This document shows, in pieces, positions 1 to 64,000 of a stretch of DNA of 64,000 nt. The stretch lies in IMG/VR virus record IMGVR_UViG_3300033149_003715, positions 1-64,000 of that record, one strand, 5' to 3'. The notes below the pieces were generated by a model. That model was not told the origin of the DNA. It saw only the letters and a list, made by a program, of their open reading frames with translations, and did no database searches. This DNA is from a virus. Numbering within the stretch: the first letter of the stretch is position 1; each line of letters begins with the position of its first letter. A program made the position numbers and the translations under genes.

Positions 1-131
1 CCTGGTGAAATTGGGGGGATGAAGGGGGATCTGCGGCCCTGGTGAAATTGGGGGGATGAAGGGGGATCTGCGGCCCTGGTGAAATTGGGGGGATGAAGGG
101 GGATCTGCGGCCCTAGTAAAGTTGGGGGGAT
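1..131. repeat. 37-bp G-rich tandem repeats
   Basis: Three perfect head-to-tail copies of a 37-bp unit (1-37, 38-74, 75-111) are followed by a degenerate partial fourth copy (112 to about 131). Each unit has a run of six G and a run of five G on the plus strand and is far more GC-rich than the rest of the window. There are no spacers, so this is not a CRISPR array. The minus strand has no stop in this stretch, but the period is not a multiple of three, so it is unlikely to code. It may be a contig-end repeat, a host-derived repeat or a G-quadruplex-forming element. Confidence 0.9.
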
Positions 132-162
132 TGATATAACCTGGTAGTATTATAATACTTAT

Positions 163-181
163 GGGGGGCACGGCACCCCCC
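163..181. other. GC hairpin (six G, seven-base loop, six C)
   Basis: Six G (163-168), a 7-base loop and six C (176-181) form a perfect all-GC stem in AT-rich DNA. No T-run follows on the plus strand and no A-run precedes it, so it is not a standard intrinsic terminator. It lies between the tandem repeats and the first gene, next to a 14-bp AT palindrome at 146-159. Confidence 0.6.
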
Positions 182-235
182 GCTGGATGGCAGGTCTTAT
201 ATACACAACACCTCCACTTCACAAAAAATACTATA

Positions 236-263
236 AAATATATCTAACAACAAATATATCTAA
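236..263. repeat. 12-bp direct repeat in leader region
   Basis: AAATATATCTAA occurs at 236-247 and again at 252-263, 16 bp apart start to start. The spacing suits a protein-binding direct repeat, but AT-rich sequence makes chance repeats likely. I see nothing else in the rest of 182-311 apart from a promoter-like motif near 296. Confidence 0.35.
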
Positions 264-295
264 TCCCACTAATCTTTTTACTTTTCTTATTTGTT

Positions 296-310
296 GGTGT
301 ATATTTTAAA
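296..310 (+). promoter_or_regulatory. weak member of the GTGTAT promoter-like motif
   Basis: GGTGTATATTTTAAA lies just before the ATG at 312 and resembles the GTGTATTATATA-like motif found in the larger forward intergenic gaps (771, 10935, 16726, 30586). It is very close to the start codon and has no clear -35 partner, so this is a weak candidate. Confidence 0.2.
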
Positions 311-311
311 T

Positions 312-767
312 ATGTACAAAAAAATAATTATAAAATTATCCACAAAAGACATTTTACGTTTTCAAAAATATTTTACAAAACTTTCCCCAAACCAATGTTG
401 GTTATGGAAAGGTAAATTATGTAATGGTTATGGAAGTTTTACATATATTTACAACGGCGAAAAAAAAAGAGTAACGGCACACCGCGTAGCTTATTATTTA
501 CACCATAAATTTCTTCCCCTTGGCACACAAATTTGTCATAGTTGTGCAAACTCTCATTGCGTTAACCCACATCACTTATTCATTTCCTCTAAAAATGTTA
601 ATCTTAAAAGACGTGGAAAAAAAAGCAAATTTACCCGCAAAGAAATATCCCACATCCAACAACTCTGGCAAACGAAAACCTTAGGCGAAATTGCAAAAAA
701 ATATCATATCAGTAAGCCGCACGTTTTATATTTAGTTCACAAGAAAGTTAGAGCACAGGACGAATAA
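312..767 (+). CDS. HNH endonuclease with C-terminal helix-turn-helix
   Basis: Probable free-standing homing endonuclease that cuts DNA. The HNH_3-type core is visible: CWLWKG near residue 29, AHRVAYYL around residues 56-63, then a zinc/catalytic cluster H76, C79, C83 with N85-P86-H87-H88-L. Residues about 124-142 form a helix-turn-helix (LGEIAKKYHISKPHVLYLV) that would bind target DNA. I start at ATG 312; an in-frame TTG at 291 would add seven residues but has no ribosome site. It is the first gene of the rightward block and is not obviously inside another gene. The fold assignment is strong; the target is unknown. Confidence 0.8.
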   Translation: MYKKIIIKLSTKDILRFQKYFTKLSPNQCWLWKGKLCNGYGSFTYIYNGEKKRVTAHRVAYYLHHKFLPLGTQICHSCANSHCVNPHHLFISSKNVNLKRRGKKSKFTRKEISHIQQLWQTKTLGEIAKKYHISKPHVLYLVHKKVRAQDE

Positions 768-768
768 T

Positions 769-784
769 TGGTGTATTATAATAC
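769..784 (+). promoter_or_regulatory. candidate promoter (AATTGGTGTATTATAATAC motif)
   Basis: The 49-bp gap before the 816 gene holds AATTGGTGTATTATAATAC. Its right part is the perfect palindrome GTATTATAATAC (773-784), which also occurs at 147-158. The motif matches the -10 area of the better-supported ssb promoter (AATTGTGGTATTATAGTAC on the minus strand near 57385). TATTAT is a good -10 box, but no convincing -35 box is visible here. Confidence 0.4.
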
Positions 785-815
785 GGCGGCTTTTATATAA
801 ATATGGATTTTTACT

Positions 816-1001
816 ATGACATCTAATAATCGAGCACAAGATGGTATAACTATTCTTCAACTGGTATTGGATATTTTGGGCAAAGAACCAGAACCCGATG
901 ATACCCCAGAAACCGAACGTGCTGTTGATAGACGTTATCCGGTAAGTGATTATGCAGATCAAGTTTTACGATATCGCGGCATGATGAAACGAAAACAATA
1001 A
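816..1001 (+). CDS. hypothetical protein, 61 aa
   Basis: Unrecognised small charged protein. An acidic stretch with prolines (EPEPDDTPETE, about residues 24-34) is followed by a basic C-terminus. It is the first of a closely packed rightward run (3 bp to the next gene), so it is probably translated. It has no membrane segment or cysteines. Position before virion-like genes is the only clue to role. Confidence 0.55.
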   Translation: MTSNNRAQDGITILQLVLDILGKEPEPDDTPETERAVDRRYPVSDYADQVLRYRGMMKRKQ

Positions 1002-1004
1002 TAT

Positions 1005-1370
1005 ATGTCCACGCCCCATACAATCACAATATTTCTTCCCTCTTCAAAAATTAAATATTATGCTTACGGCGAATTGGGTAATTGCCCCGGATTAAATGTG
1101 CGAGTAAATCGTTCTGTTGATACTGTTCGAGAAAATGATATAATAGATAATGAAACAGAACTTACTCCTATTGCCGGCAAAGATGAAGATGATAAAGCCC
1201 ATGTTGTAAAAACGGATTCTAATGGCAGACTTGATACTACCAGCGAAGAAGTGCGGGACATAGAGGGTTTACAACAATTAATCATACACGAGTTACAAAA
1301 AATTAATTTACATTTACAAAGTATGACAGATGAAAGAATACTTCCTAACGATGTGGGAGATAATTTATGA
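1005..1370 (+). CDS. hypothetical protein, possible virion component
   Basis: Unrecognised 121-aa protein. The N-terminal half looks beta-rich and the C-terminus is helical (LQQLIIHELQKINLHLQ). The middle (VVKTDSNGRLDTTSEEV) resembles segments found near the N-termini of the next two genes (a short DG/NGRL-type motif). Its stop overlaps the next start as ATGA, so translation is probably coupled. A structural or tail-associated role is inferred only from the neighbours. Confidence 0.6.
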   Translation: MSTPHTITIFLPSSKIKYYAYGELGNCPGLNVRVNRSVDTVRENDIIDNETELTPIAGKDEDDKAHVVKTDSNGRLDTTSEEVRDIEGLQQLIIHELQKINLHLQSMTDERILPNDVGDNL

Positions 1371-1942
1371 GTTTTATAATATCTGATGGTAGTGGTCGTG
1401 CATATAAAGCCGCTGTTAATAGTGAAAATAAATTAATGGTAATGGGTGTTGTTTCAACAGTTGAACATTATGTTAATCACGATAAAGAAGCAGCATATCA
1501 AGTTTTATTTGAGCAAACAGTAGGAGTTGATGATGGTTGTATATTCTATATGAAAAATTCGGATACAAATAATAATTTAGTGGTCGAAGGTATAAATTTA
1601 TATGTTTCTGCCGCTTGTGAAGTTTACATTAAAATAAGTAATACCGGAACACGCAATAATGTTACATCTTTGACTCCAGCAAATCTTAATGCTGGTAGTA
1701 CAAAAGTGGCAGAAGGAACTTTTGAGAAGGGTGCTGATTTAGGTGGTGGTTCTGCATCTTTATCTGGCGGAACTGAAATCTACAGATACAAGTTTATTGC
1801 CGAAACACAAGCAACTGATTTTAATTTTAAACAAGATATTATTTTGCCAATTAATAAAACGTTAACGGTGTGGTGTGATACTGCCAACGTTAATATATTA
1901 TGTATGATTCCTTTTAATTATCATAATACAGATTTATCTTAA
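1367..1942 (+). CDS. virion-type beta protein, paralogue A
   Basis: 191-aa beta-rich protein with a clear paralogue immediately downstream at 1956. Both share the order DGSG/DGTG near residue 7, an NKL/NRL motif near residue 22, an aromatic H..AY box near residue 45, FxYMKN near residue 63 and a glycine-rich SGG segment near residue 125. No enzyme motif is visible. Such low-complexity Gly/Ser/Asn-rich beta proteins in a structural arm are usually virion or fibre parts. Its start overlaps the previous stop. Confidence 0.6.
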   Translation: MSFIISDGSGRAYKAAVNSENKLMVMGVVSTVEHYVNHDKEAAYQVLFEQTVGVDDGCIFYMKNSDTNNNLVVEGINLYVSAACEVYIKISNTGTRNNVTSLTPANLNAGSTKVAEGTFEKGADLGGGSASLSGGTEIYRYKFIAETQATDFNFKQDIILPINKTLTVWCDTANVNILCMIPFNYHNTDLS

Positions 1943-1955
1943 CTAGGAGATAATT

Positions 1956-2501
1956 ATGGTTCTTATTGAAGACGGAACTGGCGGTGGTTATTTAAGTAAG
2001 ATAGATTCACACAATCGCTTACGTACATATAGTGTTATTGAAAATGAAGCTTCATATATTGCGGAAGAACACCAACAAGCATATAATTGGATTATTAATG
2101 TTACACCGGCGGGAGCTGGTGATGTTTTTGGGTATATGAAAAATACTTTCAAAAATGTTTTAGTGATAAGTGAAATAAAAATATATGTAGCCACAAATGA
2201 ATCTATACAAATTAAATTTGATGATGTTGGTACTCCTGTGGGGGGTTCTACGTCTACTCCAACAAATATGTATGCCAAATCAGGTAATACTGCTGATGGA
2301 ATTTTCCAAACTGGTACAAATATTACTGGTTTAAGTGGTGGTTATGTGGTGGAGCATTTATTTATAGATGGTGGTACTAATATGCAATCATATACCTGGT
2401 GTTCTGGTTTATTATTACCGAAAAATGGTATTGCAACTTTTTATGCTATTACTGGTGGTATAGCTATTAATATGTCTATTTGTTTCCATTATCATATCTG
2501 A
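1956..2501 (+). CDS. virion-type beta protein, paralogue B
   Basis: 181-aa paralogue of the gene just upstream, with the same motif order (DGTGGGY, NRLRTY, HQQAYNW, GYMKN, LSGGYV). A ribosome site (AGGAG) precedes ATG 1956. The pair is a tandem duplication that has diverged strongly in sequence but not in layout. The stop TGA shares its A with the ATG of the next gene. Function unknown; a small virion protein is likely. Confidence 0.6.
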   Translation: MVLIEDGTGGGYLSKIDSHNRLRTYSVIENEASYIAEEHQQAYNWIINVTPAGAGDVFGYMKNTFKNVLVISEIKIYVATNESIQIKFDDVGTPVGGSTSTPTNMYAKSGNTADGIFQTGTNITGLSGGYVVEHLFIDGGTNMQSYTWCSGLLLPKNGIATFYAITGGIAINMSICFHYHI

Positions 2502-3592
2502 TGTTAAAAGTTAATATTGCGGATATCAACAATAAAAAAACCGCCGAAATTGATCACGAGATTGGTGAAAAACAGGCTGTGGTTGTTGCTACTCGGCCTC
2601 TAAAAACTTTCAATAATGTGATTAGATTTTTTGCAGATAGTAATGGTAATATAGACTTGAACCAGAATGTAAATTTTACCGGCACACCTGTAAATATCCA
2701 TGATGGTGAAGATAATACATATTGGACTGCAAGTGAAATATCTGGTAATTGGGATTTTTCTTCTACTGATCAGGCTCATACTGGTACACAAAGTGTTGAC
2801 GCAACTAATACTAAACATAATGATGTAGCACAATTTGCTAAAGGTAATAATCAGGATTTAACTAATTATGCAGCTTTTTCTGGTTGGGTATATATTACAG
2901 CGTGGCCTACATCTGGTACCAAACAAGTTAATTTTTTTGGGTGGGATGTTGGTGTTGGTCAAGTCGGAACAACAGTTAATTTAGGAAATTATGTCAACAC
3001 CGGACTATTGAATGTATGGCAAAAATTCGTTATTCCTTTTGTGGATATGGGTTTGATTGGACAGACTATTGATGCAATTCGTATACAAACTATAAGCTTG
3101 GGTACTGGTGGTGCTCCAAATTACTATTTAGACGATATACAAATCGAAGAGAACGGAATTCCTATTGAATATGTTGTTGAACCGGATTTTGGCACTTGGT
3201 TATATGCAGAAAATTTACAAGTAATTATGGCGGATGCTGTAACTAGCACGTTGGCAGATGCAACAATGCCTAATTTAGCATACGATAAATTATTAGGTGT
3301 TTCTGCATTAACTGTTGGAATGATCTACCGTCGTTTTCAAAATCGTGCTATAGAATTTAGTACAACTATCAAACAACTATCTGATTTTTTACAGCTTTCT
3401 GGAGCTAGTGTAGGTGGCCTTGGTAGCGATGGTACAAATACATGGCTCATCCTTAATATTCCCTTTAATCAACCCCTTATATTAAAAGCCTCGGATGAAG
3501 ATAAATTGTCAATTGTTATTAACGATGATTTATCGGAATTATTATTATTTAGAATTAGCGTTGGTGGCTATTCTGAGAATCGGTTAGAATAA
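2501..3592 (+). CDS. hypothetical structural protein with jelly-roll-like region
   Basis: 363-aa protein starting at ATG 2501, which overlaps the upstream stop (TGATG); an earlier in-frame codon at 2480 would run into the previous gene. Residues about 70-220 contain WDFSSTDQAHTGTQS, SGWVYITAWP and YYLDDIQIEE, the pattern of a carbohydrate-binding-module-like jelly roll, where the last motif closes the sheet. The C-terminal third is distinct and unrecognised. No catalytic motif. Probably a virion protein able to bind glycans; inferred from fold-like pattern only. Confidence 0.6.
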   Translation: MLKVNIADINNKKTAEIDHEIGEKQAVVVATRPLKTFNNVIRFFADSNGNIDLNQNVNFTGTPVNIHDGEDNTYWTASEISGNWDFSSTDQAHTGTQSVDATNTKHNDVAQFAKGNNQDLTNYAAFSGWVYITAWPTSGTKQVNFFGWDVGVGQVGTTVNLGNYVNTGLLNVWQKFVIPFVDMGLIGQTIDAIRIQTISLGTGGAPNYYLDDIQIEENGIPIEYVVEPDFGTWLYAENLQVIMADAVTSTLADATMPNLAYDKLLGVSALTVGMIYRRFQNRAIEFSTTIKQLSDFLQLSGASVGGLGSDGTNTWLILNIPFNQPLILKASDEDKLSIVINDDLSELLLFRISVGGYSENRLE

Positions 3593-3652
3593 TTTTTAAA
3601 ATTTTGTGCCATTTTTTATAAAAAATTAGTATAATAATATGGAGTACATAAA

Positions 3653-3829
3653 ATGCAAAATCAACCCCAAAATATGACAACTGTGTTAAAAACGGTTGCT
3701 TCTAGTGGTTTACAAAATGAAATTCTTACAGATTTAGAACAAGAAGATCCTGACGATAAGCGTGCTGAAATGATATTACAAGGAAAAATGGATAATATTA
3801 ATTATGAGACAAAAAAAACAGATTCCTAA
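3653..3829 (+). CDS. small hypothetical protein, 58 aa
   Basis: Short gene with GGAG eight bases before ATG 3653. It encodes an acidic, helical peptide (about 58 residues, LTDLEQEDPDDKRAEMI in the middle) and overlaps the start of the following sigma-factor gene by 26 bp in another frame. The good ribosome site and overlap suggest coupling to the sigma factor. It could be an anti-sigma or accessory peptide, but that is a guess. Confidence 0.55.
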   Translation: MQNQPQNMTTVLKTVASSGLQNEILTDLEQEDPDDKRAEMILQGKMDNINYETKKTDS

Positions 3830-4457
3830 AGGATTTACGGAAGACGAAATTGTTGATATTATAGATAGTGTGGTTTATAAGTTAGCTCGCATATTTAAGT
3901 TTGGTTATCACGACCTAGATGATATGTTACAACAAGGTAGATTATTTGCGTGGGAAGCGTTACCCAAATATGATGTTACAAGGGCGTGCGATGGTGAGAA
4001 TTTTTCTCTTTCAGACAAAAAACAGGCCCTAAAAAACTTTTTGTGGGTTCATGTGAGAAATCGTTTATTTAATTTTAAGCGAGATCATTGTGGAAATCCT
4101 AATCAACCATGTTTGAATTGTCCTGATGATGCATACGTGCAAGAACAATGTATTAAATATGATAATATGCAGAATTGCAAATCTTTTGCTAGATGGGCTA
4201 GAAGCATTGATTCTCGTCGTAATATCATGTATCCTATTGAATTTGACAGCGTAAATGATGAACATGAACAAAATATGAAATTATTTGATGAGCAGTCAAA
4301 AAGTTATCAAGAATTATTAGCTTTTATTGATAGAAAATTGCCAGTAATATATAGAGAAGATTATTTAAAAATTATTAATGGCATTAGTATTTATAAAAGA
4401 CGTAAGGATAAAATCAAACAAGTATTATCAAAAATTTTAGAAGAATATTATGTCTAA
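3804..4457 (+). CDS. phage sigma factor, gp55-like (region 2)
   Basis: 217-aa sigma-70 region 2 protein that would redirect host RNA polymerase to phage promoters. The core region-2 pattern is residues about 37-95: DLDDMLQQGRLFAWEALPKYD, then FLWVHVRNRLFNFKRD. It is followed by a Cys cluster (C96, C103, C106, C116, C125) around NPNQPCLNCPDD, which I associate with phage sigma proteins of this type and which may bind zinc. A canonical region 4 is not evident, as in T4 gp55, so it may need a clamp co-activator. It sits in the head-gene arm beside packaging genes, consistent with late transcription. Confidence 0.75.
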   Translation: MRQKKQIPKGFTEDEIVDIIDSVVYKLARIFKFGYHDLDDMLQQGRLFAWEALPKYDVTRACDGENFSLSDKKQALKNFLWVHVRNRLFNFKRDHCGNPNQPCLNCPDDAYVQEQCIKYDNMQNCKSFARWARSIDSRRNIMYPIEFDSVNDEHEQNMKLFDEQSKSYQELLAFIDRKLPVIYREDYLKIINGISIYKRRKDKIKQVLSKILEEYYV

Positions 4458-5313
4458 ACGTGGTAAATTACGTAAAGAAGAAGTTGATTTCTTAATACAG
4501 GGTCTTAAGGACGGCATGTCTTTAACGGATATTGGAAAAGAATTGGGTAGAACAATTCGTGCCTTATCTAATTATTGTCGTAGACATAAAATACCACTAA
4601 CATCTGCACAACGTCCAGATGAGATTAGTTATGATGAGCATATTGCTGCTTTGCGTAATAAATCATATTGGCCATCTATAGAAAAACAATTTACACCTGA
4701 TGAAATTCGATATTTTGAGGAAACATGGGTTAATTTAATTATTAATCAATTTCAGGAAGATGTAACACCATCGGAAGAATTACAAATTAAACAAAATATT
4801 ACTTTAGAAATTTTAATGGATAGATGTTTAAAAAATAAAAAAGCTGCTATTGAGGAAGTTAACAAATTAACAAAAAAACTAGAACAAGAAAAATCGAGTG
4901 AAGTACCTGATATAGATAATGTGATATCGTTAGAAGAAAAATTAACATATGCAAAGAGTGCAATTACGGCTTATACGACAGAATATATTAAATTATTTGA
5001 TAAAAACAAGGATGTGACACATTCATTGAAAGCTACAAGAGATCAGCGTAAAAAACGTATTGAGGACTCTAAAAATAGTTGGAAGGGTTATTTGAGGGCT
5101 TTGGATGCTGAACAGTTAAGAATTAAACAAGGGCGAGATATTGAATTATTAAAATTGGCCGCCGATAAAGTCGCTAATGATTTGTCTCAAGAATATACAT
5201 ATGCGGATGGTCAAATAGATATTCCGTTATTAAATGCTGAAACCGTTGACAATGAATTGCCAGAACATGGTATTGAGCATCCGACTAAACCAGTTGGTGT
5301 TGAGAGTGAATAA
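4450..5313 (+). CDS. HTH and coiled-coil protein, candidate small terminase
   Basis: 287-aa protein with an N-terminal helix-turn-helix (residues about 8-40, LKDGMSLTDIGKELGRTIRA then a second helix) and a long helical, Glu/Lys-rich middle (about 100-240) with heptad-like spacing. That layout and the position upstream of the large terminase fit a small terminase subunit that binds the packaging site and oligomerises. No family motif proves it. Its start overlaps the sigma gene by 8 bp. A transcription factor is the main alternative. Confidence 0.5.
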   Translation: MSKRGKLRKEEVDFLIQGLKDGMSLTDIGKELGRTIRALSNYCRRHKIPLTSAQRPDEISYDEHIAALRNKSYWPSIEKQFTPDEIRYFEETWVNLIINQFQEDVTPSEELQIKQNITLEILMDRCLKNKKAAIEEVNKLTKKLEQEKSSEVPDIDNVISLEEKLTYAKSAITAYTTEYIKLFDKNKDVTHSLKATRDQRKKRIEDSKNSWKGYLRALDAEQLRIKQGRDIELLKLAADKVANDLSQEYTYADGQIDIPLLNAETVDNELPEHGIEHPTKPVGVESE

Positions 5314-5315
5314 AT

Positions 5316-5600
5316 ATGCTGGTTAAAGGAATTGATACAATAATACCATCTCGGGAAATTTGTAAAGCGTGTTTTGAAATCGTTCGTATTGGTTTTACTG
5401 TACCAAACGACATATGGAAGATTGCGGTACCTGAGCATTTACAACATTCAGTTCTTTGTTTAAATTGTTTTACACGTTTAGCTGATGAGCATCTTTTACC
5501 TTGGGATAAATGTATTAAGTTTTGGCCAGTATCCCTCTCAAAGCACTTACGTCAAGAATTGTTTTCTATACCAGAAGTTGATAAATATATAAATACGTAA
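5316..5600 (+). CDS. small zinc-finger protein
   Basis: 94-aa protein with two CxxC pairs, C16/C19 and C48/C51, separated by 28 residues: a treble-clef or zinc-ribbon arrangement. It has no recognisable family. It follows the candidate small terminase by 2 bp, so it is in the same transcript. Could bind nucleic acid or a partner protein. Confidence 0.55.
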   Translation: MLVKGIDTIIPSREICKACFEIVRIGFTVPNDIWKIAVPEHLQHSVLCLNCFTRLADEHLLPWDKCIKFWPVSLSKHLRQELFSIPEVDKYINT

Positions 5601-5611
5601 AGGAGAAATAC

Positions 5612-5986
5612 ATGTTAACTAAAGAAGAATTCGATAAAATGACCAATGAAGATTTAATTGATTTGTTAGTTAAAGATGAACGGGCTAGATTCGATGCTGC
5701 ACAAAAACAAGTTAGAACAAATATAAAAAAACGTATTAAAACAGCTATCCAGAAAAAAATAAAAGCACACGATGTTGATGTAGATCGTTCTTTAACGGAA
5801 GTGGATTTGCAAAAAATTAATGGCAAATATACTCGTGATCATATATATAAAATAGATTCGGAAACTGTAGAAACTAAAAAAACCAATAGTGTTGTAGATA
5901 CATACAAACTTAAAGCACGTGATGGTCAAGTTAATAATGCATGTGGTGTAATTGCTTTAAATGGTTTTACAATTATAAGAAATTAA
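5612..5986 (+). CDS. hypothetical protein, basic helical N-terminus
   Basis: 124-aa protein behind a strong AAGGAG ribosome site. Residues 1-60 are helical and become very basic (QKQVRTNIKKRIKTAIQKKI), suggestive of nucleic-acid or polymerase contact. The C-terminus (CGVIALNGFTIIRN) is hydrophobic. Not recognised. Confidence 0.55.
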   Translation: MLTKEEFDKMTNEDLIDLLVKDERARFDAAQKQVRTNIKKRIKTAIQKKIKAHDVDVDRSLTEVDLQKINGKYTRDHIYKIDSETVETKKTNSVVDTYKLKARDGQVNNACGVIALNGFTIIRN

Positions 5987-5997
5987 GGATTTATAGA

Positions 5998-7008
5998 ATG
6001 AAAAAGTGTTTAATTACTGGCGTTACAGGACAAGTTGGTAGTTATCTTGCTGAAGAGAGTTTGCATAAAGGATATAGTGTTATAGGATTAAATCGTAGAA
6101 CTAGTTTAAATAACTGTGGGCGTATACATCATATTCTAAATGATGACAATTTTACGCTAGTTGAGGGTGATGTTATTGATATACATAGTATAAGCGGTGT
6201 AATTCAATCTTATCAACCACACTATCTTATTAACTGTGCTGCTCAATCTCATGTTCATTCTTCTTTTAAACAACCCAAATATACATTTGATGTGAATACT
6301 ATTGGGGTATTAAATATTTTAGAGAGTTTGAAAAAATACAGCCCACAAACTAAAATGGTACAATTTTCTACCAGTGAAATGTTTGGGGATCAGTATTCTA
6401 CTGATAATATAGGAAATAAGTATCAAGATGAAAATACAGTATTATCTCCGCAATCTCCGTATGCAGTGGCGAAAGTTGCGGCACACCATTTATGCAATTT
6501 ATATAGAAAAGCTTATGATGTAAAAGTGTCATGTATTATTATGTTTAATGCCGAAAGCCCACGTCGTGGGGAAAATTTTGTTACTCGTAAAATTACCAAA
6601 TATGTTGCTAAATTATGGCAGGATTTACAAAACGCGGAAGGCATTTTGGTTGAATACCCCAGATTGCAATTAGGCAATTTGGATGCTAAAAGAGACTGGG
6701 GATATGTGGTTGATTATTGTCATGCTATTTTTTGCATGTTACAAAGTGAGAAATCGGATAATTATGTAATTTGTACAGAAGAGACACATTCTATTCGTGA
6801 ATTCTTAGATTTGGCATTTCGTTATATTGGCATTAATGATTGGACACCTTATGTCGAAATTAATCCTAAATTTTATAGGCCGGCTGAAGTTGAATTTTTA
6901 AAAGGTAAATCTATGAAGGCACAACGAGAATTGAATTGGAAACCAACTATTAAGTTTCCAGAATTAGTTGAATTAATGATGCGTGCAGAAATTAATGGGA
7001 TATCGTAA
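5998..7008 (+). CDS. gmd: GDP-mannose 4,6-dehydratase-like enzyme
   Basis: 336-aa extended short-chain dehydrogenase that, in this family, converts GDP-D-mannose to GDP-4-keto-6-deoxymannose, the entry to fucose, rhamnose and perosamine sugars. It shows the NAD(P) motif TGVTGQVGSYL (about residues 7-17), the STSEMFG motif (124-130) with the catalytic Glu, YxxxK at Y155/K159 and the Gmd signature PRRGENFVTRKI (188-199). Start chosen at ATG 5998; upstream in-frame codons lie in the previous gene. Family identity is strong; substrate could be another nucleotide sugar. It links to the glycosyltransferase cluster at 48-56 kb. Confidence 0.8.
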   Translation: MKKCLITGVTGQVGSYLAEESLHKGYSVIGLNRRTSLNNCGRIHHILNDDNFTLVEGDVIDIHSISGVIQSYQPHYLINCAAQSHVHSSFKQPKYTFDVNTIGVLNILESLKKYSPQTKMVQFSTSEMFGDQYSTDNIGNKYQDENTVLSPQSPYAVAKVAAHHLCNLYRKAYDVKVSCIIMFNAESPRRGENFVTRKITKYVAKLWQDLQNAEGILVEYPRLQLGNLDAKRDWGYVVDYCHAIFCMLQSEKSDNYVICTEETHSIREFLDLAFRYIGINDWTPYVEINPKFYRPAEVEFLKGKSMKAQRELNWKPTIKFPELVELMMRAEINGIS

Positions 7009-7270
7009 TTATCGCAGCTTGGCGTATAAAAGATGGAGAAAGAAAGTACACAAGCGGGACAATTATCAATGTCAGTGGCCTGGATGTTCACGTAAAAAAG
7101 GGTTGAATGTTCACCACATTCTAAAATGGGCTAATTACCCATCTTTACGATTTGTGGTAAGCAATGGCATTACGTTGTGTAAAAAGCATCATAATATGAT
7201 TTACGGTCAAGAGGATAAGTTTGCTAAATTTTTACAAACCATATTGATAAATAAAGGTAAACATGTCTAA
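6995..7270 (+). CDS. HNH endonuclease, small
   Basis: 91-aa HNH nuclease. Visible elements: CQWPGC zinc pair, NVHHILKW (His-His), N before GITLC and a final LCKKHH. Small HNH proteins next to terminases often nick DNA during packaging, while others are homing nucleases. I start at ATG 6995, overlapping gmd by 14 bp; a GTG at 6983 is possible. It overlaps the next nuclease gene by 8 bp, so gmd, HNH, ERCC4 nuclease and terminase form one run. Confidence 0.75.
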   Translation: MGYRNYRSLAYKRWRKKVHKRDNYQCQWPGCSRKKGLNVHHILKWANYPSLRFVVSNGITLCKKHHNMIYGQEDKFAKFLQTILINKGKHV

Positions 7271-7757
7271 GTTTGATATTATTATTGATACCCGCGAACA
7301 ACGCCCGTGGGATTTTTCTTCTTTTTTAGATGATGGGGTGATTAATAATATTAGATGTGAAAAACTCGATGTTGGAGACTATACTATTTCTGGCCTTGAT
7401 GAGGTGTTGTGTATAGAGAAAAAACGTTCTGTATCAGAATTAGCTAAAAATATTACAGAAAAACGCTTTGAAAGAGAGTTAGAATTGATGAGGAGTGTTA
7501 GACACTCTTTTTTGATATTAGAGTTTGATTATAGTCATATTGATGTGTACCCATATTGGCAGACAGGACACGCGGCTTATGTTCCTTCAAAGGTGCGATC
7601 TAAAATTAGAATTACACCAGCTTTTATTTATAAAAAATTGTCTTCATTTTCTGTGCAGTATAATATTCATGTTATGCCATGTACTAACAAAATATATGCT
7701 GAAAATACTGCTTATCGCATAATGCGTGAAGTTTATAATTTTTATCATCCTTCTTAA
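7263..7757 (+). CDS. ERCC4-type nuclease
   Basis: 164-aa protein with the XPF/Mus81-type nuclease core: IIIDTREQRPW (residues about 5-15), KLDVGDYTISG (about 38-48) and CIEKKRSVSELAKNI (about 54-68), i.e. the D...GDY...ExK catalytic set, then the helix with RFERELELM. No helix-hairpin-helix domain follows, unlike cellular XPF. Family knowledge points to structure-specific cleavage of branched DNA. Directly upstream of the large terminase, so it may resolve branches before packaging. Confidence 0.8.
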   Translation: MSKFDIIIDTREQRPWDFSSFLDDGVINNIRCEKLDVGDYTISGLDEVLCIEKKRSVSELAKNITEKRFERELELMRSVRHSFLILEFDYSHIDVYPYWQTGHAAYVPSKVRSKIRITPAFIYKKLSSFSVQYNIHVMPCTNKIYAENTAYRIMREVYNFYHPS

Positions 7758-7774
7758 TTAATTTTATAATAATT

Positions 7775-9859
7775 ATGGCTTTTGCTATAGATGTTAATAG
7801 CTCACAGATTTCTAAATTACGCAAAGAATATTTGTGGTTAAATGATGCGTGGTTAGGATTGGGTGATACAACACGCCTTAAAGTGCAAAATCCATTAATG
7901 GATCGTACTGATTTTGATAAGGAAAATCCTGGTTTATATGAAGTACGATTAATGAGGAATATTAATTATTTACATTATGCTGCTAAAGTGCTTTTGGGTG
8001 TTAATTTATTACCAATGCAGGTGGCAATTTTGAGAGAATTATGGGTACGACCATTTCCTATGTTAATAGCTTCACGTGGTTTTTCTAAAAGTTTTATGTT
8101 AGCTTTATATGGAATGTTGCGTGCTACTTTGCATAATGATGTAAAGATTGTTGTTGTAGGTGCTGCATTTCGGCAGTCTAAAATTATTTTTGAATATATG
8201 GAGAAAATGTGGCGTCAAGGGCATATATTACGGAGTGTTTGTGATGGCAATAGTGGTCCACGTCGAGATGTTGATAGATGTTATATGAAAATTAATAATA
8301 GTTTGATTACTGCTTTACCTTTAGGTACTGGTGAAAAAATTCGTGGTATGCGTGCTAATATTATTTTATGTGATGAATTTGGTAGTTTAGATCCAAATAT
8401 TTATGAAACGGTTGTATCTGGTTTTGCAGCAGTATCTTCTGATCCGGTATCTAATGTACAAGAAACAGCTAAATATAACATAATGAAAGCATTAGGATTG
8501 AGTAATATTGTAACTGAATTAGCACAATCTCAGATTAGTAATCAAGCTATTTTATCTGGTACGGCAGGATATGATTTTCAGCATTTTGCTAATTATTGGA
8601 AGAAATATTGTAATATCATTCGTAGTCGTGGTAATAAAGAGAAGTTGATGGATATATTGGGTGGAGAAATACCAAAGAATTTTAATTGGAAAGATTATTC
8701 TGTTATTCGTATTCCATATGAATTAGTTCCTGAAGGTTTTATGGATGATAAACATATTGCCCGAGCTAAAGCTACAGTTCATAGTGGTGTATTTTTATGC
8801 GAGTATAGTGCAGTATTTACAAAAGACAGTGAAGGATTTTTCAAAAGAAGTTTAATAGAAGGTTGTGTTGGTACTGATGCTAAACCAGTCAAATTACCGT
8901 CTGGTGAAATATGTTTTGATGCAAAATTAAAGGGTGATAAGACTAAAAAATATGTTATTGGTATAGATCCTGCGTCTGAACAAGATAATTTCTCTATTGT
9001 TATATTGGAGTTACATAGCGATCATACCAGAATTGTGTATTGTTGGACCACTAATCGTAAAGATTTTCAAAGACGAAAACGTGCTGGATTAGTAGAATCA
9101 TCTGATTTTTACGGTTTTTGTGCAAGAAAAATACGTTCATTAATGTCTGTATTTCCCACTGAAGCAATTGCTTTGGATTCTCAAGGTGGTGGTGTGTCTG
9201 TAGAAGAAGCATTACACGATCCAGATAAGATGAGAAAAGGTGAAGTACCAATCTGGCCTGTGATAGATGATAAAAAATCTCGCAATTCTGATCTGGAAGC
9301 TGGATTACATATTTTACACTTATGTAATTTTGCCAATGCTGAATGGACCGCACAAGCTAATCATGGGCTTAGGAAAGATTTTGAGGATAAGGTTTTATTG
9401 TTTCCTAGATTTGATCCCATTACTTTAGAATTATCTATACAAGATGATAGTATGCGGCAAAAAGCGTTTGAAGATAAGTATCCCGATAAAAAGTTTAATA
9501 TTTATGATACATTAGAAGATTGTATGTTGGAAATTGAAGAGCTAAAGGATGAATTATGCACAATTACATTGACCAGAACTGGTACAGGTATTAATAGTCG
9601 TGATCGTTGGGATACACCAGAAGTAAAATTACAGAGTGGGCGAAAGGGCAGATTACGAAAAGACAGATATTCTGCTTTAGTAATGGCTAATATGATAGCT
9701 CGTCAAATTCGTCGTGCTCCATTGCCTATTGAGTACAGTGTTGTTGGTGGTTTTGCTAATCAGGTCGAAAAAGGACAAAGGGGGCGAATGTATTATGGGC
9801 CAGAGTGGTTTACCAGTAAAATGACTGATAGTGTGCATTTCGGTGTTATAAGACGTTAA
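7775..9859 (+). CDS. terL: large terminase subunit
   Basis: 694-aa packaging motor ATPase and nuclease. The ATPase shows a Walker A-type loop SRGFSKS (residues 100-106), Walker B ILCDE (197-201) and a coupling-like SGTAG (261-265). The RNase H-like nuclease shows VIGIDPASE (D398), LDSQGGG (D468) and KDRYSALVMANM near residue 648 for the third acid. Length is at the large end for the family. It belongs with portal downstream, but a methyltransferase and TnpB remnant separate them. Confidence 0.9.
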   Translation: MAFAIDVNSSQISKLRKEYLWLNDAWLGLGDTTRLKVQNPLMDRTDFDKENPGLYEVRLMRNINYLHYAAKVLLGVNLLPMQVAILRELWVRPFPMLIASRGFSKSFMLALYGMLRATLHNDVKIVVVGAAFRQSKIIFEYMEKMWRQGHILRSVCDGNSGPRRDVDRCYMKINNSLITALPLGTGEKIRGMRANIILCDEFGSLDPNIYETVVSGFAAVSSDPVSNVQETAKYNIMKALGLSNIVTELAQSQISNQAILSGTAGYDFQHFANYWKKYCNIIRSRGNKEKLMDILGGEIPKNFNWKDYSVIRIPYELVPEGFMDDKHIARAKATVHSGVFLCEYSAVFTKDSEGFFKRSLIEGCVGTDAKPVKLPSGEICFDAKLKGDKTKKYVIGIDPASEQDNFSIVILELHSDHTRIVYCWTTNRKDFQRRKRAGLVESSDFYGFCARKIRSLMSVFPTEAIALDSQGGGVSVEEALHDPDKMRKGEVPIWPVIDDKKSRNSDLEAGLHILHLCNFANAEWTAQANHGLRKDFEDKVLLFPRFDPITLELSIQDDSMRQKAFEDKYPDKKFNIYDTLEDCMLEIEELKDELCTITLTRTGTGINSRDRWDTPEVKLQSGRKGRLRKDRYSALVMANMIARQIRRAPLPIEYSVVGGFANQVEKGQRGRMYYGPEWFTSKMTDSVHFGVIRR

Positions 9860-9861
9860 AA

Positions 9862-10608
9862 ATGGAAAACATTAAACTTATACAAGGTGAATGTCTTGAA
9901 GAAATGGGCAAGTTGATTGAGCAGGGAATAAAAGTTGATGCAATTATTACAGATCCACCTTATGGAATTACATCTTGCAAATGGGATTCAATTATTCCTT
10001 TTGATATTATGTGGAACAAATTGAATAAATTGATTAAATCTAAGGGAGCAATAGTTTTATTTGGTTCAGAACCTTTTAGCAGTGCTTTAAGAATGAGTAA
10101 CATTAAGAATTATAAATATGATTGGGTATGGGATAAGAAAATTCCGAGTGGGATGAGTTATGCACGATATAGGCCAATGCAACAAACCGAATGTATATCT
10201 GTTTTTACTAGTGATGGTGGAAAATCAATTTATTATCCACAAATGATTAAAAGAAACATACCTATTAAAAGTGGTGGAATAAAATATAGTGAAACTGCAC
10301 CAACAAAATATAAAGATAAAAATTTTAAAAGAATTTATCATTATAAAAATCCAATTACTTTGTTAGTCTTTGATAAAATAAGGAAAGGAAGTGTTCATCC
10401 TACACAAAAACCAGTTGCTTTGATGGAGTATTTAATTAAAACTTATACTAAAGAGGGTGAAATAGTATTGGATTTTACAATGGGTTCGGGTACAACAGGG
10501 GTCGCTTGTGTAAAAACAAATAGGAAATTTATAGGTATTGAATTAGATGAAAAATATTTTGAAATAGCTAAAAAACGAATTTATGAATGTATTATCGAGC
10601 TTCAATGA
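9862..10608 (+). CDS. DNA adenine/cytosine-N4 methyltransferase
   Basis: 248-aa beta-class amino-methyltransferase. Motif IV is DAIITDPPYG (residues about 26-35) and the SAM-binding motif DFTMGSGTTG (about 204-213) followed by FIGIELDEKYFEIA lies near the C-terminus, which gives the IV-before-I order of beta-class enzymes. It would methylate adenine N6 or cytosine N4, probably to evade host restriction. No cognate restriction enzyme is adjacent. Its place between terminase and portal, next to a transposase fragment, suggests it was inserted. Confidence 0.85.
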   Translation: MENIKLIQGECLEEMGKLIEQGIKVDAIITDPPYGITSCKWDSIIPFDIMWNKLNKLIKSKGAIVLFGSEPFSSALRMSNIKNYKYDWVWDKKIPSGMSYARYRPMQQTECISVFTSDGGKSIYYPQMIKRNIPIKSGGIKYSETAPTKYKDKNFKRIYHYKNPITLLVFDKIRKGSVHPTQKPVALMEYLIKTYTKEGEIVLDFTMGSGTTGVACVKTNRKFIGIELDEKYFEIAKKRIYECIIELQ

Positions 10609-10612
10609 ATTT

Positions 10613-10648
10613 ATGGGAAGGATACAACTATTTGTTGGCGTCCAACAT
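10613..10648. repeat. 36-bp repeat with hairpin, copy 1
   Basis: Thirty-six bases identical to 16739-16774. The 3' part is the hairpin TGTTGG-CGT-CCAACA (6-bp stem, 3-base loop). A short hairpin close to the element boundary is what IS200/IS605 ends look like. Here it directly abuts the TnpB tail, suggesting internal deletion joined a left end to the end of tnpB. Confidence 0.8.
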
Positions 10649-10858
10649 CATAAAGTAGATCCTTCTTATACATCACAGACTTGTAACAAGTGCAAGTTTG
10701 TTTCACAAGCAAATAGGGTTGGTGAGATATTTAAGTGTAGAAATTGTGGCTACGCGGCGGATGCAGATTATAACGCATCTTTAAATATCTTGAATCTCTA
10801 TTTAGCACAGGAGCATATAGTTCCTGTAAGTACGAGAGGTTATTTTTCAATAAAATAA
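10613..10858 (+). pseudogene. TnpB (IS605 OrfB) C-terminal remnant
   Basis: The 82 residues from ATG 10613 keep only the end of TnpB, the IS200/IS605-associated RNA-guided nuclease: VDPSYTSQTCNKC, then FKCRNCGYAADADYNASLNIL. This is the RuvC/zinc-ribbon tail with two CxxC pairs and the final D..N.A motif. Everything before about VDPS (the RuvC I and II parts of a roughly 370-residue protein) is missing. The first 36 bp are repeated at 16739, so the fragment is fused to a short repeated element. It cannot be a functional nuclease. Confidence 0.8.
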
Positions 10859-10930
10859 CTAACTATCATTTATACTGCAATGTTATTAAATTTGTTGTAA
10901 ATGCAATTAAAGTTATAGGATTTTATTCAA

Positions 10931-10948
10931 AATTGTGTATTATATATT
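10931..10948 (+). promoter_or_regulatory. candidate promoter before portal
   Basis: The 128-bp gap 10859-10986 holds AATTGTGTATTATATATT, a close match to motifs at 771, 16726 and 30586. It is about 40 bp before the portal ATG. The remainder of the gap shows only AT-rich DNA with CAATGTTATTA twice. No -35 box is evident. Confidence 0.4.
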
Positions 10949-10986
10949 AAGTCAATGTTATTACCAATGAAAATAATAGAACTATT

Positions 10987-13143
10987 ATGGTAAAAAAATA
11001 TCCTCGTTCTGAAAATAATGTTATTCAAAATGTAACGTTTGAACAACAACCGGCTTATATTAATTTAAATGATACCACAGCATTGACAGATTATGCTTCA
11101 GCTATTAACGAGTCTAAAGGTATTCAACGCAGTAAAGGTAGTATAGGTGGTTATAATACTGATTATTCTGATTTAGCTACAAATGTTTCTGGTCGTCCTG
11201 GCTTAACTAAGAGTGATTATTATAAATTTCGACCACAAGAAAAACCACCACAATGTTTTCGAGATATTTTTCTTGCTGTTGATTTGGTTTATCAAAAAGT
11301 TGGACTCATTCGTAATATTATTGATTTAATGGGTGATTTTGCCTGTCAAGGGATTCGTTTGGTACATCCAAACAGAAAAATTGAAAAATTCTATCAAAAA
11401 TGGTTTGAACGTGTTAATGGAAAAAGCCAGTCGGAAAGATTTTTAAATCATTTATACCGTCTAGGTAATGTGATTATTCGTAGACAAACTGCTCATTTGA
11501 CTAAGCCCGCTGAAAAAAAAGTGATGAGAGCTTTTGGTGGTGCAGATGTTGATATTCAACAATTAAAAGTAACTAAACGAGAAATTCCTTGGAGATATGT
11601 ATTTATACATCCTAGTGTTGTAGAAGTTGTTGGTGGTCCATTAGCATCTTTTGTTGGCAATCCTGTATATATGATGAATATACCAACCAAACTTAGGAGA
11701 ATGATTAATAACCCCAAAGGAGCAGAACAAAAAGAATTAGTAAGTAAATTACCATCTGAGGTTGTTCAAGCAGCAAAACGAAAAAATGGTTTTATCTTAC
11801 CACCAAATAAGACTAGTGTATTTCATTACAAGAAAGATGATTGGCAGTCGTGGGCATATCCTATGATTTATGCTATTTTAGATGACATTGCCATATTGGA
11901 AAAATTAAGATTAGCTGATATGGCTGCTTTAGATGGGGCTATTTCTAATTTACGTATTATTAAATTGGGTAGTTTAGAACATCAACTTGCTCCTACTAGT
12001 GTTGCGATTTCTAAGATTTCTGAAATTTTAGAAAGTAATGTGGGTGGTGGCACGATGGATTTTGTTTGGGGGCCTGATATTGAGTTGATTGAGTCCAAGA
12101 CATCTGTACATCAATTTTTGGGCGAAGAAAAATATCGTCCACATTTAAATGCAATTTATGCCGGATTGGGGATTCCTCCAACATTAACTGGAACTTTTGG
12201 GGCTGCTGGTACTACGAATAATTTTATTTCTCTTAAAACCCTTATTTATAGATTAGAATACGGAAGGGATATTTTAGTTCAATTTTGGAATAAGGAAATT
12301 GAGATTGTACAAAAAGCTATGGGTTTTCGTTTGCCTGCTAAGGTAGAATTTCGATTTACGAATCTTGGAGATGAAGAAGCAGAAAAAGCATTATGGATTC
12401 AGTTAGCAGATCGTAATTTAATGAGTGATGAATTATTGCAGTATAAATTTGGTAGTGATGTAAGCATGGAAAAAGTACGTATTAATAGAGAAAATCGGGA
12501 AAGAAATAATGGTCAAATGGTCAATAAGGCTGGTCCATATCACGATCCTCAATTTGGTGTTGCGTTGAAAAAAATTGCTTTAAACAGACGCACTTTGACA
12601 CCATCACAAGTTGGCTTAAATCAGGATGCTAAAAATTATACGTTGCGTACTTTTCCAAATAAAGATGAAGTAAATAATCCAATAAATGATTCTACTGATG
12701 ATCAAATTAATTTAGACAATAAACAACGCCAACCTGATGGTAGACCTAAAAATTCTCGTGATATTACCCGCGATGATCGTTCATTTAAGCCAAAAGTGCG
12801 GGCTTTGGAGATATGGGCAAAAGATGCACAATATGCTATTGCTTCACACCTTAATGATTATATTTTAAAGGTGTATAACAAAAAGAATTTGCGTAGTTTG
12901 GGAAGTAAAGAAGTAAATAATGCTGAATTATTAAAGTTTTGTGTATTATGTCATTTAGAACCCTTTACTTATATTGATAAAAATAAGGTTTTGGCAGCAT
13001 TGAAGCGTGGCGGTATTTCAAATGAAATCTATAAAATATATCGTTATTGGCATAATAGCATTGCTCATATTTTGAATAGAAAGTTAACTTTGGATGAGCA
13101 AAAACAAATACAAGCTTATATTTATGCTTTATATTATAAATAG
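10987..13143 (+). CDS. portal protein
   Basis: 718-aa portal, the dodecameric DNA gate at the head vertex. Recognised from overall pattern and place: AVDLVYQKVGLIRNIIDLMGDF early, a long loop region, then GPDIELIESKTSVHQFLGEEKYRPHLNAIYAGLGIPP with the typical GIPPTLTG and the following long helix. The C-terminal about 150 residues (after residue 560) are charged and extra. It precedes protease, scaffold and capsid genes as expected. Confidence 0.8.
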   Translation: MVKKYPRSENNVIQNVTFEQQPAYINLNDTTALTDYASAINESKGIQRSKGSIGGYNTDYSDLATNVSGRPGLTKSDYYKFRPQEKPPQCFRDIFLAVDLVYQKVGLIRNIIDLMGDFACQGIRLVHPNRKIEKFYQKWFERVNGKSQSERFLNHLYRLGNVIIRRQTAHLTKPAEKKVMRAFGGADVDIQQLKVTKREIPWRYVFIHPSVVEVVGGPLASFVGNPVYMMNIPTKLRRMINNPKGAEQKELVSKLPSEVVQAAKRKNGFILPPNKTSVFHYKKDDWQSWAYPMIYAILDDIAILEKLRLADMAALDGAISNLRIIKLGSLEHQLAPTSVAISKISEILESNVGGGTMDFVWGPDIELIESKTSVHQFLGEEKYRPHLNAIYAGLGIPPTLTGTFGAAGTTNNFISLKTLIYRLEYGRDILVQFWNKEIEIVQKAMGFRLPAKVEFRFTNLGDEEAEKALWIQLADRNLMSDELLQYKFGSDVSMEKVRINRENRERNNGQMVNKAGPYHDPQFGVALKKIALNRRTLTPSQVGLNQDAKNYTLRTFPNKDEVNNPINDSTDDQINLDNKQRQPDGRPKNSRDITRDDRSFKPKVRALEIWAKDAQYAIASHLNDYILKVYNKKNLRSLGSKEVNNAELLKFCVLCHLEPFTYIDKNKVLAALKRGGISNEIYKIYRYWHNSIAHILNRKLTLDEQKQIQAYIYALYYK

Positions 13144-13157
13144 AATGGGAGTTAATT

Positions 13158-13436
13158 ATGTCAGTTATCGTAACAACTTTTGATACCAGAACAAAAGAAT
13201 TTTCTATTACTAGGGATGGTGAGCCAATTGAAAATGTAGAACGTGTTGAATATTTTTCTAATAAAGGTAACATAGGATCTATTGAAATTTGTATATATAG
13301 TGACGATGATGATGATCAAACACAAACCATGACTCGTATTACCGCAGATGATCGGGGATTGACAGAAACCGTAAAAAAAGATAATGTAATAGAATCTTTA
13401 AGTAAGGCTTTATATCCTGAGCGTTTTAAGGACTGA
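13158..13436 (+). CDS. hypothetical head-region protein, 92 aa
   Basis: Unrecognised 92-aa acidic protein with a run of five Asp around residue 52. GGGAG precedes ATG 13158. It lies between portal and protease genes, so a head-assembly or portal-associated role is possible. No known motif. Confidence 0.5.
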   Translation: MSVIVTTFDTRTKEFSITRDGEPIENVERVEYFSNKGNIGSIEICIYSDDDDDQTQTMTRITADDRGLTETVKKDNVIESLSKALYPERFKD

Positions 13437-13438
13437 AT

Positions 13439-15040
13439 ATGAGTGTTCCTGTTTATAAGATAGAAGAGCAGGATGGATTAGCTGATAAAATTCAAAACAA
13501 TCTATCAATTGCTTATACTACACAAGTAGATTTAGTAAGGCGTTCTGAAACACCCGTATTATGTCAAAATATCTTGAAGGCAGCAGCAAATTATAGTGTG
13601 ACTGCTAGTATTTCTGATCCAGATTTATATTTAACCAAAGCTGTTTTGGTAACTACAAACTGGAATAAAAATGATGATGTATTTGGGCCGGCTGAAGTAT
13701 GGAAAGCACGTCGAACACCAATTCATAAACCAGCAAACATTGAACATAACGAAAATGTTATTGTTGGACATATTGTAGATTGTTGGGGATTAGATACTGA
13801 TGGCCAACATTTGTCGGATGATTTGGAATTAAATGATTTACCAGATGTTTTTCATTTAGTTATTGGTTCAGTTATATATAAATTGTGGGAAAATGAAAAA
13901 TTAGTTGAGCGTACAAAAAAACTTATTGATGCAATTCGATCAAATGAAATATTTGTTTCAATGGAATGTGCATTTACTAAATTTGATTATGCTATTAAAG
14001 CAAATGATGATTGTTGTAATATTGTTGAACGCAATAAAGATACGGCTTGGATAACAAAGCATTTAAGAGCATATGGTGGTTCTGGAATGTACAATGGATA
14101 TAAAATTGGACGCTTTATTAGAAATCTTGTATTTTCAGCCTATGCGTTTACTAAAAAACCTGCTAATCCTGATAGTATTGTTCTTAATGATAAGAATTTG
14201 TTTAATTTTTCTACTGCTAAAATTTTAACTGATGCAAAACAATTCAAAAAAATTTCATTAAATTTAAAAAGTGGTGTATGTATTCATATACAGGGGAATC
14301 AATCCTCTTCTATTAATAAGGAGAATTATTGTATGAATGATATTGATGTTTATAAAGAGCAAAATACAGATTTAAAGAAAGAAATTTCGACTTTACGTGC
14401 TAGTTTGGATGAAGCTAATAATAAATTAGCAAAAGCTGATATAAGTAAATATGAAGATAAGATTTCTTCTTTGGAAGATAAACTTAAAATTGCTAAAAAT
14501 AGTGTGGTTGAGAAAGATGAAACACTAAAAGAACATGAAGATAAAATTGTAGACTTGGAAGAAAAATATACTCAATCGCAGGCAAAAGTTGAAGAACTTA
14601 CTAAGCAGCTTGATGAAATTAAGAAGTTGGAAGCAAAAGCCAATCGTATTGCTACATTAGTTGATGGTGGTATTAACAAAGAAGATGCTACGGCTAAAGT
14701 TACTATTTTTGAGCAATTATCAGATGAACAATTCAAGGTTATTGCACAAGAATTAATAGATGCTGCTAAAATCAAAACACAAGCTAGCAATGAAAATAAT
14801 ACTGATATTTCTAATGAATCTGAAGAAGAAGAAAAAGAAGAAGAAGAAAAAGATGCAGCAGATGCTAATGCAGATGATCAAGCGTTAGATTCTGCCAAGG
14901 CTAATACGGATGTAGATTTATCTACTGATAGTGATAATGAAGATAGTCAGATTAATGAAATATCTGAATTGCAATCGGCAATTGCTACATTGCTAGATCA
15001 TGAAATTTCTGATGAAAATTTTGATAAAGGAGATAACTAA
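13439..15040 (+). CDS. prohead protease fused to scaffold domain
   Basis: 533-aa head-maturation protein. Residues about 50-240 resemble phage capsid maturation proteases: a beta-rich start, HKPANIEHNENVIVGHIVDCW (candidate active His) and FVSMECAFTKFDY (candidate Ser), but the exact catalytic set cannot be assigned by eye. Residues 298-400 are a coiled coil and 445-515 are very acidic, as in scaffolds. An in-frame start with strong ribosome site lies at 14333. Portal, protease, decoration and capsid order supports the call. Confidence 0.7.
   Translation: MSVPVYKIEEQDGLADKIQNNLSIAYTTQVDLVRRSETPVLCQNILKAAANYSVTASISDPDLYLTKAVLVTTNWNKNDDVFGPAEVWKARRTPIHKPANIEHNENVIVGHIVDCWGLDTDGQHLSDDLELNDLPDVFHLVIGSVIYKLWENEKLVERTKKLIDAIRSNEIFVSMECAFTKFDYAIKANDDCCNIVERNKDTAWITKHLRAYGGSGMYNGYKIGRFIRNLVFSAYAFTKKPANPDSIVLNDKNLFNFSTAKILTDAKQFKKISLNLKSGVCIHIQGNQSSSINKENYCMNDIDVYKEQNTDLKKEISTLRASLDEANNKLAKADISKYEDKISSLEDKLKIAKNSVVEKDETLKEHEDKIVDLEEKYTQSQAKVEELTKQLDEIKKLEAKANRIATLVDGGINKEDATAKVTIFEQLSDEQFKVIAQELIDAAKIKTQASNENNTDISNESEEEEKEEEEKDAADANADDQALDSAKANTDVDLSTDSDNEDSQINEISELQSAIATLLDHEISDENFDKGDN
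14333..15040 (+). CDS. internal in-frame scaffold protein
   Basis: AAGGAG at 14318-14323 lies nine bases before ATG 14333, in frame with the protease gene. Initiation here would give a free 235-aa protein consisting only of the coiled-coil and acidic scaffold part. That is the arrangement of lambda C/Nu3 and several other phages. The preceding codons (INKENYC) look like linker rather than conserved domain, consistent with selection for a ribosome site. Confidence 0.65.
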   Translation: MNDIDVYKEQNTDLKKEISTLRASLDEANNKLAKADISKYEDKISSLEDKLKIAKNSVVEKDETLKEHEDKIVDLEEKYTQSQAKVEELTKQLDEIKKLEAKANRIATLVDGGINKEDATAKVTIFEQLSDEQFKVIAQELIDAAKIKTQASNENNTDISNESEEEEKEEEEKDAADANADDQALDSAKANTDVDLSTDSDNEDSQINEISELQSAIATLLDHEISDENFDKGDN

Positions 15041-15544
15041 ATGGCTTTAAAACCAAGTAGACAAATTCTTGCTGATGGTACATTTATTGAAGCATTTATG
15101 AACGAAACTGCTTCTCGTGGTGAAGTTGTTGTTTGGAGTACCAGTGGTTCTGGTGCGAGTTTAGATGACCCTAATGCTGTTGTTACTAGTCCATCTACTA
15201 TTTCCGGTAGTAAGCCGGCTGGTGTATTACTAAATGATGTTGTAAATCTTGATTTAACACGTCAGCATCTTAATCATCATAAAGATGAGGTACAGCAAGG
15301 TGGTAAGGTTACATTAGTTCGTAAGGGTATTATTGAAACTAATAATATTCTTAGTACAGATAGTCCTAGTGCTGGTGATCCCGCATTTTATGTTGCAGAG
15401 GATGGTATTGGTAAACTTACTACAAGTCCTCCTACAGACGATAGGTGGGAAACTGGACGTGATGTTGATGCATTATATCGTGTAGGAACATTTTTGAGTA
15501 AAAAAGATTCCGATGGTTATGCAAAAGTGCAAATTAGCTTATAA
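15041..15544 (+). CDS. head decoration-like protein
   Basis: 167-aa protein starting right after the scaffold stop with AAAGGAG upstream. Pattern and place match lambda gpD-like or head-stabilising proteins: directly before the major capsid gene, beta-rich, with KPAGVLLNDVVN and a VTLVRKGIIETN segment. It would sit on the outer capsid. Assigned mainly from gene order. Confidence 0.55.
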   Translation: MALKPSRQILADGTFIEAFMNETASRGEVVVWSTSGSGASLDDPNAVVTSPSTISGSKPAGVLLNDVVNLDLTRQHLNHHKDEVQQGGKVTLVRKGIIETNNILSTDSPSAGDPAFYVAEDGIGKLTTSPPTDDRWETGRDVDALYRVGTFLSKKDSDGYAKVQISL

Positions 15545-15561
15545 TTCAAGGAGAATATTAA

Positions 15562-16566
15562 ATGCTTAGAAATTTTAAACCAACAGAAAAACAGAACGCT
15601 ATTCTTAGAGCTTCTGGTTCATATAATAAAGAGGAATCGTTAACTGCAACTGCACAAATTGCTAAAGCTTTGGAATTACCTTTGCGTAAAGGTATGTTAA
15701 GTGGTGATATTGTTAGCGGTATTTTTGAGCCTATTTACGTTGGCATTAATTCTACTGCTGAATTCCCACTTGACTTTCTGGCCCCTGGAACCGAAAAGAA
15801 TTTTGTGGCATATACACTTCCTAATCATGGTTATATTCCACAAAGTCATGTTGAAGGTGATTATGTACAAGTGCCAACTTTTGATATTGGTGCTGCAATT
15901 GATTGGAACTTAAAATATGCACGCGATGCTCGTTGGGATATTATAGGGCGTGCTATGGAAGTAATGGAGGCACAGTTTGTTAAAAAGATGAATGATGATG
16001 GTTGGCATACATTACTAGCTGCTGCTGTTGATCGTAATATTGTTGTGGTTGACTCAGATGCGGCTGCTGGTCAATTTACTAAACGTCTCGTATCATTAAT
16101 GAAAGTGGTTATGCGTCGTAATGGTGGTGGTAATAGTACATCTCTTAATCGTGGTCGTTTAACTGATTTGTATATTAGTCCAGAAGCGATGGAAGATATT
16201 CGCAACTGGAATGTGGATCAGGTAGATGAGATTACACGTCGAGAAATTTTTGTAAGTGATAGAGACAATGCATTAAATCGTATTTTTGGTGTAAATATTC
16301 ACGATATTGATGAATTAGGGGAAGGACAAGAGTACCAACTATTCTATGAGAATCAATTAGGTGGAACTATGCCTACTGGTGATGTAGAAATTGTGGTTGG
16401 TCTTGATTTATCAAAAAGTGATTCTTTTGTGATGCCAATTCGTGAAGAAGTACAAATCTTTGAGGATGATACATTACATCGTCAAAGACGTGCTGGGTTA
16501 TACGGACATCAATCATACGGTGTAGCAGTTCTTGATAACAGGCGAGTTTTATTAGGTTCTCTTTAA
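15562..16566 (+). CDS. major capsid protein
   Basis: 334-aa protein, likely HK97 fold. It follows scaffold and decoration genes, has a strong ribosome site (AAGGAG) and is the last gene before an intrinsic terminator, all typical of the major head gene. Sequence cues: an N-terminal helical region, an internal RLTDLYISPEAMEDIRNW (P-domain helix-like segment) and a C-terminal VLDNRRVLLGSL strand. No single diagnostic motif is expected in this family. Confidence 0.8.
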   Translation: MLRNFKPTEKQNAILRASGSYNKEESLTATAQIAKALELPLRKGMLSGDIVSGIFEPIYVGINSTAEFPLDFLAPGTEKNFVAYTLPNHGYIPQSHVEGDYVQVPTFDIGAAIDWNLKYARDARWDIIGRAMEVMEAQFVKKMNDDGWHTLLAAAVDRNIVVVDSDAAAGQFTKRLVSLMKVVMRRNGGGNSTSLNRGRLTDLYISPEAMEDIRNWNVDQVDEITRREIFVSDRDNALNRIFGVNIHDIDELGEGQEYQLFYENQLGGTMPTGDVEIVVGLDLSKSDSFVMPIREEVQIFEDDTLHRQRRAGLYGHQSYGVAVLDNRRVLLGSL

Positions 16567-16594
16567 TATAAAATAATTTTTGTAAGTTGCATAT

Positions 16595-16628
16595 ACTACT
16601 GCTTGTTTCGGCGGGCAGTAGTTTTTTT
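16595..16628 (+). terminator. intrinsic terminator after capsid gene
   Basis: ACTACTGC (16595-16602) pairs perfectly with GCAGTAGT (16615-16622); the stem can extend three more pairs inward using two G-T wobbles. Seven T follow at 16622-16628. This is a strong factor-independent terminator 28 bp after the capsid stop. Confidence 0.92.
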
Positions 16629-16650
16629 GTTTATATAGGGTTGAAAAATT

Positions 16651-16740
16651 TTGTAATTTGTTTGAATTGGTATATTATCGAGTGTTATTGAACTTTAATG
16701 AGTTTGTTAAGAAATAATATTTTTTGTGTATATATATAAT
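16651..16740 (+). promoter_or_regulatory. candidate promoters after the capsid terminator
   Basis: The 216-bp gap 16629-16844 has TTGTAA (16651-16656), 16 bp, TATTAT (16673-16678), matching the spacing of the ssb promoter. Further down TTTTTGTGTATATATATAAT (16721-16740) closely resembles TTTTTGTGTATTTATTATAT at 30581-30600. Placing a promoter right after a terminator makes sense for the next structural operon. No transcript data exist, so this is sequence-based only. Confidence 0.4.
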
Positions 16741-16774
16741 GGGAAGGATACAACTATTTGTTGGCGTCCAACAT
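16739..16774. repeat. 36-bp repeat with hairpin, copy 2
   Basis: Perfect copy of 10613-10648, including the TGTTGG-CGT-CCAACA hairpin. It lies alone between the capsid and the next gene with no transposase sequence after it. Both copies start at the same base (ATGGGAAGG) and diverge after base 36, as expected for a mobile-element end. Confidence 0.8.
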
Positions 16775-16844
16775 AAATCTTTTCCATGCACCACAAATTT
16801 GCAACTTGGTACAGTAGTCAAAGTATTATTTTTGAGATAATTCT

Positions 16845-17465
16845 ATGAATATTACTATTACTCCAATACAATCTCCTGTAGCAGGTAAAAGGTGCTTTCT
16901 TAAAATTGAAGGTGCTTCTTATCGTGAATTGGTATTTGGTAAGATTTTGACTGAACCTAAAAAGTCTTGTTCCTTTGTTTTGATTACTTATCAATCTAAA
17001 CCGGCTATTTGGTTTTTACCAAAAGATTCTGGTATATATTTTGTTTCTGTTTCCGTCATAAAAACTAATACCAATAAATTAGCTTGTGGTTCTACTTATT
17101 TTAATGTTCTATTACCGGAAAGAAAACCATTTGTTAGTGTTGTTTATGAAACAGCACTTCGTACACCAGAGCAGGCTTTGGTTTTAGATGGTATACAAAA
17201 TTTTCTTATAACTGAGAATAACAACGATAGATATGTTGATTGGAAATTTACAGATATTGATCGTCGCACAAGCTATAATCGGTCACCTAATTGGTTAATA
17301 CCTTATTTGAATGAAATAGCTGTTAAAAATATATCTTTGCCAGCAGTAGTTGTTGGGTTTAAAGATGATAAAGAACATATTACAGCAGCTTTTAATTTAC
17401 CAATTGCTTTTGGTGATCCTGGTCCAGCTTTAAATGAAATAAAAAAACATTTGTATCAATTATAG
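16845..17465 (+). CDS. hypothetical beta-rich protein, 206 aa
   Basis: Unrecognised. Residues 1-95 read as an immunoglobulin-like beta sandwich (ITITPIQSPVAGKRCFLKIEG, alternating hydrophobics, CGSTYFNVLLPE), and the rest is mixed alpha/beta. It precedes the papain-like protease by 13 bp and shares its transcript. Could be a substrate, adaptor or virion surface protein. Confidence 0.55.
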   Translation: MNITITPIQSPVAGKRCFLKIEGASYRELVFGKILTEPKKSCSFVLITYQSKPAIWFLPKDSGIYFVSVSVIKTNTNKLACGSTYFNVLLPERKPFVSVVYETALRTPEQALVLDGIQNFLITENNNDRYVDWKFTDIDRRTSYNRSPNWLIPYLNEIAVKNISLPAVVVGFKDDKEHITAAFNLPIAFGDPGPALNEIKKHLYQL

Positions 17466-17478
17466 AAAAATTGTTGAC

Positions 17479-18216
17479 ATGAACCAGTTTAAAGTTCCAC
17501 CCGGAAAAGCTTTGGGATGTTTGCCTCGTGCTACCAAAGTTGGTCAAATTGCTCCTAAACTTGAAGATAGTGTTCAAATTATTCCTAAAGAAAAATGGAA
17601 AGATTATATTACACCCGATTTAAGATTAGATAAGCATGTTCATACAGTATTTGATCAAGATGGGGTAAAAAGTTGTGCGGCTGAATCGTCAACACAGGCA
17701 TTACAAATTATTCGTAGTTGGCAAAATCAACCATTTGTAAAGTTGAATCCATGGACTTTATATTATTTTAGTGGAAATGGAAAAGATCATGGTAGTTGTA
17801 TAGATCTTAATATATTACATCTTAAAAATGTTGGGGTATTACCAGAAAAAGTACATCCGCGTGAAAGGGGTTGGGATTCAGAACCTAGCAATGATGATTT
17901 ACATAATGTTGCTTCTCATTTTAGGATAGATGAATTTTATGATTTACAAACGATAGATGAGGTTGGAACTGCACTTTTGTTAAGATTTCCGGTTGTTTTT
18001 GGATGGTTGGGACATAGTTGTGTAATGACAGATTTATTATTGAGTGATGGAAGTAATCATATAGCGTCTTATGTTAATAGTTGGGGAAAGAATTGGAATA
18101 GAAATGGTCGATGTATTTTAGGGTTGGATCAAATTTACTTTGGTTATGGGGTGCTTGCAATTAGAACAGCTATTGATACGAGTCAGGATATTTATACAAA
18201 GTACAACTTATTATAA
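17479..18216 (+). CDS. papain-like (C1A) cysteine protease
   Basis: 245-aa protein with the full papain catalytic set in order: oxyanion Q60 and nucleophile C66 in DQDGVKSCAAES, H179 in GWLGHSC, and N200 in VNSWGKNWNRNG (the classic NSWG motif). No signal peptide or propeptide is visible; the N-terminal 55 residues could act as a short pro-region. It sits among virion genes after the capsid, so it may be packaged and act on host surface or virion proteins. Papain-like proteases are uncommon in phage virion modules. Confidence 0.8.
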   Translation: MNQFKVPPGKALGCLPRATKVGQIAPKLEDSVQIIPKEKWKDYITPDLRLDKHVHTVFDQDGVKSCAAESSTQALQIIRSWQNQPFVKLNPWTLYYFSGNGKDHGSCIDLNILHLKNVGVLPEKVHPRERGWDSEPSNDDLHNVASHFRIDEFYDLQTIDEVGTALLLRFPVVFGWLGHSCVMTDLLLSDGSNHIASYVNSWGKNWNRNGRCILGLDQIYFGYGVLAIRTAIDTSQDIYTKYNLL

Positions 18217-18245
18217 ATAGATATTATTAAATATGAGGATGAATT

Positions 18246-18461
18246 ATGGATGTTGATAAAAAAGAAAGTGAAAATATTAAGCGGGTAGAATTTCATCAGG
18301 CGGACATTAGAGTAACAGTTAAAGTAACCGACGATGATAGATCATATGGCATGAAGCAGTTTACTTTTTCCTTATTGAAGAATACTCCGCAAGAATGGCA
18401 AGCGGCGATGCAACAAGTTAATAATATGTTATCTCAATTAAAAGTAGAAGAAGTGTTATAG
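18246..18461 (+). CDS. hypothetical protein, 71 aa
   Basis: Small unrecognised protein, beta N-terminus and helical C-terminus (QEWQAAMQQVNNMLSQLKVEEVL). GAGGAT lies just before ATG 18246. It sits 12 bp before the fibre gene. Confidence 0.5.
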   Translation: MDVDKKESENIKRVEFHQADIRVTVKVTDDDRSYGMKQFTFSLLKNTPQEWQAAMQQVNNMLSQLKVEEVL

Positions 18462-18473
18462 TGGAGTTTTATA

Positions 18474-20591
18474 ATGCCCACCACAATTAAAACCATTAAT
18501 CGTATTCAGGATATGCTAGATTATGGTGACAATTTGGCGTGGGATGGTACGCATACATTCAATTCTAATATTATTCTATCTGAAGATGGATTGATTGGAA
18601 TTGGGGTTTCTGACGAGAGAATTGTATTTGATGGAAGTGCTGATGCATTGCAAGTATTAGATGCTAATATAGGTATTGGGCGTGCTCCAACTTTTCTTCA
18701 GGGATTTAATCGTGGTGTTGAAATATTTGCGGCTACCAGTGAATATCCGGCTTTATGTTTTTCTGCAACCGATCATAGTGAACGTTATCAGTGGGGAGTT
18801 GATTCAAATGGTAAATTAACATTGGCAACTGATGGTACAACTATTAATTCTCGCATTGTTGAAGTTAATGCAAATGGAGAATTTCGATTAACACAAATTG
18901 ACACACAAACCACTACTAACGTTCCTGCATTAGTTTTACAGCATCGTTTGTCTGGGGCAAATGTTGCTGATGTTGGAATGGGTGTATCGTTAGAGTTTGA
19001 ATTAGAAACTGATGCTGGTGGTACTAATTATACTACTGCTGGTGAAATGCAATGTGTGTGGACTGATGCAACTGATGGTTCCGAAAGTGCAGATTACGTT
19101 TGGCAACTTGTATCGAACGGGTCTACCGCAGAAAAGATGCGGTTGACAAGTAGTGGTAATGTATATGTTGCTTCTGGCTTGTCTGTGGGTAAACTTACTG
19201 CTCCGAATTATTTGATTGATGGTAAATTAGATCAAGATGCACCTACTTATTTATTTATAAACAATGCCAACAATACATCTAATGCAGAGTCCGGGGTTGC
19301 TATTTCAGTTGGAGCAGAACCAGGTTTTGGAGATATAGTTGGATACTTTGTAGCTGTACCGGATAATTATGTCGATAGCAATTTTGCTGGACACATAATA
19401 TTGTCCGGGGGGACATTGGACATATTAACAGCGGGTGGATTTCAGTTGTATGTTGATGACTTAGGTTCTGGTCAATGGAAGTTGTCAGTTGACGGACAGG
19501 GAATCGTAACTAATCGTACTACAGGAGCAAATGAGAGAGGATTCTTATCAGAAGACTACTCCGCTAACGCTTCTTCTGCTGGGATGGTTTTCTATAAATC
19601 CCGCAATACTACATTTGGTTCTCATACTGCCGTACAAGCCGGAGATAGCTGCGGAATTATTAGTGCCTACGGCAGTGATGGAATAAATTTCGACGAAGTA
19701 GCGAGAATCTCTCTCCGGTGTGATTCGATTAGCGGAGGAAACATTGGCGGGGACATTCTGTTCCAGACGGCAACAAGTGGCGGGGTGTTGACGGATCGGA
19801 TGGTGATTGATGAGGATGGGAATGTTGGAATAGGAACGATGAATCCGGTGAAGGAGTTTGATATCTATGGTGATATTATTATGACAGGATCTAGCAGGAC
19901 ACTTTATTCGGGACATTCATCTTTTCCTACAAGATCTTGGTTGCAATTATATTCTCTTAATGAGGGTAATTCAATTCTAAATGCTTATAATGCCGTAATT
20001 CTTAATGCACAAGTTGATGCATTTCCTACTGATCCAATATTAGAGGTGCAAAAAAAAGGTATAACAAAACTATTAGTAGATACTAACGGCGACACTGGTA
20101 TAGGTACAACAAATCCCGGAGCACGACTAGATATCAAAGGTTCAACAAATGATGGAAGCACAAACGTATTGACGTGGCAGGATAGCGATGGGGCCAACTT
20201 GGGTGTGATAGATACGAATGGCAACGTCGGTATCAACGATACCTCACCATCCACGCGACTATCTGTAGATGGTGATTGCTCGATTACCGAAACCGTCATA
20301 ACTGGAGGCTCTCGAATCCACAAGATAACTCGTGAAACAGTTATTACTATTACTTTGGATGATACAGACGAAATTGTAATAGTAGATACTGACAGCGGAA
20401 CAATTACAGTCAATTTACCAGCAGGAACTAATGGACAACATTATCGTATCAGTAATAGTGGAATTAGTGGTAATGATGTTATAATATCACCAGACGGATT
20501 ACAAAAACTTTTTGGTGCCAATGCTGATTTCTTACTGCATGATGGAGAAACAATTGATATTTATTTCCAGAATACGGAGCATTGGTTATGA
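18474..20591 (+). CDS. tail fibre/spike-like protein
   Basis: 705-aa fibre-type protein. It carries repeated NVGIGTxxPxxxLDI/V motifs (for example NVGIGTMNPVKEFDIYGD, TGIGTTNPGARLDIKGS, NVGINDTSPSTRLSVDGD), which mark trimeric beta-structured phage fibres. The C-terminus (TVNLPAGTNGQHYRIS) is a beta end domain; no intramolecular chaperone domain is visible. Base composition changes inside the gene: about 19,480-19,870 and 20,100-20,330 are richer in G+C than the surroundings, indicating mosaic exchange. Probable host-receptor contact protein. Confidence 0.7.
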   Translation: MPTTIKTINRIQDMLDYGDNLAWDGTHTFNSNIILSEDGLIGIGVSDERIVFDGSADALQVLDANIGIGRAPTFLQGFNRGVEIFAATSEYPALCFSATDHSERYQWGVDSNGKLTLATDGTTINSRIVEVNANGEFRLTQIDTQTTTNVPALVLQHRLSGANVADVGMGVSLEFELETDAGGTNYTTAGEMQCVWTDATDGSESADYVWQLVSNGSTAEKMRLTSSGNVYVASGLSVGKLTAPNYLIDGKLDQDAPTYLFINNANNTSNAESGVAISVGAEPGFGDIVGYFVAVPDNYVDSNFAGHIILSGGTLDILTAGGFQLYVDDLGSGQWKLSVDGQGIVTNRTTGANERGFLSEDYSANASSAGMVFYKSRNTTFGSHTAVQAGDSCGIISAYGSDGINFDEVARISLRCDSISGGNIGGDILFQTATSGGVLTDRMVIDEDGNVGIGTMNPVKEFDIYGDIIMTGSSRTLYSGHSSFPTRSWLQLYSLNEGNSILNAYNAVILNAQVDAFPTDPILEVQKKGITKLLVDTNGDTGIGTTNPGARLDIKGSTNDGSTNVLTWQDSDGANLGVIDTNGNVGINDTSPSTRLSVDGDCSITETVITGGSRIHKITRETVITITLDDTDEIVIVDTDSGTITVNLPAGTNGQHYRISNSGISGNDVIISPDGLQKLFGANADFLLHDGETIDIYFQNTEHWL

Positions 20592-21013
20592 GCGTATTAA
20601 AATTTGTTGAACCATTAGGGATTAATCGCAGTGAAAAAACTGTTACTTTTTCGGATACCGGGGGTGGATCTATTATACTTTTTAATGTAACCGGTGATGT
20701 AATAGTACGAATTATTCCCGTGTGCGTTGAAGATATTGTTGCGGATAGTACGGCACCAAATATCAAATTGGAAACAGAAAATAATGATGTAATGATTGCG
20801 GATACAGTAGCGGAAGATTTGGTGGCCAGGAAATTGTGGTTAAATACATCTCCTGATAATGAAATTGAGCCGGTTAGTAATATACAGTCATACATTATTA
20901 CCGATGGCAATGATATAGTTTTAACTCTTGATGTCCAAATAGATAGCGGGGGAATTGTTTTTTATTGTTTTTGGTCGCCTCTAAGTACGAACGGACATGT
21001 AGAATCGGCATAG
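20588..21013 (+). CDS. stand-alone copy of the fibre C-terminal beta domain
   Basis: 141-aa protein starting at ATG 20588, overlapping the fibre stop (ATGA). Its sequence (LFNVTGDVIVRIIPV near residue 35, LVARKLW near 85, then SGGIVFYCFWSPLS near the end) matches the C-terminal domains of both LamG proteins downstream. So the same domain exists once alone and twice fused. It may trimerise, dock to the virion or bind sugar; function unproven. Confidence 0.65.
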   Translation: MSVLKFVEPLGINRSEKTVTFSDTGGGSIILFNVTGDVIVRIIPVCVEDIVADSTAPNIKLETENNDVMIADTVAEDLVARKLWLNTSPDNEIEPVSNIQSYIITDGNDIVLTLDVQIDSGGIVFYCFWSPLSTNGHVESA

Positions 21014-21026
21014 AAAGGTTACAAAT

Positions 21027-21290
21027 ATGAGACTTATTGATTTATTACAACAACCAGGCTGGAAAAATTTAAATTCAGCACAAATTTTAAAAAAGTTAGC
21101 TACCGAAACCGTAGAAGTTGAACAACCTATTTATTCAGAGCCGGAGTTAATTGAAATAAAGAAAGTTCAAGTAACTCTTGGTAAACATTATGGGTTATCT
21201 GATCTGAGTCCTGGACATATTAAACATGCTAGAGATAGGATTCAATTTGTTAAAACCAACGGTAAAGGTAAACGCGGAAAGGAGAAATGA
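21027..21290 (+). CDS. hypothetical protein, 87 aa
   Basis: Unrecognised small basic protein with a lysine-rich end (GKGKRGKEK). A ribosome site lies in the 13-bp spacer and its stop overlaps the next reading frame. Located between adhesin genes. Confidence 0.5.
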   Translation: MRLIDLLQQPGWKNLNSAQILKKLATETVEVEQPIYSEPELIEIKKVQVTLGKHYGLSDLSPGHIKHARDRIQFVKTNGKGKRGKEK

Positions 21291-21292
21291 TA

Positions 21293-21769
21293 ATGTCTAC
21301 ACTTGGTCTTTCATATGGAACCAAAACAGATATCACTATTACGTTAGCTTCGTTAGCTGATGGGTTGTGGCAACAGTCAGAAGCAATTGATAATAGTAGT
21401 AATTTATTTTTAGATGTATTAGTGGGCGGATTTATTAAAACTGGGGCAAGTGGACCTGGTTCTGGTGATTATGTGGATGTGTATGTAGCAGGTTCAGTAG
21501 ATGGCGGCGATACATTTGGGGGTGATTGCTCTGGAATTAATGAGAGTTATTCCGGGGAAGATAAAAACTTAAAATTTCTTGGGCGAATTTCAACAGAAGA
21601 TGTTTCTACAACATATGAGTTTGGTCCTTGGAGTATTGCTGCGGCATTTGGTGGGGTTATGCCTCAGAAATGGGTATTAGTATTTGACAATGAAAGTGAT
21701 GGGGCTTTAGATTCTACTGGAGCAAATCACGAAGTACATTATCTTGGTGTATATAGAGCTACTGTATGA
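21293..21769 (+). CDS. hypothetical virion protein, 158 aa
   Basis: Beta-rich Gly/Ser/Asp protein. Start chosen at ATG 21293 because AGGAG at 21280-21284 is eight bases away; the in-frame ATG at 21287 is only two bases from it. The stop is overlapped by the first LamG gene (ATGATG). Pattern (GDYVDVYVAGSVDGGDTFGG, KWVLVFDNESDGAL) resembles small tail-associated proteins. No defined family. Confidence 0.55.
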   Translation: MSTLGLSYGTKTDITITLASLADGLWQQSEAIDNSSNLFLDVLVGGFIKTGASGPGSGDYVDVYVAGSVDGGDTFGGDCSGINESYSGEDKNLKFLGRISTEDVSTTYEFGPWSIAAAFGGVMPQKWVLVFDNESDGALDSTGANHEVHYLGVYRATV

Positions 21770-22950
21770 TGTATTCTAAGCCGACACAACCGTTTCTGCG
21801 AAAAGGCCATCCGCTTAACGACGGGCTGGTGGCGGCGTGGTTGCTTGGAGAGGGCGGCGGCGATACTACGCGGGATTTGTCGGGCAGAAGTCTTCACGGG
21901 ACGTTGGAAAATGGGCCGACGTGGGTGGCGGAGGAAATGGGGGGGGCGTTGGACTTTGTGTATGGAAATAACCAACGGGTCGTCGTGCCTTATCGCCCAA
22001 TATTCGATCCCATTGATTCTGATTTTACTGTGATGGTCTGGTGCAAACCTGCTCGGTATTCTATTGGTCTTTTTGGGCGAGAGGACAGGAATACTTGGAC
22101 TATCTATAGCATTAACAGCACTACTACTCACTTTCGGTGCCGGCAAGGCACGCCAATATATAAAGATGTGTGGGCAAATTTTGCTGGCGTAGTTTTGAAT
22201 CAATGGAATTGCCTGATTGGCGTGTTGCGAAACGGCGACGGACTATATGCCTATAAAGAAGGGAAGCTCATTCACTACGTTCCAACCGGAGCCTACGTGA
22301 ATATAGCCGCCTCTGGGATTGATATTTGGATTGGACAAGGACAACGCGGTGATTGTGATGGGCAAATAGGGACATGTGCATATTGGCTTCGTGCCCTCAC
22401 CCCCGCCGAAATCCGCAAACTAGCCGGATTGGATGGCGATCCGTGGGAGCAGTGGCGGCCTTATTCTGCCTTCGGTGGTTATGATGGACCTCTCGTTGTT
22501 CCTGAAACTTATACTCATAACATCCGGTTAGCAGAAGCATTAGGAGCTAATCGAGCCCAAAAAGATGTGACTTTTGATGGTTCGACTGGTGTAATTACAC
22601 TATTTAACGTAACCGGCGACGTGATAGTACGTTTGATACCAGTTGTTACTGAAGATGTACATTCAACCGCTGGAGCAAATATTCGACTTGGCATCACAGC
22701 AGATGATGACGTGATGATTGACGATACAGCAGCAACAGATCTAATAGCACGAAAAATTTGGCATGATATTTTTCCGGATAGTAACATGGAAGACGTAGAT
22801 GTGATGAAATCTTTTGTGATAACTAACGGAAATGATATTCGGCTGACGTTGGATGATCAAGTGGATTCTGGCTCAATATCGTTTTATTGTTTTTGGAGTC
22901 CTATTAGTAAAGATGGCAACGTAATACCTAGCGAAAATGATACAAACTAA
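21766..22950 (+). CDS. LamG-domain adhesin 1
   Basis: 394-aa protein. Residues about 15-225 form a LamG/concanavalin-like jelly roll: LNDGLVAAWLLGEGGGDTTR, DLSGRSLHGTL, then the closing ALTPAEIRKLAGLDGDPWEQ. Such domains bind glycans or proteins. Residues about 250-394 are the fibre end domain shared with 20588 and the next gene. The LamG-encoding part is markedly GC-rich compared with the phage, the C-terminal part is not. Starts with ATGATG overlapping the previous stop. Likely receptor-binding virion protein acquired or exchanged by recombination. Confidence 0.7.
   Translation: MMYSKPTQPFLRKGHPLNDGLVAAWLLGEGGGDTTRDLSGRSLHGTLENGPTWVAEEMGGALDFVYGNNQRVVVPYRPIFDPIDSDFTVMVWCKPARYSIGLFGREDRNTWTIYSINSTTTHFRCRQGTPIYKDVWANFAGVVLNQWNCLIGVLRNGDGLYAYKEGKLIHYVPTGAYVNIAASGIDIWIGQGQRGDCDGQIGTCAYWLRALTPAEIRKLAGLDGDPWEQWRPYSAFGGYDGPLVVPETYTHNIRLAEALGANRAQKDVTFDGSTGVITLFNVTGDVIVRLIPVVTEDVHSTAGANIRLGITADDDVMIDDTAATDLIARKIWHDIFPDSNMEDVDVMKSFVITNGNDIRLTLDDQVDSGSISFYCFWSPISKDGNVIPSENDTN
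21780..21930. repeat. 151-bp GC-rich repeat A, copy 1
   Basis: Aligns without gaps to 22951-23101 with about 17 mismatches. It encodes the N-terminal framework of both LamG proteins. High identity at DNA level, including third positions, shows recent duplication or ongoing gene conversion. Confidence 0.85.
22390..22470. repeat. 81-bp repeat B, copy 1
   Basis: Aligns to 23555-23635 with four mismatches in 81 bp. It encodes the closing strand and linker of the LamG domain (ALTPAEIR to WRPYSA). Confidence 0.88.
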
Positions 22951-24097
22951 ACCAACACAGCCGTTTCTGCGAAAGGGCCACCCGCTTAACGACGGGCTGG
23001 TAGCGGCGTGGTTGTTTTCGGAGGGAGGCGGCGATACTACGCGGGATTTGTCTGGCAGAAGTCTTCACGGGACGTTGATCAACGGGCCGAGGTGGGTGGC
23101 GACGCCGTATGGGTGGGGGCTGGAGTTTACTTCTGCAAATTCCCAATACATACGGACAAACCCTAAGGTCCGTCAAACCGAACCGCTGAGTGTGATTGCC
23201 TGGGCTACGTATGGTGGTGTAGGCACTATTGCTGGTCAGCGTGGCAACCCTAGCAGTAATGTGGGTTGGACGTTTTCATTCCAGGATCCTCCGCGACTAA
23301 AGTTTACGATATTCGGCGCTGTGGATCAATTCTCGGCAGCCACCACATTCAACTTGGGCGAGTGGTATCAGGTCGGCGTTACTTATGATCGCAGGTATAT
23401 ACGGTTTTATGTGAATGGATGTCTATTAAGCGAGCATGTGGAGACAAGACCTATTACTGCTTCGACGCAGGATTTGCTCTTGTTCGCATCCAACAACTAT
23501 GGCTCACCAGCCGGGTACTACGACGGTCTTGCTGCGATGCAACTAATCTACTCCCGTGCTCTCACCCCCGCCGAAATCCGCACACTCGCCGGATTGGATG
23601 GCGATCCGTGGGAGCAGTGGCGGCCTTATTCTGCTCTAGATTATGATGTACCACTTATTGTTCCCAAAAGTTACCCCAAATCACATCGTTTACGTGAATC
23701 AACAGGCATGAATCGCATACAAAAGGATATAACTTTTTCTGGTGATTCTGGAGCTATACCACTTTTTACTATTACTGGAGATGTAATTGTAAGAATTATT
23801 CCTGTTATTATTGATGATTTGGGTTCTACAGAAGGTGCTAAGATACGTTTAGGTACTACTACCAGTACAAATGCAATTATTTCTGATACGTTAGCTACTA
23901 ATATGGTAGCACGAAAAATTTGGCATGACATATCCCCAAATAGCGAAGCAGAACCAGAAAGTGTGCGGCCGGATTATATTGTGACCGATGGTAATATTAT
24001 TCAATTAAGTTTAGATAAACAAGTAGATTCTGGTTCAATATCATTTTATTGTTACTGGAGTCCTTTAAGTGCAAATGGACGAGTAGAAGGAGCATAA
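22937..24097 (+). CDS. LamG-domain adhesin 2
   Basis: 386-aa paralogue of the preceding gene, overlapping it by 14 bp. The first 50 and the ALTPAEIR..LAGLDGDPWEQWRPYSA segments are nearly identical, but the LamG core between them (NPKVRQTEPLSVIAWATYGG, FNLGEWYQVGVTYDRRYIRF) is a different LamG sequence. The C-terminal about 140 residues are the shared AT-rich end domain. Same adhesin framework with a swapped binding cassette. Confidence 0.7.
   Translation: MIQTKPTQPFLRKGHPLNDGLVAAWLFSEGGGDTTRDLSGRSLHGTLINGPRWVATPYGWGLEFTSANSQYIRTNPKVRQTEPLSVIAWATYGGVGTIAGQRGNPSSNVGWTFSFQDPPRLKFTIFGAVDQFSAATTFNLGEWYQVGVTYDRRYIRFYVNGCLLSEHVETRPITASTQDLLLFASNNYGSPAGYYDGLAAMQLIYSRALTPAEIRTLAGLDGDPWEQWRPYSALDYDVPLIVPKSYPKSHRLRESTGMNRIQKDITFSGDSGAIPLFTITGDVIVRIIPVIIDDLGSTEGAKIRLGTTTSTNAIISDTLATNMVARKIWHDISPNSEAEPESVRPDYIVTDGNIIQLSLDKQVDSGSISFYCYWSPLSANGRVEGA
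22951..23101. repeat. 151-bp GC-rich repeat A, copy 2
   Basis: Partner of 21780-21930, at the start of the second LamG gene. Together with repeat B it brackets a variable core. Confidence 0.85.
23555..23635. repeat. 81-bp repeat B, copy 2
   Basis: Partner of 22390-22470 at the downstream edge of the variable LamG core in the second gene. Composition drops to AT-rich immediately after it. Confidence 0.88.
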
Positions 24098-24101
24098 TAA
24101 A

Positions 24102-24440
24102 GTGGAATTTATTATTGAAATTGAAGATGACAAATACGAACAAATTAAAGAAGCAATTTTACAAGTACACCCTAATGAACAGACAGAGTTAATAGACAAT
24201 CCATATTTTATCAGTAAAGAAGAAACCCCAAATGAGCCTGAAAAAATATCTATCAAAAAATATACCGATGATGGTTGGATAGAACATTTAGCGGAAGCCC
24301 ATTTACTTAGTATCGCAAATACCGGGGCTAAACGTAAAAGGCAACTAGAAATCGAACAGACAGCAGAAAGTTTTGCGGGTAAGATTAAAATCAAAAATCC
24401 GAAACCCAAACCAAAACCAAAACCAAATAAGGAAAAATAA
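24102..24440 (+). CDS. hypothetical protein with KP-repeat tail
   Basis: 112-aa protein with a GTG start at 24102, supported by AAGGAG nine bases upstream. The C-terminus is a Lys-Pro repeat (KNPKPKPKPKP). The rest is acidic/helical and unrecognised. It could be a chaperone or linker for the adhesins upstream, but that is only position-based. Its stop overlaps the next start (TAATG). Confidence 0.55.
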   Translation: MEFIIEIEDDKYEQIKEAILQVHPNEQTELIDNPYFISKEETPNEPEKISIKKYTDDGWIEHLAEAHLLSIANTGAKRKRQLEIEQTAESFAGKIKIKNPKPKPKPKPNKEK

Positions 24441-25090
24441 TGAGTGCGGCGATTACACACCACGATTCTACCGGATTAATCATGTACGCTGTTTTGGAAG
24501 ACATGAATGGTAGACTTTTTAATGGTACCGGATTTGAAACCGTTTCGGCCAGTCGTTGGAATAATTACGATATTGCTTTATCAGATACAGAAAATATGGG
24601 TATTTATCAGGCTGATATGCCAAATTCTGCTTCTGGTGTTACCCGCGATATTTATTCTGTGGTTGTGTATAAACAATTAGGTGCAAGTCCGGCTATTAGT
24701 GATATTCCGGTAGGTTCAATTCCAGCTTTCGGATGGGATGGTTCTGATGTCGTGGATGCGGTTAATTTAATTGATGACGTATACCATGCGGATTTGTGGT
24801 TTAATAAAGATGACACCAATTCGCAAGACGAGTATACTGTGCAATGGTTTTTAAATGGAGAGCCGCTTTCAACTGGTATTTCTTCTCCTACATTACAAGT
24901 TATTAAACGTACTGATGGTACTGATTTAATTGCAGAAACAACTATGACCGAAATTGACACAATTGGAGCTTATAAATATGACGAGGCAACCAATCGTTTA
25001 ACTGATGGTGAGGCGGCTATTGCTGTAATGAGTGCGACAATTAATGGTTCTGTACGTGTGTGGAAACGTCCCGTTGGTCGTGATGGGTAA
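24440..25090 (+). CDS. phage tail-associated beta protein
   Basis: 216-aa protein with a pattern I recognise from tail modules of environmental phages: TGLIMYAVLEDMNGRLFNGTGFE, a W-N-Y box, then MGIYQADMP and Y-S-V-V-V-Y (residues about 10-80), followed by a second domain with VQWFLNGEPL and VIKRTDGTDLIAET. Such proteins are thought to be virion parts near the tail tip; no enzyme motif. Confidence 0.55.
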   Translation: MSAAITHHDSTGLIMYAVLEDMNGRLFNGTGFETVSASRWNNYDIALSDTENMGIYQADMPNSASGVTRDIYSVVVYKQLGASPAISDIPVGSIPAFGWDGSDVVDAVNLIDDVYHADLWFNKDDTNSQDEYTVQWFLNGEPLSTGISSPTLQVIKRTDGTDLIAETTMTEIDTIGAYKYDEATNRLTDGEAAIAVMSATINGSVRVWKRPVGRDG

Positions 25091-25095
25091 ATACG

Positions 25096-25326
25096 ATGTT
25101 AATACGTAAATTAATACCTTTACTGGGTCGGAATGAATATTTTCCTCCTTTTTTAAATGTAAGTCGTACTTTGCCTGTAGCATGGTTAAAAGTTGCAAGT
25201 ACAAGTGTACGTTCTGGAGGTACTTGGGTTCCTTCTGCACGAGGAACAACATGGACATCTCCTGCTAGAAATACTACGTGGACATTAAGTAGTAGAAGTA
25301 AAACATGGACTCCGACCGCGAGATAA
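25096..25326 (+). CDS. small TWT-repeat protein
   Basis: 76-aa basic protein whose C-terminal half (residues 43-76, DNA about 25222-25323) is four near-identical units of 8-9 residues with the pattern TWTxxAR (TWVPSARGT, TWTSPARNT, TWTLSSRSK, TWTPTAR). This short Trp/Arg repeat recurs in small proteins of phage tail modules. Function unknown; could coat a surface or bind a polyanion. Confidence 0.6.
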   Translation: MLIRKLIPLLGRNEYFPPFLNVSRTLPVAWLKVASTSVRSGGTWVPSARGTTWTSPARNTTWTLSSRSKTWTPTAR

Positions 25327-25329
25327 GTT

Positions 25330-26352
25330 GTGAATATTAGTATAGCAGATATAAAATTTTATGGTAGTTTGAATATGCGGGAAAGTGATTCCGGTATTCA
25401 GGGGGGATCAATTGCTGATAGCGGTTGGGTTGGTAATACTGATTATTCCGTCAAAGTCGTTTTTGATGATTTAAGTTCTGCCAATACTGTTCAGGTTGTT
25501 TCCAGCGATGTAAGTGATACTGGCATTATAACTATTACTGGTCGTCGAGCATCTAATGCAGTTGTGAGTGAATCGCAAGAATTGAGTGGCACAATACCAG
25601 TTTCCACTACAAATATTTTTTCCAGCTTATTGAAGGCTGTTAAATCTGAAAGTACATTGGGTGATATAGCCGTGGAAAATACAGTGGCAACACGTAATAA
25701 TATTGCTGTAACTGGAGTTGGAACTATTAATAATCAAGCGGCATATTTGATACTAGATAGTGGTGCATCTGAAGTTAATGATATATATAATGGACAAGTT
25801 TTAAGGTTGGATAGTGGGACTGGTAGTGGACAAATTAGATCTATTATAGACTATATTGGTTCCAATAAGCGTGCTTATGTTAATAGAGACTGGGATGTTG
25901 TACCTGACAATACTACTGGTTATGTTATCAGCGAAGGCATGGTTTTTGATAAATTACCTGTAGAAATTATAACTATTAAGCGGCCTTTTTATAATGTTAG
26001 TGCTGATCATGAAGCTGGAGATGATAGAGAATACTACGAAAAAATCTTTATTAAAAATACAAATAGTGAAAGAACATATAAAGATGTTAGAGTTATAGAA
26101 GACAATGATCCATCTGGTAAAGTTACGTTTGATTTGGAGAAAGTGGTCGATGGTAATAATACATCATCTAATCGAAGAGTTGCTCCTGCATCTGGTGGAA
26201 TGTTAAGTTCTTTTGACAATGAATATAAAATCGTGCCTGATAACGATTTGGCACCCAGCGGAGCAATTGGTGTATGGTTAAAATTATCTTTGGATGCTGG
26301 TGAAACAGCTACTAACACTAATTATACTTTACGAACTAAAGGAAGGAAGTGA
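25330..26352 (+). CDS. hypothetical structural protein, 340 aa
   Basis: GTG start at 25330, 3 bp after the previous stop. Beta-rich with many Asp/Ser/Thr; contains SGASEVNDIYNGQVLRLDSG and GTGSGQIRSIIDYIGSNKRA, a pattern common in phage adhesion or baseplate-associated proteins. The end (VWLKLSLDAGETATNTNYTL) resembles virion proteins. No enzyme motif. Role inferred from neighbours. Confidence 0.55.
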   Translation: MNISIADIKFYGSLNMRESDSGIQGGSIADSGWVGNTDYSVKVVFDDLSSANTVQVVSSDVSDTGIITITGRRASNAVVSESQELSGTIPVSTTNIFSSLLKAVKSESTLGDIAVENTVATRNNIAVTGVGTINNQAAYLILDSGASEVNDIYNGQVLRLDSGTGSGQIRSIIDYIGSNKRAYVNRDWDVVPDNTTGYVISEGMVFDKLPVEIITIKRPFYNVSADHEAGDDREYYEKIFIKNTNSERTYKDVRVIEDNDPSGKVTFDLEKVVDGNNTSSNRRVAPASGGMLSSFDNEYKIVPDNDLAPSGAIGVWLKLSLDAGETATNTNYTLRTKGRK

Positions 26353-26356
26353 TGGT

Positions 26357-26662
26357 ATGGTAAGCATATTAGCACCGGAACATTTATGTAAACAACCTGG
26401 TGAAACTCGTACATATAGTATGGATTTTACTAACTTAATGAGTTCGTCAGAGACTATTCGTGGTATAAGATCTGTAAGTTCAGAGTTAAGGGGTGGTGGT
26501 GCAACTGATTTGACAATATCAAATACTGGTATTTCAGATCAAACAGTAACTATGAATATTGCCGGCGGTACACATTCCAATACTTACAGAATAGAAGTTA
26601 CTGTTGAGACGAGTGCTGATCAAATTATTGAAGCAGATGGTATTTTATTAGTAAGAGATTAA
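26357..26662 (+). CDS. hypothetical beta-sandwich virion protein
   Basis: 101-aa protein. Start chosen at ATG 26357: the GGAAGG ribosome site at 26341-26346 is correctly placed, and the upstream reading frame lies inside the previous gene. Alternating hydrophobic strands suggest a single immunoglobulin-like domain (VTMNIAGGTHSNTYRIEVTVE). Likely a small virion accessory. Confidence 0.55.
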   Translation: MVSILAPEHLCKQPGETRTYSMDFTNLMSSSETIRGIRSVSSELRGGGATDLTISNTGISDQTVTMNIAGGTHSNTYRIEVTVETSADQIIEADGILLVRD

Positions 26663-26674
26663 AGGGGATAAAAA

Positions 26675-27196
26675 ATGGCCTGGGAAGATGTAATGGTGCC
26701 TATGTTAAGGGTTTTAATTAATGATGTAGGTGATACTCTTACCTATACAGATGAGCGTTTGGCGGAATTATTACTCGTTGCTGCACAATTCGTGTATCAA
26801 GAATTAGATTTTGTGAACACTTATACTATTAATATTCCGGCATTAACGTTAAGTCCAGATCCAACTTCTAGTGGAACTAAAGAAGATGCATTTACAAACT
26901 TGGTTGTATTAAAAGCGGCATGTTTGGCGGACCAAGGTTTATATCGTAGCAAAGCTGCTGTTGCTGGTATTCGTGCAAAATGTGGTCCAGCAGTTTTAGA
27001 AACTGGTAGACATATCGAAGGGTTTAAAACTTTATTAGAACTGGGGCCGTGTAAAGCATATAGTGAAATGAAGTTCGCACAACAAATTGGTCGTACACCT
27101 GTTGTTGAGGCTGTATTGAGTCCATTTACTAGTAATAACTTTGATCCAAATTATCTTTCGGATGGATATATATACGATAGAGAAAGAATGTACTAA
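26675..27196 (+). CDS. head-tail connector-like protein
   Basis: 173-aa helical protein beginning MAWEDVMVPMLRVLINDVG, followed by YTDERLAELLLVAAQFVYQELDF and KEDAFTNLVVLKAACLADQGLYR. This helix-rich pattern, with D-rich N-terminus and an AAQFV helix, is like gp6-type head-tail connectors, and neck genes follow. AGGGG precedes the ATG. Moderate confidence; no structure check possible. Confidence 0.5.
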   Translation: MAWEDVMVPMLRVLINDVGDTLTYTDERLAELLLVAAQFVYQELDFVNTYTINIPALTLSPDPTSSGTKEDAFTNLVVLKAACLADQGLYRSKAAVAGIRAKCGPAVLETGRHIEGFKTLLELGPCKAYSEMKFAQQIGRTPVVEAVLSPFTSNNFDPNYLSDGYIYDRERMY

Positions 27197-27198
27197 AA

Positions 27199-28053
27199 AT
27201 GGCTAGCATTGAAGTATATAATGATACAGGGATAAAATATGTTACACCAGAGCCTTTGGCGGGTGATGGTGGTGATTTATTAAATGATAATTTTAAGATT
27301 ATTGCGGATTTTATGGCTGCAACCGGAAGTAATAGAGTTCACGCTTCCGGCGTTGTTTTGGATGGTTCTAATTTTTCTGTTTTTCCTACTGGTGTAGATG
27401 ATGTACAGGAATATATAGACAACTTGGAAGATTCTGGGGTTGCTCTGACGAAAGTGCCTAATACATGGACTGCAACACAAACATTTTCAAGTTCTGTTGA
27501 TTTAGATGGCGGACATACAACGGAATATAAAACAATACCTATTTCTGCACTTTCAATGAGAAGACCAGGTTATTATACTCCAACGTTAACACGTATTACT
27601 GGTGCTGATGTGGAAGATAGTGGTATTTTTACTGAATATTTTAGTTACGATGTTGAAGAATCATTATATTTTTCTGTAGTGGTACCATTTGATTATAAAG
27701 AGGGTACACATATGAACGCTTATGTTAAATGGTTGCCTTCTAGTAGTAACTTTGTTGGTGATGGTATTGAATGGAGTATTGAGTATAGTTGGACAAATGA
27801 AGGTGATTATATTGTACCTTTGGCTACTACACAGATTTCTGATTTTCAAAATTGGGAAACTAATAAATTAATGGTAACAACTGGTGGTGGATTAACTGGT
27901 ACGGGTAAAAAAGCTTTAAGTACAATTATAGGTAGAATATATAGAAATGTTAATGGTCTTTATGATAATCATGCAAGTGATATTGGATTAGTATCATTAG
28001 AATTAAGATATCAATCAGATACTATAGGTGGTGATAGTTATGCTGAAAAATAA
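27199..28053 (+). CDS. hypothetical virion protein, 284 aa
   Basis: Begins with a segment reminiscent of fibre N-termini (YVTPEPLAGDGGDLLNDNFK), continues with a GVDDVQEYIDNLEDSG stretch and ends in a beta domain (ESLYFSVVVPFDYKEGTHMNAYVKW). Fits a tail-fibre-type accessory or trimeric adhesin. No catalytic motif. Confidence 0.55.
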   Translation: MASIEVYNDTGIKYVTPEPLAGDGGDLLNDNFKIIADFMAATGSNRVHASGVVLDGSNFSVFPTGVDDVQEYIDNLEDSGVALTKVPNTWTATQTFSSSVDLDGGHTTEYKTIPISALSMRRPGYYTPTLTRITGADVEDSGIFTEYFSYDVEESLYFSVVVPFDYKEGTHMNAYVKWLPSSSNFVGDGIEWSIEYSWTNEGDYIVPLATTQISDFQNWETNKLMVTTGGGLTGTGKKALSTIIGRIYRNVNGLYDNHASDIGLVSLELRYQSDTIGGDSYAEK

Positions 28054-28070
28054 AAATAAAAGGTGATATA

Positions 28071-28274
28071 ATGAGTCAAGATATTTTCTTAGCTATAGCA
28101 GAGCAATCTATTAAAAATGGCACGTTAAGTGTTTATATTGCTCCTACCGGCATACAAACATATACTGGTCGTGAAAGTGGTTTAGTCATTACATCTACTA
28201 CTGGAGTATTAGATGCACTTTATACAGATCAATTTACACAAATAAGATATTATACTGGTGATGCTGATACATAG
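28071..28274 (+). CDS. hypothetical protein, 67 aa
   Basis: Short unrecognised protein; AAAGGTGAT precedes the ATG. Contains LAIAEQSIKNGTLSVYIAPTG. It lies before the neck genes in the same operon. Confidence 0.5.
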   Translation: MSQDIFLAIAEQSIKNGTLSVYIAPTGIQTYTGRESGLVITSTTGVLDALYTDQFTQIRYYTGDADT

Positions 28275-28288
28275 TAGGTAATAAACTA

Positions 28289-28840
28289 ATGTCTAATCCA
28301 TTTAGTGGTATTATTACTTCTGAGTTTAAAACACTATATACCAATGCAATTGATGCATTGTTAGAAGATGATGCATGTATGGTGCAATGTACTTTAGTGT
28401 ATGAGGGCAGTAAATTTACAGATTGTCCAAATTGTATTTTTGATCCAGTAACAGGGAAATCTTCTAATATTTATGTGTCGGGCGGGCCGCTTGAATTTCA
28501 TACTGGTATATGTCCTTATTGTGGTGGTATGGGACGCATAGAAGATAAACAAACAGAAAGTATTTATTTATTACCCTTATGGAATTATCGTGATTGGATA
28601 GGTTGGGCTGGAACCGCAGAAGGAAGTAGGGCCGCTGATGGTATGATTCAAACTATAAGTAAAATGTCTACAATTACCAGCATTAAAAGAGCAAAAGAAG
28701 TAATCATTAATACGGCATTAACTCAATATACTAATCATACTTTTACGCGGGCTAGTGAACCGAATCCATGTGGTTTAGGTAATGATGCATATATATTTAC
28801 TATGTGGAAACGTGCTGGTAAATCTGTTACAAGCAGTTAG
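28289..28840 (+). CDS. neck-region zinc-finger protein
   Basis: 183-aa protein with two CxxC pairs (C46/C49 in DCPNC and C75/C78 in CPYCGG) making a zinc-ribbon-like knuckle between helical and beta parts. Location between connector-like and tail genes fits a head-closure or neck protein. The family is not one I can name; a DnaJ-like CPYCGG knuckle is the nearest pattern. Confidence 0.55.
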   Translation: MSNPFSGIITSEFKTLYTNAIDALLEDDACMVQCTLVYEGSKFTDCPNCIFDPVTGKSSNIYVSGGPLEFHTGICPYCGGMGRIEDKQTESIYLLPLWNYRDWIGWAGTAEGSRAADGMIQTISKMSTITSIKRAKEVIINTALTQYTNHTFTRASEPNPCGLGNDAYIFTMWKRAGKSVTSS

Positions 28841-28845
28841 TTGCA

Positions 28846-29511
28846 ATGAATCAAAGTGATATTTTTATATTAGTTGATTTTAAGGGCTTTGATAAAAAAA
28901 TTGCACGTGCCTTGTTAAAACCATTAGGTCGGTTTATTGATCGTTTATCCAAAACTGCAACTACTACTATGCGTGATAAATTTACTTCTAGAATGTTAGG
29001 ACATACTGTGGTGCAAAATGTGTTACATGGTATGTTAAGGGGTGAATTGGGCGTGGTAAATGCGAGTGAAAAAATAGATACAATTTTGCGAGCATGGATT
29101 GATGGTTTTCGTATTGAGAAAAAAGAACCAAAACTTTTTGGTGATAGGATTGCGTGTGGGCTTTCCGTTCAAATGGTGAGAAGTGATTGGTCAGAAGTAA
29201 AAAATTTATCTGCTTCCATACAAATTAGTAATACACGACAACCAGATGGTAGTTTTAAACGTAGAGAATTACATTGGTTAGAATGGTTATTAGAATATGG
29301 TAGTAGTATTATCGTAAGAGATTATGATTTTACTGCTAAAATTACTCGTGGTAGTCGTACCGGGTTAGGCATTATGATTAAGGGCACTGGATGGAGTGTT
29401 CCAGAACCTTTTACTGGTACTAATAAAAACAATTTTGTAATAGATGTATTGAATGATGTGTCACAAGATATTATCAAAGTACTTCAATCTGAAGCAAATA
29501 AGGGTTTTTGA
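28846..29511 (+). CDS. tail-completion-like neck protein
   Basis: 221-aa protein with a basic helical start (KKIARALLKPLGRFIDRLSK), then HWLEWLLEYGSSIIVRDYDF, a motif common in phage virion-morphogenesis or tail-completion (gp10-like) proteins. Its stop overlaps the next ATG. Role assigned from pattern plus order (connector, neck, completion, tail tube). Confidence 0.5.
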   Translation: MNQSDIFILVDFKGFDKKIARALLKPLGRFIDRLSKTATTTMRDKFTSRMLGHTVVQNVLHGMLRGELGVVNASEKIDTILRAWIDGFRIEKKEPKLFGDRIACGLSVQMVRSDWSEVKNLSASIQISNTRQPDGSFKRRELHWLEWLLEYGSSIIVRDYDFTAKITRGSRTGLGIMIKGTGWSVPEPFTGTNKNNFVIDVLNDVSQDIIKVLQSEANKGF

Positions 29512-30482
29512 TGTCAGAAGTTAGTCATACGGTTTTTAAAGGTATAACCAATATTAGTCAAGTTCAACTCTTAACTGAATTAGAATATAATTTAAAATAT
29601 TGGTTAGATTGGGCTTTTTTGAAAATAGGTGGTTGGACTGATGTTGATATACCACAGGTTGATGTATTTAGTGGCAATTTTCATGTGTTAAGATATATGC
29701 ACGATAATTCATACACAAACGGTCAAGTATGGCAAGCTGTTAGAAAAGATTGGGTGTGGGAACAAAACGTGAATTTCGACGATAATGGGACTACTCGTAA
29801 TCCAATTGATATTACTTCGGTTTTAGTGGATAACGTATCTGTAACGTCCGGTTATATTATTGATTATCCAAATGGGCGGCTGATTTTTGATAATGCTATT
29901 TCTACCTCTGCAACAGTTCATTTATCTTATAGTTTTCGTACTGTACAAACTTATGTTGCTGATACTGCTACTTGGTGGCGTGAAGTGCAATATAGTACAT
30001 TAAGGGCAGATGATATACAATTTACGCAAGATGATCAAACAGGTGATTGGTCAATTGGTAACCATCATAGAATACAATTGCCTGTAGTTATTGTGGAAGC
30101 CGTTCCACGAGGAATATCTGAAGGATATGAACTGGGTAACGGGGCTTTACGTGTATTACAAGATGTGCTATTTCACGTTATCGCTGATACTAGACATATG
30201 CGTAATAAGATTATGAGTATTTTGCAATTACAAAACGATAGAGCTATTTGGCTATTTGATAGTGATGCTGTAGCTGCTGCACAAGCTTTTCCGTTAGATT
30301 ATCGTGGTGTGCGTGTTAATAATAACACATACCCTGATTTAGTAAATGAGGCCAACGGTTATAGATGGAAAAAATGTTGGTTTAAAAATTCTACTGCTTC
30401 TGATATCGAAACATTAAATCCGAGACTTCATGCTGGCGTTGTAAGAACTACATGCGAACTTATTTATGGTGATATTGGGTAA
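29511..30482 (+). CDS. hypothetical tail/neck protein, 323 aa
   Basis: Start at ATG 29511, overlapping the previous TGA; a TTG at 29508 is the other option. Contains TSVLVDNVSVTSGYIIDYPNGRLIFD and later VVIVEAVPRGISEGYELGNGALRVLQDVLFHVIA. Unrecognised family; position just before the tail tube suggests a tail-terminator or neck role. Confidence 0.5.
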   Translation: MSEVSHTVFKGITNISQVQLLTELEYNLKYWLDWAFLKIGGWTDVDIPQVDVFSGNFHVLRYMHDNSYTNGQVWQAVRKDWVWEQNVNFDDNGTTRNPIDITSVLVDNVSVTSGYIIDYPNGRLIFDNAISTSATVHLSYSFRTVQTYVADTATWWREVQYSTLRADDIQFTQDDQTGDWSIGNHHRIQLPVVIVEAVPRGISEGYELGNGALRVLQDVLFHVIADTRHMRNKIMSILQLQNDRAIWLFDSDAVAAAQAFPLDYRGVRVNNNTYPDLVNEANGYRWKKCWFKNSTASDIETLNPRLHAGVVRTTCELIYGDIG

Positions 30483-30580
30483 ACTGTTTCATTGGAATTT
30501 TTATAAATGTATAATGTTGGTGTTATGTATTAAAATAAGCTGGCAGGTGAATAAGCTGTAAAAAGTTGTTAGAAAATATA

Positions 30581-30600
30581 TTTTTGTGTATTTATTATAT
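30581..30600 (+). promoter_or_regulatory. candidate promoter before tail tube gene
   Basis: The 146-bp gap 30483-30628 contains TTTTTGTGTATTTATTATAT, closely matching TTTTTGTGTATATATATAAT at 16721-16740. It lies 28 bp before the ATG of the presumed tail tube gene, which also has AGGAG. Nothing else recognisable is in the gap. Confidence 0.45.
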
Positions 30601-30628
30601 AGATGATAAAATTTTATAGGAGAAAATA

Positions 30629-31798
30629 ATGGCTGCAAATAATAGAATTCATTATGCAATTCAACAGGTAGGATTTAAAAAAGACTCATCTCCCGGTGAT
30701 TCCTACACTGCTGCTCATGGTGTACAAAGTGCGAGCGTGGGCACAAATTTTAACGTTCGTCAGGTATTTGAGCTGGGACAATTATCTATTTATGACCATA
30801 TTGAAGAAATTCCAGATATTGAGATTACCTTAAATAAGGTTCTAGATGCATATCCGTTGTTATTTCACTTAGCCACAATGGATAGTACGACTTCAGATCC
30901 AACTCTATCCGGCAGATCAAATACTAGAACATTTGTTGCTTTATCTATTTTTAGTGATACTTTATCATATGCTACTGGAACTGCTGATTCAATTGTGCAA
31001 AATTCTGGTATGTATGTATCTTCAGTAGGATATAATTTTCCGTTAGAAGACAATTTTAATGAAGATTTGACATTGGTTGGGAATGATAAAATTTGGTTGG
31101 CAGATCCTAAAATTGTAAACCCGGCCGCAAGTGGTATTGCTGCTTCATTGTCATTTGATGGTGCATTTGATGGCGATGATAGCCCACAAACTACGGAAGG
31201 TGTTAATAGGCGTCAACATTTAGATTTTTCTTATACAAGTGCTAATGGTTTAGATGTTAACGGAATGGTAAAAGATCCTGATGCAACCATTTTACCACCA
31301 GAAGTATTTGGTATTTCTGATTCAGGTACTAATGAATTACAGAATAATGTTTATGCTGCACATATATCAAATATTACAGTTTCAGCAGATTTTGGACGCG
31401 AATCTATATTTGAATTGGGACAAAAAGCACCATATCATCGTAATGTAGCGTTTCCAGTTGAAGTTACATGTGAAATTGAAGTAACGTCAACTAGTGGTGA
31501 TATGGTTTCTGCTACTGAAGCGGGAATTTATACTGTTGGTTCTACTACATGCGAAGATTTAGGTAACTTAAAAGACCGTACAATTCGTATTGCTACATGT
31601 GAAGGTACACGTATTTATCTTGGTACCAAAAACAAATTGTCATCAGTTAATTATGGCGGTGGAGATGCTGGTGGTGGTAATGTAGCTGTATCATACACTT
31701 TTACAACTTTTAATGATTTAACTATTTTACATAGTGGAGATCCTCATGCATCTGGAAATACATGGTGGTCAAATAGAATTCAATGGTTGACTGATTAA
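30629..31798 (+). CDS. major tail tube-like protein
   Basis: 389-aa protein, own promoter-like motif and AGGAG, and a structured terminator after it, as expected for a highly expressed tail protein. It has two halves with the same phrase: NFNVRQVFELGQLSIYDHIE (residues about 36-55) and ADFGRESIFELGQKAPYHRN (about 252-271), suggesting a duplicated tube domain. Followed by assembly genes and the tape measure. No sheath gene is recognised. Confidence 0.6.
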   Translation: MAANNRIHYAIQQVGFKKDSSPGDSYTAAHGVQSASVGTNFNVRQVFELGQLSIYDHIEEIPDIEITLNKVLDAYPLLFHLATMDSTTSDPTLSGRSNTRTFVALSIFSDTLSYATGTADSIVQNSGMYVSSVGYNFPLEDNFNEDLTLVGNDKIWLADPKIVNPAASGIAASLSFDGAFDGDDSPQTTEGVNRRQHLDFSYTSANGLDVNGMVKDPDATILPPEVFGISDSGTNELQNNVYAAHISNITVSADFGRESIFELGQKAPYHRNVAFPVEVTCEIEVTSTSGDMVSATEAGIYTVGSTTCEDLGNLKDRTIRIATCEGTRIYLGTKNKLSSVNYGGGDAGGGNVAVSYTFTTFNDLTILHSGDPHASGNTWWSNRIQWLTD

Positions 31799-31805
31799 AA
31801 AATAT

Positions 31806-31869
31806 AGGTCAGTATGTGCGATAGTCTGAAACATTGATATCCCTTGACAGGCAAGCACCTGACCTTTTT
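31806..31869 (+). terminator. branched terminator or structured RNA
   Basis: AGGTCAG (31806-31812) plus GTGC (31816-31819) pairs with GCAC (31855-31858) plus CTGACCT (31859-31865): 11 pairs with a 3-base bulge. The enclosed 35 bases can make two small hairpins, GATA..TATC (31820-31841) and CTTG..CAAG (31843-31855, the last G shared with the outer stem). Five T follow. A plain terminator does not need a three-way junction, so it may be more than a terminator. Confidence 0.7.
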
Positions 31870-31901
31870 ATATATTATTTTAGGACATAGAGAGGATTAA
31901 T

Positions 31902-32093
31902 ATGGGACAAAACTACAATATTGATGAATTATTGTATATTATTGGCAAACTATTTGTTAATCTTCAGCAGTATGAAAAAGTAATTAAACAGTACCAGGAA
32001 TCTTTGAAGATTAAGCAAGAGGAACTTGATACATTACGCAAAAAATCTGCACAGGCTGTGCTTAAGGATGTGGGGAATGTATCTGGATCATGA
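31902..32093 (+). CDS. small coiled-coil protein, possible tail assembly factor
   Basis: 63-aa helical protein (LLYIIGKLFVNLQQYEKVIKQYQESLKIKQEELDTLRKK) behind AGAGAGG. Its stop overlaps the next ATG (ATGA), implying coupled translation. Position after tail tube and before tape measure fits tail assembly chaperone genes; no frameshift signal was seen. Confidence 0.5.
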   Translation: MGQNYNIDELLYIIGKLFVNLQQYEKVIKQYQESLKIKQEELDTLRKKSAQAVLKDVGNVSGS

Positions 32094-33136
32094 CTGCAAC
32101 CGAGATAGATCAATTAATCTGGAGAATTGCACACGGCAAATTTAAATGTATAGTTGATGGTCGTGTGGTTTATATTGTGCAGCCAACTCTAGATATTAAA
32201 CAGCAGGCACAACAATTTTACGATAATATCATTGAAAAACACAAATTTAATTCTTGGATTTCGCCGCATACTTGCAAAGAAAAATTAATTCAACTTGGAT
32301 TATATAATAAATGTGACGATGAAAGCCTAAATCGTTATTATGATCAATTAGCCAATCTTAAAGTTAGATTATTTCATGCTCTATATAATTATGGTATGCA
32401 GAATAGGATCAGGCAGGAAATTAAGCGATTATATGCATCAATAGATCAAATATATCAAACCCGCCATATGTTGGATTATGTAACGTTAGAAGGTTACGCT
32501 AATATTCTAACTCAGCAGTTCATATTAACTAAAACCACCTATGATGAGTGTGGTAATTTATTTTTTGGTTCTGATGTTCCATTTCCATTATTGGAATATT
32601 TATTTAAACAAAAAGTTCAAAAACAAATTTCTATTGCTCAATATCGGCAGTTAGCACGATGTGATCAGTGGAGATTATATTGGAATATTGGTAAACCTAA
32701 TCCATTTAATAGACGCTTGATTAACTTGACTGACGAGCAACAACAACTGATATTATATTCAAGAATGTATGATCAGGCTTATGAGAATCCGGATTGTCCA
32801 CCTCGTACTGTTATAGAAGATGATGATATGTTTGATGGATGGTTAATTGATTGTCAGAGAAAACTTGAAACAGAAAGGAAACAACAACAAGTAAAAAAAC
32901 ATATTAATCCAAAACATGAAAATGCTCAAGAAATATTTTTGATGGCTAATTCTAAAAAAGATGTTGAAGAAATTAATAGTTTAAACGATATGAGTAGCAG
33001 AATGATTAAACACCAAAGACAACAAATAATTAAGCAAAAGGGTAAAGTAAAAGATTCAGATTTACCAGATCGTAAATTAGAAATTATCGAGCGTTCGAGA
33101 CAACAATTTTTGGATCATGTTAGATCTAACGTATAG
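32090..33136 (+). CDS. hypothetical tail-assembly region protein, 348 aa
   Basis: Helical, basic protein with many Tyr/Gln; includes DQLIWRIAHGKFKCIVDGRVVYI at the start and a Gln/Lys-rich C-terminal half (KQQQVKKHINPKHENAQ). Unrecognised. Between tail tube and tape measure, a place usually held by assembly chaperones, but it is longer than those. Confidence 0.5.
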   Translation: MTATEIDQLIWRIAHGKFKCIVDGRVVYIVQPTLDIKQQAQQFYDNIIEKHKFNSWISPHTCKEKLIQLGLYNKCDDESLNRYYDQLANLKVRLFHALYNYGMQNRIRQEIKRLYASIDQIYQTRHMLDYVTLEGYANILTQQFILTKTTYDECGNLFFGSDVPFPLLEYLFKQKVQKQISIAQYRQLARCDQWRLYWNIGKPNPFNRRLINLTDEQQQLILYSRMYDQAYENPDCPPRTVIEDDDMFDGWLIDCQRKLETERKQQQVKKHINPKHENAQEIFLMANSKKDVEEINSLNDMSSRMIKHQRQQIIKQKGKVKDSDLPDRKLEIIERSRQQFLDHVRSNV

Positions 33137-33153
33137 GGTAGAGAGGATACATT

Positions 33154-33516
33154 ATGGATTATGATTATTATTATATGAAACAAACTGTTGATGATATGAA
33201 GAAAGCCAAAAGGGAACAATATCGTCAGAACTCGAAAAAGCGATTGATAGATAAAGTTAAGAAAAAGTTTCAAACTACTATGATTGGAGCATTAGATAAA
33301 TTTGAACGTAGGTTTGGCCATTTATGGGGAATTGGTAAAGATGTAAAAGATTTAACCCAAGATGAAATAAAATTTTTTGAACAATGGCAAATGGTTAGAA
33401 CCGATATTCTAAATTTAGGAAATGCACAACAACGAGCATGTCTTGATGAAATTGCTCAATATACAATATCGTGGGATAAAATTCGTACTAAGTTTGTTGT
33501 TAGTAAAGTTAAATAG
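33154..33516 (+). CDS. hypothetical protein, 120 aa
   Basis: Basic helical protein rich in Lys and Tyr with DYDYYYMKQTVDDMKKAKREQ at the N-terminus. AGAGAGG upstream. Probably part of the tail-assembly set; not recognised. Confidence 0.5.
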   Translation: MDYDYYYMKQTVDDMKKAKREQYRQNSKKRLIDKVKKKFQTTMIGALDKFERRFGHLWGIGKDVKDLTQDEIKFFEQWQMVRTDILNLGNAQQRACLDEIAQYTISWDKIRTKFVVSKVK

Positions 33517-33525
33517 GAGGAAATT

Positions 33526-34371
33526 ATGAGCAGGGTTTATGTAGATTTTGAGCTTAATGTTGATGGTAAACAAAAGTTTTTTAGGATTTATGAGCCAACT
33601 TTTAAAGATCAACAAGAAGCAAATAATGTTAGGAATAAGGTTTTTAATGAAGCATTGAGTAATGGTGCATTATTAAGGATACAATTAGATGACATTATAA
33701 AAAAGCAGAAAATTTTGGATGAGGAAAAAGAGAAAGAATATAATCAATTACGTATACGTTTGAATGAAGGTGAAAAGAAACTATCTGAAGGTGGTATTAA
33801 TATTAATGAAGCCAAAGATATAGCATTAGATATGCAAGAAGTACGACAAAAAATGAAAGAAATTTTATCTGCACGTGCTCAACTAGAAAATTATACCGCT
33901 GAAGGACAAGCAGATAATATGGCATTTAATTATTTGGTTTCTGTATGTCTAAAAGAACGTCTTGGTGATACTAAAGATGCTAAAGAAGTACCTTATTTCA
34001 AAAATTTGGATGCGTATTTAAGTGATAATAACTCAGAAGTAGCATATACTGCGGCATCTAAATTAGCCAGTATTTTATACAGGTTAAATGATGAAACAGA
34101 CAAAAACCTACCCGAAAACAAGTTTCTGCAAGATTACGGTTTTGTAGATGATAAATTACGACTGGTTAATCAAGATGGTAAATTAATCAACAGAGATGGT
34201 AAATTAATTGATGAGTATGGAAGGCTAATTAACGAAAATGGCGAATTAATTGATGATAATGGTAATGTTATTACTGATGATGGTACATATAAAGTAGAGT
34301 TTAAAGGTTTTACTAATGATAGTGGTGAGGTTGTAAAACCAGCTAAGGAAATGACAACAAATAGTGAATAA
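33526..34371 (+). CDS. protein with six 7-residue DGKLI repeats
   Basis: 281-aa protein. Residues 1-50 are a small alpha/beta domain, 55-150 a charged helical region, and 213-254 six tandem heptapeptides of consensus LIN(E/R)DGK (LVNQDGK, LINRDGK, LIDEYGR, LINENGE, LIDDNGN, VITDDGT). Directly before the tape measure, so a tail-assembly or tail-tip partner is likely. The repeat resembles short beta-turn solenoids and could be a spacer whose length varies. Confidence 0.6.
   Translation: MSRVYVDFELNVDGKQKFFRIYEPTFKDQQEANNVRNKVFNEALSNGALLRIQLDDIIKKQKILDEEKEKEYNQLRIRLNEGEKKLSEGGININEAKDIALDMQEVRQKMKEILSARAQLENYTAEGQADNMAFNYLVSVCLKERLGDTKDAKEVPYFKNLDAYLSDNNSEVAYTAASKLASILYRLNDETDKNLPENKFLQDYGFVDDKLRLVNQDGKLINRDGKLIDEYGRLINENGELIDDNGNVITDDGTYKVEFKGFTNDSGEVVKPAKEMTTNSE
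34162..34287 (+). repeat. six imperfect 21-bp coding repeats
   Basis: DNA encoding six heptapeptides. The third codon positions have diverged, so it is not a fresh expansion, yet the protein pattern is kept. Confidence 0.75.
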
Positions 34372-34402
34372 CTAATATCACTCTCTTAATAATGAGATAG
34401 TT

Positions 34403-37400
34403 ATGGCTGATTTTCAATTAACTGGTAAGCTGATTATAGGTGGTGTAGATACCAAGTTAGCTCGTGCCCAAATAGCTCGTGATTTTGCTGGTATAAAAGT
34501 ACCTAGTGATGTATTGAATACTTATCAAAAACTTAATACTAATATAGGTGCTCTTAATGATACTCTTACGAAATCCAAAGCACCATTGCGTAATGTAAAA
34601 AAGGGAGTTCAAGAAGTTAGAGATGAAATTGCAGAATTTGGTCGTGTATCTGGTTTAGCTATTCGTAGGTATACCGGATTTGTGGTAGCTACCGCAGCTA
34701 CGTTTGGATTATTCAGAAAAATTACTGGTGCTATTGGTAATGCAATTGAATTTCAAAAAGAAATGACTAAAGTTGCTCAGATAACAGGAAAGTCTACTCG
34801 TTCACTAGTTGGTTTGACAAATGAGATTGGTCGTTTGAGCACTACTTTTGGGGTTTCATCTCAAGAGTTAGTTGGTGTAGCAAAGTTATTAACTCAAACT
34901 GGATTAAGTGCTAGTAAAACACAAGTAGCATTACAGGCATTAAGTAAGGCCGCATTGTTACCAACATTCAGTGATCTTACACAAGCTACTGAAGGTGCTA
35001 TTGCTATTTTGAGTCAATTTAGGGATGAGGCAAGGGGTACTAGTCTTGATGCTAAAAATTTGGAAGAAGTATTTGGAGCTATGAACGCTATTGCTGGTAG
35101 ATTTGCAGTTGAAATGGGAGATTTAATTACTGTTATTCGTAAAACCGGTGGAATATTTACGGCAGCATCTCAAGGTATTGGAACACCAAGAGAACAACTT
35201 GAACAATTGTTGGCCTTATTTACTGCTGTGCGATCTACTACACGAGAAAGTGCTGAAACAATTGCCGTTGGATTGCGTACTATTTTTGCAAGATTACAGC
35301 GTTCACGTACTGTTGATGTATTAGTAGAAATGGGTGTAAAGTTGCGTGATGCTGAAGATAATTTTGTTGGTGTATATGAAGCTTTACGCAGAATTAGTCA
35401 AAAATTAGGAACTTTAGACCCACGATCCAGACAATTCTTTGAAATTATTCAACAGTTGGGTGGTGTTCGGCAAATTGGCAAAGTAATTCCGTTGATTCAA
35501 CAATTTGAAAAAGCCGAAAAAGCTTTAATTGTTGCTCAAAAAGGAAGATTGTCAGTCAATGATGATATTGTTAAAGCACAACAAACATTAGCTAATCAAA
35601 TTGCCAGAACACGTGAAGAATTTGAAAAACTTATACGTGAAATTTCTGAAACGCAAACATTTAAGACTTTAATAGAATTAGTATTATTAACTACACGAAC
35701 ATTTATTAATTTGGGTCGCACAATTAGAGAAGCTTTACCATTTTTAACTGTATTGGGTATAGTTAGAGGAATTCCGTTAGCGAAAAGATTTTTAAATGTT
35801 CAGAGAGGATTTTTTGGTGGGATGCGTGGACATCTTGGTCAAGCAACTGGTGGATTAATCCCTGGTAGTGGTAACAAGGATTCTATTCCTGCTTTATTAA
35901 CTCCTGGTGAGTTTGTTATTAATAAAAAGTCTGTCAGTAAAATTGGTCTAACAAATCTTAAAATGTTAAATCAGTTTGGAAAAGGTGGTCTTGTACATTT
36001 TGCTGATGGTGGATCTTTAGAAAAAAAATTAAGAGATATTCATGGTCGTACACTAGAAAATATTACTGCTAGATCTGTAGCACGATCTATGGTTAAAGGT
36101 AGTGGTCTTAAAAGTCTTGTTCGTGTGCAACAACTTGAACAAAAATTGATTGAAGAAGATCCAATTAAAAGATTAACAAATCTTGCTCGTCGTTCTACAG
36201 AAGCTGCAAAATCTAAAGTAGTTGCTAGAACTGGTATAGGCAAAAAACGTGTACCATTTGAAAGTATTTCTCCTTCTACGCTCTATGGTCTTATTAGTAG
36301 TGATATAAAACCAAAACAAAGCATAAAACCCTTACCAACGTTGCCTGTATTTCCGCAAGAAAAACAATTTGAATATATATATAGCACAGCACGCAAAGAA
36401 TTACAAATATTTACTAAAGACACACGAGCTACTACGGTAGCTATGAAAAGATTTTGGAAAAAAATAGAAAGTGGTGTTTCAACAACGGGAGCTTATACAG
36501 AAGCTTTGCGAACAGCCGAAACATTTCAAAGAAAGGCCGGAAGACGTGGTGGTATAGGGGGTGGTGGAGGTTTATTACGCGGTGTAGGTAGGGGTATAAA
36601 TAGGCTTCGTAATATAAATCCTGTAGCCGGTTTACTTGCGGTTCCATTTTTACAAGCTGGTATAACGCAAATTGCTGGAGAACGTGCTGGACAAGTAACT
36701 GGTGGTGTAATTGGTGGTGCCGCAACAGGTTTTGCGTTGGGAGGTGGTCCAATTGGTGCAGCTATTGGTGGTGTATTAGGATTATTTTCCTCGTTAAGTG
36801 ATAATACTCAGGATTTAATCAATATACAAAATGAACTAATACGTTCAACTACTAAAATAGATGATGCTTTTACGAAGTTTACACAAAAAAATGATATTAG
36901 AGTGTTTGGAAGTACTGATATTGCTAAGGGTGGTAAATTAAGATTCCAAGCCTTAGCGGCAGAAGAATCTAGTTTACTATTTGGTACACCTAAATCTGTT
37001 AGCGATGTTGCATTTGAACGTTCTACTGGTGGTATTTTTGGAAAAACGGGTTTTCTTTCTCTTAGTATAGCAGGTCTCGCAGAAGAAATGGTCACTGGTA
37101 GTTCTAAAATTTTGGAAAATCAACAAAAGGAAATTGGGAAAGAACAAGAAAGAATTGTAAATGAATTACGTACTCCTGAAGTTATACAAACCGGAGAAAA
37201 AGCGTTAGGGGCATTAGAACAATTTTTACAAAAAAGCGGAGATTTAGAAAGTTTTATAAAATTAAGGGGTCGTCAAAGGCTTGGTGCAAGGAATTTGGCA
37301 ACACAAATTGTTGGTGCTTTTGGAACTGTAAAACAACGTAAAACATTAATTGATTTACAAGCACAAGGTAAGGTTCAATTAGCTGGTGAAAAGGCATTAG

Positions 37401-39190
37401 AATTTTTAACTACTTTACCAGAGGTTAACGAAATAAGTAAATTAACTGAAATACAAAAAGATCTAAATAAAACCTATAATAGATTAACAAAAGCAGCAAA
37501 TCGTGCTAATATTGAGTTATCGAGATCTATTAGATCTTTATCAAATATTTCTGTTCGTGCCCAACGTGCTATAAACGTTGGTAGTAATTATGCTTTGGCT
37601 AACCAAACAATTGCGACAAGATTGGGTGGAAATATTGCCATCGGTAGACCTTTGCAGAAAAATGTTTTTAGTGATATACGTCTTAGATCTTATGGAGAAT
37701 TGTTTAGATCTTTTGGTAGATTGCAAGAGGGATTAGGGGTTTCTACCGCAGATATTCGAGATTCTTTATTGGGTGGTCTTAAAGCTAGAAGAACGATTGA
37801 AAAATCTATGTTAGATTTAAAACGCGGGCGTTCTTCTCGTTTTATAACAAAAATTGGAGAGTTACCAATAGATAAACATTTAAAAGAAATGCTTACTAAT
37901 ACGTTTAAAAAATTAACACTTGGGGGAAAAGAAGAACAAGAAGTTTTAAAGATACTTACAGATGAAATTGTAAATCCTTTTATTGATGTATCATTAAATG
38001 CTGCTCGTTCACTACAAGACGGTTTAAATCAAGCAAACGAAAGATATATACAAGCCGTTGAAAATCAAGCAAGAATACAGGCTAATATTAATACAAGAAT
38101 TGCTAATGTTGCTAATTTGCGAATACAACAAAGAAATGTACGTACCACTTTGTTTGGTGGCAGGCTAACTATGAGAGATGTTGAAACTCCATTGAGTGCT
38201 CAAATACGTGCATTAACTGGGCTTAGAACAAATACTATTGCATTTAATCCAAAAACTGGATATACTATGAATGATTTTAATAATCTAGTATCTAGAATTA
38301 ATGAAAGGATAACTAAATTACAAGAAAGAAGAACAGCTATTGAATCTAGATTACAAGATGGAATATCTAAACAAGAATCTATGAATATGATACGGGAACT
38401 TGGTTCATTAGAAACACAGTTAAAAAATCATAGAAATGCTTTGGAATTATTAGCTACAAATACTGATAAGTTAGCTTTTATACAGAACAGATTAGTAGAA
38501 ATAGAACAACAAAGACAAAGAATTCGTGGAGGATTATTAGGTATTTTACAAATGGGACCAGAAGAAATCCAACGTGCTATATTTGGACAGTTAGCAATTG
38601 CACAAGTTAGACGAACTGGTCAATATCCAGAAACACACATGGGATTTCAAAGATTATTTACTGGTATACAAGGTTTAGAACCATTTCTTACGCAGGAAGA
38701 ACAAGAACTAGCTTATACTCGCATTTTAAAAGCATTTTTTACCCAAATGGGCATTAAACCTGGACCAAGATTGGGTGCGGGATTACAAATGCGTGGACAG
38801 GGAATAGAAGAACAAAGACTTGCCGCACAATTACAGCAGGCACAGGAAGTAATGTTAAGGGCAACTAATTTGACTATTCAATTAGATCAAAAAGATCTTA
38901 TAATTCATGCTAATAATTCACGTATTCAATTAAATACCACAAGAGAGGCTTTACAAGAAGCGGTGCAAGGACAAGTTGGAATAAATCAGATACAAGCAGA
39001 TCGTTTAGAAGGTACAGTAAGACATATGCATGAAATTAATATAAATGGTGCCCAGATTTTAAGTGATATTAACCAGGAAATTGCTATGAATGTTAAAAAA
39101 GGTGTTAGTGAAGTTATACGTCGAAGAACTAATCCGGTTGATAATGAACCTTTAGACGGTTTTGATTTTACCCAAGAGCTTGTAACGTAA
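34403..39190 (+). CDS. tape measure protein
   Basis: 1595-aa tape measure, which sets tail length. Mostly helical with many Gln/Arg-rich stretches. Diagnostic block near residues 484-508 with GGLIPGSG, KDSIPALLTPGEFVI, a hallmark of this family. A Gly/Ala-rich hydrophobic segment at about 750-796 (GGVIGGAATGFALGG) may insert in the host membrane. No peptidoglycan hydrolase motif seen. Length suggests a tail of roughly 240 nm by the usual 1.5 angstrom per residue rule. Confidence 0.85.
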   Translation: MADFQLTGKLIIGGVDTKLARAQIARDFAGIKVPSDVLNTYQKLNTNIGALNDTLTKSKAPLRNVKKGVQEVRDEIAEFGRVSGLAIRRYTGFVVATAATFGLFRKITGAIGNAIEFQKEMTKVAQITGKSTRSLVGLTNEIGRLSTTFGVSSQELVGVAKLLTQTGLSASKTQVALQALSKAALLPTFSDLTQATEGAIAILSQFRDEARGTSLDAKNLEEVFGAMNAIAGRFAVEMGDLITVIRKTGGIFTAASQGIGTPREQLEQLLALFTAVRSTTRESAETIAVGLRTIFARLQRSRTVDVLVEMGVKLRDAEDNFVGVYEALRRISQKLGTLDPRSRQFFEIIQQLGGVRQIGKVIPLIQQFEKAEKALIVAQKGRLSVNDDIVKAQQTLANQIARTREEFEKLIREISETQTFKTLIELVLLTTRTFINLGRTIREALPFLTVLGIVRGIPLAKRFLNVQRGFFGGMRGHLGQATGGLIPGSGNKDSIPALLTPGEFVINKKSVSKIGLTNLKMLNQFGKGGLVHFADGGSLEKKLRDIHGRTLENITARSVARSMVKGSGLKSLVRVQQLEQKLIEEDPIKRLTNLARRSTEAAKSKVVARTGIGKKRVPFESISPSTLYGLISSDIKPKQSIKPLPTLPVFPQEKQFEYIYSTARKELQIFTKDTRATTVAMKRFWKKIESGVSTTGAYTEALRTAETFQRKAGRRGGIGGGGGLLRGVGRGINRLRNINPVAGLLAVPFLQAGITQIAGERAGQVTGGVIGGAATGFALGGGPIGAAIGGVLGLFSSLSDNTQDLINIQNELIRSTTKIDDAFTKFTQKNDIRVFGSTDIAKGGKLRFQALAAEESSLLFGTPKSVSDVAFERSTGGIFGKTGFLSLSIAGLAEEMVTGSSKILENQQKEIGKEQERIVNELRTPEVIQTGEKALGALEQFLQKSGDLESFIKLRGRQRLGARNLATQIVGAFGTVKQRKTLIDLQAQGKVQLAGEKALEFLTTLPEVNEISKLTEIQKDLNKTYNRLTKAANRANIELSRSIRSLSNISVRAQRAINVGSNYALANQTIATRLGGNIAIGRPLQKNVFSDIRLRSYGELFRSFGRLQEGLGVSTADIRDSLLGGLKARRTIEKSMLDLKRGRSSRFITKIGELPIDKHLKEMLTNTFKKLTLGGKEEQEVLKILTDEIVNPFIDVSLNAARSLQDGLNQANERYIQAVENQARIQANINTRIANVANLRIQQRNVRTTLFGGRLTMRDVETPLSAQIRALTGLRTNTIAFNPKTGYTMNDFNNLVSRINERITKLQERRTAIESRLQDGISKQESMNMIRELGSLETQLKNHRNALELLATNTDKLAFIQNRLVEIEQQRQRIRGGLLGILQMGPEEIQRAIFGQLAIAQVRRTGQYPETHMGFQRLFTGIQGLEPFLTQEEQELAYTRILKAFFTQMGIKPGPRLGAGLQMRGQGIEEQRLAAQLQQAQEVMLRATNLTIQLDQKDLIIHANNSRIQLNTTREALQEAVQGQVGINQIQADRLEGTVRHMHEININGAQILSDINQEIAMNVKKGVSEVIRRRTNPVDNEPLDGFDFTQELVT

Positions 39191-39206
39191 TGTAAGGAGA
39201 AATAGT

Positions 39207-40691
39207 GTGGGTACAGAAATGACATATGGTTCATACCATTTCTCGCCAGTACCATTGGTTACCATCAATAAGATATATCAAAAATCTGACGGTGGTGTAA
39301 AATTAGGTACGCTATATCGCATGACGTTAGATGGTGTACTAACACCATTACCTGATGATGATACTGGTATAATTAATGTGATGCCGTTGCAGGATGATTT
39401 ACGTACTGCATTTGCACAGGAAGGTTGTCCATTTGGTATTGCTTGTGATGGCAATGTATTATGGACTGGGCATCCACGAATTAATAATATTACACTTAAT
39501 CGTACTAATAATAATTGGGTAGAAACCACAGCGTTCACTATTGAATTAGAATTTGATGATGAACCTACTGGTGCCGGAGAAGATGATAGTTTAGATTATA
39601 TTGAAAGTGCTAATGAACAATGGAATTTAGAATTTCTGGATGATAGATCATACTTCACATTAGAACTACCTGGCAACGTTACAGACCCGGGACCATACGT
39701 TTTACGTGTATCACATCAATTATCCGCTAAGGGAAAAACTCACTACAATTCTTGTGATAATGTACCATTGCCAGCATGGAAAGTTGCTGAAAATTTTGTG
39801 CAAAATAGACTTGGTTTTGATAATAATCATTTAGAAGCAACAGGTGTGGTTAATTTTGATATTAGTAATTTTGGTAAATACAATCATATGAGGACACGAC
39901 AAGCAGATGAATTAGCTGGGACTTTTAGTGTTACTGAAAATTGGCTTGTAATAAGCACTGGTGTTAATACTCCAAGCGAAAACGCATTGGAAGATTTTAC
40001 TATGGATGTACGTAAAGGTATTACGGATCCATTTACACAAATTACTATTAATGGTACCATTCAAGGATTAGAGACACGCACTTATGAGCCAACCCTTAAT
40101 ATAACAGAAAGTAAATATGCTGCTGCATCTGGTTATTGGAATGTTGTTCAAAATAGATTGTATAATCGTGTTCAATTAGCGGCAAGTGGTGTAGCTGTAC
40201 GAACAATTAATACCACTCCAGTTTCAGAAGTAATCACACATAGTCCTAGTCGTGGTACTATTGCTTATAGTTATAGCTATGATGATAGACCAAGTAATTG
40301 TATTGCTGGAGCCCTGTCTGAATCTATAGAAATTGTAGATAATAATCCAACAGATGTAATGGCCCGCTTAACTGTATTGGGTAGAGCAGTTGGACCAATT
40401 TTACAAGATATTAATACCATTACAGAATCTTCCAGAGATATTGCTATTGAAGTTGTTACAAATCCAGCAACTGGATATGATAGTGCAACAGATTTATTAA
40501 ATACAGGCGGTGTAGCAACACAAGTTGAATCATTATTATGTGAATTTCAAACCAATTTGACTAATACATATAACCAAGTATTCAAAACGACAGACAATGA
40601 ACGCTGGAATCCTAAAACCGGCAGATATTCTAGGAATGTAAGGTTTGTATATCAGGATTGTGATATCATAAATGATACATCACTATGTTAA
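39207..40691 (+). CDS. tail tip/distal tail-like protein
   Basis: 494-aa protein with GTG start and AGGAG. It follows the tape measure, where distal tail proteins sit. Beta-rich, with a conserved-looking start (SYHFSPVPLVTINKIYQKSDGGVKLGTLYRMTLDG). Likely part of the baseplate or tail tip. Family name cannot be fixed by eye. Confidence 0.55.
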   Translation: MGTEMTYGSYHFSPVPLVTINKIYQKSDGGVKLGTLYRMTLDGVLTPLPDDDTGIINVMPLQDDLRTAFAQEGCPFGIACDGNVLWTGHPRINNITLNRTNNNWVETTAFTIELEFDDEPTGAGEDDSLDYIESANEQWNLEFLDDRSYFTLELPGNVTDPGPYVLRVSHQLSAKGKTHYNSCDNVPLPAWKVAENFVQNRLGFDNNHLEATGVVNFDISNFGKYNHMRTRQADELAGTFSVTENWLVISTGVNTPSENALEDFTMDVRKGITDPFTQITINGTIQGLETRTYEPTLNITESKYAAASGYWNVVQNRLYNRVQLAASGVAVRTINTTPVSEVITHSPSRGTIAYSYSYDDRPSNCIAGALSESIEIVDNNPTDVMARLTVLGRAVGPILQDINTITESSRDIAIEVVTNPATGYDSATDLLNTGGVATQVESLLCEFQTNLTNTYNQVFKTTDNERWNPKTGRYSRNVRFVYQDCDIINDTSLC

Positions 40692-40705
40692 TATAGGAGA
40701 AAGCT

Positions 40706-43700
40706 GTGGGTAATCAGTCTGGGTATAGTCTAACCATTGATAAATTACGGCGAGATGAATATGCATCATTAACACCAGAACAATATGCTGCTATTTTGGG
40801 AGAAAATTGTTTAACTGGTGCTACTTTTGGTCCATATCATCAAACGCTTTTTTTGGGTTGTAGTGTACGATCTTTTACGGCTACAGTTGGTTGGAACGAG
40901 CAAATTGGCCAATTAACTGTAAATTTGGTTCGTGATCCATGTGCATCATCAGATGGTAAAGATTATTGGGATGAAGATTTAAAGGTACAGTCATGGTATG
41001 ATGCTGATCCAGGATTTGTCGGATTAAGTTATGATATTATAGGATGTCCGGCAATGTTTCGTGTACAGAATTTTGAATTTTCTGGTCTAATACAATCTTG
41101 GACTGAACAAAAATCTGAATCTGGTAATCCAGTATATACAGTACAATTGGTTGATCCACGCAGCATTTTAGAAGGTGCTCGTGTTATTACTGGGGATTAT
41201 GCTGGTGCTATTTTGGGTAATGGTTGGGATGCTAATACTGGACCATATAACTTAATTAATGTATTTGGATTTATGGAAGCTTTTGGTATAGATTGTCCGC
41301 AGACATATTTGGATACTTTAACTACTGAAAGCCTATTACCAAATGAAGATAAATACCTTTTCGGGGATGGTGGGCCAGATGGTGCTATTTTTGGTACACC
41401 GTCTGGTGGATATGGGGGAGCTAGAACTAACCGTAATGGCATGCAATGGTTACGTGTTATTACTGGCTTGAATATACTATTAAATTCTATTCCTATTTCA
41501 ACAGATCCAGCAGTACAAAAATATTCGCCATATGGTCGCTTGGTGTTTCGCGGCATTAATCGTGCAGATGTAAGTAATATTGGCGGTTTTGGGTTAATGG
41601 GGCATGATAGAACAGATATTCTTGGACCTTTTACTGGTTTACCATCTACACGTTATTTGTCTGATTACTTTGTTGATTTATCAGAGTTACCCACACCGCC
41701 CGCATATTGGAGAATTAATGGAAATAATATTTCAATTTTGGAAATGATTTCCAGTATTTGCGAAGATGCAGGTTATGATTATTATATTGAATTAATACCT
41801 ATTCGCGGACTATCCTCATCATGGGCATCCAGTAATATTGCCAAAATAATTAAAATTAGAACAGTTAGAAGGTTATCGCAACCATCTTTAGGACAAATTT
41901 CTAATTTTATTGATAATGCTGAGGGTAGTTTAAATACTAGTCGTGGGGTGGAATTACGTAACGAATTTACATCATCTTTTGTTGTAGGAGGAAAAAAACA
42001 AACTCTTTACCAAATAGAGCAAGATACTAATCCTGAGGATGGTGATGAACCAGATCCACCCGAACAAAACGATATTATCGTACCGTTTTTTGGGTTGGAC
42101 GCCAATGAAGATGCTATTATTCCTACTAAAGATGATTTTGGATATTGGCAATTTGAGGCACCAACAGCCAATATTAACTTTAATTTACAAATTTTAGAAT
42201 TTCCCGATACAACTGCTACAATCAATGAACAAGAATTATTGGCAGCATTATCCGGTTATGATTCATGGTTAACATGGGTAGCTTACACAAATACTGACAC
42301 CGGACAATTAATTAATCTAAATATAGAAGGCGGTGGTCCAGTTTGGTCTCCTGCAAATTTTATTAAGATTCTTAAGAATAATGTACTACAAAAAGGTGAA
42401 TTTAAAGCAAGAGATTTTGTTAACTTAATGAATGGAGTTAACGCATTTATTAATGTTGTACAAGGAGATCCTGCAACTGTTTTGCAAGAAGATATGCAGT
42501 TGTTATATAATTGGGTGCATACTTATGCTAGTGAATATTATGGTAAAAAGTTTATGGTGCGAATACCCTATACTTGTGCTAGGATAGATGATGAGAGTGG
42601 TAATATTTTAACAAGCGAACAACCATCTGATGGTGGTTGGACAGATCAATTATTTGTACTTGGGTTAGCGGTCAGTAATACATTGTTGGAATTTTTTAAA
42701 CTTGAAGACGGTAGATATGGTACATTTGTAAGAATGGATAATGCGAATAGTTTGTATTCCGCAGAATTAGATCCACAAGATTACGGAATTGTGTCAAAAT
42801 ATGTTCATTCTGATCCATTTAGTGACGCACTTTTTGTCAAAGCCACATGCGACGAGGAATTTGTTTATGTCGATAAAGCTACCAGAACAAGTCCTCGTGT
42901 AGTAATTACTCTACCAGCTAGAGTTTCTCATATACAAAATGGTGGTAGACCATTTAGAAGTGTTAGACTACTTTATGAATTAATTAAGTATAATTTAGCG
43001 AAACATTCTGAGTCCGTCGATACTGGTACTGATACAATTACAGCAACGGCACATGGTTTAGAAAATGATACTGAGATTGTTTTGGAGTCTTTAAAGGATT
43101 TGCCAGCACCGTTGGAAAAAAATACTAAATATTTTGTTGTACAAAAAACTGATGATACTTTTAAGGTAAGTACTACTAAAGGTGGACCACCTGTTGATTT
43201 AACAACCGAGGGTGATGCTTTTAGGATTGTTGAATTTAAAAATATTGAGTTGATTGATCGTATATTTAAAGATGTTGGTGCTAAAGAAGCTATAGCACCT
43301 ATGGAATGGCCATCAGTTGTACCCGATGCTGTTGCGTGTGGGATTCAAAGTAATGTAATGACTTACGGACCTTGGGTAACAGAAGGGCCAGTGGGACAAA
43401 TACGTGTCGATATTGATCCTGGCTTAGTACCTTGGGAATATGGTGGATTTACTACTATGAACTTGGCTGGGCAATCAAAAGCTGATGAAGGCATTACATA
43501 TATGCAGGTTGGTGAACGTGGTAGTATTACCGTACCTGGATATCCTGTTATACCATTAGGTGCAGAATTGGGGGCCGTTAGTGGTGGATTTTTTGGTGCT
43601 GGGACTAATCTTATAGAAAATAGAATGACTAGTACGAACAATTTTAGTGAAACTTGGGCTAATGGTGTTGGTATATTTTCTGTAACATATGGACTTTTTG

Positions 43701-45619
43701 AGTACAGCGGTAAATGGACGGGTATTTATGGTCCTAATGTAACTGATATTACTGTTACCGTTGCTCCACAAGGAGTACAAACATCATATACAATGAGAAC
43801 ATATACGCCTAGACATGGACGTTTTACACGTAATAATGCTGAACGATTGAAAGCAATCGGACAGAATAATCTTAAAATACAACGTGCGTTTAATCGAGCT
43901 TTAATAAATAAATTTAATTTAACTACTGCAAGTGCCACCAAACAAGCTCGTATTCAAGCTATAAGGGATTTTGGTAAAGCTTTATCTTCTGATAAAAGTC
44001 CACATGAAGTTTTGGTTGGTGAAGTATCAGTTATTAATAGTGGTTTTGCGGAAAATTTAAGAAGAACCACTATAGCAACTATGGAAATGAAAGAATTACC
44101 TGTAGAAACTTATAATGATACTGATGTTTATATACGTAAAGCGTTTATGAGTTTAGATGGTTTAATCAGGCCGGTTGCTACCGAGGCAATACCAGAAAGT
44201 AATTTACCAGGATATGTAAGTTCTGTACCAGAAGGTAATTTTAATAGAGGTAATGTACAGTATGCACAATCTCCAATATATACAGGAACTATTAACGATG
44301 ATAGTCCAGCATACTCTATGCTTATTGATATTGATTATTTAAACCCTTTTGCAAATGGTCCAAACTTTAGTGGAAGTGCTTTAAAAAATAGAGTTGTATC
44401 TGAAAGTGATTATGTTGGACATGATATAGATATTTTAGGACATGGTGCTGGTGTTCCTAGATCAGAAGATCATTCATTAAGCGGTATGTCATTACCTATT
44501 GTTGGTTATAATGATACAGATGGTGCCAATTATGCCGATCATTACCGTATGTTTGCACTCCGTGGACCCATTCTTTTACATTCATGGGGATATGATCTGG
44601 ATGGTAAACCGGTTCCAAATGCTGCTGATTCAGAAGATGATGCTAGCAGTGGTATTTTTACTACTGGCAATTTAACAGATATGTTCTTATCTAAGTGGCT
44701 TAGAAAACCTCAAACTTGGCCAGTAGCTCCAGTTGATTTAAGGCTTGATAGAGCTAGGGGTGTTTGGGTTGCCCCCCAATCTTATCGTTTAATCTATGCT
44801 ACATTAGATGAGGCGTTAACTCCTGCTGATACTTCTGCATCTGCTACAATTAACGAACATAATATGCACTTGGCATTGTGGGATAAAGATGGTAACGAGA
44901 TGTCTGGAGGAAAAATAGAAGTAATAGATGTATTGGGTAACACATATGCTTCCGGTGATAAAGTAATAGCATATTATGACACTATTCAGTCTTCACATGC
45001 TTACCGTCCCAGATATGTTATTATTGATGCTACAAGGGATACTGGTACTACTATTAGAGCATTTAACACTTGTGTTGCTGAAAGTGGTATTTTTGATGGA
45101 AAGTTAACTCCTGCTTCAGGCGATTTTCCGCAAGCAAACAAAAAGACCTGGTTAATTGGTAACGGTTTAGCTGTTGTACCAACTGGTGATAATTTATTGT
45201 TAGATACCTATAATACAATTAAGAGCGTACCAACCGGATGTTTAGAAAGTGGTAATTTCATTGAAGATTCTCGTCGTTGGTCAAATTTAATTATTGGTCG
45301 AGGGTTAGGTGTTGATGATGGTGGAGGAACCGGAGAAAGTGGAACAAATTGTGATGTACGTATTGGTTTAAGTTTTTCGTTGGATGGATTACCAAATATT
45401 GCTGAAATTGAGTTAGATGATTGTTTGGTTGCTACAAGAGATGAAATTGACCCATGTGTGGCAACTATTGGTTTTGCTACAGGTATTAAGCCAGAAAGTG
45501 GTTCTGGTGATAGAATTTGGTATGTATCTAATGTTGAATGTAGTGGTACAGCACTTGTTGTAACTAAAAAATGGTTTGAATTTAGTGATTGTGGAACAAT
45601 TGTGGCAACTGGTGAATAA
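40706..45619 (+). CDS. large tail-tip/hub protein
   Basis: 1637-aa protein with GTG start and AGGAG. It probably forms the tail hub or tip. Residues about 770-845 hold an FCCH-like insertion: ATAHGLENDTEIVLESLKDL, PAPLEKNTKYFV, DTFKVSTTKGGPPVDLTTEG, a domain common in phage tail proteins. The N-terminal 100 residues and the C-terminal 200 (repeating Gly/Asp beta strands, AEIELDDCLVATRDEIDPC) are distinct. No lytic motif identified. Order and size support the call. Confidence 0.6.
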   Translation: MGNQSGYSLTIDKLRRDEYASLTPEQYAAILGENCLTGATFGPYHQTLFLGCSVRSFTATVGWNEQIGQLTVNLVRDPCASSDGKDYWDEDLKVQSWYDADPGFVGLSYDIIGCPAMFRVQNFEFSGLIQSWTEQKSESGNPVYTVQLVDPRSILEGARVITGDYAGAILGNGWDANTGPYNLINVFGFMEAFGIDCPQTYLDTLTTESLLPNEDKYLFGDGGPDGAIFGTPSGGYGGARTNRNGMQWLRVITGLNILLNSIPISTDPAVQKYSPYGRLVFRGINRADVSNIGGFGLMGHDRTDILGPFTGLPSTRYLSDYFVDLSELPTPPAYWRINGNNISILEMISSICEDAGYDYYIELIPIRGLSSSWASSNIAKIIKIRTVRRLSQPSLGQISNFIDNAEGSLNTSRGVELRNEFTSSFVVGGKKQTLYQIEQDTNPEDGDEPDPPEQNDIIVPFFGLDANEDAIIPTKDDFGYWQFEAPTANINFNLQILEFPDTTATINEQELLAALSGYDSWLTWVAYTNTDTGQLINLNIEGGGPVWSPANFIKILKNNVLQKGEFKARDFVNLMNGVNAFINVVQGDPATVLQEDMQLLYNWVHTYASEYYGKKFMVRIPYTCARIDDESGNILTSEQPSDGGWTDQLFVLGLAVSNTLLEFFKLEDGRYGTFVRMDNANSLYSAELDPQDYGIVSKYVHSDPFSDALFVKATCDEEFVYVDKATRTSPRVVITLPARVSHIQNGGRPFRSVRLLYELIKYNLAKHSESVDTGTDTITATAHGLENDTEIVLESLKDLPAPLEKNTKYFVVQKTDDTFKVSTTKGGPPVDLTTEGDAFRIVEFKNIELIDRIFKDVGAKEAIAPMEWPSVVPDAVACGIQSNVMTYGPWVTEGPVGQIRVDIDPGLVPWEYGGFTTMNLAGQSKADEGITYMQVGERGSITVPGYPVIPLGAELGAVSGGFFGAGTNLIENRMTSTNNFSETWANGVGIFSVTYGLFEYSGKWTGIYGPNVTDITVTVAPQGVQTSYTMRTYTPRHGRFTRNNAERLKAIGQNNLKIQRAFNRALINKFNLTTASATKQARIQAIRDFGKALSSDKSPHEVLVGEVSVINSGFAENLRRTTIATMEMKELPVETYNDTDVYIRKAFMSLDGLIRPVATEAIPESNLPGYVSSVPEGNFNRGNVQYAQSPIYTGTINDDSPAYSMLIDIDYLNPFANGPNFSGSALKNRVVSESDYVGHDIDILGHGAGVPRSEDHSLSGMSLPIVGYNDTDGANYADHYRMFALRGPILLHSWGYDLDGKPVPNAADSEDDASSGIFTTGNLTDMFLSKWLRKPQTWPVAPVDLRLDRARGVWVAPQSYRLIYATLDEALTPADTSASATINEHNMHLALWDKDGNEMSGGKIEVIDVLGNTYASGDKVIAYYDTIQSSHAYRPRYVIIDATRDTGTTIRAFNTCVAESGIFDGKLTPASGDFPQANKKTWLIGNGLAVVPTGDNLLLDTYNTIKSVPTGCLESGNFIEDSRRWSNLIIGRGLGVDDGGGTGESGTNCDVRIGLSFSLDGLPNIAEIELDDCLVATRDEIDPCVATIGFATGIKPESGSGDRIWYVSNVECSGTALVVTKKWFEFSDCGTIVATGE

Positions 45620-45621
45620 CA

Positions 45622-46086
45622 ATGAAAATAATTGCTGGTAGTTGTTGTTGTGATTTTTGTGAATTTTGTAATGCAACACCTACGACAGTTCGATTGGTTT
45701 TTGGTGGTATAGCTGATGGTTCTTGTGGAGGTTGCAGTGAATTTAATGATGGTGGTGGTGGACCTGGTGATGGTGGTTTTACACTAACACGGGTTGAAGG
45801 TGAAACCTGTGTGTGGTTTTTATCCTTTGATGAAGCAGAAATAACATGTTATAGCGTTGAAGATGAGCAAGCTGGATTTTATGCGGAATTAGATGAAAAC
45901 GGATGGATCATTACAATCTTAGGTAATGAAGGTGGCGATTTATACACAATAGCTGAATGGACTCAGGTTTCAGTATTTAATAACAATTGTTTGGAAAGTT
46001 TAAGCGGCACCGATATATCATTGGATAGTGCAGATAACACAATATGTAATTTTAGTAATGCTGCATTATCTGTTTTTCCTAATTAA
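45622..46086 (+). CDS. Cys-cluster small tail-module protein
   Basis: 154-aa protein starting with a dense Cys cluster (C8, C9, C10, C13, C16), then C34/C37 and other cysteines through a Gly/Asp-rich beta domain. It follows the large tail-tip gene by 2 bp. I recall similar Cys-rich small proteins in tail modules of environmental phages; they may be metal-binding or disulfide-stabilised tip proteins. Function unproven. Confidence 0.55.
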   Translation: MKIIAGSCCCDFCEFCNATPTTVRLVFGGIADGSCGGCSEFNDGGGGPGDGGFTLTRVEGETCVWFLSFDEAEITCYSVEDEQAGFYAELDENGWIITILGNEGGDLYTIAEWTQVSVFNNNCLESLSGTDISLDSADNTICNFSNAALSVFPN

Positions 46087-46100
46087 GTAGAGAGAGTATT

Positions 46101-46487
46101 ATGGGCAAGTACGTTCAAGGACTTTTAGTAAAATCTAGGCAGAAATTACAAAAAGCTAATACTAAACCGCCAACATTACCTAAACGTGTAAGTTCGTATA
46201 TTCAGGAAAGATTAGCATGGTTAAAAAAAGGAAAACCAGTACGTCCACAGCAAGAAATTGAATATATTTTTAATAAATTTTGTAAACCTTGTAAATATTA
46301 TAACGGTAAATTATGTAGTATTTGTGGATGTTATGTAAATGATGGAAATACTCTTAATAAAATATTGTGGGCAACAACTCGATGTCCTGACAATCCACCA
46401 AAATGGATTGAGTATAACGAAAAAAAAGATCTACCACAAAAAAAACCAAAGAAAAAAAGAAAACGTGGTAGATGTTGTAAAAAATAG
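46101..46487 (+). CDS. zinc-cluster basic protein
   Basis: 128-aa basic protein with a metal-binding box C61xxC64, C72xxCxC77 and C95-P (KPCKYYNGKLCSICGCYV then TTRCPDNPPKW). The Lys/Arg-rich tail ends RCCKK. It is the last gene of the rightward block, one base short of the opposing stop. The C-x2-C...CGC...CP layout recurs in small phage proteins of unknown role. Confidence 0.6.
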   Translation: MGKYVQGLLVKSRQKLQKANTKPPTLPKRVSSYIQERLAWLKKGKPVRPQQEIEYIFNKFCKPCKYYNGKLCSICGCYVNDGNTLNKILWATTRCPDNPPKWIEYNEKKDLPQKKPKKKRKRGRCCKK

Positions 46488-46488
46488 A

Positions 46489-46821
46489 CTATTCCATTTG
46501 TTGTGTATTTTTATTCCATTTTACCCAACCACGATTATTAAGCCAATTACCTTGATTGTCTTTTCGCTTGGGAAAAATACTACCACCCACCTTGTGAACA
46601 CCAAATTGTAATTTTGCTTGACATGTGATACATTGTAATTCGTAATATTTATTGCCGTCAACTGTTCTGACTACGTACTTTAAATTTTCTGATTGACATT
46701 TACCACATTTTGTTTCTCCAAATACTTCTTGGAAATTGTGTAATTTTTCAAAAACATCAACAATCTTTGTAGCTTCTAATTCTACATTCATTTTGGGATT
46801 TACTTGATAATGTACTTTCAT
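46489..46821 (-). CDS. zinc-ribbon protein of recombination module
   Basis: 110-aa protein with C39xxC42 and C64xxC67 in a zinc ribbon; residues 75-103 have SIFPKRKDNQGNW and GWVKW. Start chosen at ATG 46821; the longer frame starts inside the neighbour. Directly downstream of the Rad52-like gene with the two reading frames almost adjoining, so it is likely a recombination or ssDNA-binding partner. No named family. Confidence 0.6.
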   Translation of the reverse strand: MKVHYQVNPKMNVELEATKIVDVFEKLHNFQEVFGETKCGKCQSENLKYVVRTVDGNKYYELQCITCQAKLQFGVHKVGGSIFPKRKDNQGNWLNNRGWVKWNKNTQQME

Positions 46822-46823
46822 AA

Positions 46824-47666
46824 TTATTCCTTTACTATTGACTGCCAATTATCTTGGTAACCTTTAATTTCTTCAATAATTTGATCTGGATTTTGCCGAT
46901 ACTCGTGTAATTTGCCATTAATAGTTATGGCTTCTTGATGGGTTAATTGTGTAATATGGGTAATAGAACGATTCAAAATATGTTCCACGGTTTTTTGTAC
47001 GTTTAAATTTAATTTGTCCGGCCTGCATAACGAATCTATAAACTGTATTTGAAAGGCTGTAATTTCATTTTGAGTTGGTGAATCGTATATATCGACTTTT
47101 TTCTGTGAATATTCCTCTGCCGCTATAATCTTTCTTAATTTTAATGCACGTTTATATGCTCTGCCTTCTGCTCTTGTTTCTGCAACTGCAATTGGAAAGT
47201 GTTCGTATTTATCCGTATTACCATAGTATGAATCTGCACAACCACTAAATTGCCTTCTGTCATTCTCATCGAACTCAATGGTAATATTATGCTGTACGGT
47301 AGCACGATATTTATTTTCTGGTGTTGGTGTTTGTACAATTATACTATTTGACTCAACAATTGGTCCAAGTAGTTTTTCAGTTAGCCTACGTAAACCATCT
47401 GTTGTAGGATTGTCATTAATTTTTTCATCTGGTTCTAAAAGATTTAATACATAATCATTCCATTCTGGATCTATAATATCAGGTATAATTTGATTATTTG
47501 TATTATTGTCATTAGATGAATCTTGCATATTTTTACTTTCTGCTTCTTTTAATAATTGTACCCATGCTGTTTTACCTTTAATGTTATATCGACTTAGATC
47601 ATAATTATACTTACTATGTAAGATTTCTTTAATTTCTTTCACTTTCATTTTTTGATATTCATACAT
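46824..47666 (-). CDS. Rad52-like single-strand annealing protein
   Basis: 280-aa candidate recombinase. N-terminal 40 residues resemble a SAP/LEM-type DNA-binding helix pair (MKVKEIKEILHSKYNYDLS). The core (about 110-195) has TVQHNITIEFDENDRRQFSG and AVAETRAEGRAYKRALKLRKI, matching the Rad52/22-type pattern where the A-E-T-R-A-x-G-R-A helix is typical. Start at ATG 47666, six bases after GAGG; the frame extends to TTG 47678. It would anneal complementary strands during replication. Confidence 0.6.
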   Translation of the reverse strand: MYEYQKMKVKEIKEILHSKYNYDLSRYNIKGKTAWVQLLKEAESKNMQDSSNDNNTNNQIIPDIIDPEWNDYVLNLLEPDEKINDNPTTDGLRRLTEKLLGPIVESNSIIVQTPTPENKYRATVQHNITIEFDENDRRQFSGCADSYYGNTDKYEHFPIAVAETRAEGRAYKRALKLRKIIAAEEYSQKKVDIYDSPTQNEITAFQIQFIDSLCRPDKLNLNVQKTVEHILNRSITHITQLTHQEAITINGKLHEYRQNPDQIIEEIKGYQDNWQSIVKE

Positions 47667-47667
47667 A

Positions 47668-48450
47668 TCATACCTCAATTTCGATAGTACGGTTGGATTG
47701 TTTAGTTTTAATTTTGTTAATACAATCTAAGACTTTTTGTAATATCTGACGACATTTAGTTTTAGATGGAGATTTATCGTATTTAATCCTGATAATTGAA
47801 AATCCTTTATCGAATAATAATGCTGTTTTAATTTTATCTATATGTTGACTACGTTGAAATTCGTTCAACCCCCATATCGGTTTATGGTGAGATGGTCCAT
47901 CTACTTCAATTGCAATACCAAGTGTTGGTAATAATAAATCAATATGAATTTTATCATTAGCAACGATGTATTGTTTATGTTTTTCAACTACATATTTTAA
48001 TTTTTTAAGTTCGCTGAATAAAAATTTTTCCAGTTTTGATCCTTCTTTCGCGGCTTTTCTTATTGCGTCTTGAGCTATTTTTGTAAATTGTTGTCTACTT
48101 TTAATATCCCTGCTATTCCATCGTTGTTTAGCTGCTTCACTTAATTTAGTTAGTGTTTCTTTATCAATTTTTTGCCATGCTTTGGCCCTGCTTTCGCCTA
48201 TTTTGTATTTGGTTTGTTTATCGTGATGTTTACCTTTTGTTGGATGCAGTCGTCTACCAAGTTTAAGAGAAATTTTTTGAGCTTCCGATTGTGTTCTTGG
48301 CTTAAAACCTACTTTGTATGCTTTACGTCTTATATAATTAGCATATGTACCAAGTTCTTCTGCGATCATATTAAAGCTTTTACCTTTTTGGTTATACTCA
48401 CGCTCAAAAAAATCGTATGTTAACTTATTTTCTAATTCATGCTTTTTCAT
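47668..48450 (-). CDS. NUMOD3/Vsr-like homing endonuclease
   Basis: 260-aa protein with an HTH-like start (ENKLTYDFFEREYNQKGKSF), a NUMOD3-like DNA-binding stretch (GKHHDKQTKYKIGESRAKAW, about 73-92) and a C-terminal nuclease of the Vsr/DUF559 type: HIDLLLPTLGIAIEVDGPSH (about 169-188; D then E-V-D) followed by GFSIIRIKYD. This layout resembles EDxHD-type homing endonucleases in phages. It overlaps its neighbours by 14 and 3 bp. Free-standing, possibly an invader of the recombination operon. Confidence 0.65.
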   Translation of the reverse strand: MKKHELENKLTYDFFEREYNQKGKSFNMIAEELGTYANYIRRKAYKVGFKPRTQSEAQKISLKLGRRLHPTKGKHHDKQTKYKIGESRAKAWQKIDKETLTKLSEAAKQRWNSRDIKSRQQFTKIAQDAIRKAAKEGSKLEKFLFSELKKLKYVVEKHKQYIVANDKIHIDLLLPTLGIAIEVDGPSHHKPIWGLNEFQRSQHIDKIKTALLFDKGFSIIRIKYDKSPSKTKCRQILQKVLDCINKIKTKQSNRTIEIEV

Positions 48451-48919
48451 AATTAAATATTAATTCGATAATTTGAGTATAGTTGAAGTTTGGAATAATT
48501 GCTATTGGTTTTTTCCAGCATTTAGTTAAAACATCAGCATGTAATTTACTTCGTGCAATTAAATGTATACTATCATTATTGTATATTTTATTTAGATGCT
48601 TAAAGATTAATTGTTTCATATTTAACCATTCTAAATCCATAACATAAAAAAACTTTTGTTCAGTACCAATACATTTCATCATATATTGTGTGGTTTCTAT
48701 GTTTGTAGATATAAGGGGACCATTAAATCTCCAAGCTTCTACCAAAGGCATCATGGCAAACAACGGTGTAAGAACATGTTGGTAATAATCACTATAAAAT
48801 ACAATTGGATCATAATATCCAATATTTTTATCCTCCACTAAATTATTCATATTTTTAGTGATAAGTAAACCTTGTTGTGAAATATCTAACGCATAAGTTA
48901 ATATGCCAAATTTATTCAT
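48437..48919 (-). CDS. glycan-cluster hypothetical protein, 160 aa
   Basis: Unrecognised alpha/beta protein. Pattern GPLISTNIETTQYMM and IHLIARSKLHADVLTKCWKKPIAIIPNF resembles half of a GT-B glycosyltransferase, but it is short and lacks the usual E-x7-E motif. It is the last gene of the glycosyltransferase run before the nuclease. Confidence 0.5.
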   Translation of the reverse strand: MNKFGILTYALDISQQGLLITKNMNNLVEDKNIGYYDPIVFYSDYYQHVLTPLFAMMPLVEAWRFNGPLISTNIETTQYMMKCIGTEQKFFYVMDLEWLNMKQLIFKHLNKIYNNDSIHLIARSKLHADVLTKCWKKPIAIIPNFNYTQIIELIFNYEKA

Positions 48920-48928
48920 GCTAAATTC

Positions 48929-49789
48929 CTATGATATTTCTAGTTGTTGAAGAATGGCATCAACTTGATGACAATATGTATTATCTTGTATATTTTTATT
49001 GGCTGTTCTGGTCCATAATTGTCGTTCATCGTTATTATATAGATAAAATCGAATATGATCTATTAATGCTTTATAGTATTTGTTGTACGCTTCGTTATCA
49101 TTTAATAATGCATCCATACCAATAAATGGGTAGTAACCATTATTACGATTAGATATTGCAAAACCATTATTATATGCTACATCATACAACGAATTATTAT
49201 CAAAATCCAGTGTAATTTGGGCCGATGTAAAAAAATTGGCCGTTTCTTCTAAAGATGTTTGTCCTAAATATTCTACAAATGGTATTGTATATGGTCCAAT
49301 AATTTTTATTTGTAAATTTGTACCATTAGCTATATTTGTTAGTGTTTGTAGAATAAAGTCGTTTGGTGCAATATTTGATACATATAATAATTGTGTAGCT
49401 AATTTTGGATCATAAATACCGCTGTGATATTGTTTGCTATTGGCGGCATTGTGTAATGTAAGATATTTTCGTAAAGAGTCTATGATTGGTTGTTCAGTAT
49501 TTAATCCACATATAAGGTCTGGATTAAGTTCATCAATCAATGTTGCGGGAATAGGGCATGAGTCACATAAAACCAGTTTATATTGTTGCCTATATTCTTG
49601 AAGTGCTTTTTTAACAATGGAATCAATTGACGACGTATGACAAATAACAATATCAGGATTCATTTCTATCATCATATCATACGCGGGTTTAATTTGTGTA
49701 TTCCATATAATAGTTTGGTGCAATGCAGTAAAACTAGCAGCAATGCCGTTAAGAATCAAATTATTAGTATTTGTGATAACAACTTTCAT
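48929..49789 (-). CDS. GT-B-like glycosyltransferase
   Basis: 286-aa protein with two Rossmann-like halves; sequence blocks IVICHTSSIDSIVKKA, NPDLICGLNTEQP, LQIKIIGPYTIPFVEYLGQTSLEE and then DVAYNNGFAISNRNN are the CgeB-type pattern seen in GT-B enzymes. It would transfer sugar from a nucleotide sugar; substrate unknown. 139 bp-scale gaps are absent in this cluster, indicating one operon. Confidence 0.5.
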   Translation of the reverse strand: MKVVITNTNNLILNGIAASFTALHQTIIWNTQIKPAYDMMIEMNPDIVICHTSSIDSIVKKALQEYRQQYKLVLCDSCPIPATLIDELNPDLICGLNTEQPIIDSLRKYLTLHNAANSKQYHSGIYDPKLATQLLYVSNIAPNDFILQTLTNIANGTNLQIKIIGPYTIPFVEYLGQTSLEETANFFTSAQITLDFDNNSLYDVAYNNGFAISNRNNGYYPFIGMDALLNDNEAYNKYYKALIDHIRFYLYNNDERQLWTRTANKNIQDNTYCHQVDAILQQLEIS

Positions 49790-49796
49790 TTGTGAT

Positions 49797-50531
49797 TTAA
49801 TTTCTACATCTAAGAATTTTTCTTGCTATAAACATATCTTTCATACAATCTACATCATTTACTTTCATTTTTGGTGGACTTATCGCATAAATTTTACTAC
49901 CATGTTCAATCATTTTATTAAGTGCTTCGAACGTATATGTATTTTCGTTTGTTTTATCCCAACAGATTTCTTTAAACAAAGACAATTCATCACCAGTAAG
50001 ATATAATATTTGTGCCCACTTATTAGGTAAATCATAAATCATATGTTGCAATTTATCATCTACAATTGTACATCCTACTTCGTTGTTTGTCATGTAACCA
50101 GATTTATCAATAAGGATATAAGATTTACTTCTTCGCGGAAAATTCAAAGCATGTATATTAAAAACTAAATCGCCATAAATGATGATTACACGATTAGATG
50201 TTGCCGCTCTTAAACCTATACCTAAACTTCTAACTACATTTGTTGTTTCATATCTTTCATTTTCTACTTGTATAATATTATTTGGCATTAAATTCATAAT
50301 TTGTTCAGATTTGTAGCCAGTTACCAAAACGATTTCATAATTTCCATTTAAGGCTTTATGTATGGTATTTAATTGATGTGTAATAATATTTATATTTGGT
50401 GTAATTTGCAATAATGATTTCGGTCCGTAAGATTGAATTCTCCAACCTATACCAGCAGCGGGAATAATAACACTACATTTAATTGATTTACTGGGTTGAT
50501 TTTGTTTTATGGTATGGATATATTTAGGCAT
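49797..50531 (-). CDS. sugar/choline-phosphate nucleotidyltransferase-like
   Basis: 244-aa NTP-transferase fold enzyme. It has the loop CSVIIPAAGIGWRIQSYGPKSL near residues 19-40 (LxxxGxGxR..PK variant), IIIYGDLVF (about 117-125) for metal binding, and the typical split sheet. It would activate a sugar-1-phosphate or phosphocholine with CTP, UTP or dTTP. The family is clear, the substrate is not. It supplies activated sugars to the neighbouring transferases. Confidence 0.7.
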   Translation of the reverse strand: MPKYIHTIKQNQPSKSIKCSVIIPAAGIGWRIQSYGPKSLLQITPNINIITHQLNTIHKALNGNYEIVLVTGYKSEQIMNLMPNNIIQVENERYETTNVVRSLGIGLRAATSNRVIIIYGDLVFNIHALNFPRRSKSYILIDKSGYMTNNEVGCTIVDDKLQHMIYDLPNKWAQILYLTGDELSLFKEICWDKTNENTYTFEALNKMIEHGSKIYAISPPKMKVNDVDCMKDMFIARKILRCRN

Positions 50532-50533
50532 AT

Positions 50534-51094
50534 TTAATTGTCAATATACTGTTGAAAAAATGATAAATCATGAGCAATATTTTCTTTAGTGGTATGTTGT
50601 GTAGTAAATAATAATTCGGGAATATGAAACATTACTGTTGATCTACACAATCTATATAACATATCCATAAAATATAGATACCGCAATTGTTCATTAAATA
50701 ACTCAAATTTATTCAACTTAAAAAATAATGGACAATTTATTCTGTATTTACGAATTTTGTCATAGTGGTATGATGGATATAATAATATATTTTTACCATG
50801 TTCATCAATATAATATTGATCTGAATATATTCCGTTAATTTCTGGATATTCTTTGAACATATCAACGATATGTGTAATACTGTCTTTAGCAGCAAAATTA
50901 TTATATGGTGATAAAAATCCATAGATAACATCTTTGTCCTTTTGGAAATTCTCTTTAATTGTTTCATTAAATGCTACCGGAGGATTTTTCTTATTATTTA
51001 TAAAATTTACAAACGGATAATCTTGTTTAATTAGTGATTGTGTGCCAGCAACAGTAACAATCACTTCCGGATTTATGTTAGTAGATTCGGACAT
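50534..51094 (-). CDS. GT2-like glycosyltransferase fragment
   Basis: 186-aa protein with INGIYSDQYYIDEHGK (about residues 80-95), the DxD-like metal box of family-2 transferases, and helical ends. It lacks the usual N-terminal Rossmann half, so it may be a minimal or split GT-A protein. It overlaps the following gene by 22 bp, and the two may act as one enzyme. Confidence 0.5.
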   Translation of the reverse strand: MSESTNINPEVIVTVAGTQSLIKQDYPFVNFINNKKNPPVAFNETIKENFQKDKDVIYGFLSPYNNFAAKDSITHIVDMFKEYPEINGIYSDQYYIDEHGKNILLYPSYHYDKIRKYRINCPLFFKLNKFELFNEQLRYLYFMDMLYRLCRSTVMFHIPELLFTTQHTTKENIAHDLSFFQQYIDN

Positions 51095-51828
51095 AAGTTT
51101 TCTATACTTTCTATATCTATTTGATCCTTTTCTATTTTATCTATAAGTGGTTCTTGTGCGTGTCCATTATACATTTTATGTACCAAATAATGTACTATAT
51201 AACCATTACCATCTTGGTTTGGTTTTAAGATAGTTAATTGGTATAATTTTTTATATACTAAGTCATTTAATGTAGAAAAAAAGAATTTATCAATTCTGCA
51301 TCCAGCATTAAACACTGCATAATACATATGATGTATAATATCCACAACAAAATCAATTAAATTACCAAAAGTAGTTTGTGAATTAATAGTATTTTGCAAT
51401 CTCCATTTAATTTTTAATGGCTTAAGTAATTCGAGTAGTACAGTGTTAGATATTAAGCTATTAAATGGTTTGATAATTGTAATATGTTGTGTTGGTAGTG
51501 TTTGTTGCAATACATCATTTAAAGTGTTTTTTATTTGATCTAAGTTGTTATTAGCAATAATGATGGCTTGATAGTTTAGGCGATTTTCTTTATTTAATAC
51601 TGCTTTTTGTTCTTCTAATGTTCGATTGTATGCGTGCCATATTTTTGTGCGAAAATTATGACATATACGACCCTGAATTACATAAAATTCTTTATCTTCA
51701 TCATATGCTTCTAACACTGTTGTTTTAATGTTACGAAATTGTTCTAGTGTATTTAGAATACATCCAATTTGCGTATGTTGTTTGTATTGTGCAAAAATAC
51801 ATTCCTTGCATGGAGTATCCAATTTCAT
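51073..51828 (-). CDS. GT-A-like protein with N-terminal Cys motif
   Basis: 251-aa protein: an N-terminal CKECIFAQYKQHTQIGC Cys motif (C7, C10, C23), then YQAIIIANNNLDQIKNTLNDV (about 85-105) typical of family-2 glycosyltransferase starts. With the next gene downstream, whose fragment has the DxD box, it may form the complete GT-A fold split in two genes. I have seen the Cys motif in other large phage sugar genes but cannot name it. Confidence 0.5.
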   Translation of the reverse strand: MKLDTPCKECIFAQYKQHTQIGCILNTLEQFRNIKTTVLEAYDEDKEFYVIQGRICHNFRTKIWHAYNRTLEEQKAVLNKENRLNYQAIIIANNNLDQIKNTLNDVLQQTLPTQHITIIKPFNSLISNTVLLELLKPLKIKWRLQNTINSQTTFGNLIDFVVDIIHHMYYAVFNAGCRIDKFFFSTLNDLVYKKLYQLTILKPNQDGNGYIVHYLVHKMYNGHAQEPLIDKIEKDQIDIESIENLCPNLLT

Positions 51829-52289
51829 TTTGAATCCTTTGGGAGTGGTTTTTTGGCTATAATAGTATAACTTAAATGAAATAATTTTGAGAATATAATA
51901 GCTAATCCATAAGTTTTAAGTAATTTTTTCATTTCTAGTAAACTACTAACTGATTGTTTGCCATTATATAAATAGTATTGAATTTTAGTTATATCTTTAG
52001 AGGATTGATGTATTATACTATTTAAATCGTTGCCATCTATAATTAATTCTCCATTGGGTTTTAGTTTTTGTACGATAGATTGTAAAATTTGTTCTCTGTT
52101 CGATATATAATCTAAACGATCTCCTAAATAAATGAATTCGCAAGTGTTATTTGGTATCATATATTTAATACTATATATGTTAATTGGAATACATTCGTCA
52201 TACACTGACGATGATTGGGTTGCCGGAAAAATCGGAATATATTCGTTATATGGTGTTAGTATCCCGGGTACAGTTATTCTTATTTTCAT
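51825..52289 (-). CDS. truncated methyltransferase-like protein, copy 1
   Basis: 154-aa protein with CEFIYLGDRLDYISNREQILQ and LKPNGELIIDGNDLN, which match the middle of class I SAM methyltransferases (an acidic strand, then LxPGGxL). No Gly-rich SAM motif I precedes it. Paralogue of the next gene upstream, which overlaps it by 44 bp. Confidence 0.55.
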   Translation of the reverse strand: MKIRITVPGILTPYNEYIPIFPATQSSSVYDECIPINIYSIKYMIPNNTCEFIYLGDRLDYISNREQILQSIVQKLKPNGELIIDGNDLNSIIHQSSKDITKIQYYLYNGKQSVSSLLEMKKLLKTYGLAIIFSKLFHLSYTIIAKKPLPKDSK

Positions 52290-52710
52290 AATTTGGAAAT
52301 GGCCTTTTAGCTGTAATAGTATAACTCCAATTTACTAATTTTGATAGCACAATAGTTAATCCGTACATTCTAAGTAATTCTTTCATTGTTGGTAAATTAC
52401 TAATAGACTGTCTTCCGTTATATAAATATTGTTGAATATTATCTACATTTAAATGAAGACCACCATGTAATCTATATACTATATCAGTTAAGTCATTTCC
52501 TTCCACAATAAGTTTTCCATCATATTTTAATTTTTGTACTATTAATTCCAAGTAATGTTGTCTATTTGGAACATAATCTAAACAATCTTCTAAGTAAATA
52601 AAATCACATATGCTATCAGGCACCATATGTTTTACATCTTGTATGTTGATTGGTATACATTCATTATATAGCCGCGTTTGCCTATTAGGTAAAATAATTT
52701 TAATCTTCAT
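52246..52710 (-). CDS. truncated methyltransferase-like protein, copy 2
   Basis: 154-aa paralogue of the gene at 51825, sharing the same start (MKIKI), CDFIYLEDCLDYVPNRQ and LKYDGKLIVEGNDL, and YLYNGRQSISNL. Its C-terminal tail runs over the start of copy 1. Both may bind SAM weakly or serve as non-catalytic partners. Confidence 0.55.
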   Translation of the reverse strand: MKIKIILPNRQTRLYNECIPINIQDVKHMVPDSICDFIYLEDCLDYVPNRQHYLELIVQKLKYDGKLIVEGNDLTDIVYRLHGGLHLNVDNIQQYLYNGRQSISNLPTMKELLRMYGLTIVLSKLVNWSYTITAKRPFPNYENKNNCTRDTNTI

Positions 52711-53705
52711 TAATTTTTCCTTATATATACAGTTTGTGCAATGTCTTCAAAATAGTTGTCCCATTGTTGACAAAAAGTTTCTAAATTAGACAATTGACTT
52801 AATGCTAATTTTTGATATTTTACACTCAAAGCATCCAATGTATTTGTTCTATATTGTATAACTTTATTAATAATTTTTGCCAAATCATCTAAAGTTTTAA
52901 AGGTCATAATTTCTTTTTGATTTATAAAATTATTTGTGGCTGAAATGGGAATACATCCGGCGGCCATACCTAAATATAATGTAAGCGGATAACATTCTTC
53001 TTTGCCAATGTTGATTACAAATCGTGATTCACTCAATATTTTTATTGCTTGATCGTATGACATTGTATTAGAAATATCTTTATTATCCCCAATGATTAGA
53101 ATAGGTATCTTAATTGTGTTAATAATTTTATATAACTTGGCATATTCAGATTGTGAAAATTGCCCAATAATAATAGCTTGTGTTTTCTTGTTCGACAATT
53201 TATCTGTTATATCTATATTTGGAATACCATATTTAATAACATGATAATTTTTATTCCAGGATTTGTTAATTATATCATTTACTACAACTGTAAAATCCGG
53301 TTGTTGTTGTTTTTCTATAAGAAATATATCTTCTAACTTCATAATACTCATAGGCGATGTATGTTCAATTATTAGCAATGGCAAATGTAATACATCTGAC
53401 AACTGCTGTGCATATGAATATTGTTCAAGTCTATCATTACACACAATTAGGTCAAAATCTATACTAATTGGTAATGTTTTGTATTCTTGTAAAGGATGAA
53501 AATTTGAGCCGGGATTATATAGTGTAGTGTCCCATTTAATGTATGAGTGTTGAATACAACCATAAAATTTGTGCGTACTACCTTGAAATAATAAATGTTC
53601 AAACAGTCCGTTATATGGAAACCATAATATGTTAAGAGGTTTTGTTTTATATATAGCAGATTTTATAACGTGATTTGTAGGAAATGTCACAAATAATCCT
53701 TTCAC
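52710..53705 (-). CDS. GT-B glycosyltransferase, 331 aa
   Basis: Glycosyltransferase with an N-terminal WFPYNGLFEHLLF region and a C-terminal block IIGDNKDISNTMSYDQAIKI, SRFVINIGKEECYPLTLYLGMAAGCIPISATNN (about 225-262), the E-x-(PLTL) sugar-nucleotide site with gly/cys turn typical for GT-B. It overlaps its upstream neighbour by 4 bp. Confidence 0.65.
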   Translation of the reverse strand: MKGLFVTFPTNHVIKSAIYKTKPLNILWFPYNGLFEHLLFQGSTHKFYGCIQHSYIKWDTTLYNPGSNFHPLQEYKTLPISIDFDLIVCNDRLEQYSYAQQLSDVLHLPLLIIEHTSPMSIMKLEDIFLIEKQQQPDFTVVVNDIINKSWNKNYHVIKYGIPNIDITDKLSNKKTQAIIIGQFSQSEYAKLYKIINTIKIPILIIGDNKDISNTMSYDQAIKILSESRFVINIGKEECYPLTLYLGMAAGCIPISATNNFINQKEIMTFKTLDDLAKIINKVIQYRTNTLDALSVKYQKLALSQLSNLETFCQQWDNYFEDIAQTVYIRKN

Positions 53706-54829
53706 TTAATCAGTTGTCCAATTTGTTGTCCAACATTAGTATAACTTAATTTTTGAACTGCATCACGTCCGACTTGTTGTTTATGTACCTTTTCTAAACC
53801 AGTTAATTCATATGCTTGTCTCATTGCTTTTTGAAGTGCTAATATATCAATTTCTGACCACAGTTCCCATCCAGTATATAATTGAGGTAATGGTTTGTGT
53901 TCAGTATAAACTGGAATACGATGACTTGGTACAACATATCCTTCTACATTAGAGATAAAAGATGTCATACCTGTATTATCTGTAACAATAGGAGTATTAC
54001 CAAAACCCATAGCATCTATTGCAGGACGACAAAATGCCTCTCCATATGATGGCATAACAAAACAATCACATATTTGGTGTAATGCATACAATTCTTCATA
54101 TGTAAGATGTTCTGTGATAAGTAATTCAGAATGATAATATTCTATGTTATGATATAAACCTAACTGTTTTTTAAATTGTAAAATGTCTTTTTGTACTTGT
54201 TGCGTTAAATCATCTGGCGAAACACCACCTAGATTTGTTTTAATAATTAAATTAACTGGTTCTGATCTACTAAATTCTCTATGAAATGCTGTCAAAAGTG
54301 CTTTAATATTTTTACGGGCAATGTATTCACCAATAAAGTAAAAATTAAACTTGTTTTCTAATTCATAGTTCTTCCACGGTGTAATGTCGTATTCCTTATT
54401 AAATTTGGTAACATCTATTGGTTCACTAATATTATGTATAGGAATATTTACACCACTTTCTTTTAAATTTTGTTTTTCTTGTGTACTTGGTACCCATAAT
54501 TCATCCACTTGATTAATGTAGTATGGCCAATTTGTATTTTTTAAGTTTGCGGTTTCAAATGTACACAAACAAATCGTTTTATGAAAATCATTAGAAAACT
54601 CTAATAAATGTGGTAATACTTTTTGTATGACAACATCGTACTCAGTGTTTATTTTCTGTTCTAATCTTTTTAATTTTTCTGGAATATGTGGTCGTACACT
54701 ATTTGTCATCCATATTGGTCGCAAAGTAATATCACAATTTGTATGAGTTAAAGCTAATGCATAGTCGTATGCAGCTTCACCCCAACCTGTATAACTTCGG
54801 TATGGTGCTACAAATAAAACTTTTTTCAT
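53702..54829 (-). CDS. family-4-like glycosyltransferase, 375 aa
   Basis: Start MKKVLFVAPYRSYTGWGEAAYDYALAL is the retaining GT-B start, and GEAFCRPAIDAMGFGNTPIVTDNTGM (about 269-294) is the E-x7-E nucleotide-sugar motif. Length matches GT4 enzymes. It likely adds a sugar to a glycan or protein; donor unknown. Confidence 0.8.
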   Translation of the reverse strand: MKKVLFVAPYRSYTGWGEAAYDYALALTHTNCDITLRPIWMTNSVRPHIPEKLKRLEQKINTEYDVVIQKVLPHLLEFSNDFHKTICLCTFETANLKNTNWPYYINQVDELWVPSTQEKQNLKESGVNIPIHNISEPIDVTKFNKEYDITPWKNYELENKFNFYFIGEYIARKNIKALLTAFHREFSRSEPVNLIIKTNLGGVSPDDLTQQVQKDILQFKKQLGLYHNIEYYHSELLITEHLTYEELYALHQICDCFVMPSYGEAFCRPAIDAMGFGNTPIVTDNTGMTSFISNVEGYVVPSHRIPVYTEHKPLPQLYTGWELWSEIDILALQKAMRQAYELTGLEKVHKQQVGRDAVQKLSYTNVGQQIGQLIK

Positions 54830-56505
54830 TGATTAACTTTTTCTTTTAAATGGGCATATTGAATAAAATCTTCATTTGGTAACGTAGTTAAACCACACCT
54901 AATTTGTTCACATTTATTATGTATTGTGGCTTTTAGAGCAAAATTTTTAAATATATCTTCTCGCGTAATTTTTTCTAGTTTATTATTGTGTTTTACCGCC
55001 CCATGATTCAAATCACGTAAAATTTCCATTGCGAATCTACTATTAACTTGGTTTGGACGATTCCAAATATTAGTAATTATCCATGTAATAAATTGTTTGT
55101 TATTAAGTTTTTGTGTGTATTCTGGTAATGATGGTGGTATTTTAATAAATCGTGGTGGATGATTCCATTTACCCTGTAAATCTTTTAAGACTACATTATC
55201 AAAATAATCTTCCCAAATTTTTGCGGTGTTATCCCAATTATAATATTTTTCGACTGCTCGTCGTGCTTTTTGTTGATATAATATTTTTTTGTCTTCTGGT
55301 AAATTGAGATATTGATAAATAAAATTTGCACAATATTCGTTATCTGGTAATGCTCTATATGAATGACTTTCTAACTCACGAAACATTCTCTGAATTTTAA
55401 GTGGAAAACCATCAGTATATTTAATAATATCTGTTGTAGCACTATAATCTACTGAAGCTAATGGAACACCACATGCTGCTGCTTCTGTTAAACCAAGTCC
55501 AAATCCTTCACAAATTGCATATTGAATATATAAATCAAATAATTTATAAATATCTGTAAGTTCTTTTCTTGATATACCTTCATGCGGCGATGGTAGTACA
55601 GCAGCAACAGAATTACAGTGTGGACAAACAGTGCGACCATCTTGAAAAAATGATGAAAACGGTTTTTTACATGCTCTACATTTATAAGTAAAAATAACTT
55701 TGTGACCAATACATTCTTCTGCTAATAATTTTGGGATATCCCATCCTGCTCCTTCTGGATATGTAGTATGACAATATAAAAATGTTTTGTGTGCCAAGTC
55801 TGTTTGATTGTTTGCATAACATTTTTCTAAAAATAACCGAAAAGATCGAAATAAGTCTGCAAATAATTTGCGTTTTTGATTACGCATTACTGTACCAATA
55901 ATAAAAGAATCTGGATCAATGCCCTTATCAATTTTATACTGTCTTTTGTCTTTTGGTGGACAAGATTGAACCAAATCTACCCCCGGTCGTGCAGCACTAT
56001 ATAGATTAATTTTTCCATGTCCTTCTTTTGCCAATTCTTTCATATTCCAATCTGTATATGTAAATATACTGTCTACTCCCATATACGTTTCTATCCATTC
56101 ATCTTTTTGTGGCATACTGTCTGCTGTAACCATCCAAACCCAATGAAAAAACGGTCTTAATGGAGAATCTGTAATATATGCATCCATCCAATAATCTCTA
56201 ATACCAAAAACAATATCGGGCTTAAAATCTAATAATACTTTTTCAAAACGCCACATTCCAAATTCATTTATTTGTTGTGATTTGTATTGTTTATATCTTG
56301 GATCTGTTTTTTGTACAGTATTTGCATAAAATCTCCATTTAATATCTCTGTCGCGTGGATCATTAATTGCTCCATAACTAGCAAATTCTGCCAAATGATA
56401 TTTATTGGTATTATATAAGCGTGACAAAATTTCTTTTGCATATGTGCCAAATCCACTAGCTAAATATGATGCTTCACCAACGAATAATATTTTTTTCTTG
56501 GTCAT
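54826..56505 (-). CDS. GT4-like glycosyltransferase with zinc-ribbon insert
   Basis: 559-aa enzyme. N-terminal SGFGTYAKEILSRL (about 16-30) and CEGFGLGLTEAAACGVPLAS (332-351) give the GT-B signature. Between them a zinc ribbon, C276xxC279 and C294xxC297 (CRACKKPFSSFFQDGR then CPHC), interrupts the second Rossmann domain, an unusual insertion. Residues about 440-559 are a helical tail. Starts the glycan run right after the sigma gene (stop and start adjoin). Confidence 0.75.
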   Translation of the reverse strand: MTKKKILFVGEASYLASGFGTYAKEILSRLYNTNKYHLAEFASYGAINDPRDRDIKWRFYANTVQKTDPRYKQYKSQQINEFGMWRFEKVLLDFKPDIVFGIRDYWMDAYITDSPLRPFFHWVWMVTADSMPQKDEWIETYMGVDSIFTYTDWNMKELAKEGHGKINLYSAARPGVDLVQSCPPKDKRQYKIDKGIDPDSFIIGTVMRNQKRKLFADLFRSFRLFLEKCYANNQTDLAHKTFLYCHTTYPEGAGWDIPKLLAEECIGHKVIFTYKCRACKKPFSSFFQDGRTVCPHCNSVAAVLPSPHEGISRKELTDIYKLFDLYIQYAICEGFGLGLTEAAACGVPLASVDYSATTDIIKYTDGFPLKIQRMFRELESHSYRALPDNEYCANFIYQYLNLPEDKKILYQQKARRAVEKYYNWDNTAKIWEDYFDNVVLKDLQGKWNHPPRFIKIPPSLPEYTQKLNNKQFITWIITNIWNRPNQVNSRFAMEILRDLNHGAVKHNNKLEKITREDIFKNFALKATIHNKCEQIRCGLTTLPNEDFIQYAHLKEKVNQ

Positions 56506-56967
56506 TTATTTATTCGCTTTTTTGATTTTTGAAATAGCATTATGATAAATTTTACTACTTTGTTTTCTGTTTTTTATAGAAGGTATTAATTTACTAATTT
56601 CAGTAAAATTATAGCCTTGACATTTAAGATTAACAACTGTAAATTCTGTATTTGTTAAGCAAGATGGAATCAATTCTTGAAAACCCATTGTTTCTAAATA
56701 AGTACATGTATCAACATTATAGTGATTACATTTTTTATGTTTATAACAATATTTAATATATTTGATAATTTCATTACGAATATACATCCATGCTACAGTT
56801 GAAAATTTATTTTTGCGAGATGAATCATAATTTTGAAATGCTTTTACTAATCCAAGATAACCATATTGTATAAATTCATCCAACTCTGTTGAGTTAGATG
56901 GGTGCAAACTTTTAGCTAAATGTATGACCAATTTAGTATATTGTGTAACAAATTGATCCGTAATCAT
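56506..56967 (-). CDS. sigma-70-family factor with regions 2 and 4
   Basis: 153-aa compact sigma factor. Region 2: ELDEFIQYGYLGLVKAFQNYDSS and KFSTVAWMYIRNEIIKYIKY (about residues 28-75). Region 4-like HTH: LTNTEFTVVNLKCQGYNFTEIS then a Lys-rich end. It would drive a phage promoter class different from that used by the gp55-like factor at 3804. It overlaps the ssb stop by 1 bp. Confidence 0.8.
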   Translation of the reverse strand: MITDQFVTQYTKLVIHLAKSLHPSNSTELDEFIQYGYLGLVKAFQNYDSSRKNKFSTVAWMYIRNEIIKYIKYCYKHKKCNHYNVDTCTYLETMGFQELIPSCLTNTEFTVVNLKCQGYNFTEISKLIPSIKNRKQSSKIYHNAISKIKKANK

Positions 56968-57344
56968 TAAAAAGATGTTGATTTGGTTTCATCATTAGTA
57001 GATACATCAGACGATGGTTTTCGATATAAAATATCAAAGTTTGTAATTCTAACTTTCATTCTAGAACGTTTTTGTCCATCAGTTTCCCATGTTTCCATTT
57101 TCAGAGATCCTTCAATGAGTACCGGAGATCCTTTAACCAATCTATCACCAATCGTTTTAGCTCCACTGTCCCAAGCCTCACACGGTACAAAAGTTGTTTC
57201 TGTTTCATAATTACCATTGGCTTTACGATATCGTCTAGAAACTGCTACTACAATGTTAGCAACAGTAACATTACGATCCCCAATTTGAACAACTTTTACG
57301 TCTGGATCTCGTGCTAAATTACCATGTAAGATTACTTTGTTCAT
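56967..57344 (-). CDS. ssb: single-stranded DNA-binding protein
   Basis: 125-aa SSB with the OB-fold start MNKVILHGNLARDPDV, then VANIVVAVSRRY, TTFVPCEAWDSGAKTIGDRLVKGSPVLIEGSL and MKVRITNFDIL. Start at ATG 57344 behind AAGGAG; the open frame continues to 57389 but without ribosome site. The C-terminus ends in TSF, a weak form of the acidic tip that binds partner proteins. It covers ssDNA during replication and follows its own promoter. Confidence 0.92.
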   Translation of the reverse strand: MNKVILHGNLARDPDVKVVQIGDRNVTVANIVVAVSRRYRKANGNYETETTFVPCEAWDSGAKTIGDRLVKGSPVLIEGSLKMETWETDGQKRSRMKVRITNFDILYRKPSSDVSTNDETKSTSF

Positions 57345-57377
57345 TGATAACTCCTTATTAGTAGTGTTAGTTGTACT

Positions 57378-57405
57378 ATAATACCACAATTACAAGAAAA
57401 GTCAA
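57378..57405 (-). promoter_or_regulatory. sigma70-like promoter of ssb
   Basis: On the minus strand, TTGACT (57405-57400) and TATTAT (57383-57378) are 16 bp apart, with TG one base before the -10 (extended -10). It lies in the only gap between polymerase and ssb. The -10 neighbourhood AATTGTGGTATTATAGTAC is shared with motif at 771. This would drive ssb, sigma and the glycan genes. Confidence 0.8.
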
Positions 57406-57408
57406 GCT

Positions 57409-60156
57409 TCATATCTGGTATAATGCATTTACAATAAAACTATCGTTTTTTCCAGGACCACCAATCATCATAACATGATTATTTTCTACAACCAAAGATT
57501 TAACTTTAATCCAAACATCCGGGAAAATAACTGCATTTACACTACCAGATATATCAGAAACATTCATAAATGCCATAGGTTGCCCTGGATTTTTGCCTGA
57601 TTTAGTTTTAATTTCTACTACCTTATCTATTACAACAGGTAAAAAAATTGGCTTTTTATATAAGCCTTTAAGAAAATTATCGCAAGTACAATTTGCTTGA
57701 GAAATATCGCAAGATTCAACAGATGAATGTGTAAGTGGTACTCCAAGATAAAATTCTTCTTGTGCTGATACCCATGCCGGATTATCTTTAAGTAATCTTT
57801 TGGGGTTTTGTAGCATGTCTATCAAACTACGCACTTTTTCTTTACGATTAGTGTTAACACACCCACCCTTTTGACCTATTGGACTATTATATAATTCTTT
57901 CAATAGCTGTAATAAGTTAATACCATTATTAAAATTTTTATAAAATATTTGGCACCATTTTTTTTCATGGTTACTTAGTTGATTGTATTGATCATATTCA
58001 TATAACATTTTAGTACGTGGTTGTGGTTGGTTTAAATGATCTAATGCACCTGAACATATAAGTGCTTTTAATGTTGTTGAGTTAATTTGACTACTTGTAT
58101 ATACCAAAAAGTCCATCCAATTCCATGATATAATATTTTTTTGTATTGTTTTTTCTGTGTGATAAATAATTTTGCTTAATTTTTCAATCATTGACTGTCC
58201 GATACCTTTGATATCGGAAAGACCAAATCTAATTATTTGATCAATAAGTTTAAACTTTGTGTTTTGATGAATAATGTTTGGCGGATTTACTTGAATATCC
58301 ATAGACCGTGCATTTAAAATTAACTTCTTTATCTCTTGTAATGTATCTTGTTTCCCTTGTGCGTAATGTAAATATGATGTAAAAAAAGCACGAGGAAAAT
58401 GAGCTTTACAATAGGCAGAAAGATAACAATTTAATGCATAACTGACAGAATGACTTTTGTTAAATTGATAACGTTGAGATGCTTGTATCCACTCAAAAAT
58501 TTGTTCTGCTTCTTTTTTATTTACTATACCCTTTTTAACACATCCATCAATAAACGGTTTTTTAATTTTGGATATTTCTTCCGGTTTTTTCTTACCAATA
58601 CTATTATGTACCAAGATACCATTAATAAATCCGTAATTGTATTCTCCCTTTACGGTAAAATCAAATGTTTGTTTTTCACCAAGTTTTGTAATTCTTCTTA
58701 TTTTTGTAAATTGATACTGTGTGTCTGTAGATGATGTTGTTATATCGGATAAATCGGATTCAATTTGACGTACTTTATCCAGTTTATCGGGGGGAATGTA
58801 CTGACTATATTTTTCAAGAAAACGTCGTATATTTGTTGGATCTGAAATAGTGATATAATATGTTTGATATGATTCATATGGCCTATCATCGTATCTATTA
58901 TTTCTTATTACGAGATTAGAGTATATATCATCTCTTAATAATAAAATTTGTAGTTGTTGTGCTATTTTGTAAGATGTAGTGGTAACCGATATTTTTTTCT
59001 TTTTAACATTCATATTACCTTTGCTTGCAAAACACGCTCCAACAAACGCTGTAGTAATATCATTTGCAGCATATAGAATATGTGACGGAATATATCTTTC
59101 CTTGACCTTACATGGTGTATAAATTGTTGAGAACCATTGAAATGCTTTATTTTGAAAGTGTATATCTTTGCGTCTACTGTTAGGTTGGGAAACTGTATAA
59201 CTATTTGAACCAAATTCTTTCTGTGAAATACTTAATATCTTTTCTGTAATCCAAGGATCATAACTTCTAATTTTCAAAAATACATCCTTGGTATAATACC
59301 CTATAAAAATAAAATAGGATAATATAATAGATTTGTTAATATTAATCTGGTGTGGTTTTAAACATCCCTCATATTGATACCGATTTGAAATAGTAACATA
59401 ATCTTTTCTGGTTAATTCTACAACTTTTTTCCAGCCTTGTTTGGTATATACTTGGTGTTTGTCTGTTAATTCGATATGATGTCCGCTGTCTGTGGTTATC
59501 CGATATACAATTTGTTTGCCCGTAGGCCACACTTTTTCTATATCATAATACTTCAATTGTCCACTTTCATTCGTGGATAATATTTTATAATTACACTGCC
59601 CTTTTGACATTTGCAATGCAATTTGCTCTATATACCTTGGGCCACTTTGTGTTAAAACAATAGAACCTTCGGCTACACATTTTCGTAGGATATCGGATTC
59701 TGCTAATGTAAATCCCGCAATTTCTTGTGCAATACGCAAATGTGATTCTTGAAATATAGAAAGACCATAAGTATCTTTTAGAATTGGTTCTAATGCGGGA
59801 TGAAAATATGTTATTTCTTCTTTTCCGTTTTTTCTGTCTATATATCTTTGTGTAATACTCTTTCCATCTATTAAACTTTCGCTGGGACCGGGCCTCATTA
59901 TTGCAATTAACGCTGATAGGTGTTCTATATTTCGCGGTTGTAATTTTTTTACTAATAATTGCCCTAGTGATGATTCCAATTGAAAACAACCTACTACATT
60001 ACCATCGCATAATAAATCCCATGTGCGTTGACATTCTAGTGGTATTTTTTCAATGTCAGGATTAAATTCTAGCAAAGGTTTTTTCCCAAATTTGGTTTCT
60101 TGATAACCTATAATTGGAAATTGACACCCACAGTTATATTTAAATACTTTATTCAT
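57409..60156 (-). CDS. dnaE: DNA polymerase III alpha, C-terminal part with intein
   Basis: 915-aa polypeptide completing the polymerase whose N-terminal half is at 61645. Before the intein: NPDIEKIPL, DGNVVGCFQLESSLG (about 51-65), RPGPSESL, YFHPALEPILKDTYGLSIFQE. After it: SIGKKKPEEISKIKKPFIDGC, RYQFNKSHSVSYALNCYLSAYCKAHFP (fingers), GLSDIKGIG (helix-hairpin-helix) and an OB-fold near the end. All three catalytic Asp are in the other half. Excision of the intein would leave 556 residues. The Cys-rich N-terminus YNCGCQFPI is not part of cellular DnaE. Confidence 0.85.
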   Translation of the reverse strand: MNKVFKYNCGCQFPIIGYQETKFGKKPLLEFNPDIEKIPLECQRTWDLLCDGNVVGCFQLESSLGQLLVKKLQPRNIEHLSALIAIMRPGPSESLIDGKSITQRYIDRKNGKEEITYFHPALEPILKDTYGLSIFQESHLRIAQEIAGFTLAESDILRKCVAEGSIVLTQSGPRYIEQIALQMSKGQCNYKILSTNESGQLKYYDIEKVWPTGKQIVYRITTDSGHHIELTDKHQVYTKQGWKKVVELTRKDYVTISNRYQYEGCLKPHQININKSIILSYFIFIGYYTKDVFLKIRSYDPWITEKILSISQKEFGSNSYTVSQPNSRRKDIHFQNKAFQWFSTIYTPCKVKERYIPSHILYAANDITTAFVGACFASKGNMNVKKKKISVTTTSYKIAQQLQILLLRDDIYSNLVIRNNRYDDRPYESYQTYYITISDPTNIRRFLEKYSQYIPPDKLDKVRQIESDLSDITTSSTDTQYQFTKIRRITKLGEKQTFDFTVKGEYNYGFINGILVHNSIGKKKPEEISKIKKPFIDGCVKKGIVNKKEAEQIFEWIQASQRYQFNKSHSVSYALNCYLSAYCKAHFPRAFFTSYLHYAQGKQDTLQEIKKLILNARSMDIQVNPPNIIHQNTKFKLIDQIIRFGLSDIKGIGQSMIEKLSKIIYHTEKTIQKNIISWNWMDFLVYTSSQINSTTLKALICSGALDHLNQPQPRTKMLYEYDQYNQLSNHEKKWCQIFYKNFNNGINLLQLLKELYNSPIGQKGGCVNTNRKEKVRSLIDMLQNPKRLLKDNPAWVSAQEEFYLGVPLTHSSVESCDISQANCTCDNFLKGLYKKPIFLPVVIDKVVEIKTKSGKNPGQPMAFMNVSDISGSVNAVIFPDVWIKVKSLVVENNHVMMIGGPGKNDSFIVNALYQI
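58603..59679 (-). other. intein in polymerase III alpha C-part
   Basis: 359-aa intein, residues 160-518 of the host protein. Starts with Cys (CVAEGSIVLTQSG, block A), has block B-like TDKHQVYTKQGW and ends GFINGILVHN followed by Ser+1. All splice residues are present. Inside, two degenerate LAGLIDADG-like segments (LSYFIFIGYYTKD, FVGACFASKGNM) lack the catalytic acidic residues, so the homing nuclease is probably dead. It splits the conserved LLRR-A-x-GKKKPEE motif of DnaE. Confidence 0.92.
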
Positions 60157-60171
60157 TTATATATCTTATTT

Positions 60172-60441
60172 TTAGAAAATTTTTTCACACACATCACATT
60201 TATTAAAAGAATCGTTCCCGCCAGACGGATCACCAAAAAAACTAAAAACAGGATGATCACATTGATTTTGAATCTGTTCTTTGTCTGCTTTTAATTTTTT
60301 AAGTTCATTATCATAAAATACTTTAACACTTTCAATTTGTCTATTTATCTCATTAATGCGGGATTTTAAGTTACGATAATGTTTAACCTTATCACATAAT
60401 TTATTATCTTTTATAATGTGTTTTAATAGTTTGTCTAACAT
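60172..60441 (-). CDS. coiled-coil zinc-binding small protein
   Basis: 89-aa protein: a coiled coil (about residues 20-55, INRQIESVKVFYDNELKKLKADKEQ) and a terminal metal motif (C61, H63, then C82xxC85). It overlaps the exonuclease gene by 7 bp. Placed between polymerase halves; could be a bridging subunit, which is only an inference. Confidence 0.55.
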   Translation of the reverse strand: MLDKLLKHIIKDNKLCDKVKHYRNLKSRINEINRQIESVKVFYDNELKKLKADKEQIQNQCDHPVFSFFGDPSGGNDSFNKCDVCEKIF

Positions 60442-61130
60442 TTTTCTTTCCTAAATGAATTTTTAAATTGAGTATTTTTTGCTACTCTTCTTTGAAATTT
60501 CAGAAATCTACATAGTAATTCAGCCGTTTGTTTTACATCTGTTAATGCATCATGTGCTTTGTCTTTGCTCATACCAAAATAATTTCTCAAGGTATCAAAC
60601 TGATAATTGGTTGGTTCATTGAAATTTTCGAACCAAGAAAATATCATTGGCATTAAATCAATACGATCTCGTGGATGAAATATATTTGGCTTATTGTATT
60701 TATCTATATTACCATATTGTTTGCAAAGTCTATCAAGAATAATACAATCAAAATTTAATATATTATACCCGCATAATACTGGTGCCGAAAATTGGTTTTT
60801 ACGTTTTGTTCGTGAATGATACCTTAATAAATAATTGCAAAAATCAGCCCATACATCTTTTTGTAGTGGGGCATTTTTCCATATTGATATAATTTCTTCT
60901 GAACTAGTATTATAATTTTTGGCGTGCCACTGGATTGTTTCTGAATGTTGTTCGATATAATTTGACTTGTTTATATTTGGTGGTTGAATGAAACTATTAA
61001 ATTCTGAATCAGAAATAATGTTTAAGGTACGTGGATGTACCATGATAGATGCTAATTGCACAGGATTAGCAGTATAAGCATCACTACTATCAGTTTCAAA
61101 ATCTAGTATTATAAAAGTGTTAGTATTCAT
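60435..61130 (-). CDS. DnaQ-like 3'-5' exonuclease
   Basis: 231-aa DEDDh exonuclease: IILDFETDS (D9, E11), CGYNILNFDCIILDRL (second Asp) and KAHDALTDVKQT (H...D). Family function is proofreading; its location between the two polymerase parts supports use as the epsilon subunit of the phage polymerase. The start shares ATGA with the 45-aa gene upstream. Confidence 0.85.
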   Translation of the reverse strand: MNTNTFIILDFETDSSDAYTANPVQLASIMVHPRTLNIISDSEFNSFIQPPNINKSNYIEQHSETIQWHAKNYNTSSEEIISIWKNAPLQKDVWADFCNYLLRYHSRTKRKNQFSAPVLCGYNILNFDCIILDRLCKQYGNIDKYNKPNIFHPRDRIDLMPMIFSWFENFNEPTNYQFDTLRNYFGMSKDKAHDALTDVKQTAELLCRFLKFQRRVAKNTQFKNSFRKEKC

Positions 61131-61264
61131 CGAATATTCTCAGGATCTTCAAAATAATCTATTTTATCTTGTAATTGTTGATTATTATACTCTTCATTGT
61201 TTGATGGTGTTGGATAATCTAATTGTTCTAAAATATCAGCCACATCTTCGTATTCACTATACAT
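61127..61264 (-). CDS. 45-aa acidic protein
   Basis: Unlisted small gene: AAGGAA about seven bases before ATG 61264, 45 acidic residues (MYSEYEDVADILEQLDYPTP start, PENIR end) and a TGA overlapping the exonuclease ATG (ATGA). The ribosome site and tight coupling support translation. Might bind or regulate the exonuclease or polymerase. Confidence 0.6.
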   Translation of the reverse strand: MYSEYEDVADILEQLDYPTPSNNEEYNNQQLQDKIDYFEDPENIR

Positions 61265-61342
61265 TATGTTCCTTTCCACTTATTAAATCTAAACAGTATT
61301 GCGTAGGAAATAGTATGCTTTTTTCGGTTCTTTTCTAAATGA

Positions 61343-61645
61343 TTAGTTGTAAAGATATTCCATAACCTTTTGCATTGCATATCTTGCCTCATTCCATAAT
61401 TTTGCTAATGTTTGATCTTCTATTTTATAATGAGGAATTTCACTGTATATACTATCTCCTAATCCATTATAAGTTACATAATCGCGTATATCGTCATTTG
61501 TCATTTTATGGTTACGAGGAATTTCAGCAGGCAAAGAAATATTAGGTAGACCATTGTATTCTCGATCTTGCACCCAAAGTCCAGTTATAATTTGTTTGGG
61601 GGTTAATGATTTTTTATAATTTGTCTTTTTTCTTTTGCGACCCAT
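61343..61645 (-). CDS. hypothetical basic protein, 100 aa
   Basis: Starts with MGRKRKKTNYKKSLTPKQI, then IPHYKIEDQTLAKLWNEARYAM. Start overlaps the polymerase stop. Not recognised. The intergenic stretch 61265-61342 on its downstream side has no gene or clear signal. Confidence 0.5.
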   Translation of the reverse strand: MGRKRKKTNYKKSLTPKQIITGLWVQDREYNGLPNISLPAEIPRNHKMTNDDIRDYVTYNGLGDSIYSEIPHYKIEDQTLAKLWNEARYAMQKVMEYLYN

Positions 61646-63519
61646 TAATCTGATATATCACCTGTACGTAAAATTTGTTGAATACTTTGAATTTTATCTA
61701 GTAATTGTAAACCAAGTATATCTAACTTTACAACACCAACTTTTTCTAAATCAGCCATCTCAAACCCCAATATTTGTGTTTTGCTTTTTGGATCATATAC
61801 TAATGGTGCTATAACATTAAGTGGCACGCTTGCTATACCAATGCCGGCTGCATGTTTACTTTGATGTGTTTGTGTTCCTTCTAACCGTATAGCTTGAGCA
61901 AAATATTTTGATAATGGTCCAGTTAACTCATTATTTTCTATTCTACACCATTCCGAAAGATGTCCTTTTTCATCATTTAATAATGTATATTTAATTGATG
62001 ATGCTTCCCCTTCTTCTTTTCTCATTTCTTCTAATTCACCCATAATTTTGTGTTCTTGTGGAAACTTTTTTGTAAGTAGGTTCATTTCATCAAACGAAAC
62101 GACATTATGTGCTCTTAACACAGCTTTAATTGCTGATCGACCATGTAATTTTGCAATTGTTACCATTTGAGCAACACGATCTTGTCCATATGTATTACGA
62201 ATATATCTAATAACACGATCTCTACCATTTGTTTGTAAATCTATGTCTATGTCTGGAAGACTGGATTTATTTTCGTTAAAACGTCCTGGGTTTAAAAATC
62301 TTTCAAAATATAATTTCCATTTAATAGGATCAACATTTGTGATATTAATAAGATTACTTACCAATGAGCCGGCCGCACTTCCACGAGCACCACCAACTAG
62401 AAAATTTTGCTTGCGAGCATATGTGACTATATCTTGTACCATCAAAAAATATCCACACAGATTAAATTTCTCTATTACTTCTAGTTCATAGTTTAATCTA
62501 TCACGATATTTTTGTTGTTCTGATTGTGGAATTTTGTTTTCTATTTTTGTATTCCAACCCTGTTCACATAAATGTCTTAAATGTTGAGAGGTTGTAATAT
62601 TATTTGGACACCTGAAATCCGGCAACAGCGGCTGTTTTAATATATTTGTATATTGCCCACACTGACTATGTATGTCTAATGTATTTTCTAATTCTTCCTC
62701 TGTATTTCCGCATAACAACATTTCTTTGTAAGATGGTATATGAAATTGTGAGCTTTTGAAAAACGCACTAAATCCACCCTTATTTTTTACTTCTTTTATT
62801 GTGGATTGAAAGTTATTTGCTAATAAGACCAATTGATCTACTTGTTGAGCTTGTGTACAATAATGACTATCTGGAGTAGCTACAGTTTTTGTTTTTGTTA
62901 ATTTAGCTATTTCTCTTAAACATTCTGCTAATACTTTTGTTTCTGGTGTATTTTGACTATCTATTAATTGAATTTCAACATAAAAATTATTATGTAAGAT
63001 TTCTTTACAATATTCTACTAGTTTAATGCCATTTTTTTTCCAATTTGGTTTAACTTTGTTGTTTTCGTCTAAAATAACTGCTGACAATGTACTACCAAGA
63101 TGACCAGATATTCCTATCAGATGCTGAAAATTTTGTTTTGCTATTTCTTTGAGACTGAGGCGTGGTTTATAATAATATGTTTCTGGCCTATTGGATAAAT
63201 CAACAAATTTTAATAATTCTTGAAATCCCTTATCACCTTGAGCAAAGAAAAGAAAATGAGTAAGCTTACGATTATCACTATTTTGTATATGAGAATGTTG
63301 ATTACATATATATGCTTCTATTCCTAGAACAGGTTTTAAATTTTGCTCTATAAATTCATTATAAAATGATATTGCATTTAATATATTACCGTGATCTGAT
63401 AGTCCACATCCATCTAATTCTAGATTGATAATACGCTTACATATTTCTTTTGGTGACGAAATAGCATCAGATAAAGATCCCATACTATGAACATGAAGTG
63501 GTATATATTTATTTAACAT
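61645..63519 (-). CDS. dnaE: DNA polymerase III alpha, N-terminal part (PHP and palm)
   Basis: 624-aa half of a replicative polymerase. PHP domain: HVHSMGSLSD (9-18), SDHG (41-44), GIEAY (66-70), SGHLGS (138-143), PDSHY (216-220), with metal residues apparently intact. Palm: GGARGSAAGS (376-385), PDIDIDL (422-428, catalytic D423 and D425) and VVKLDILGL (597-605, D600 the third Asp). It ends 24 residues after D600, just where the C-terminal part of the family would begin; that is encoded at 57409. It cannot act alone without fingers. Confidence 0.88.
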   Translation of the reverse strand: MLNKYIPLHVHSMGSLSDAISSPKEICKRIINLELDGCGLSDHGNILNAISFYNEFIEQNLKPVLGIEAYICNQHSHIQNSDNRKLTHFLFFAQGDKGFQELLKFVDLSNRPETYYYKPRLSLKEIAKQNFQHLIGISGHLGSTLSAVILDENNKVKPNWKKNGIKLVEYCKEILHNNFYVEIQLIDSQNTPETKVLAECLREIAKLTKTKTVATPDSHYCTQAQQVDQLVLLANNFQSTIKEVKNKGGFSAFFKSSQFHIPSYKEMLLCGNTEEELENTLDIHSQCGQYTNILKQPLLPDFRCPNNITTSQHLRHLCEQGWNTKIENKIPQSEQQKYRDRLNYELEVIEKFNLCGYFLMVQDIVTYARKQNFLVGGARGSAAGSLVSNLINITNVDPIKWKLYFERFLNPGRFNENKSSLPDIDIDLQTNGRDRVIRYIRNTYGQDRVAQMVTIAKLHGRSAIKAVLRAHNVVSFDEMNLLTKKFPQEHKIMGELEEMRKEEGEASSIKYTLLNDEKGHLSEWCRIENNELTGPLSKYFAQAIRLEGTQTHQSKHAAGIGIASVPLNVIAPLVYDPKSKTQILGFEMADLEKVGVVKLDILGLQLLDKIQSIQQILRTGDISD

Positions 63520-63526
63520 AATTTTA

Positions 63527-64000
63527 TTAGTATAATGTTAACTTTTCTATTTTAACCCACTTTTTAAAATCCTCATGTGGAACTGTAATACAAACCTTAT
63601 AACCAAATGATCTATTTTTATAGTGTGGGTAAGTTAGAATCATTTTCTCTATTTTTGAAGGTTTAATAATACCAAACCTTGTGTTTATTTTGTCAAGCAA
63701 TGAAAAATCTTCGTAAATTTTACCAGTATTCCAAAAAACTAAAATATGTGTATTAGTTTTACTATATTCTTCAAGGTGAGAAACCTTATATGTCCATTTG
63801 TTGGTGGGTGAGTTTTTTATTTCTAATAACATAACTGTTTCGCATGGCCACCAAATTTTGTAATCAGCTTTGCAGTTGGTTCTTTTTTCTACTATTTCAC
63901 CGCTATTATTTATGCCGTAACTACGATATTTGATTTTAATACCACGATGTTTCATTTCTGTTTTAAACAATTTTATTAAATATACTTCTTTTGTTGTATG
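63527..64000 (-). CDS. PD-(D/E)XK-like nuclease, 5' end may be outside the window
   Basis: Contains CKADYKIWWPCETVMLLEIKNS (D then E-I-K) typical of PD-(D/E)XK nucleases or resolvases, then SHLEEY. First in-frame ATG is 63955 (142 aa), but the frame is open to the right edge without a stop, so the true start may lie beyond 64000. TTG 63970 is also possible. If the frame continues it is a partial gene. Confidence 0.5.
   Translation of the reverse strand, partial: HTTKEVYLIKLFKTEMKHRGIKIKYRSYGINNSGEIVEKRTNCKADYKIWWPCETVMLLEIKNSPTNKWTYKVSHLEEYSKTNTHILVFWNTGKIYEDFSLLDKINTRFGIIKPSKIEKMILTYPHYKNRSFGYKVCITVPHEDFKKWVKIEKLTLY

What the first reader, a model, noticed from the sequence alone, without database searches (positions are those of the whole stretch)
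57409..63519. Replicative polymerase III alpha is split into two genes around three or four others
Seen: one frame has the PHP domain and all three palm Asp, and stops 24 residues past the third (D600); another, over 1.4 kb downstream, starts with the missing fingers-to-OB part. Between them lie a DnaQ-like exonuclease, a coiled-coil zinc protein, a 45-aa gene and a 100-aa gene. No split-intein halves are at the break, so the two proteins must join non-covalently. Whether small genes help bridging is inference. I believe split alpha subunits exist in some phages but this arrangement with the proofreader in the gap deserves study.
Basis: partly seen in the sequence, partly recalled or inferred. 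Interest (0 to 1): 0.8.

Follow-up and report, generated by a model that had tools for sequence, protein, structure and literature searches.

The report
Phage replicase split across two genes
A large, so far uncultured group of phages makes its only detected DNA-copying enzyme (bacterial-type DNA polymerase III alpha) as two separate proteins, with a predicted proofreading exonuclease gene always lying between the two halves, so the break first seen in one genome is an old, conserved design and not an error.

Summary
The 624-aa protein (61645-63519, -) is PHP + palm + thumb; the 915-aa protein (57409-60156, -) is fingers to OB fold and carries a 359-aa intein. On Thermus alpha they cover residues 4-636 and 644 onward: a clean cut at the palm/fingers boundary.

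It is not an artefact. Of IMG/VR relatives long enough to show both halves, 166 of 166 loci (119 distinct N-halves) have the same split, none is fused, and a DnaQ-like exonuclease lies in the gap in all 166. Catalytic residues are conserved and dN/dS is 0.01-0.06 in all three genes. In 16 large records (138-231 kb) it is the only family A, B or C polymerase detected. The C-half has a new N-terminal hairpin, CGCxF, plus an invariant Cys.

The window's small gap genes are not conserved, so they are unlikely bridges. No split intein or known intron is at the break; a non-covalent heterodimer is the best reading (inferred). Two relatives break the C-half again, there with a real split intein, giving alpha in three pieces.

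Split alpha is known (cyanobacteria, some jumbo phages, phiT1), so this is a new variant; the conserved alphaN-exonuclease-alphaC operon appears undescribed.

The parts
61645..63519 (-). Alpha N-half (624 aa): PHP + palm + thumb, catalytic D423/D425/D600
61343..61645 (-). 100-aa ORF of unknown function, start overlapping the N-half stop (TAATG); no family match; one relative in L095, outside the gap
61127..61279 (-). 50-aa ORF from GTG (45 aa from the inner ATG), unknown function, not conserved
60435..61130 (-). DnaQ-like 3'-5' exonuclease (231 aa), DEDDh residues D10, E12, D128, H193, D198; present in the gap of all 166 related loci
60172..60441 (-). 89-aa ORF with two Cys pairs and heptad-like make-up, start overlapping the exonuclease stop; no relatives found
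57409..60156 (-). Alpha C-half (915 aa): fingers, HhH, OB, with an intein
60058..60156 (-). N-terminal extension of the C-half (residues 1-33) with the family's CGCxF hairpin
   Evidence: (model of relative L030)
58603..59679 (-). 359-aa LAGLIDADG intein (C-half residues 160-518), between DILRK and SIGKKK

Best explanation
These phages replicate with a C-family replicase whose alpha subunit is permanently two polypeptides. Alpha-N carries PHP, palm and thumb (all three catalytic Asp); alpha-C carries fingers, HhH and OB. The cut falls in the loop joining the helix after the third palm Asp to the first fingers motif. The two proteins are made from one operon with overlapping or near-adjacent genes, in the order alpha-N, small gene(s), DnaQ-like exonuclease, alpha-C, and are inferred to assemble non-covalently into one active enzyme with the exonuclease as proofreading partner, probably docked on alpha-N's PHP domain as epsilon is in E. 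coli. The new CGCxF hairpin of alpha-C probably shapes or stabilises the new N-terminus at the break. Shown: the split, its conservation, the operon order, intact active sites, purifying selection, and no other family A, B or C polymerase detected in the 16 large records searched. Inferred: non-covalent assembly, exonuclease partnership, role of the hairpin.
For: 166/166 loci with both halves are split, 0 fused, exonuclease in the gap in all (details). The searches used the N-half as query, so fused genes would have been fetched too. Clean complementarity on Taq alpha. PHP and palm catalytic residues and exonuclease DEDDh invariant or nearly so. dN/dS 0.011-0.064 for N-half, exonuclease and C-half across ten close pairs. 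Exonuclease stop overlaps the C-half start in 76 and lies within 20 bp in 19 of 104 distinct loci. Each half folds confidently alone in AF2. One palm gene per record in 15 large relatives; no PolA, PolB or beta clamp found in 16 records. No intein half at the break: N-half tails are about 10-20 aa after the LDK motif in nearly all; C-half heads carry only the CGCxF extension. No Rfam intron.
Against: No structure or model of the joined complex; no expression, biochemistry or proteomics. The CGCxF extension is missing in 6 of 105 loci, so it cannot be essential for joining, and its loss does not go with loss of any conserved N-half Cys, which argues against a metal site shared across the two proteins. 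Ligation at the RNA or protein level by an unknown mechanism is not formally excluded.
Confidence: 0.85

Rival explanations
1. The two halves are ligated after all, by protein trans-splicing or by trans- or cis-splicing of mRNA, giving one alpha chain.
For: Split inteins are real in this gene: two relatives (L225, L233) have one inside the C-half.
Against: No IntN or IntC sequence at the N/C break in the loci inspected; no Rfam intron in the window region; the genes in the gap are separate ORFs with overlapping stops and starts.
Confidence: 0.06
2. Assembly error, frameshift or decaying pseudogene.
For: Fragmented alpha genes from sequencing errors do occur; among the loci fetched, L244 has an N-half broken into several frames.
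Against: 166/166 independent loci with the same split and gap exonuclease; dN/dS 0.011-0.064; all catalytic residues intact.
Confidence: 0.01
3. The split pair is not the replicase but an accessory enzyme (repair or remnant), replication being done by another polymerase of phage or host.
For: Jumbo phages of group 2.2 carry a split minimal alpha beside a family B polymerase (PMC7824862). No beta clamp was found in these records, so a host factor would be needed if a clamp is used.
Against: No family A or B polymerase in 16 large records; the window's record carries DnaB-type helicase, Toprim primase, RecA, RuvB and SSB.
Confidence: 0.08

Closest known systems
Rossellomorea phage phiT1 gp20/gp18 (PV767480)
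   Same: Alpha in two genes, cut at the same palm/fingers boundary, a small gene (49-aa gp19) in the gap
   Different: About 31% identity in the N-half; no exonuclease in the gap; no CGCxF extension; one origin of the split with this family is neither shown nor rejected
Split minimal Pol III alpha of group 2.2 jumbo phages (PMC7824862)
   Same: Pol III alpha catalytic module as two standalone phage proteins thought to reconstitute an enzyme
   Different: Described as minimal, without the other Pol III domains, in distantly located genes, beside a family B polymerase. Here PHP and OB are present, in one operon, with no family B polymerase found
Cyanobacterial split DnaE joined by a split intein (Caspi 2003, cited in PMC3919608)
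   Same: Alpha encoded in two genes
   Different: There the halves are ligated by the split intein, at a site later in the fingers (site from my own knowledge); here no intein at the break
Bacterial Pol III core, alpha + epsilon (DnaE + DnaQ)
   Same: Same polymerase domains and the same exonuclease superfamily
   Different: Alpha is one chain and the epsilon gene does not lie inside it (general knowledge; E. coli dnaE locus)
Bacillus phage vB_BauM_KLEB27-3 alpha
   Same: Two annotated alpha genes
   Different: Broken inside the fingers with an HNH endonuclease gene between: looks like a homing-type fracture
Fractured genes with split inteins and homing endonucleases (Dassa 2009, cited in PMC3653736; text not held)
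   Same: The C-halves of L225 and L233 look like this arrangement
   Different: Not the N/C break itself

Membership tests
C-family DNA polymerase (Pol III alpha, DnaE type) | PHP + C-family palm with catalytic Asp triad + fingers + HhH + OB | tested here: met
   (spread over two chains; the window's OB match is weak)
C-family DNA polymerase (Pol III alpha, DnaE type) | single polypeptide (usual, not strictly defining) | tested here: not met
C-family DNA polymerase (Pol III alpha, DnaE type) | DNA polymerase activity | not testable with these tools
   needs biochemistry
Active PHP proofreader (HHDHEH[C/H]DH criterion, PMC12926913) | nine metal ligands | tested here: met
   window has all nine; subclade L267-L272 has lost ligands
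Split-intein DnaE (cyanobacterial type) | IntN and IntC at the break | tested here: not met
   a real split intein occurs only within the C-half of L225 and L233
Group 2.2 jumbo-phage split minimal alpha | minimal catalytic module, unlinked genes, with a family B polymerase | tested here: not met
   against PMC7824862; sequences not compared directly
Intron- or homing-endonuclease-interrupted gene | intron RNA or homing endonuclease gene at the break | tested here: not met
   no homing nuclease match among the gap ORFs of the window
DnaQ/epsilon-type proofreading exonuclease | DEDDh catalytic residues | tested here: met
DnaQ/epsilon-type proofreading exonuclease | physical partner of alpha | not testable with these tools
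   inferred from the constant gene position

The most novel reading that the evidence does not exclude
A widespread uncultured phage clade uses an obligate three-protein replicase core (alpha-N, DnaQ-like exonuclease, alpha-C) encoded as one co-translated unit, in which the exonuclease, made between the two halves, takes part in assembling the polymerase, and the CGCxF hairpin is a new metal-binding element at the palm/fingers junction.
Probability: 0.25. Interest if true: 0.8.

Novelty: new variant of a known kind. Interest (0 to 1): 0.62.

Why it matters
Replicative alpha is nearly always one chain; here is a whole lineage where palm and fingers are separate proteins under strong selection and appear to be the phage's only DNA polymerase. 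It offers a natural system to ask how a polymerase active site works across a protein-protein interface, how proofreader and polymerase assemble, and how genes split and stay split. It also matters for genome mining: searches that expect a full-length DnaE will miss or mis-call these polymerases. The relatives with alpha in three pieces, one junction with a split intein and one without, show two ways of living with a broken gene within one enzyme.

Tried and rejected
Single-protein scans of IMG/VR with the window's own halves found nothing; a profile of phage alphas was needed. Profile A2 was too variable to scan with. A scan with the phiT1 N-half found no relatives. Artefact, intron and trans-splicing readings were tested and rejected or made unlikely. 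Metal site shared between the halves: tested by co-loss of CGC and N-half Cys columns, not supported. Small gap proteins as conserved bridges: not supported; relatives instead mostly have a different ~60-aa gene with an FxDLxVGxxF-like start right after the N-half (78 of 105), unmatched in Pfam for the two tested. Whether phiT1's split shares the family's origin: unresolved (FastTree joins them; the careful tree puts phiT1 with unsplit PS1/BpsS36 at 87/95; the AU test does not reject sharing, p 0.68). A first IQ-TREE run reached its time limit without supports and is not used. Literature searches found no description of this operon, but only open-access text is held.

Full report
What is there. 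The window is bases 1-64000 of a 144,173-bp IMG/VR virus record. On the minus strand the order is: alpha N-half (61645-63519, 624 aa), a 100-aa ORF, a 45/50-aa ORF, an exonuclease (60435-61130, 231 aa), an 89-aa ORF, and the alpha C-half (57409-60156, 915 aa), followed by SSB and a small sigma-70 region 2 protein. The N-half stop and the next start overlap (TAATG), the 45/50-aa stop overlaps the exonuclease start (ATGA), the exonuclease stop overlaps the 89-aa start, and the C-half begins about 15 bp after the 89-aa stop: an operon of separate, probably translationally coupled genes.

The two halves are one alpha. The N-half has the PHP and the complete C-family palm profile, the C-half the finger domain, HhH and a weak OB match, interrupted by a 359-aa LAGLIDADG intein at residues 160-518. 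On Thermus alpha they match residues 4-636 and 644 onward; on E. coli alpha the C-half match starts at 580. From my knowledge of the E. coli structure this is the palm/fingers boundary. AF2 models of the window's N-half (pLDDT 92.5, pTM 0.90) and of a relative's intein-free C-half (L030; pLDDT 91.9, pTM 0.83) fold well on their own; the N-half ends just after the helix that follows the third palm Asp. The best PDB matches of both are Thermus, Mycobacterium and E. coli Pol III alpha.

It is conserved. With a profile of phage alphas, 80 IMG/VR loci at 42-49% identity were found; further scans reached deeper branches, some about 38% identical to the query used. Of all loci that show both halves, 166 of 166 are split, none is fused, and all 166 have the exonuclease in the gap (119 distinct N-halves by their last 200 residues). 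The scans asked only for the N-half, so fused genes could be fetched just as well, and the bacterial hits from the parallel genome scan were indeed nearly all fused. In the first 105 distinct loci the median gap is 868 bp (range 611-4501), and the exonuclease stop overlaps the C-half start in 76 and is within 20 bp in 19 of 104. Most relatives have a ~60-aa gene and the exonuclease only; others have a uracil-DNA glycosylase or larger inserts.

It is functional by sequence. The nine PHP ligands, the palm Asp residues and R379-G380-S381 are conserved in nearly all of the first 82 sequences aligned, and the exonuclease DEDDh residues in all or nearly all of 107. dN/dS of N-half, exonuclease and C-half in ten close pairs is 0.011-0.064 (one N-half comparison failed on an ambiguous base). 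Fifteen large relatives have exactly one palm gene each, and these plus the window's record have no family A or B polymerase and no beta clamp by Pfam, though the records may be incomplete. One deep branch (L267-L272) has a shortened PHP with lost ligands but keeps the exonuclease in the gap, which points to the exonuclease as the main proofreader there (inference).

What is new at the break. In the family, but not in phiT1, the C-half begins with about 30 extra residues carrying CGCxF (98 of 105 distinct loci), predicted as a beta hairpin, and the first fingers motif has a Cys (C42) conserved throughout where phiT1 has Asp. This looks like a zinc knuckle, but zinc is not shown; a fourth ligand is uncertain (C57 is Val or Ile in several members), six loci lack the extension altogether, and a test for co-loss with N-half cysteines was negative.

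How the halves join. No split-intein sequence is found on either side of the break in the loci inspected and no known intron in the window region. Two relatives, L225 and L233, show what a split intein in this gene looks like: their C-half is broken again at FNK|S, with intein halves and a nuclease-type gene between (LAGLIDADG in L233, DUF559/restriction-like in L225), so alpha is in three pieces; L234 has a cis intein at the same site. The plain N/C break is thus of another kind, and non-covalent assembly is the best reading, but it is inferred.

Origin. The family is one clade, separate from bacterial and other phage alphas (100/100). Only one family-type locus turned up among GTDB genome contigs, a 9.4-kb contig in a Flavobacteriales MAG (L100), and no phage in the INPHARED set comes closer than about 31%. 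phiT1 has the same cut, but whether it shares the event is open.

Known or new. Split alpha is known from cyanobacteria (split intein; PMC3919608) and, as a minimal form with unlinked genes beside a family B polymerase, from jumbo phages (PMC7824862); gene fracture in phages is common (RNR, PMC3653736). A PHP-bearing alpha split at the palm/fingers boundary, with a DnaQ-like exonuclease in the gap as a conserved operon and as the only polymerase detected, was not found in the searchable literature. I file it as a new variant of a known kind.

Noticed in passing
L225:13964-16847, L233:10727-13674, L234:12522-14627: The alpha C-half is itself fractured by a split intein at FNK|S (three residues after the cyanobacterial split-intein site, as I recall it), with a nuclease-type gene between the pieces; L234 has a cis intein at the same site.
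   Followed up: partly
L225:10722-13782 (similar inserts in L067 and L084): The gap between the alpha halves carries DUF1501 and DUF1559 (prepilin-like) genes in L225, types I associate with Planctomycetes, and a ThyX-like gene: a possible host clue.
   Followed up: no
L267-L270, L272: Deep subclade with a shortened PHP domain that has lost metal ligands while the split alpha and the gap exonuclease persist.
   Followed up: partly
L040:7707-10046, L095:11674-13560: Further inserts, probably inteins, in the C-half near residue 90, a different site from the window's intein.
   Followed up: no
L054:8908-9453 (similar in L096, L097): Uracil-DNA glycosylase gene directly after the alpha N-half.
   Followed up: no
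window record 74013-77327 (L002:10013-13327): Class II-like ribonucleotide reductase (1104 aa) that also has an intein-splicing match.
   Followed up: no
window record about 110-142 kb (L004-L006): Many paralogous small genes (KIYYKVV... and ...FYLTGSRFFGTHxENSDWDFF...), apparent expansions of two or more families.
   Followed up: no
window 46489-56505: Long minus-strand run of genes before the replication operon, some of which look like glycosyltransferases by eye.
   Followed up: no
L018:5914-10284 (Bacillus phage KLEB27-3): Alpha broken inside the fingers with an HNH endonuclease gene between the pieces.
   Followed up: partly
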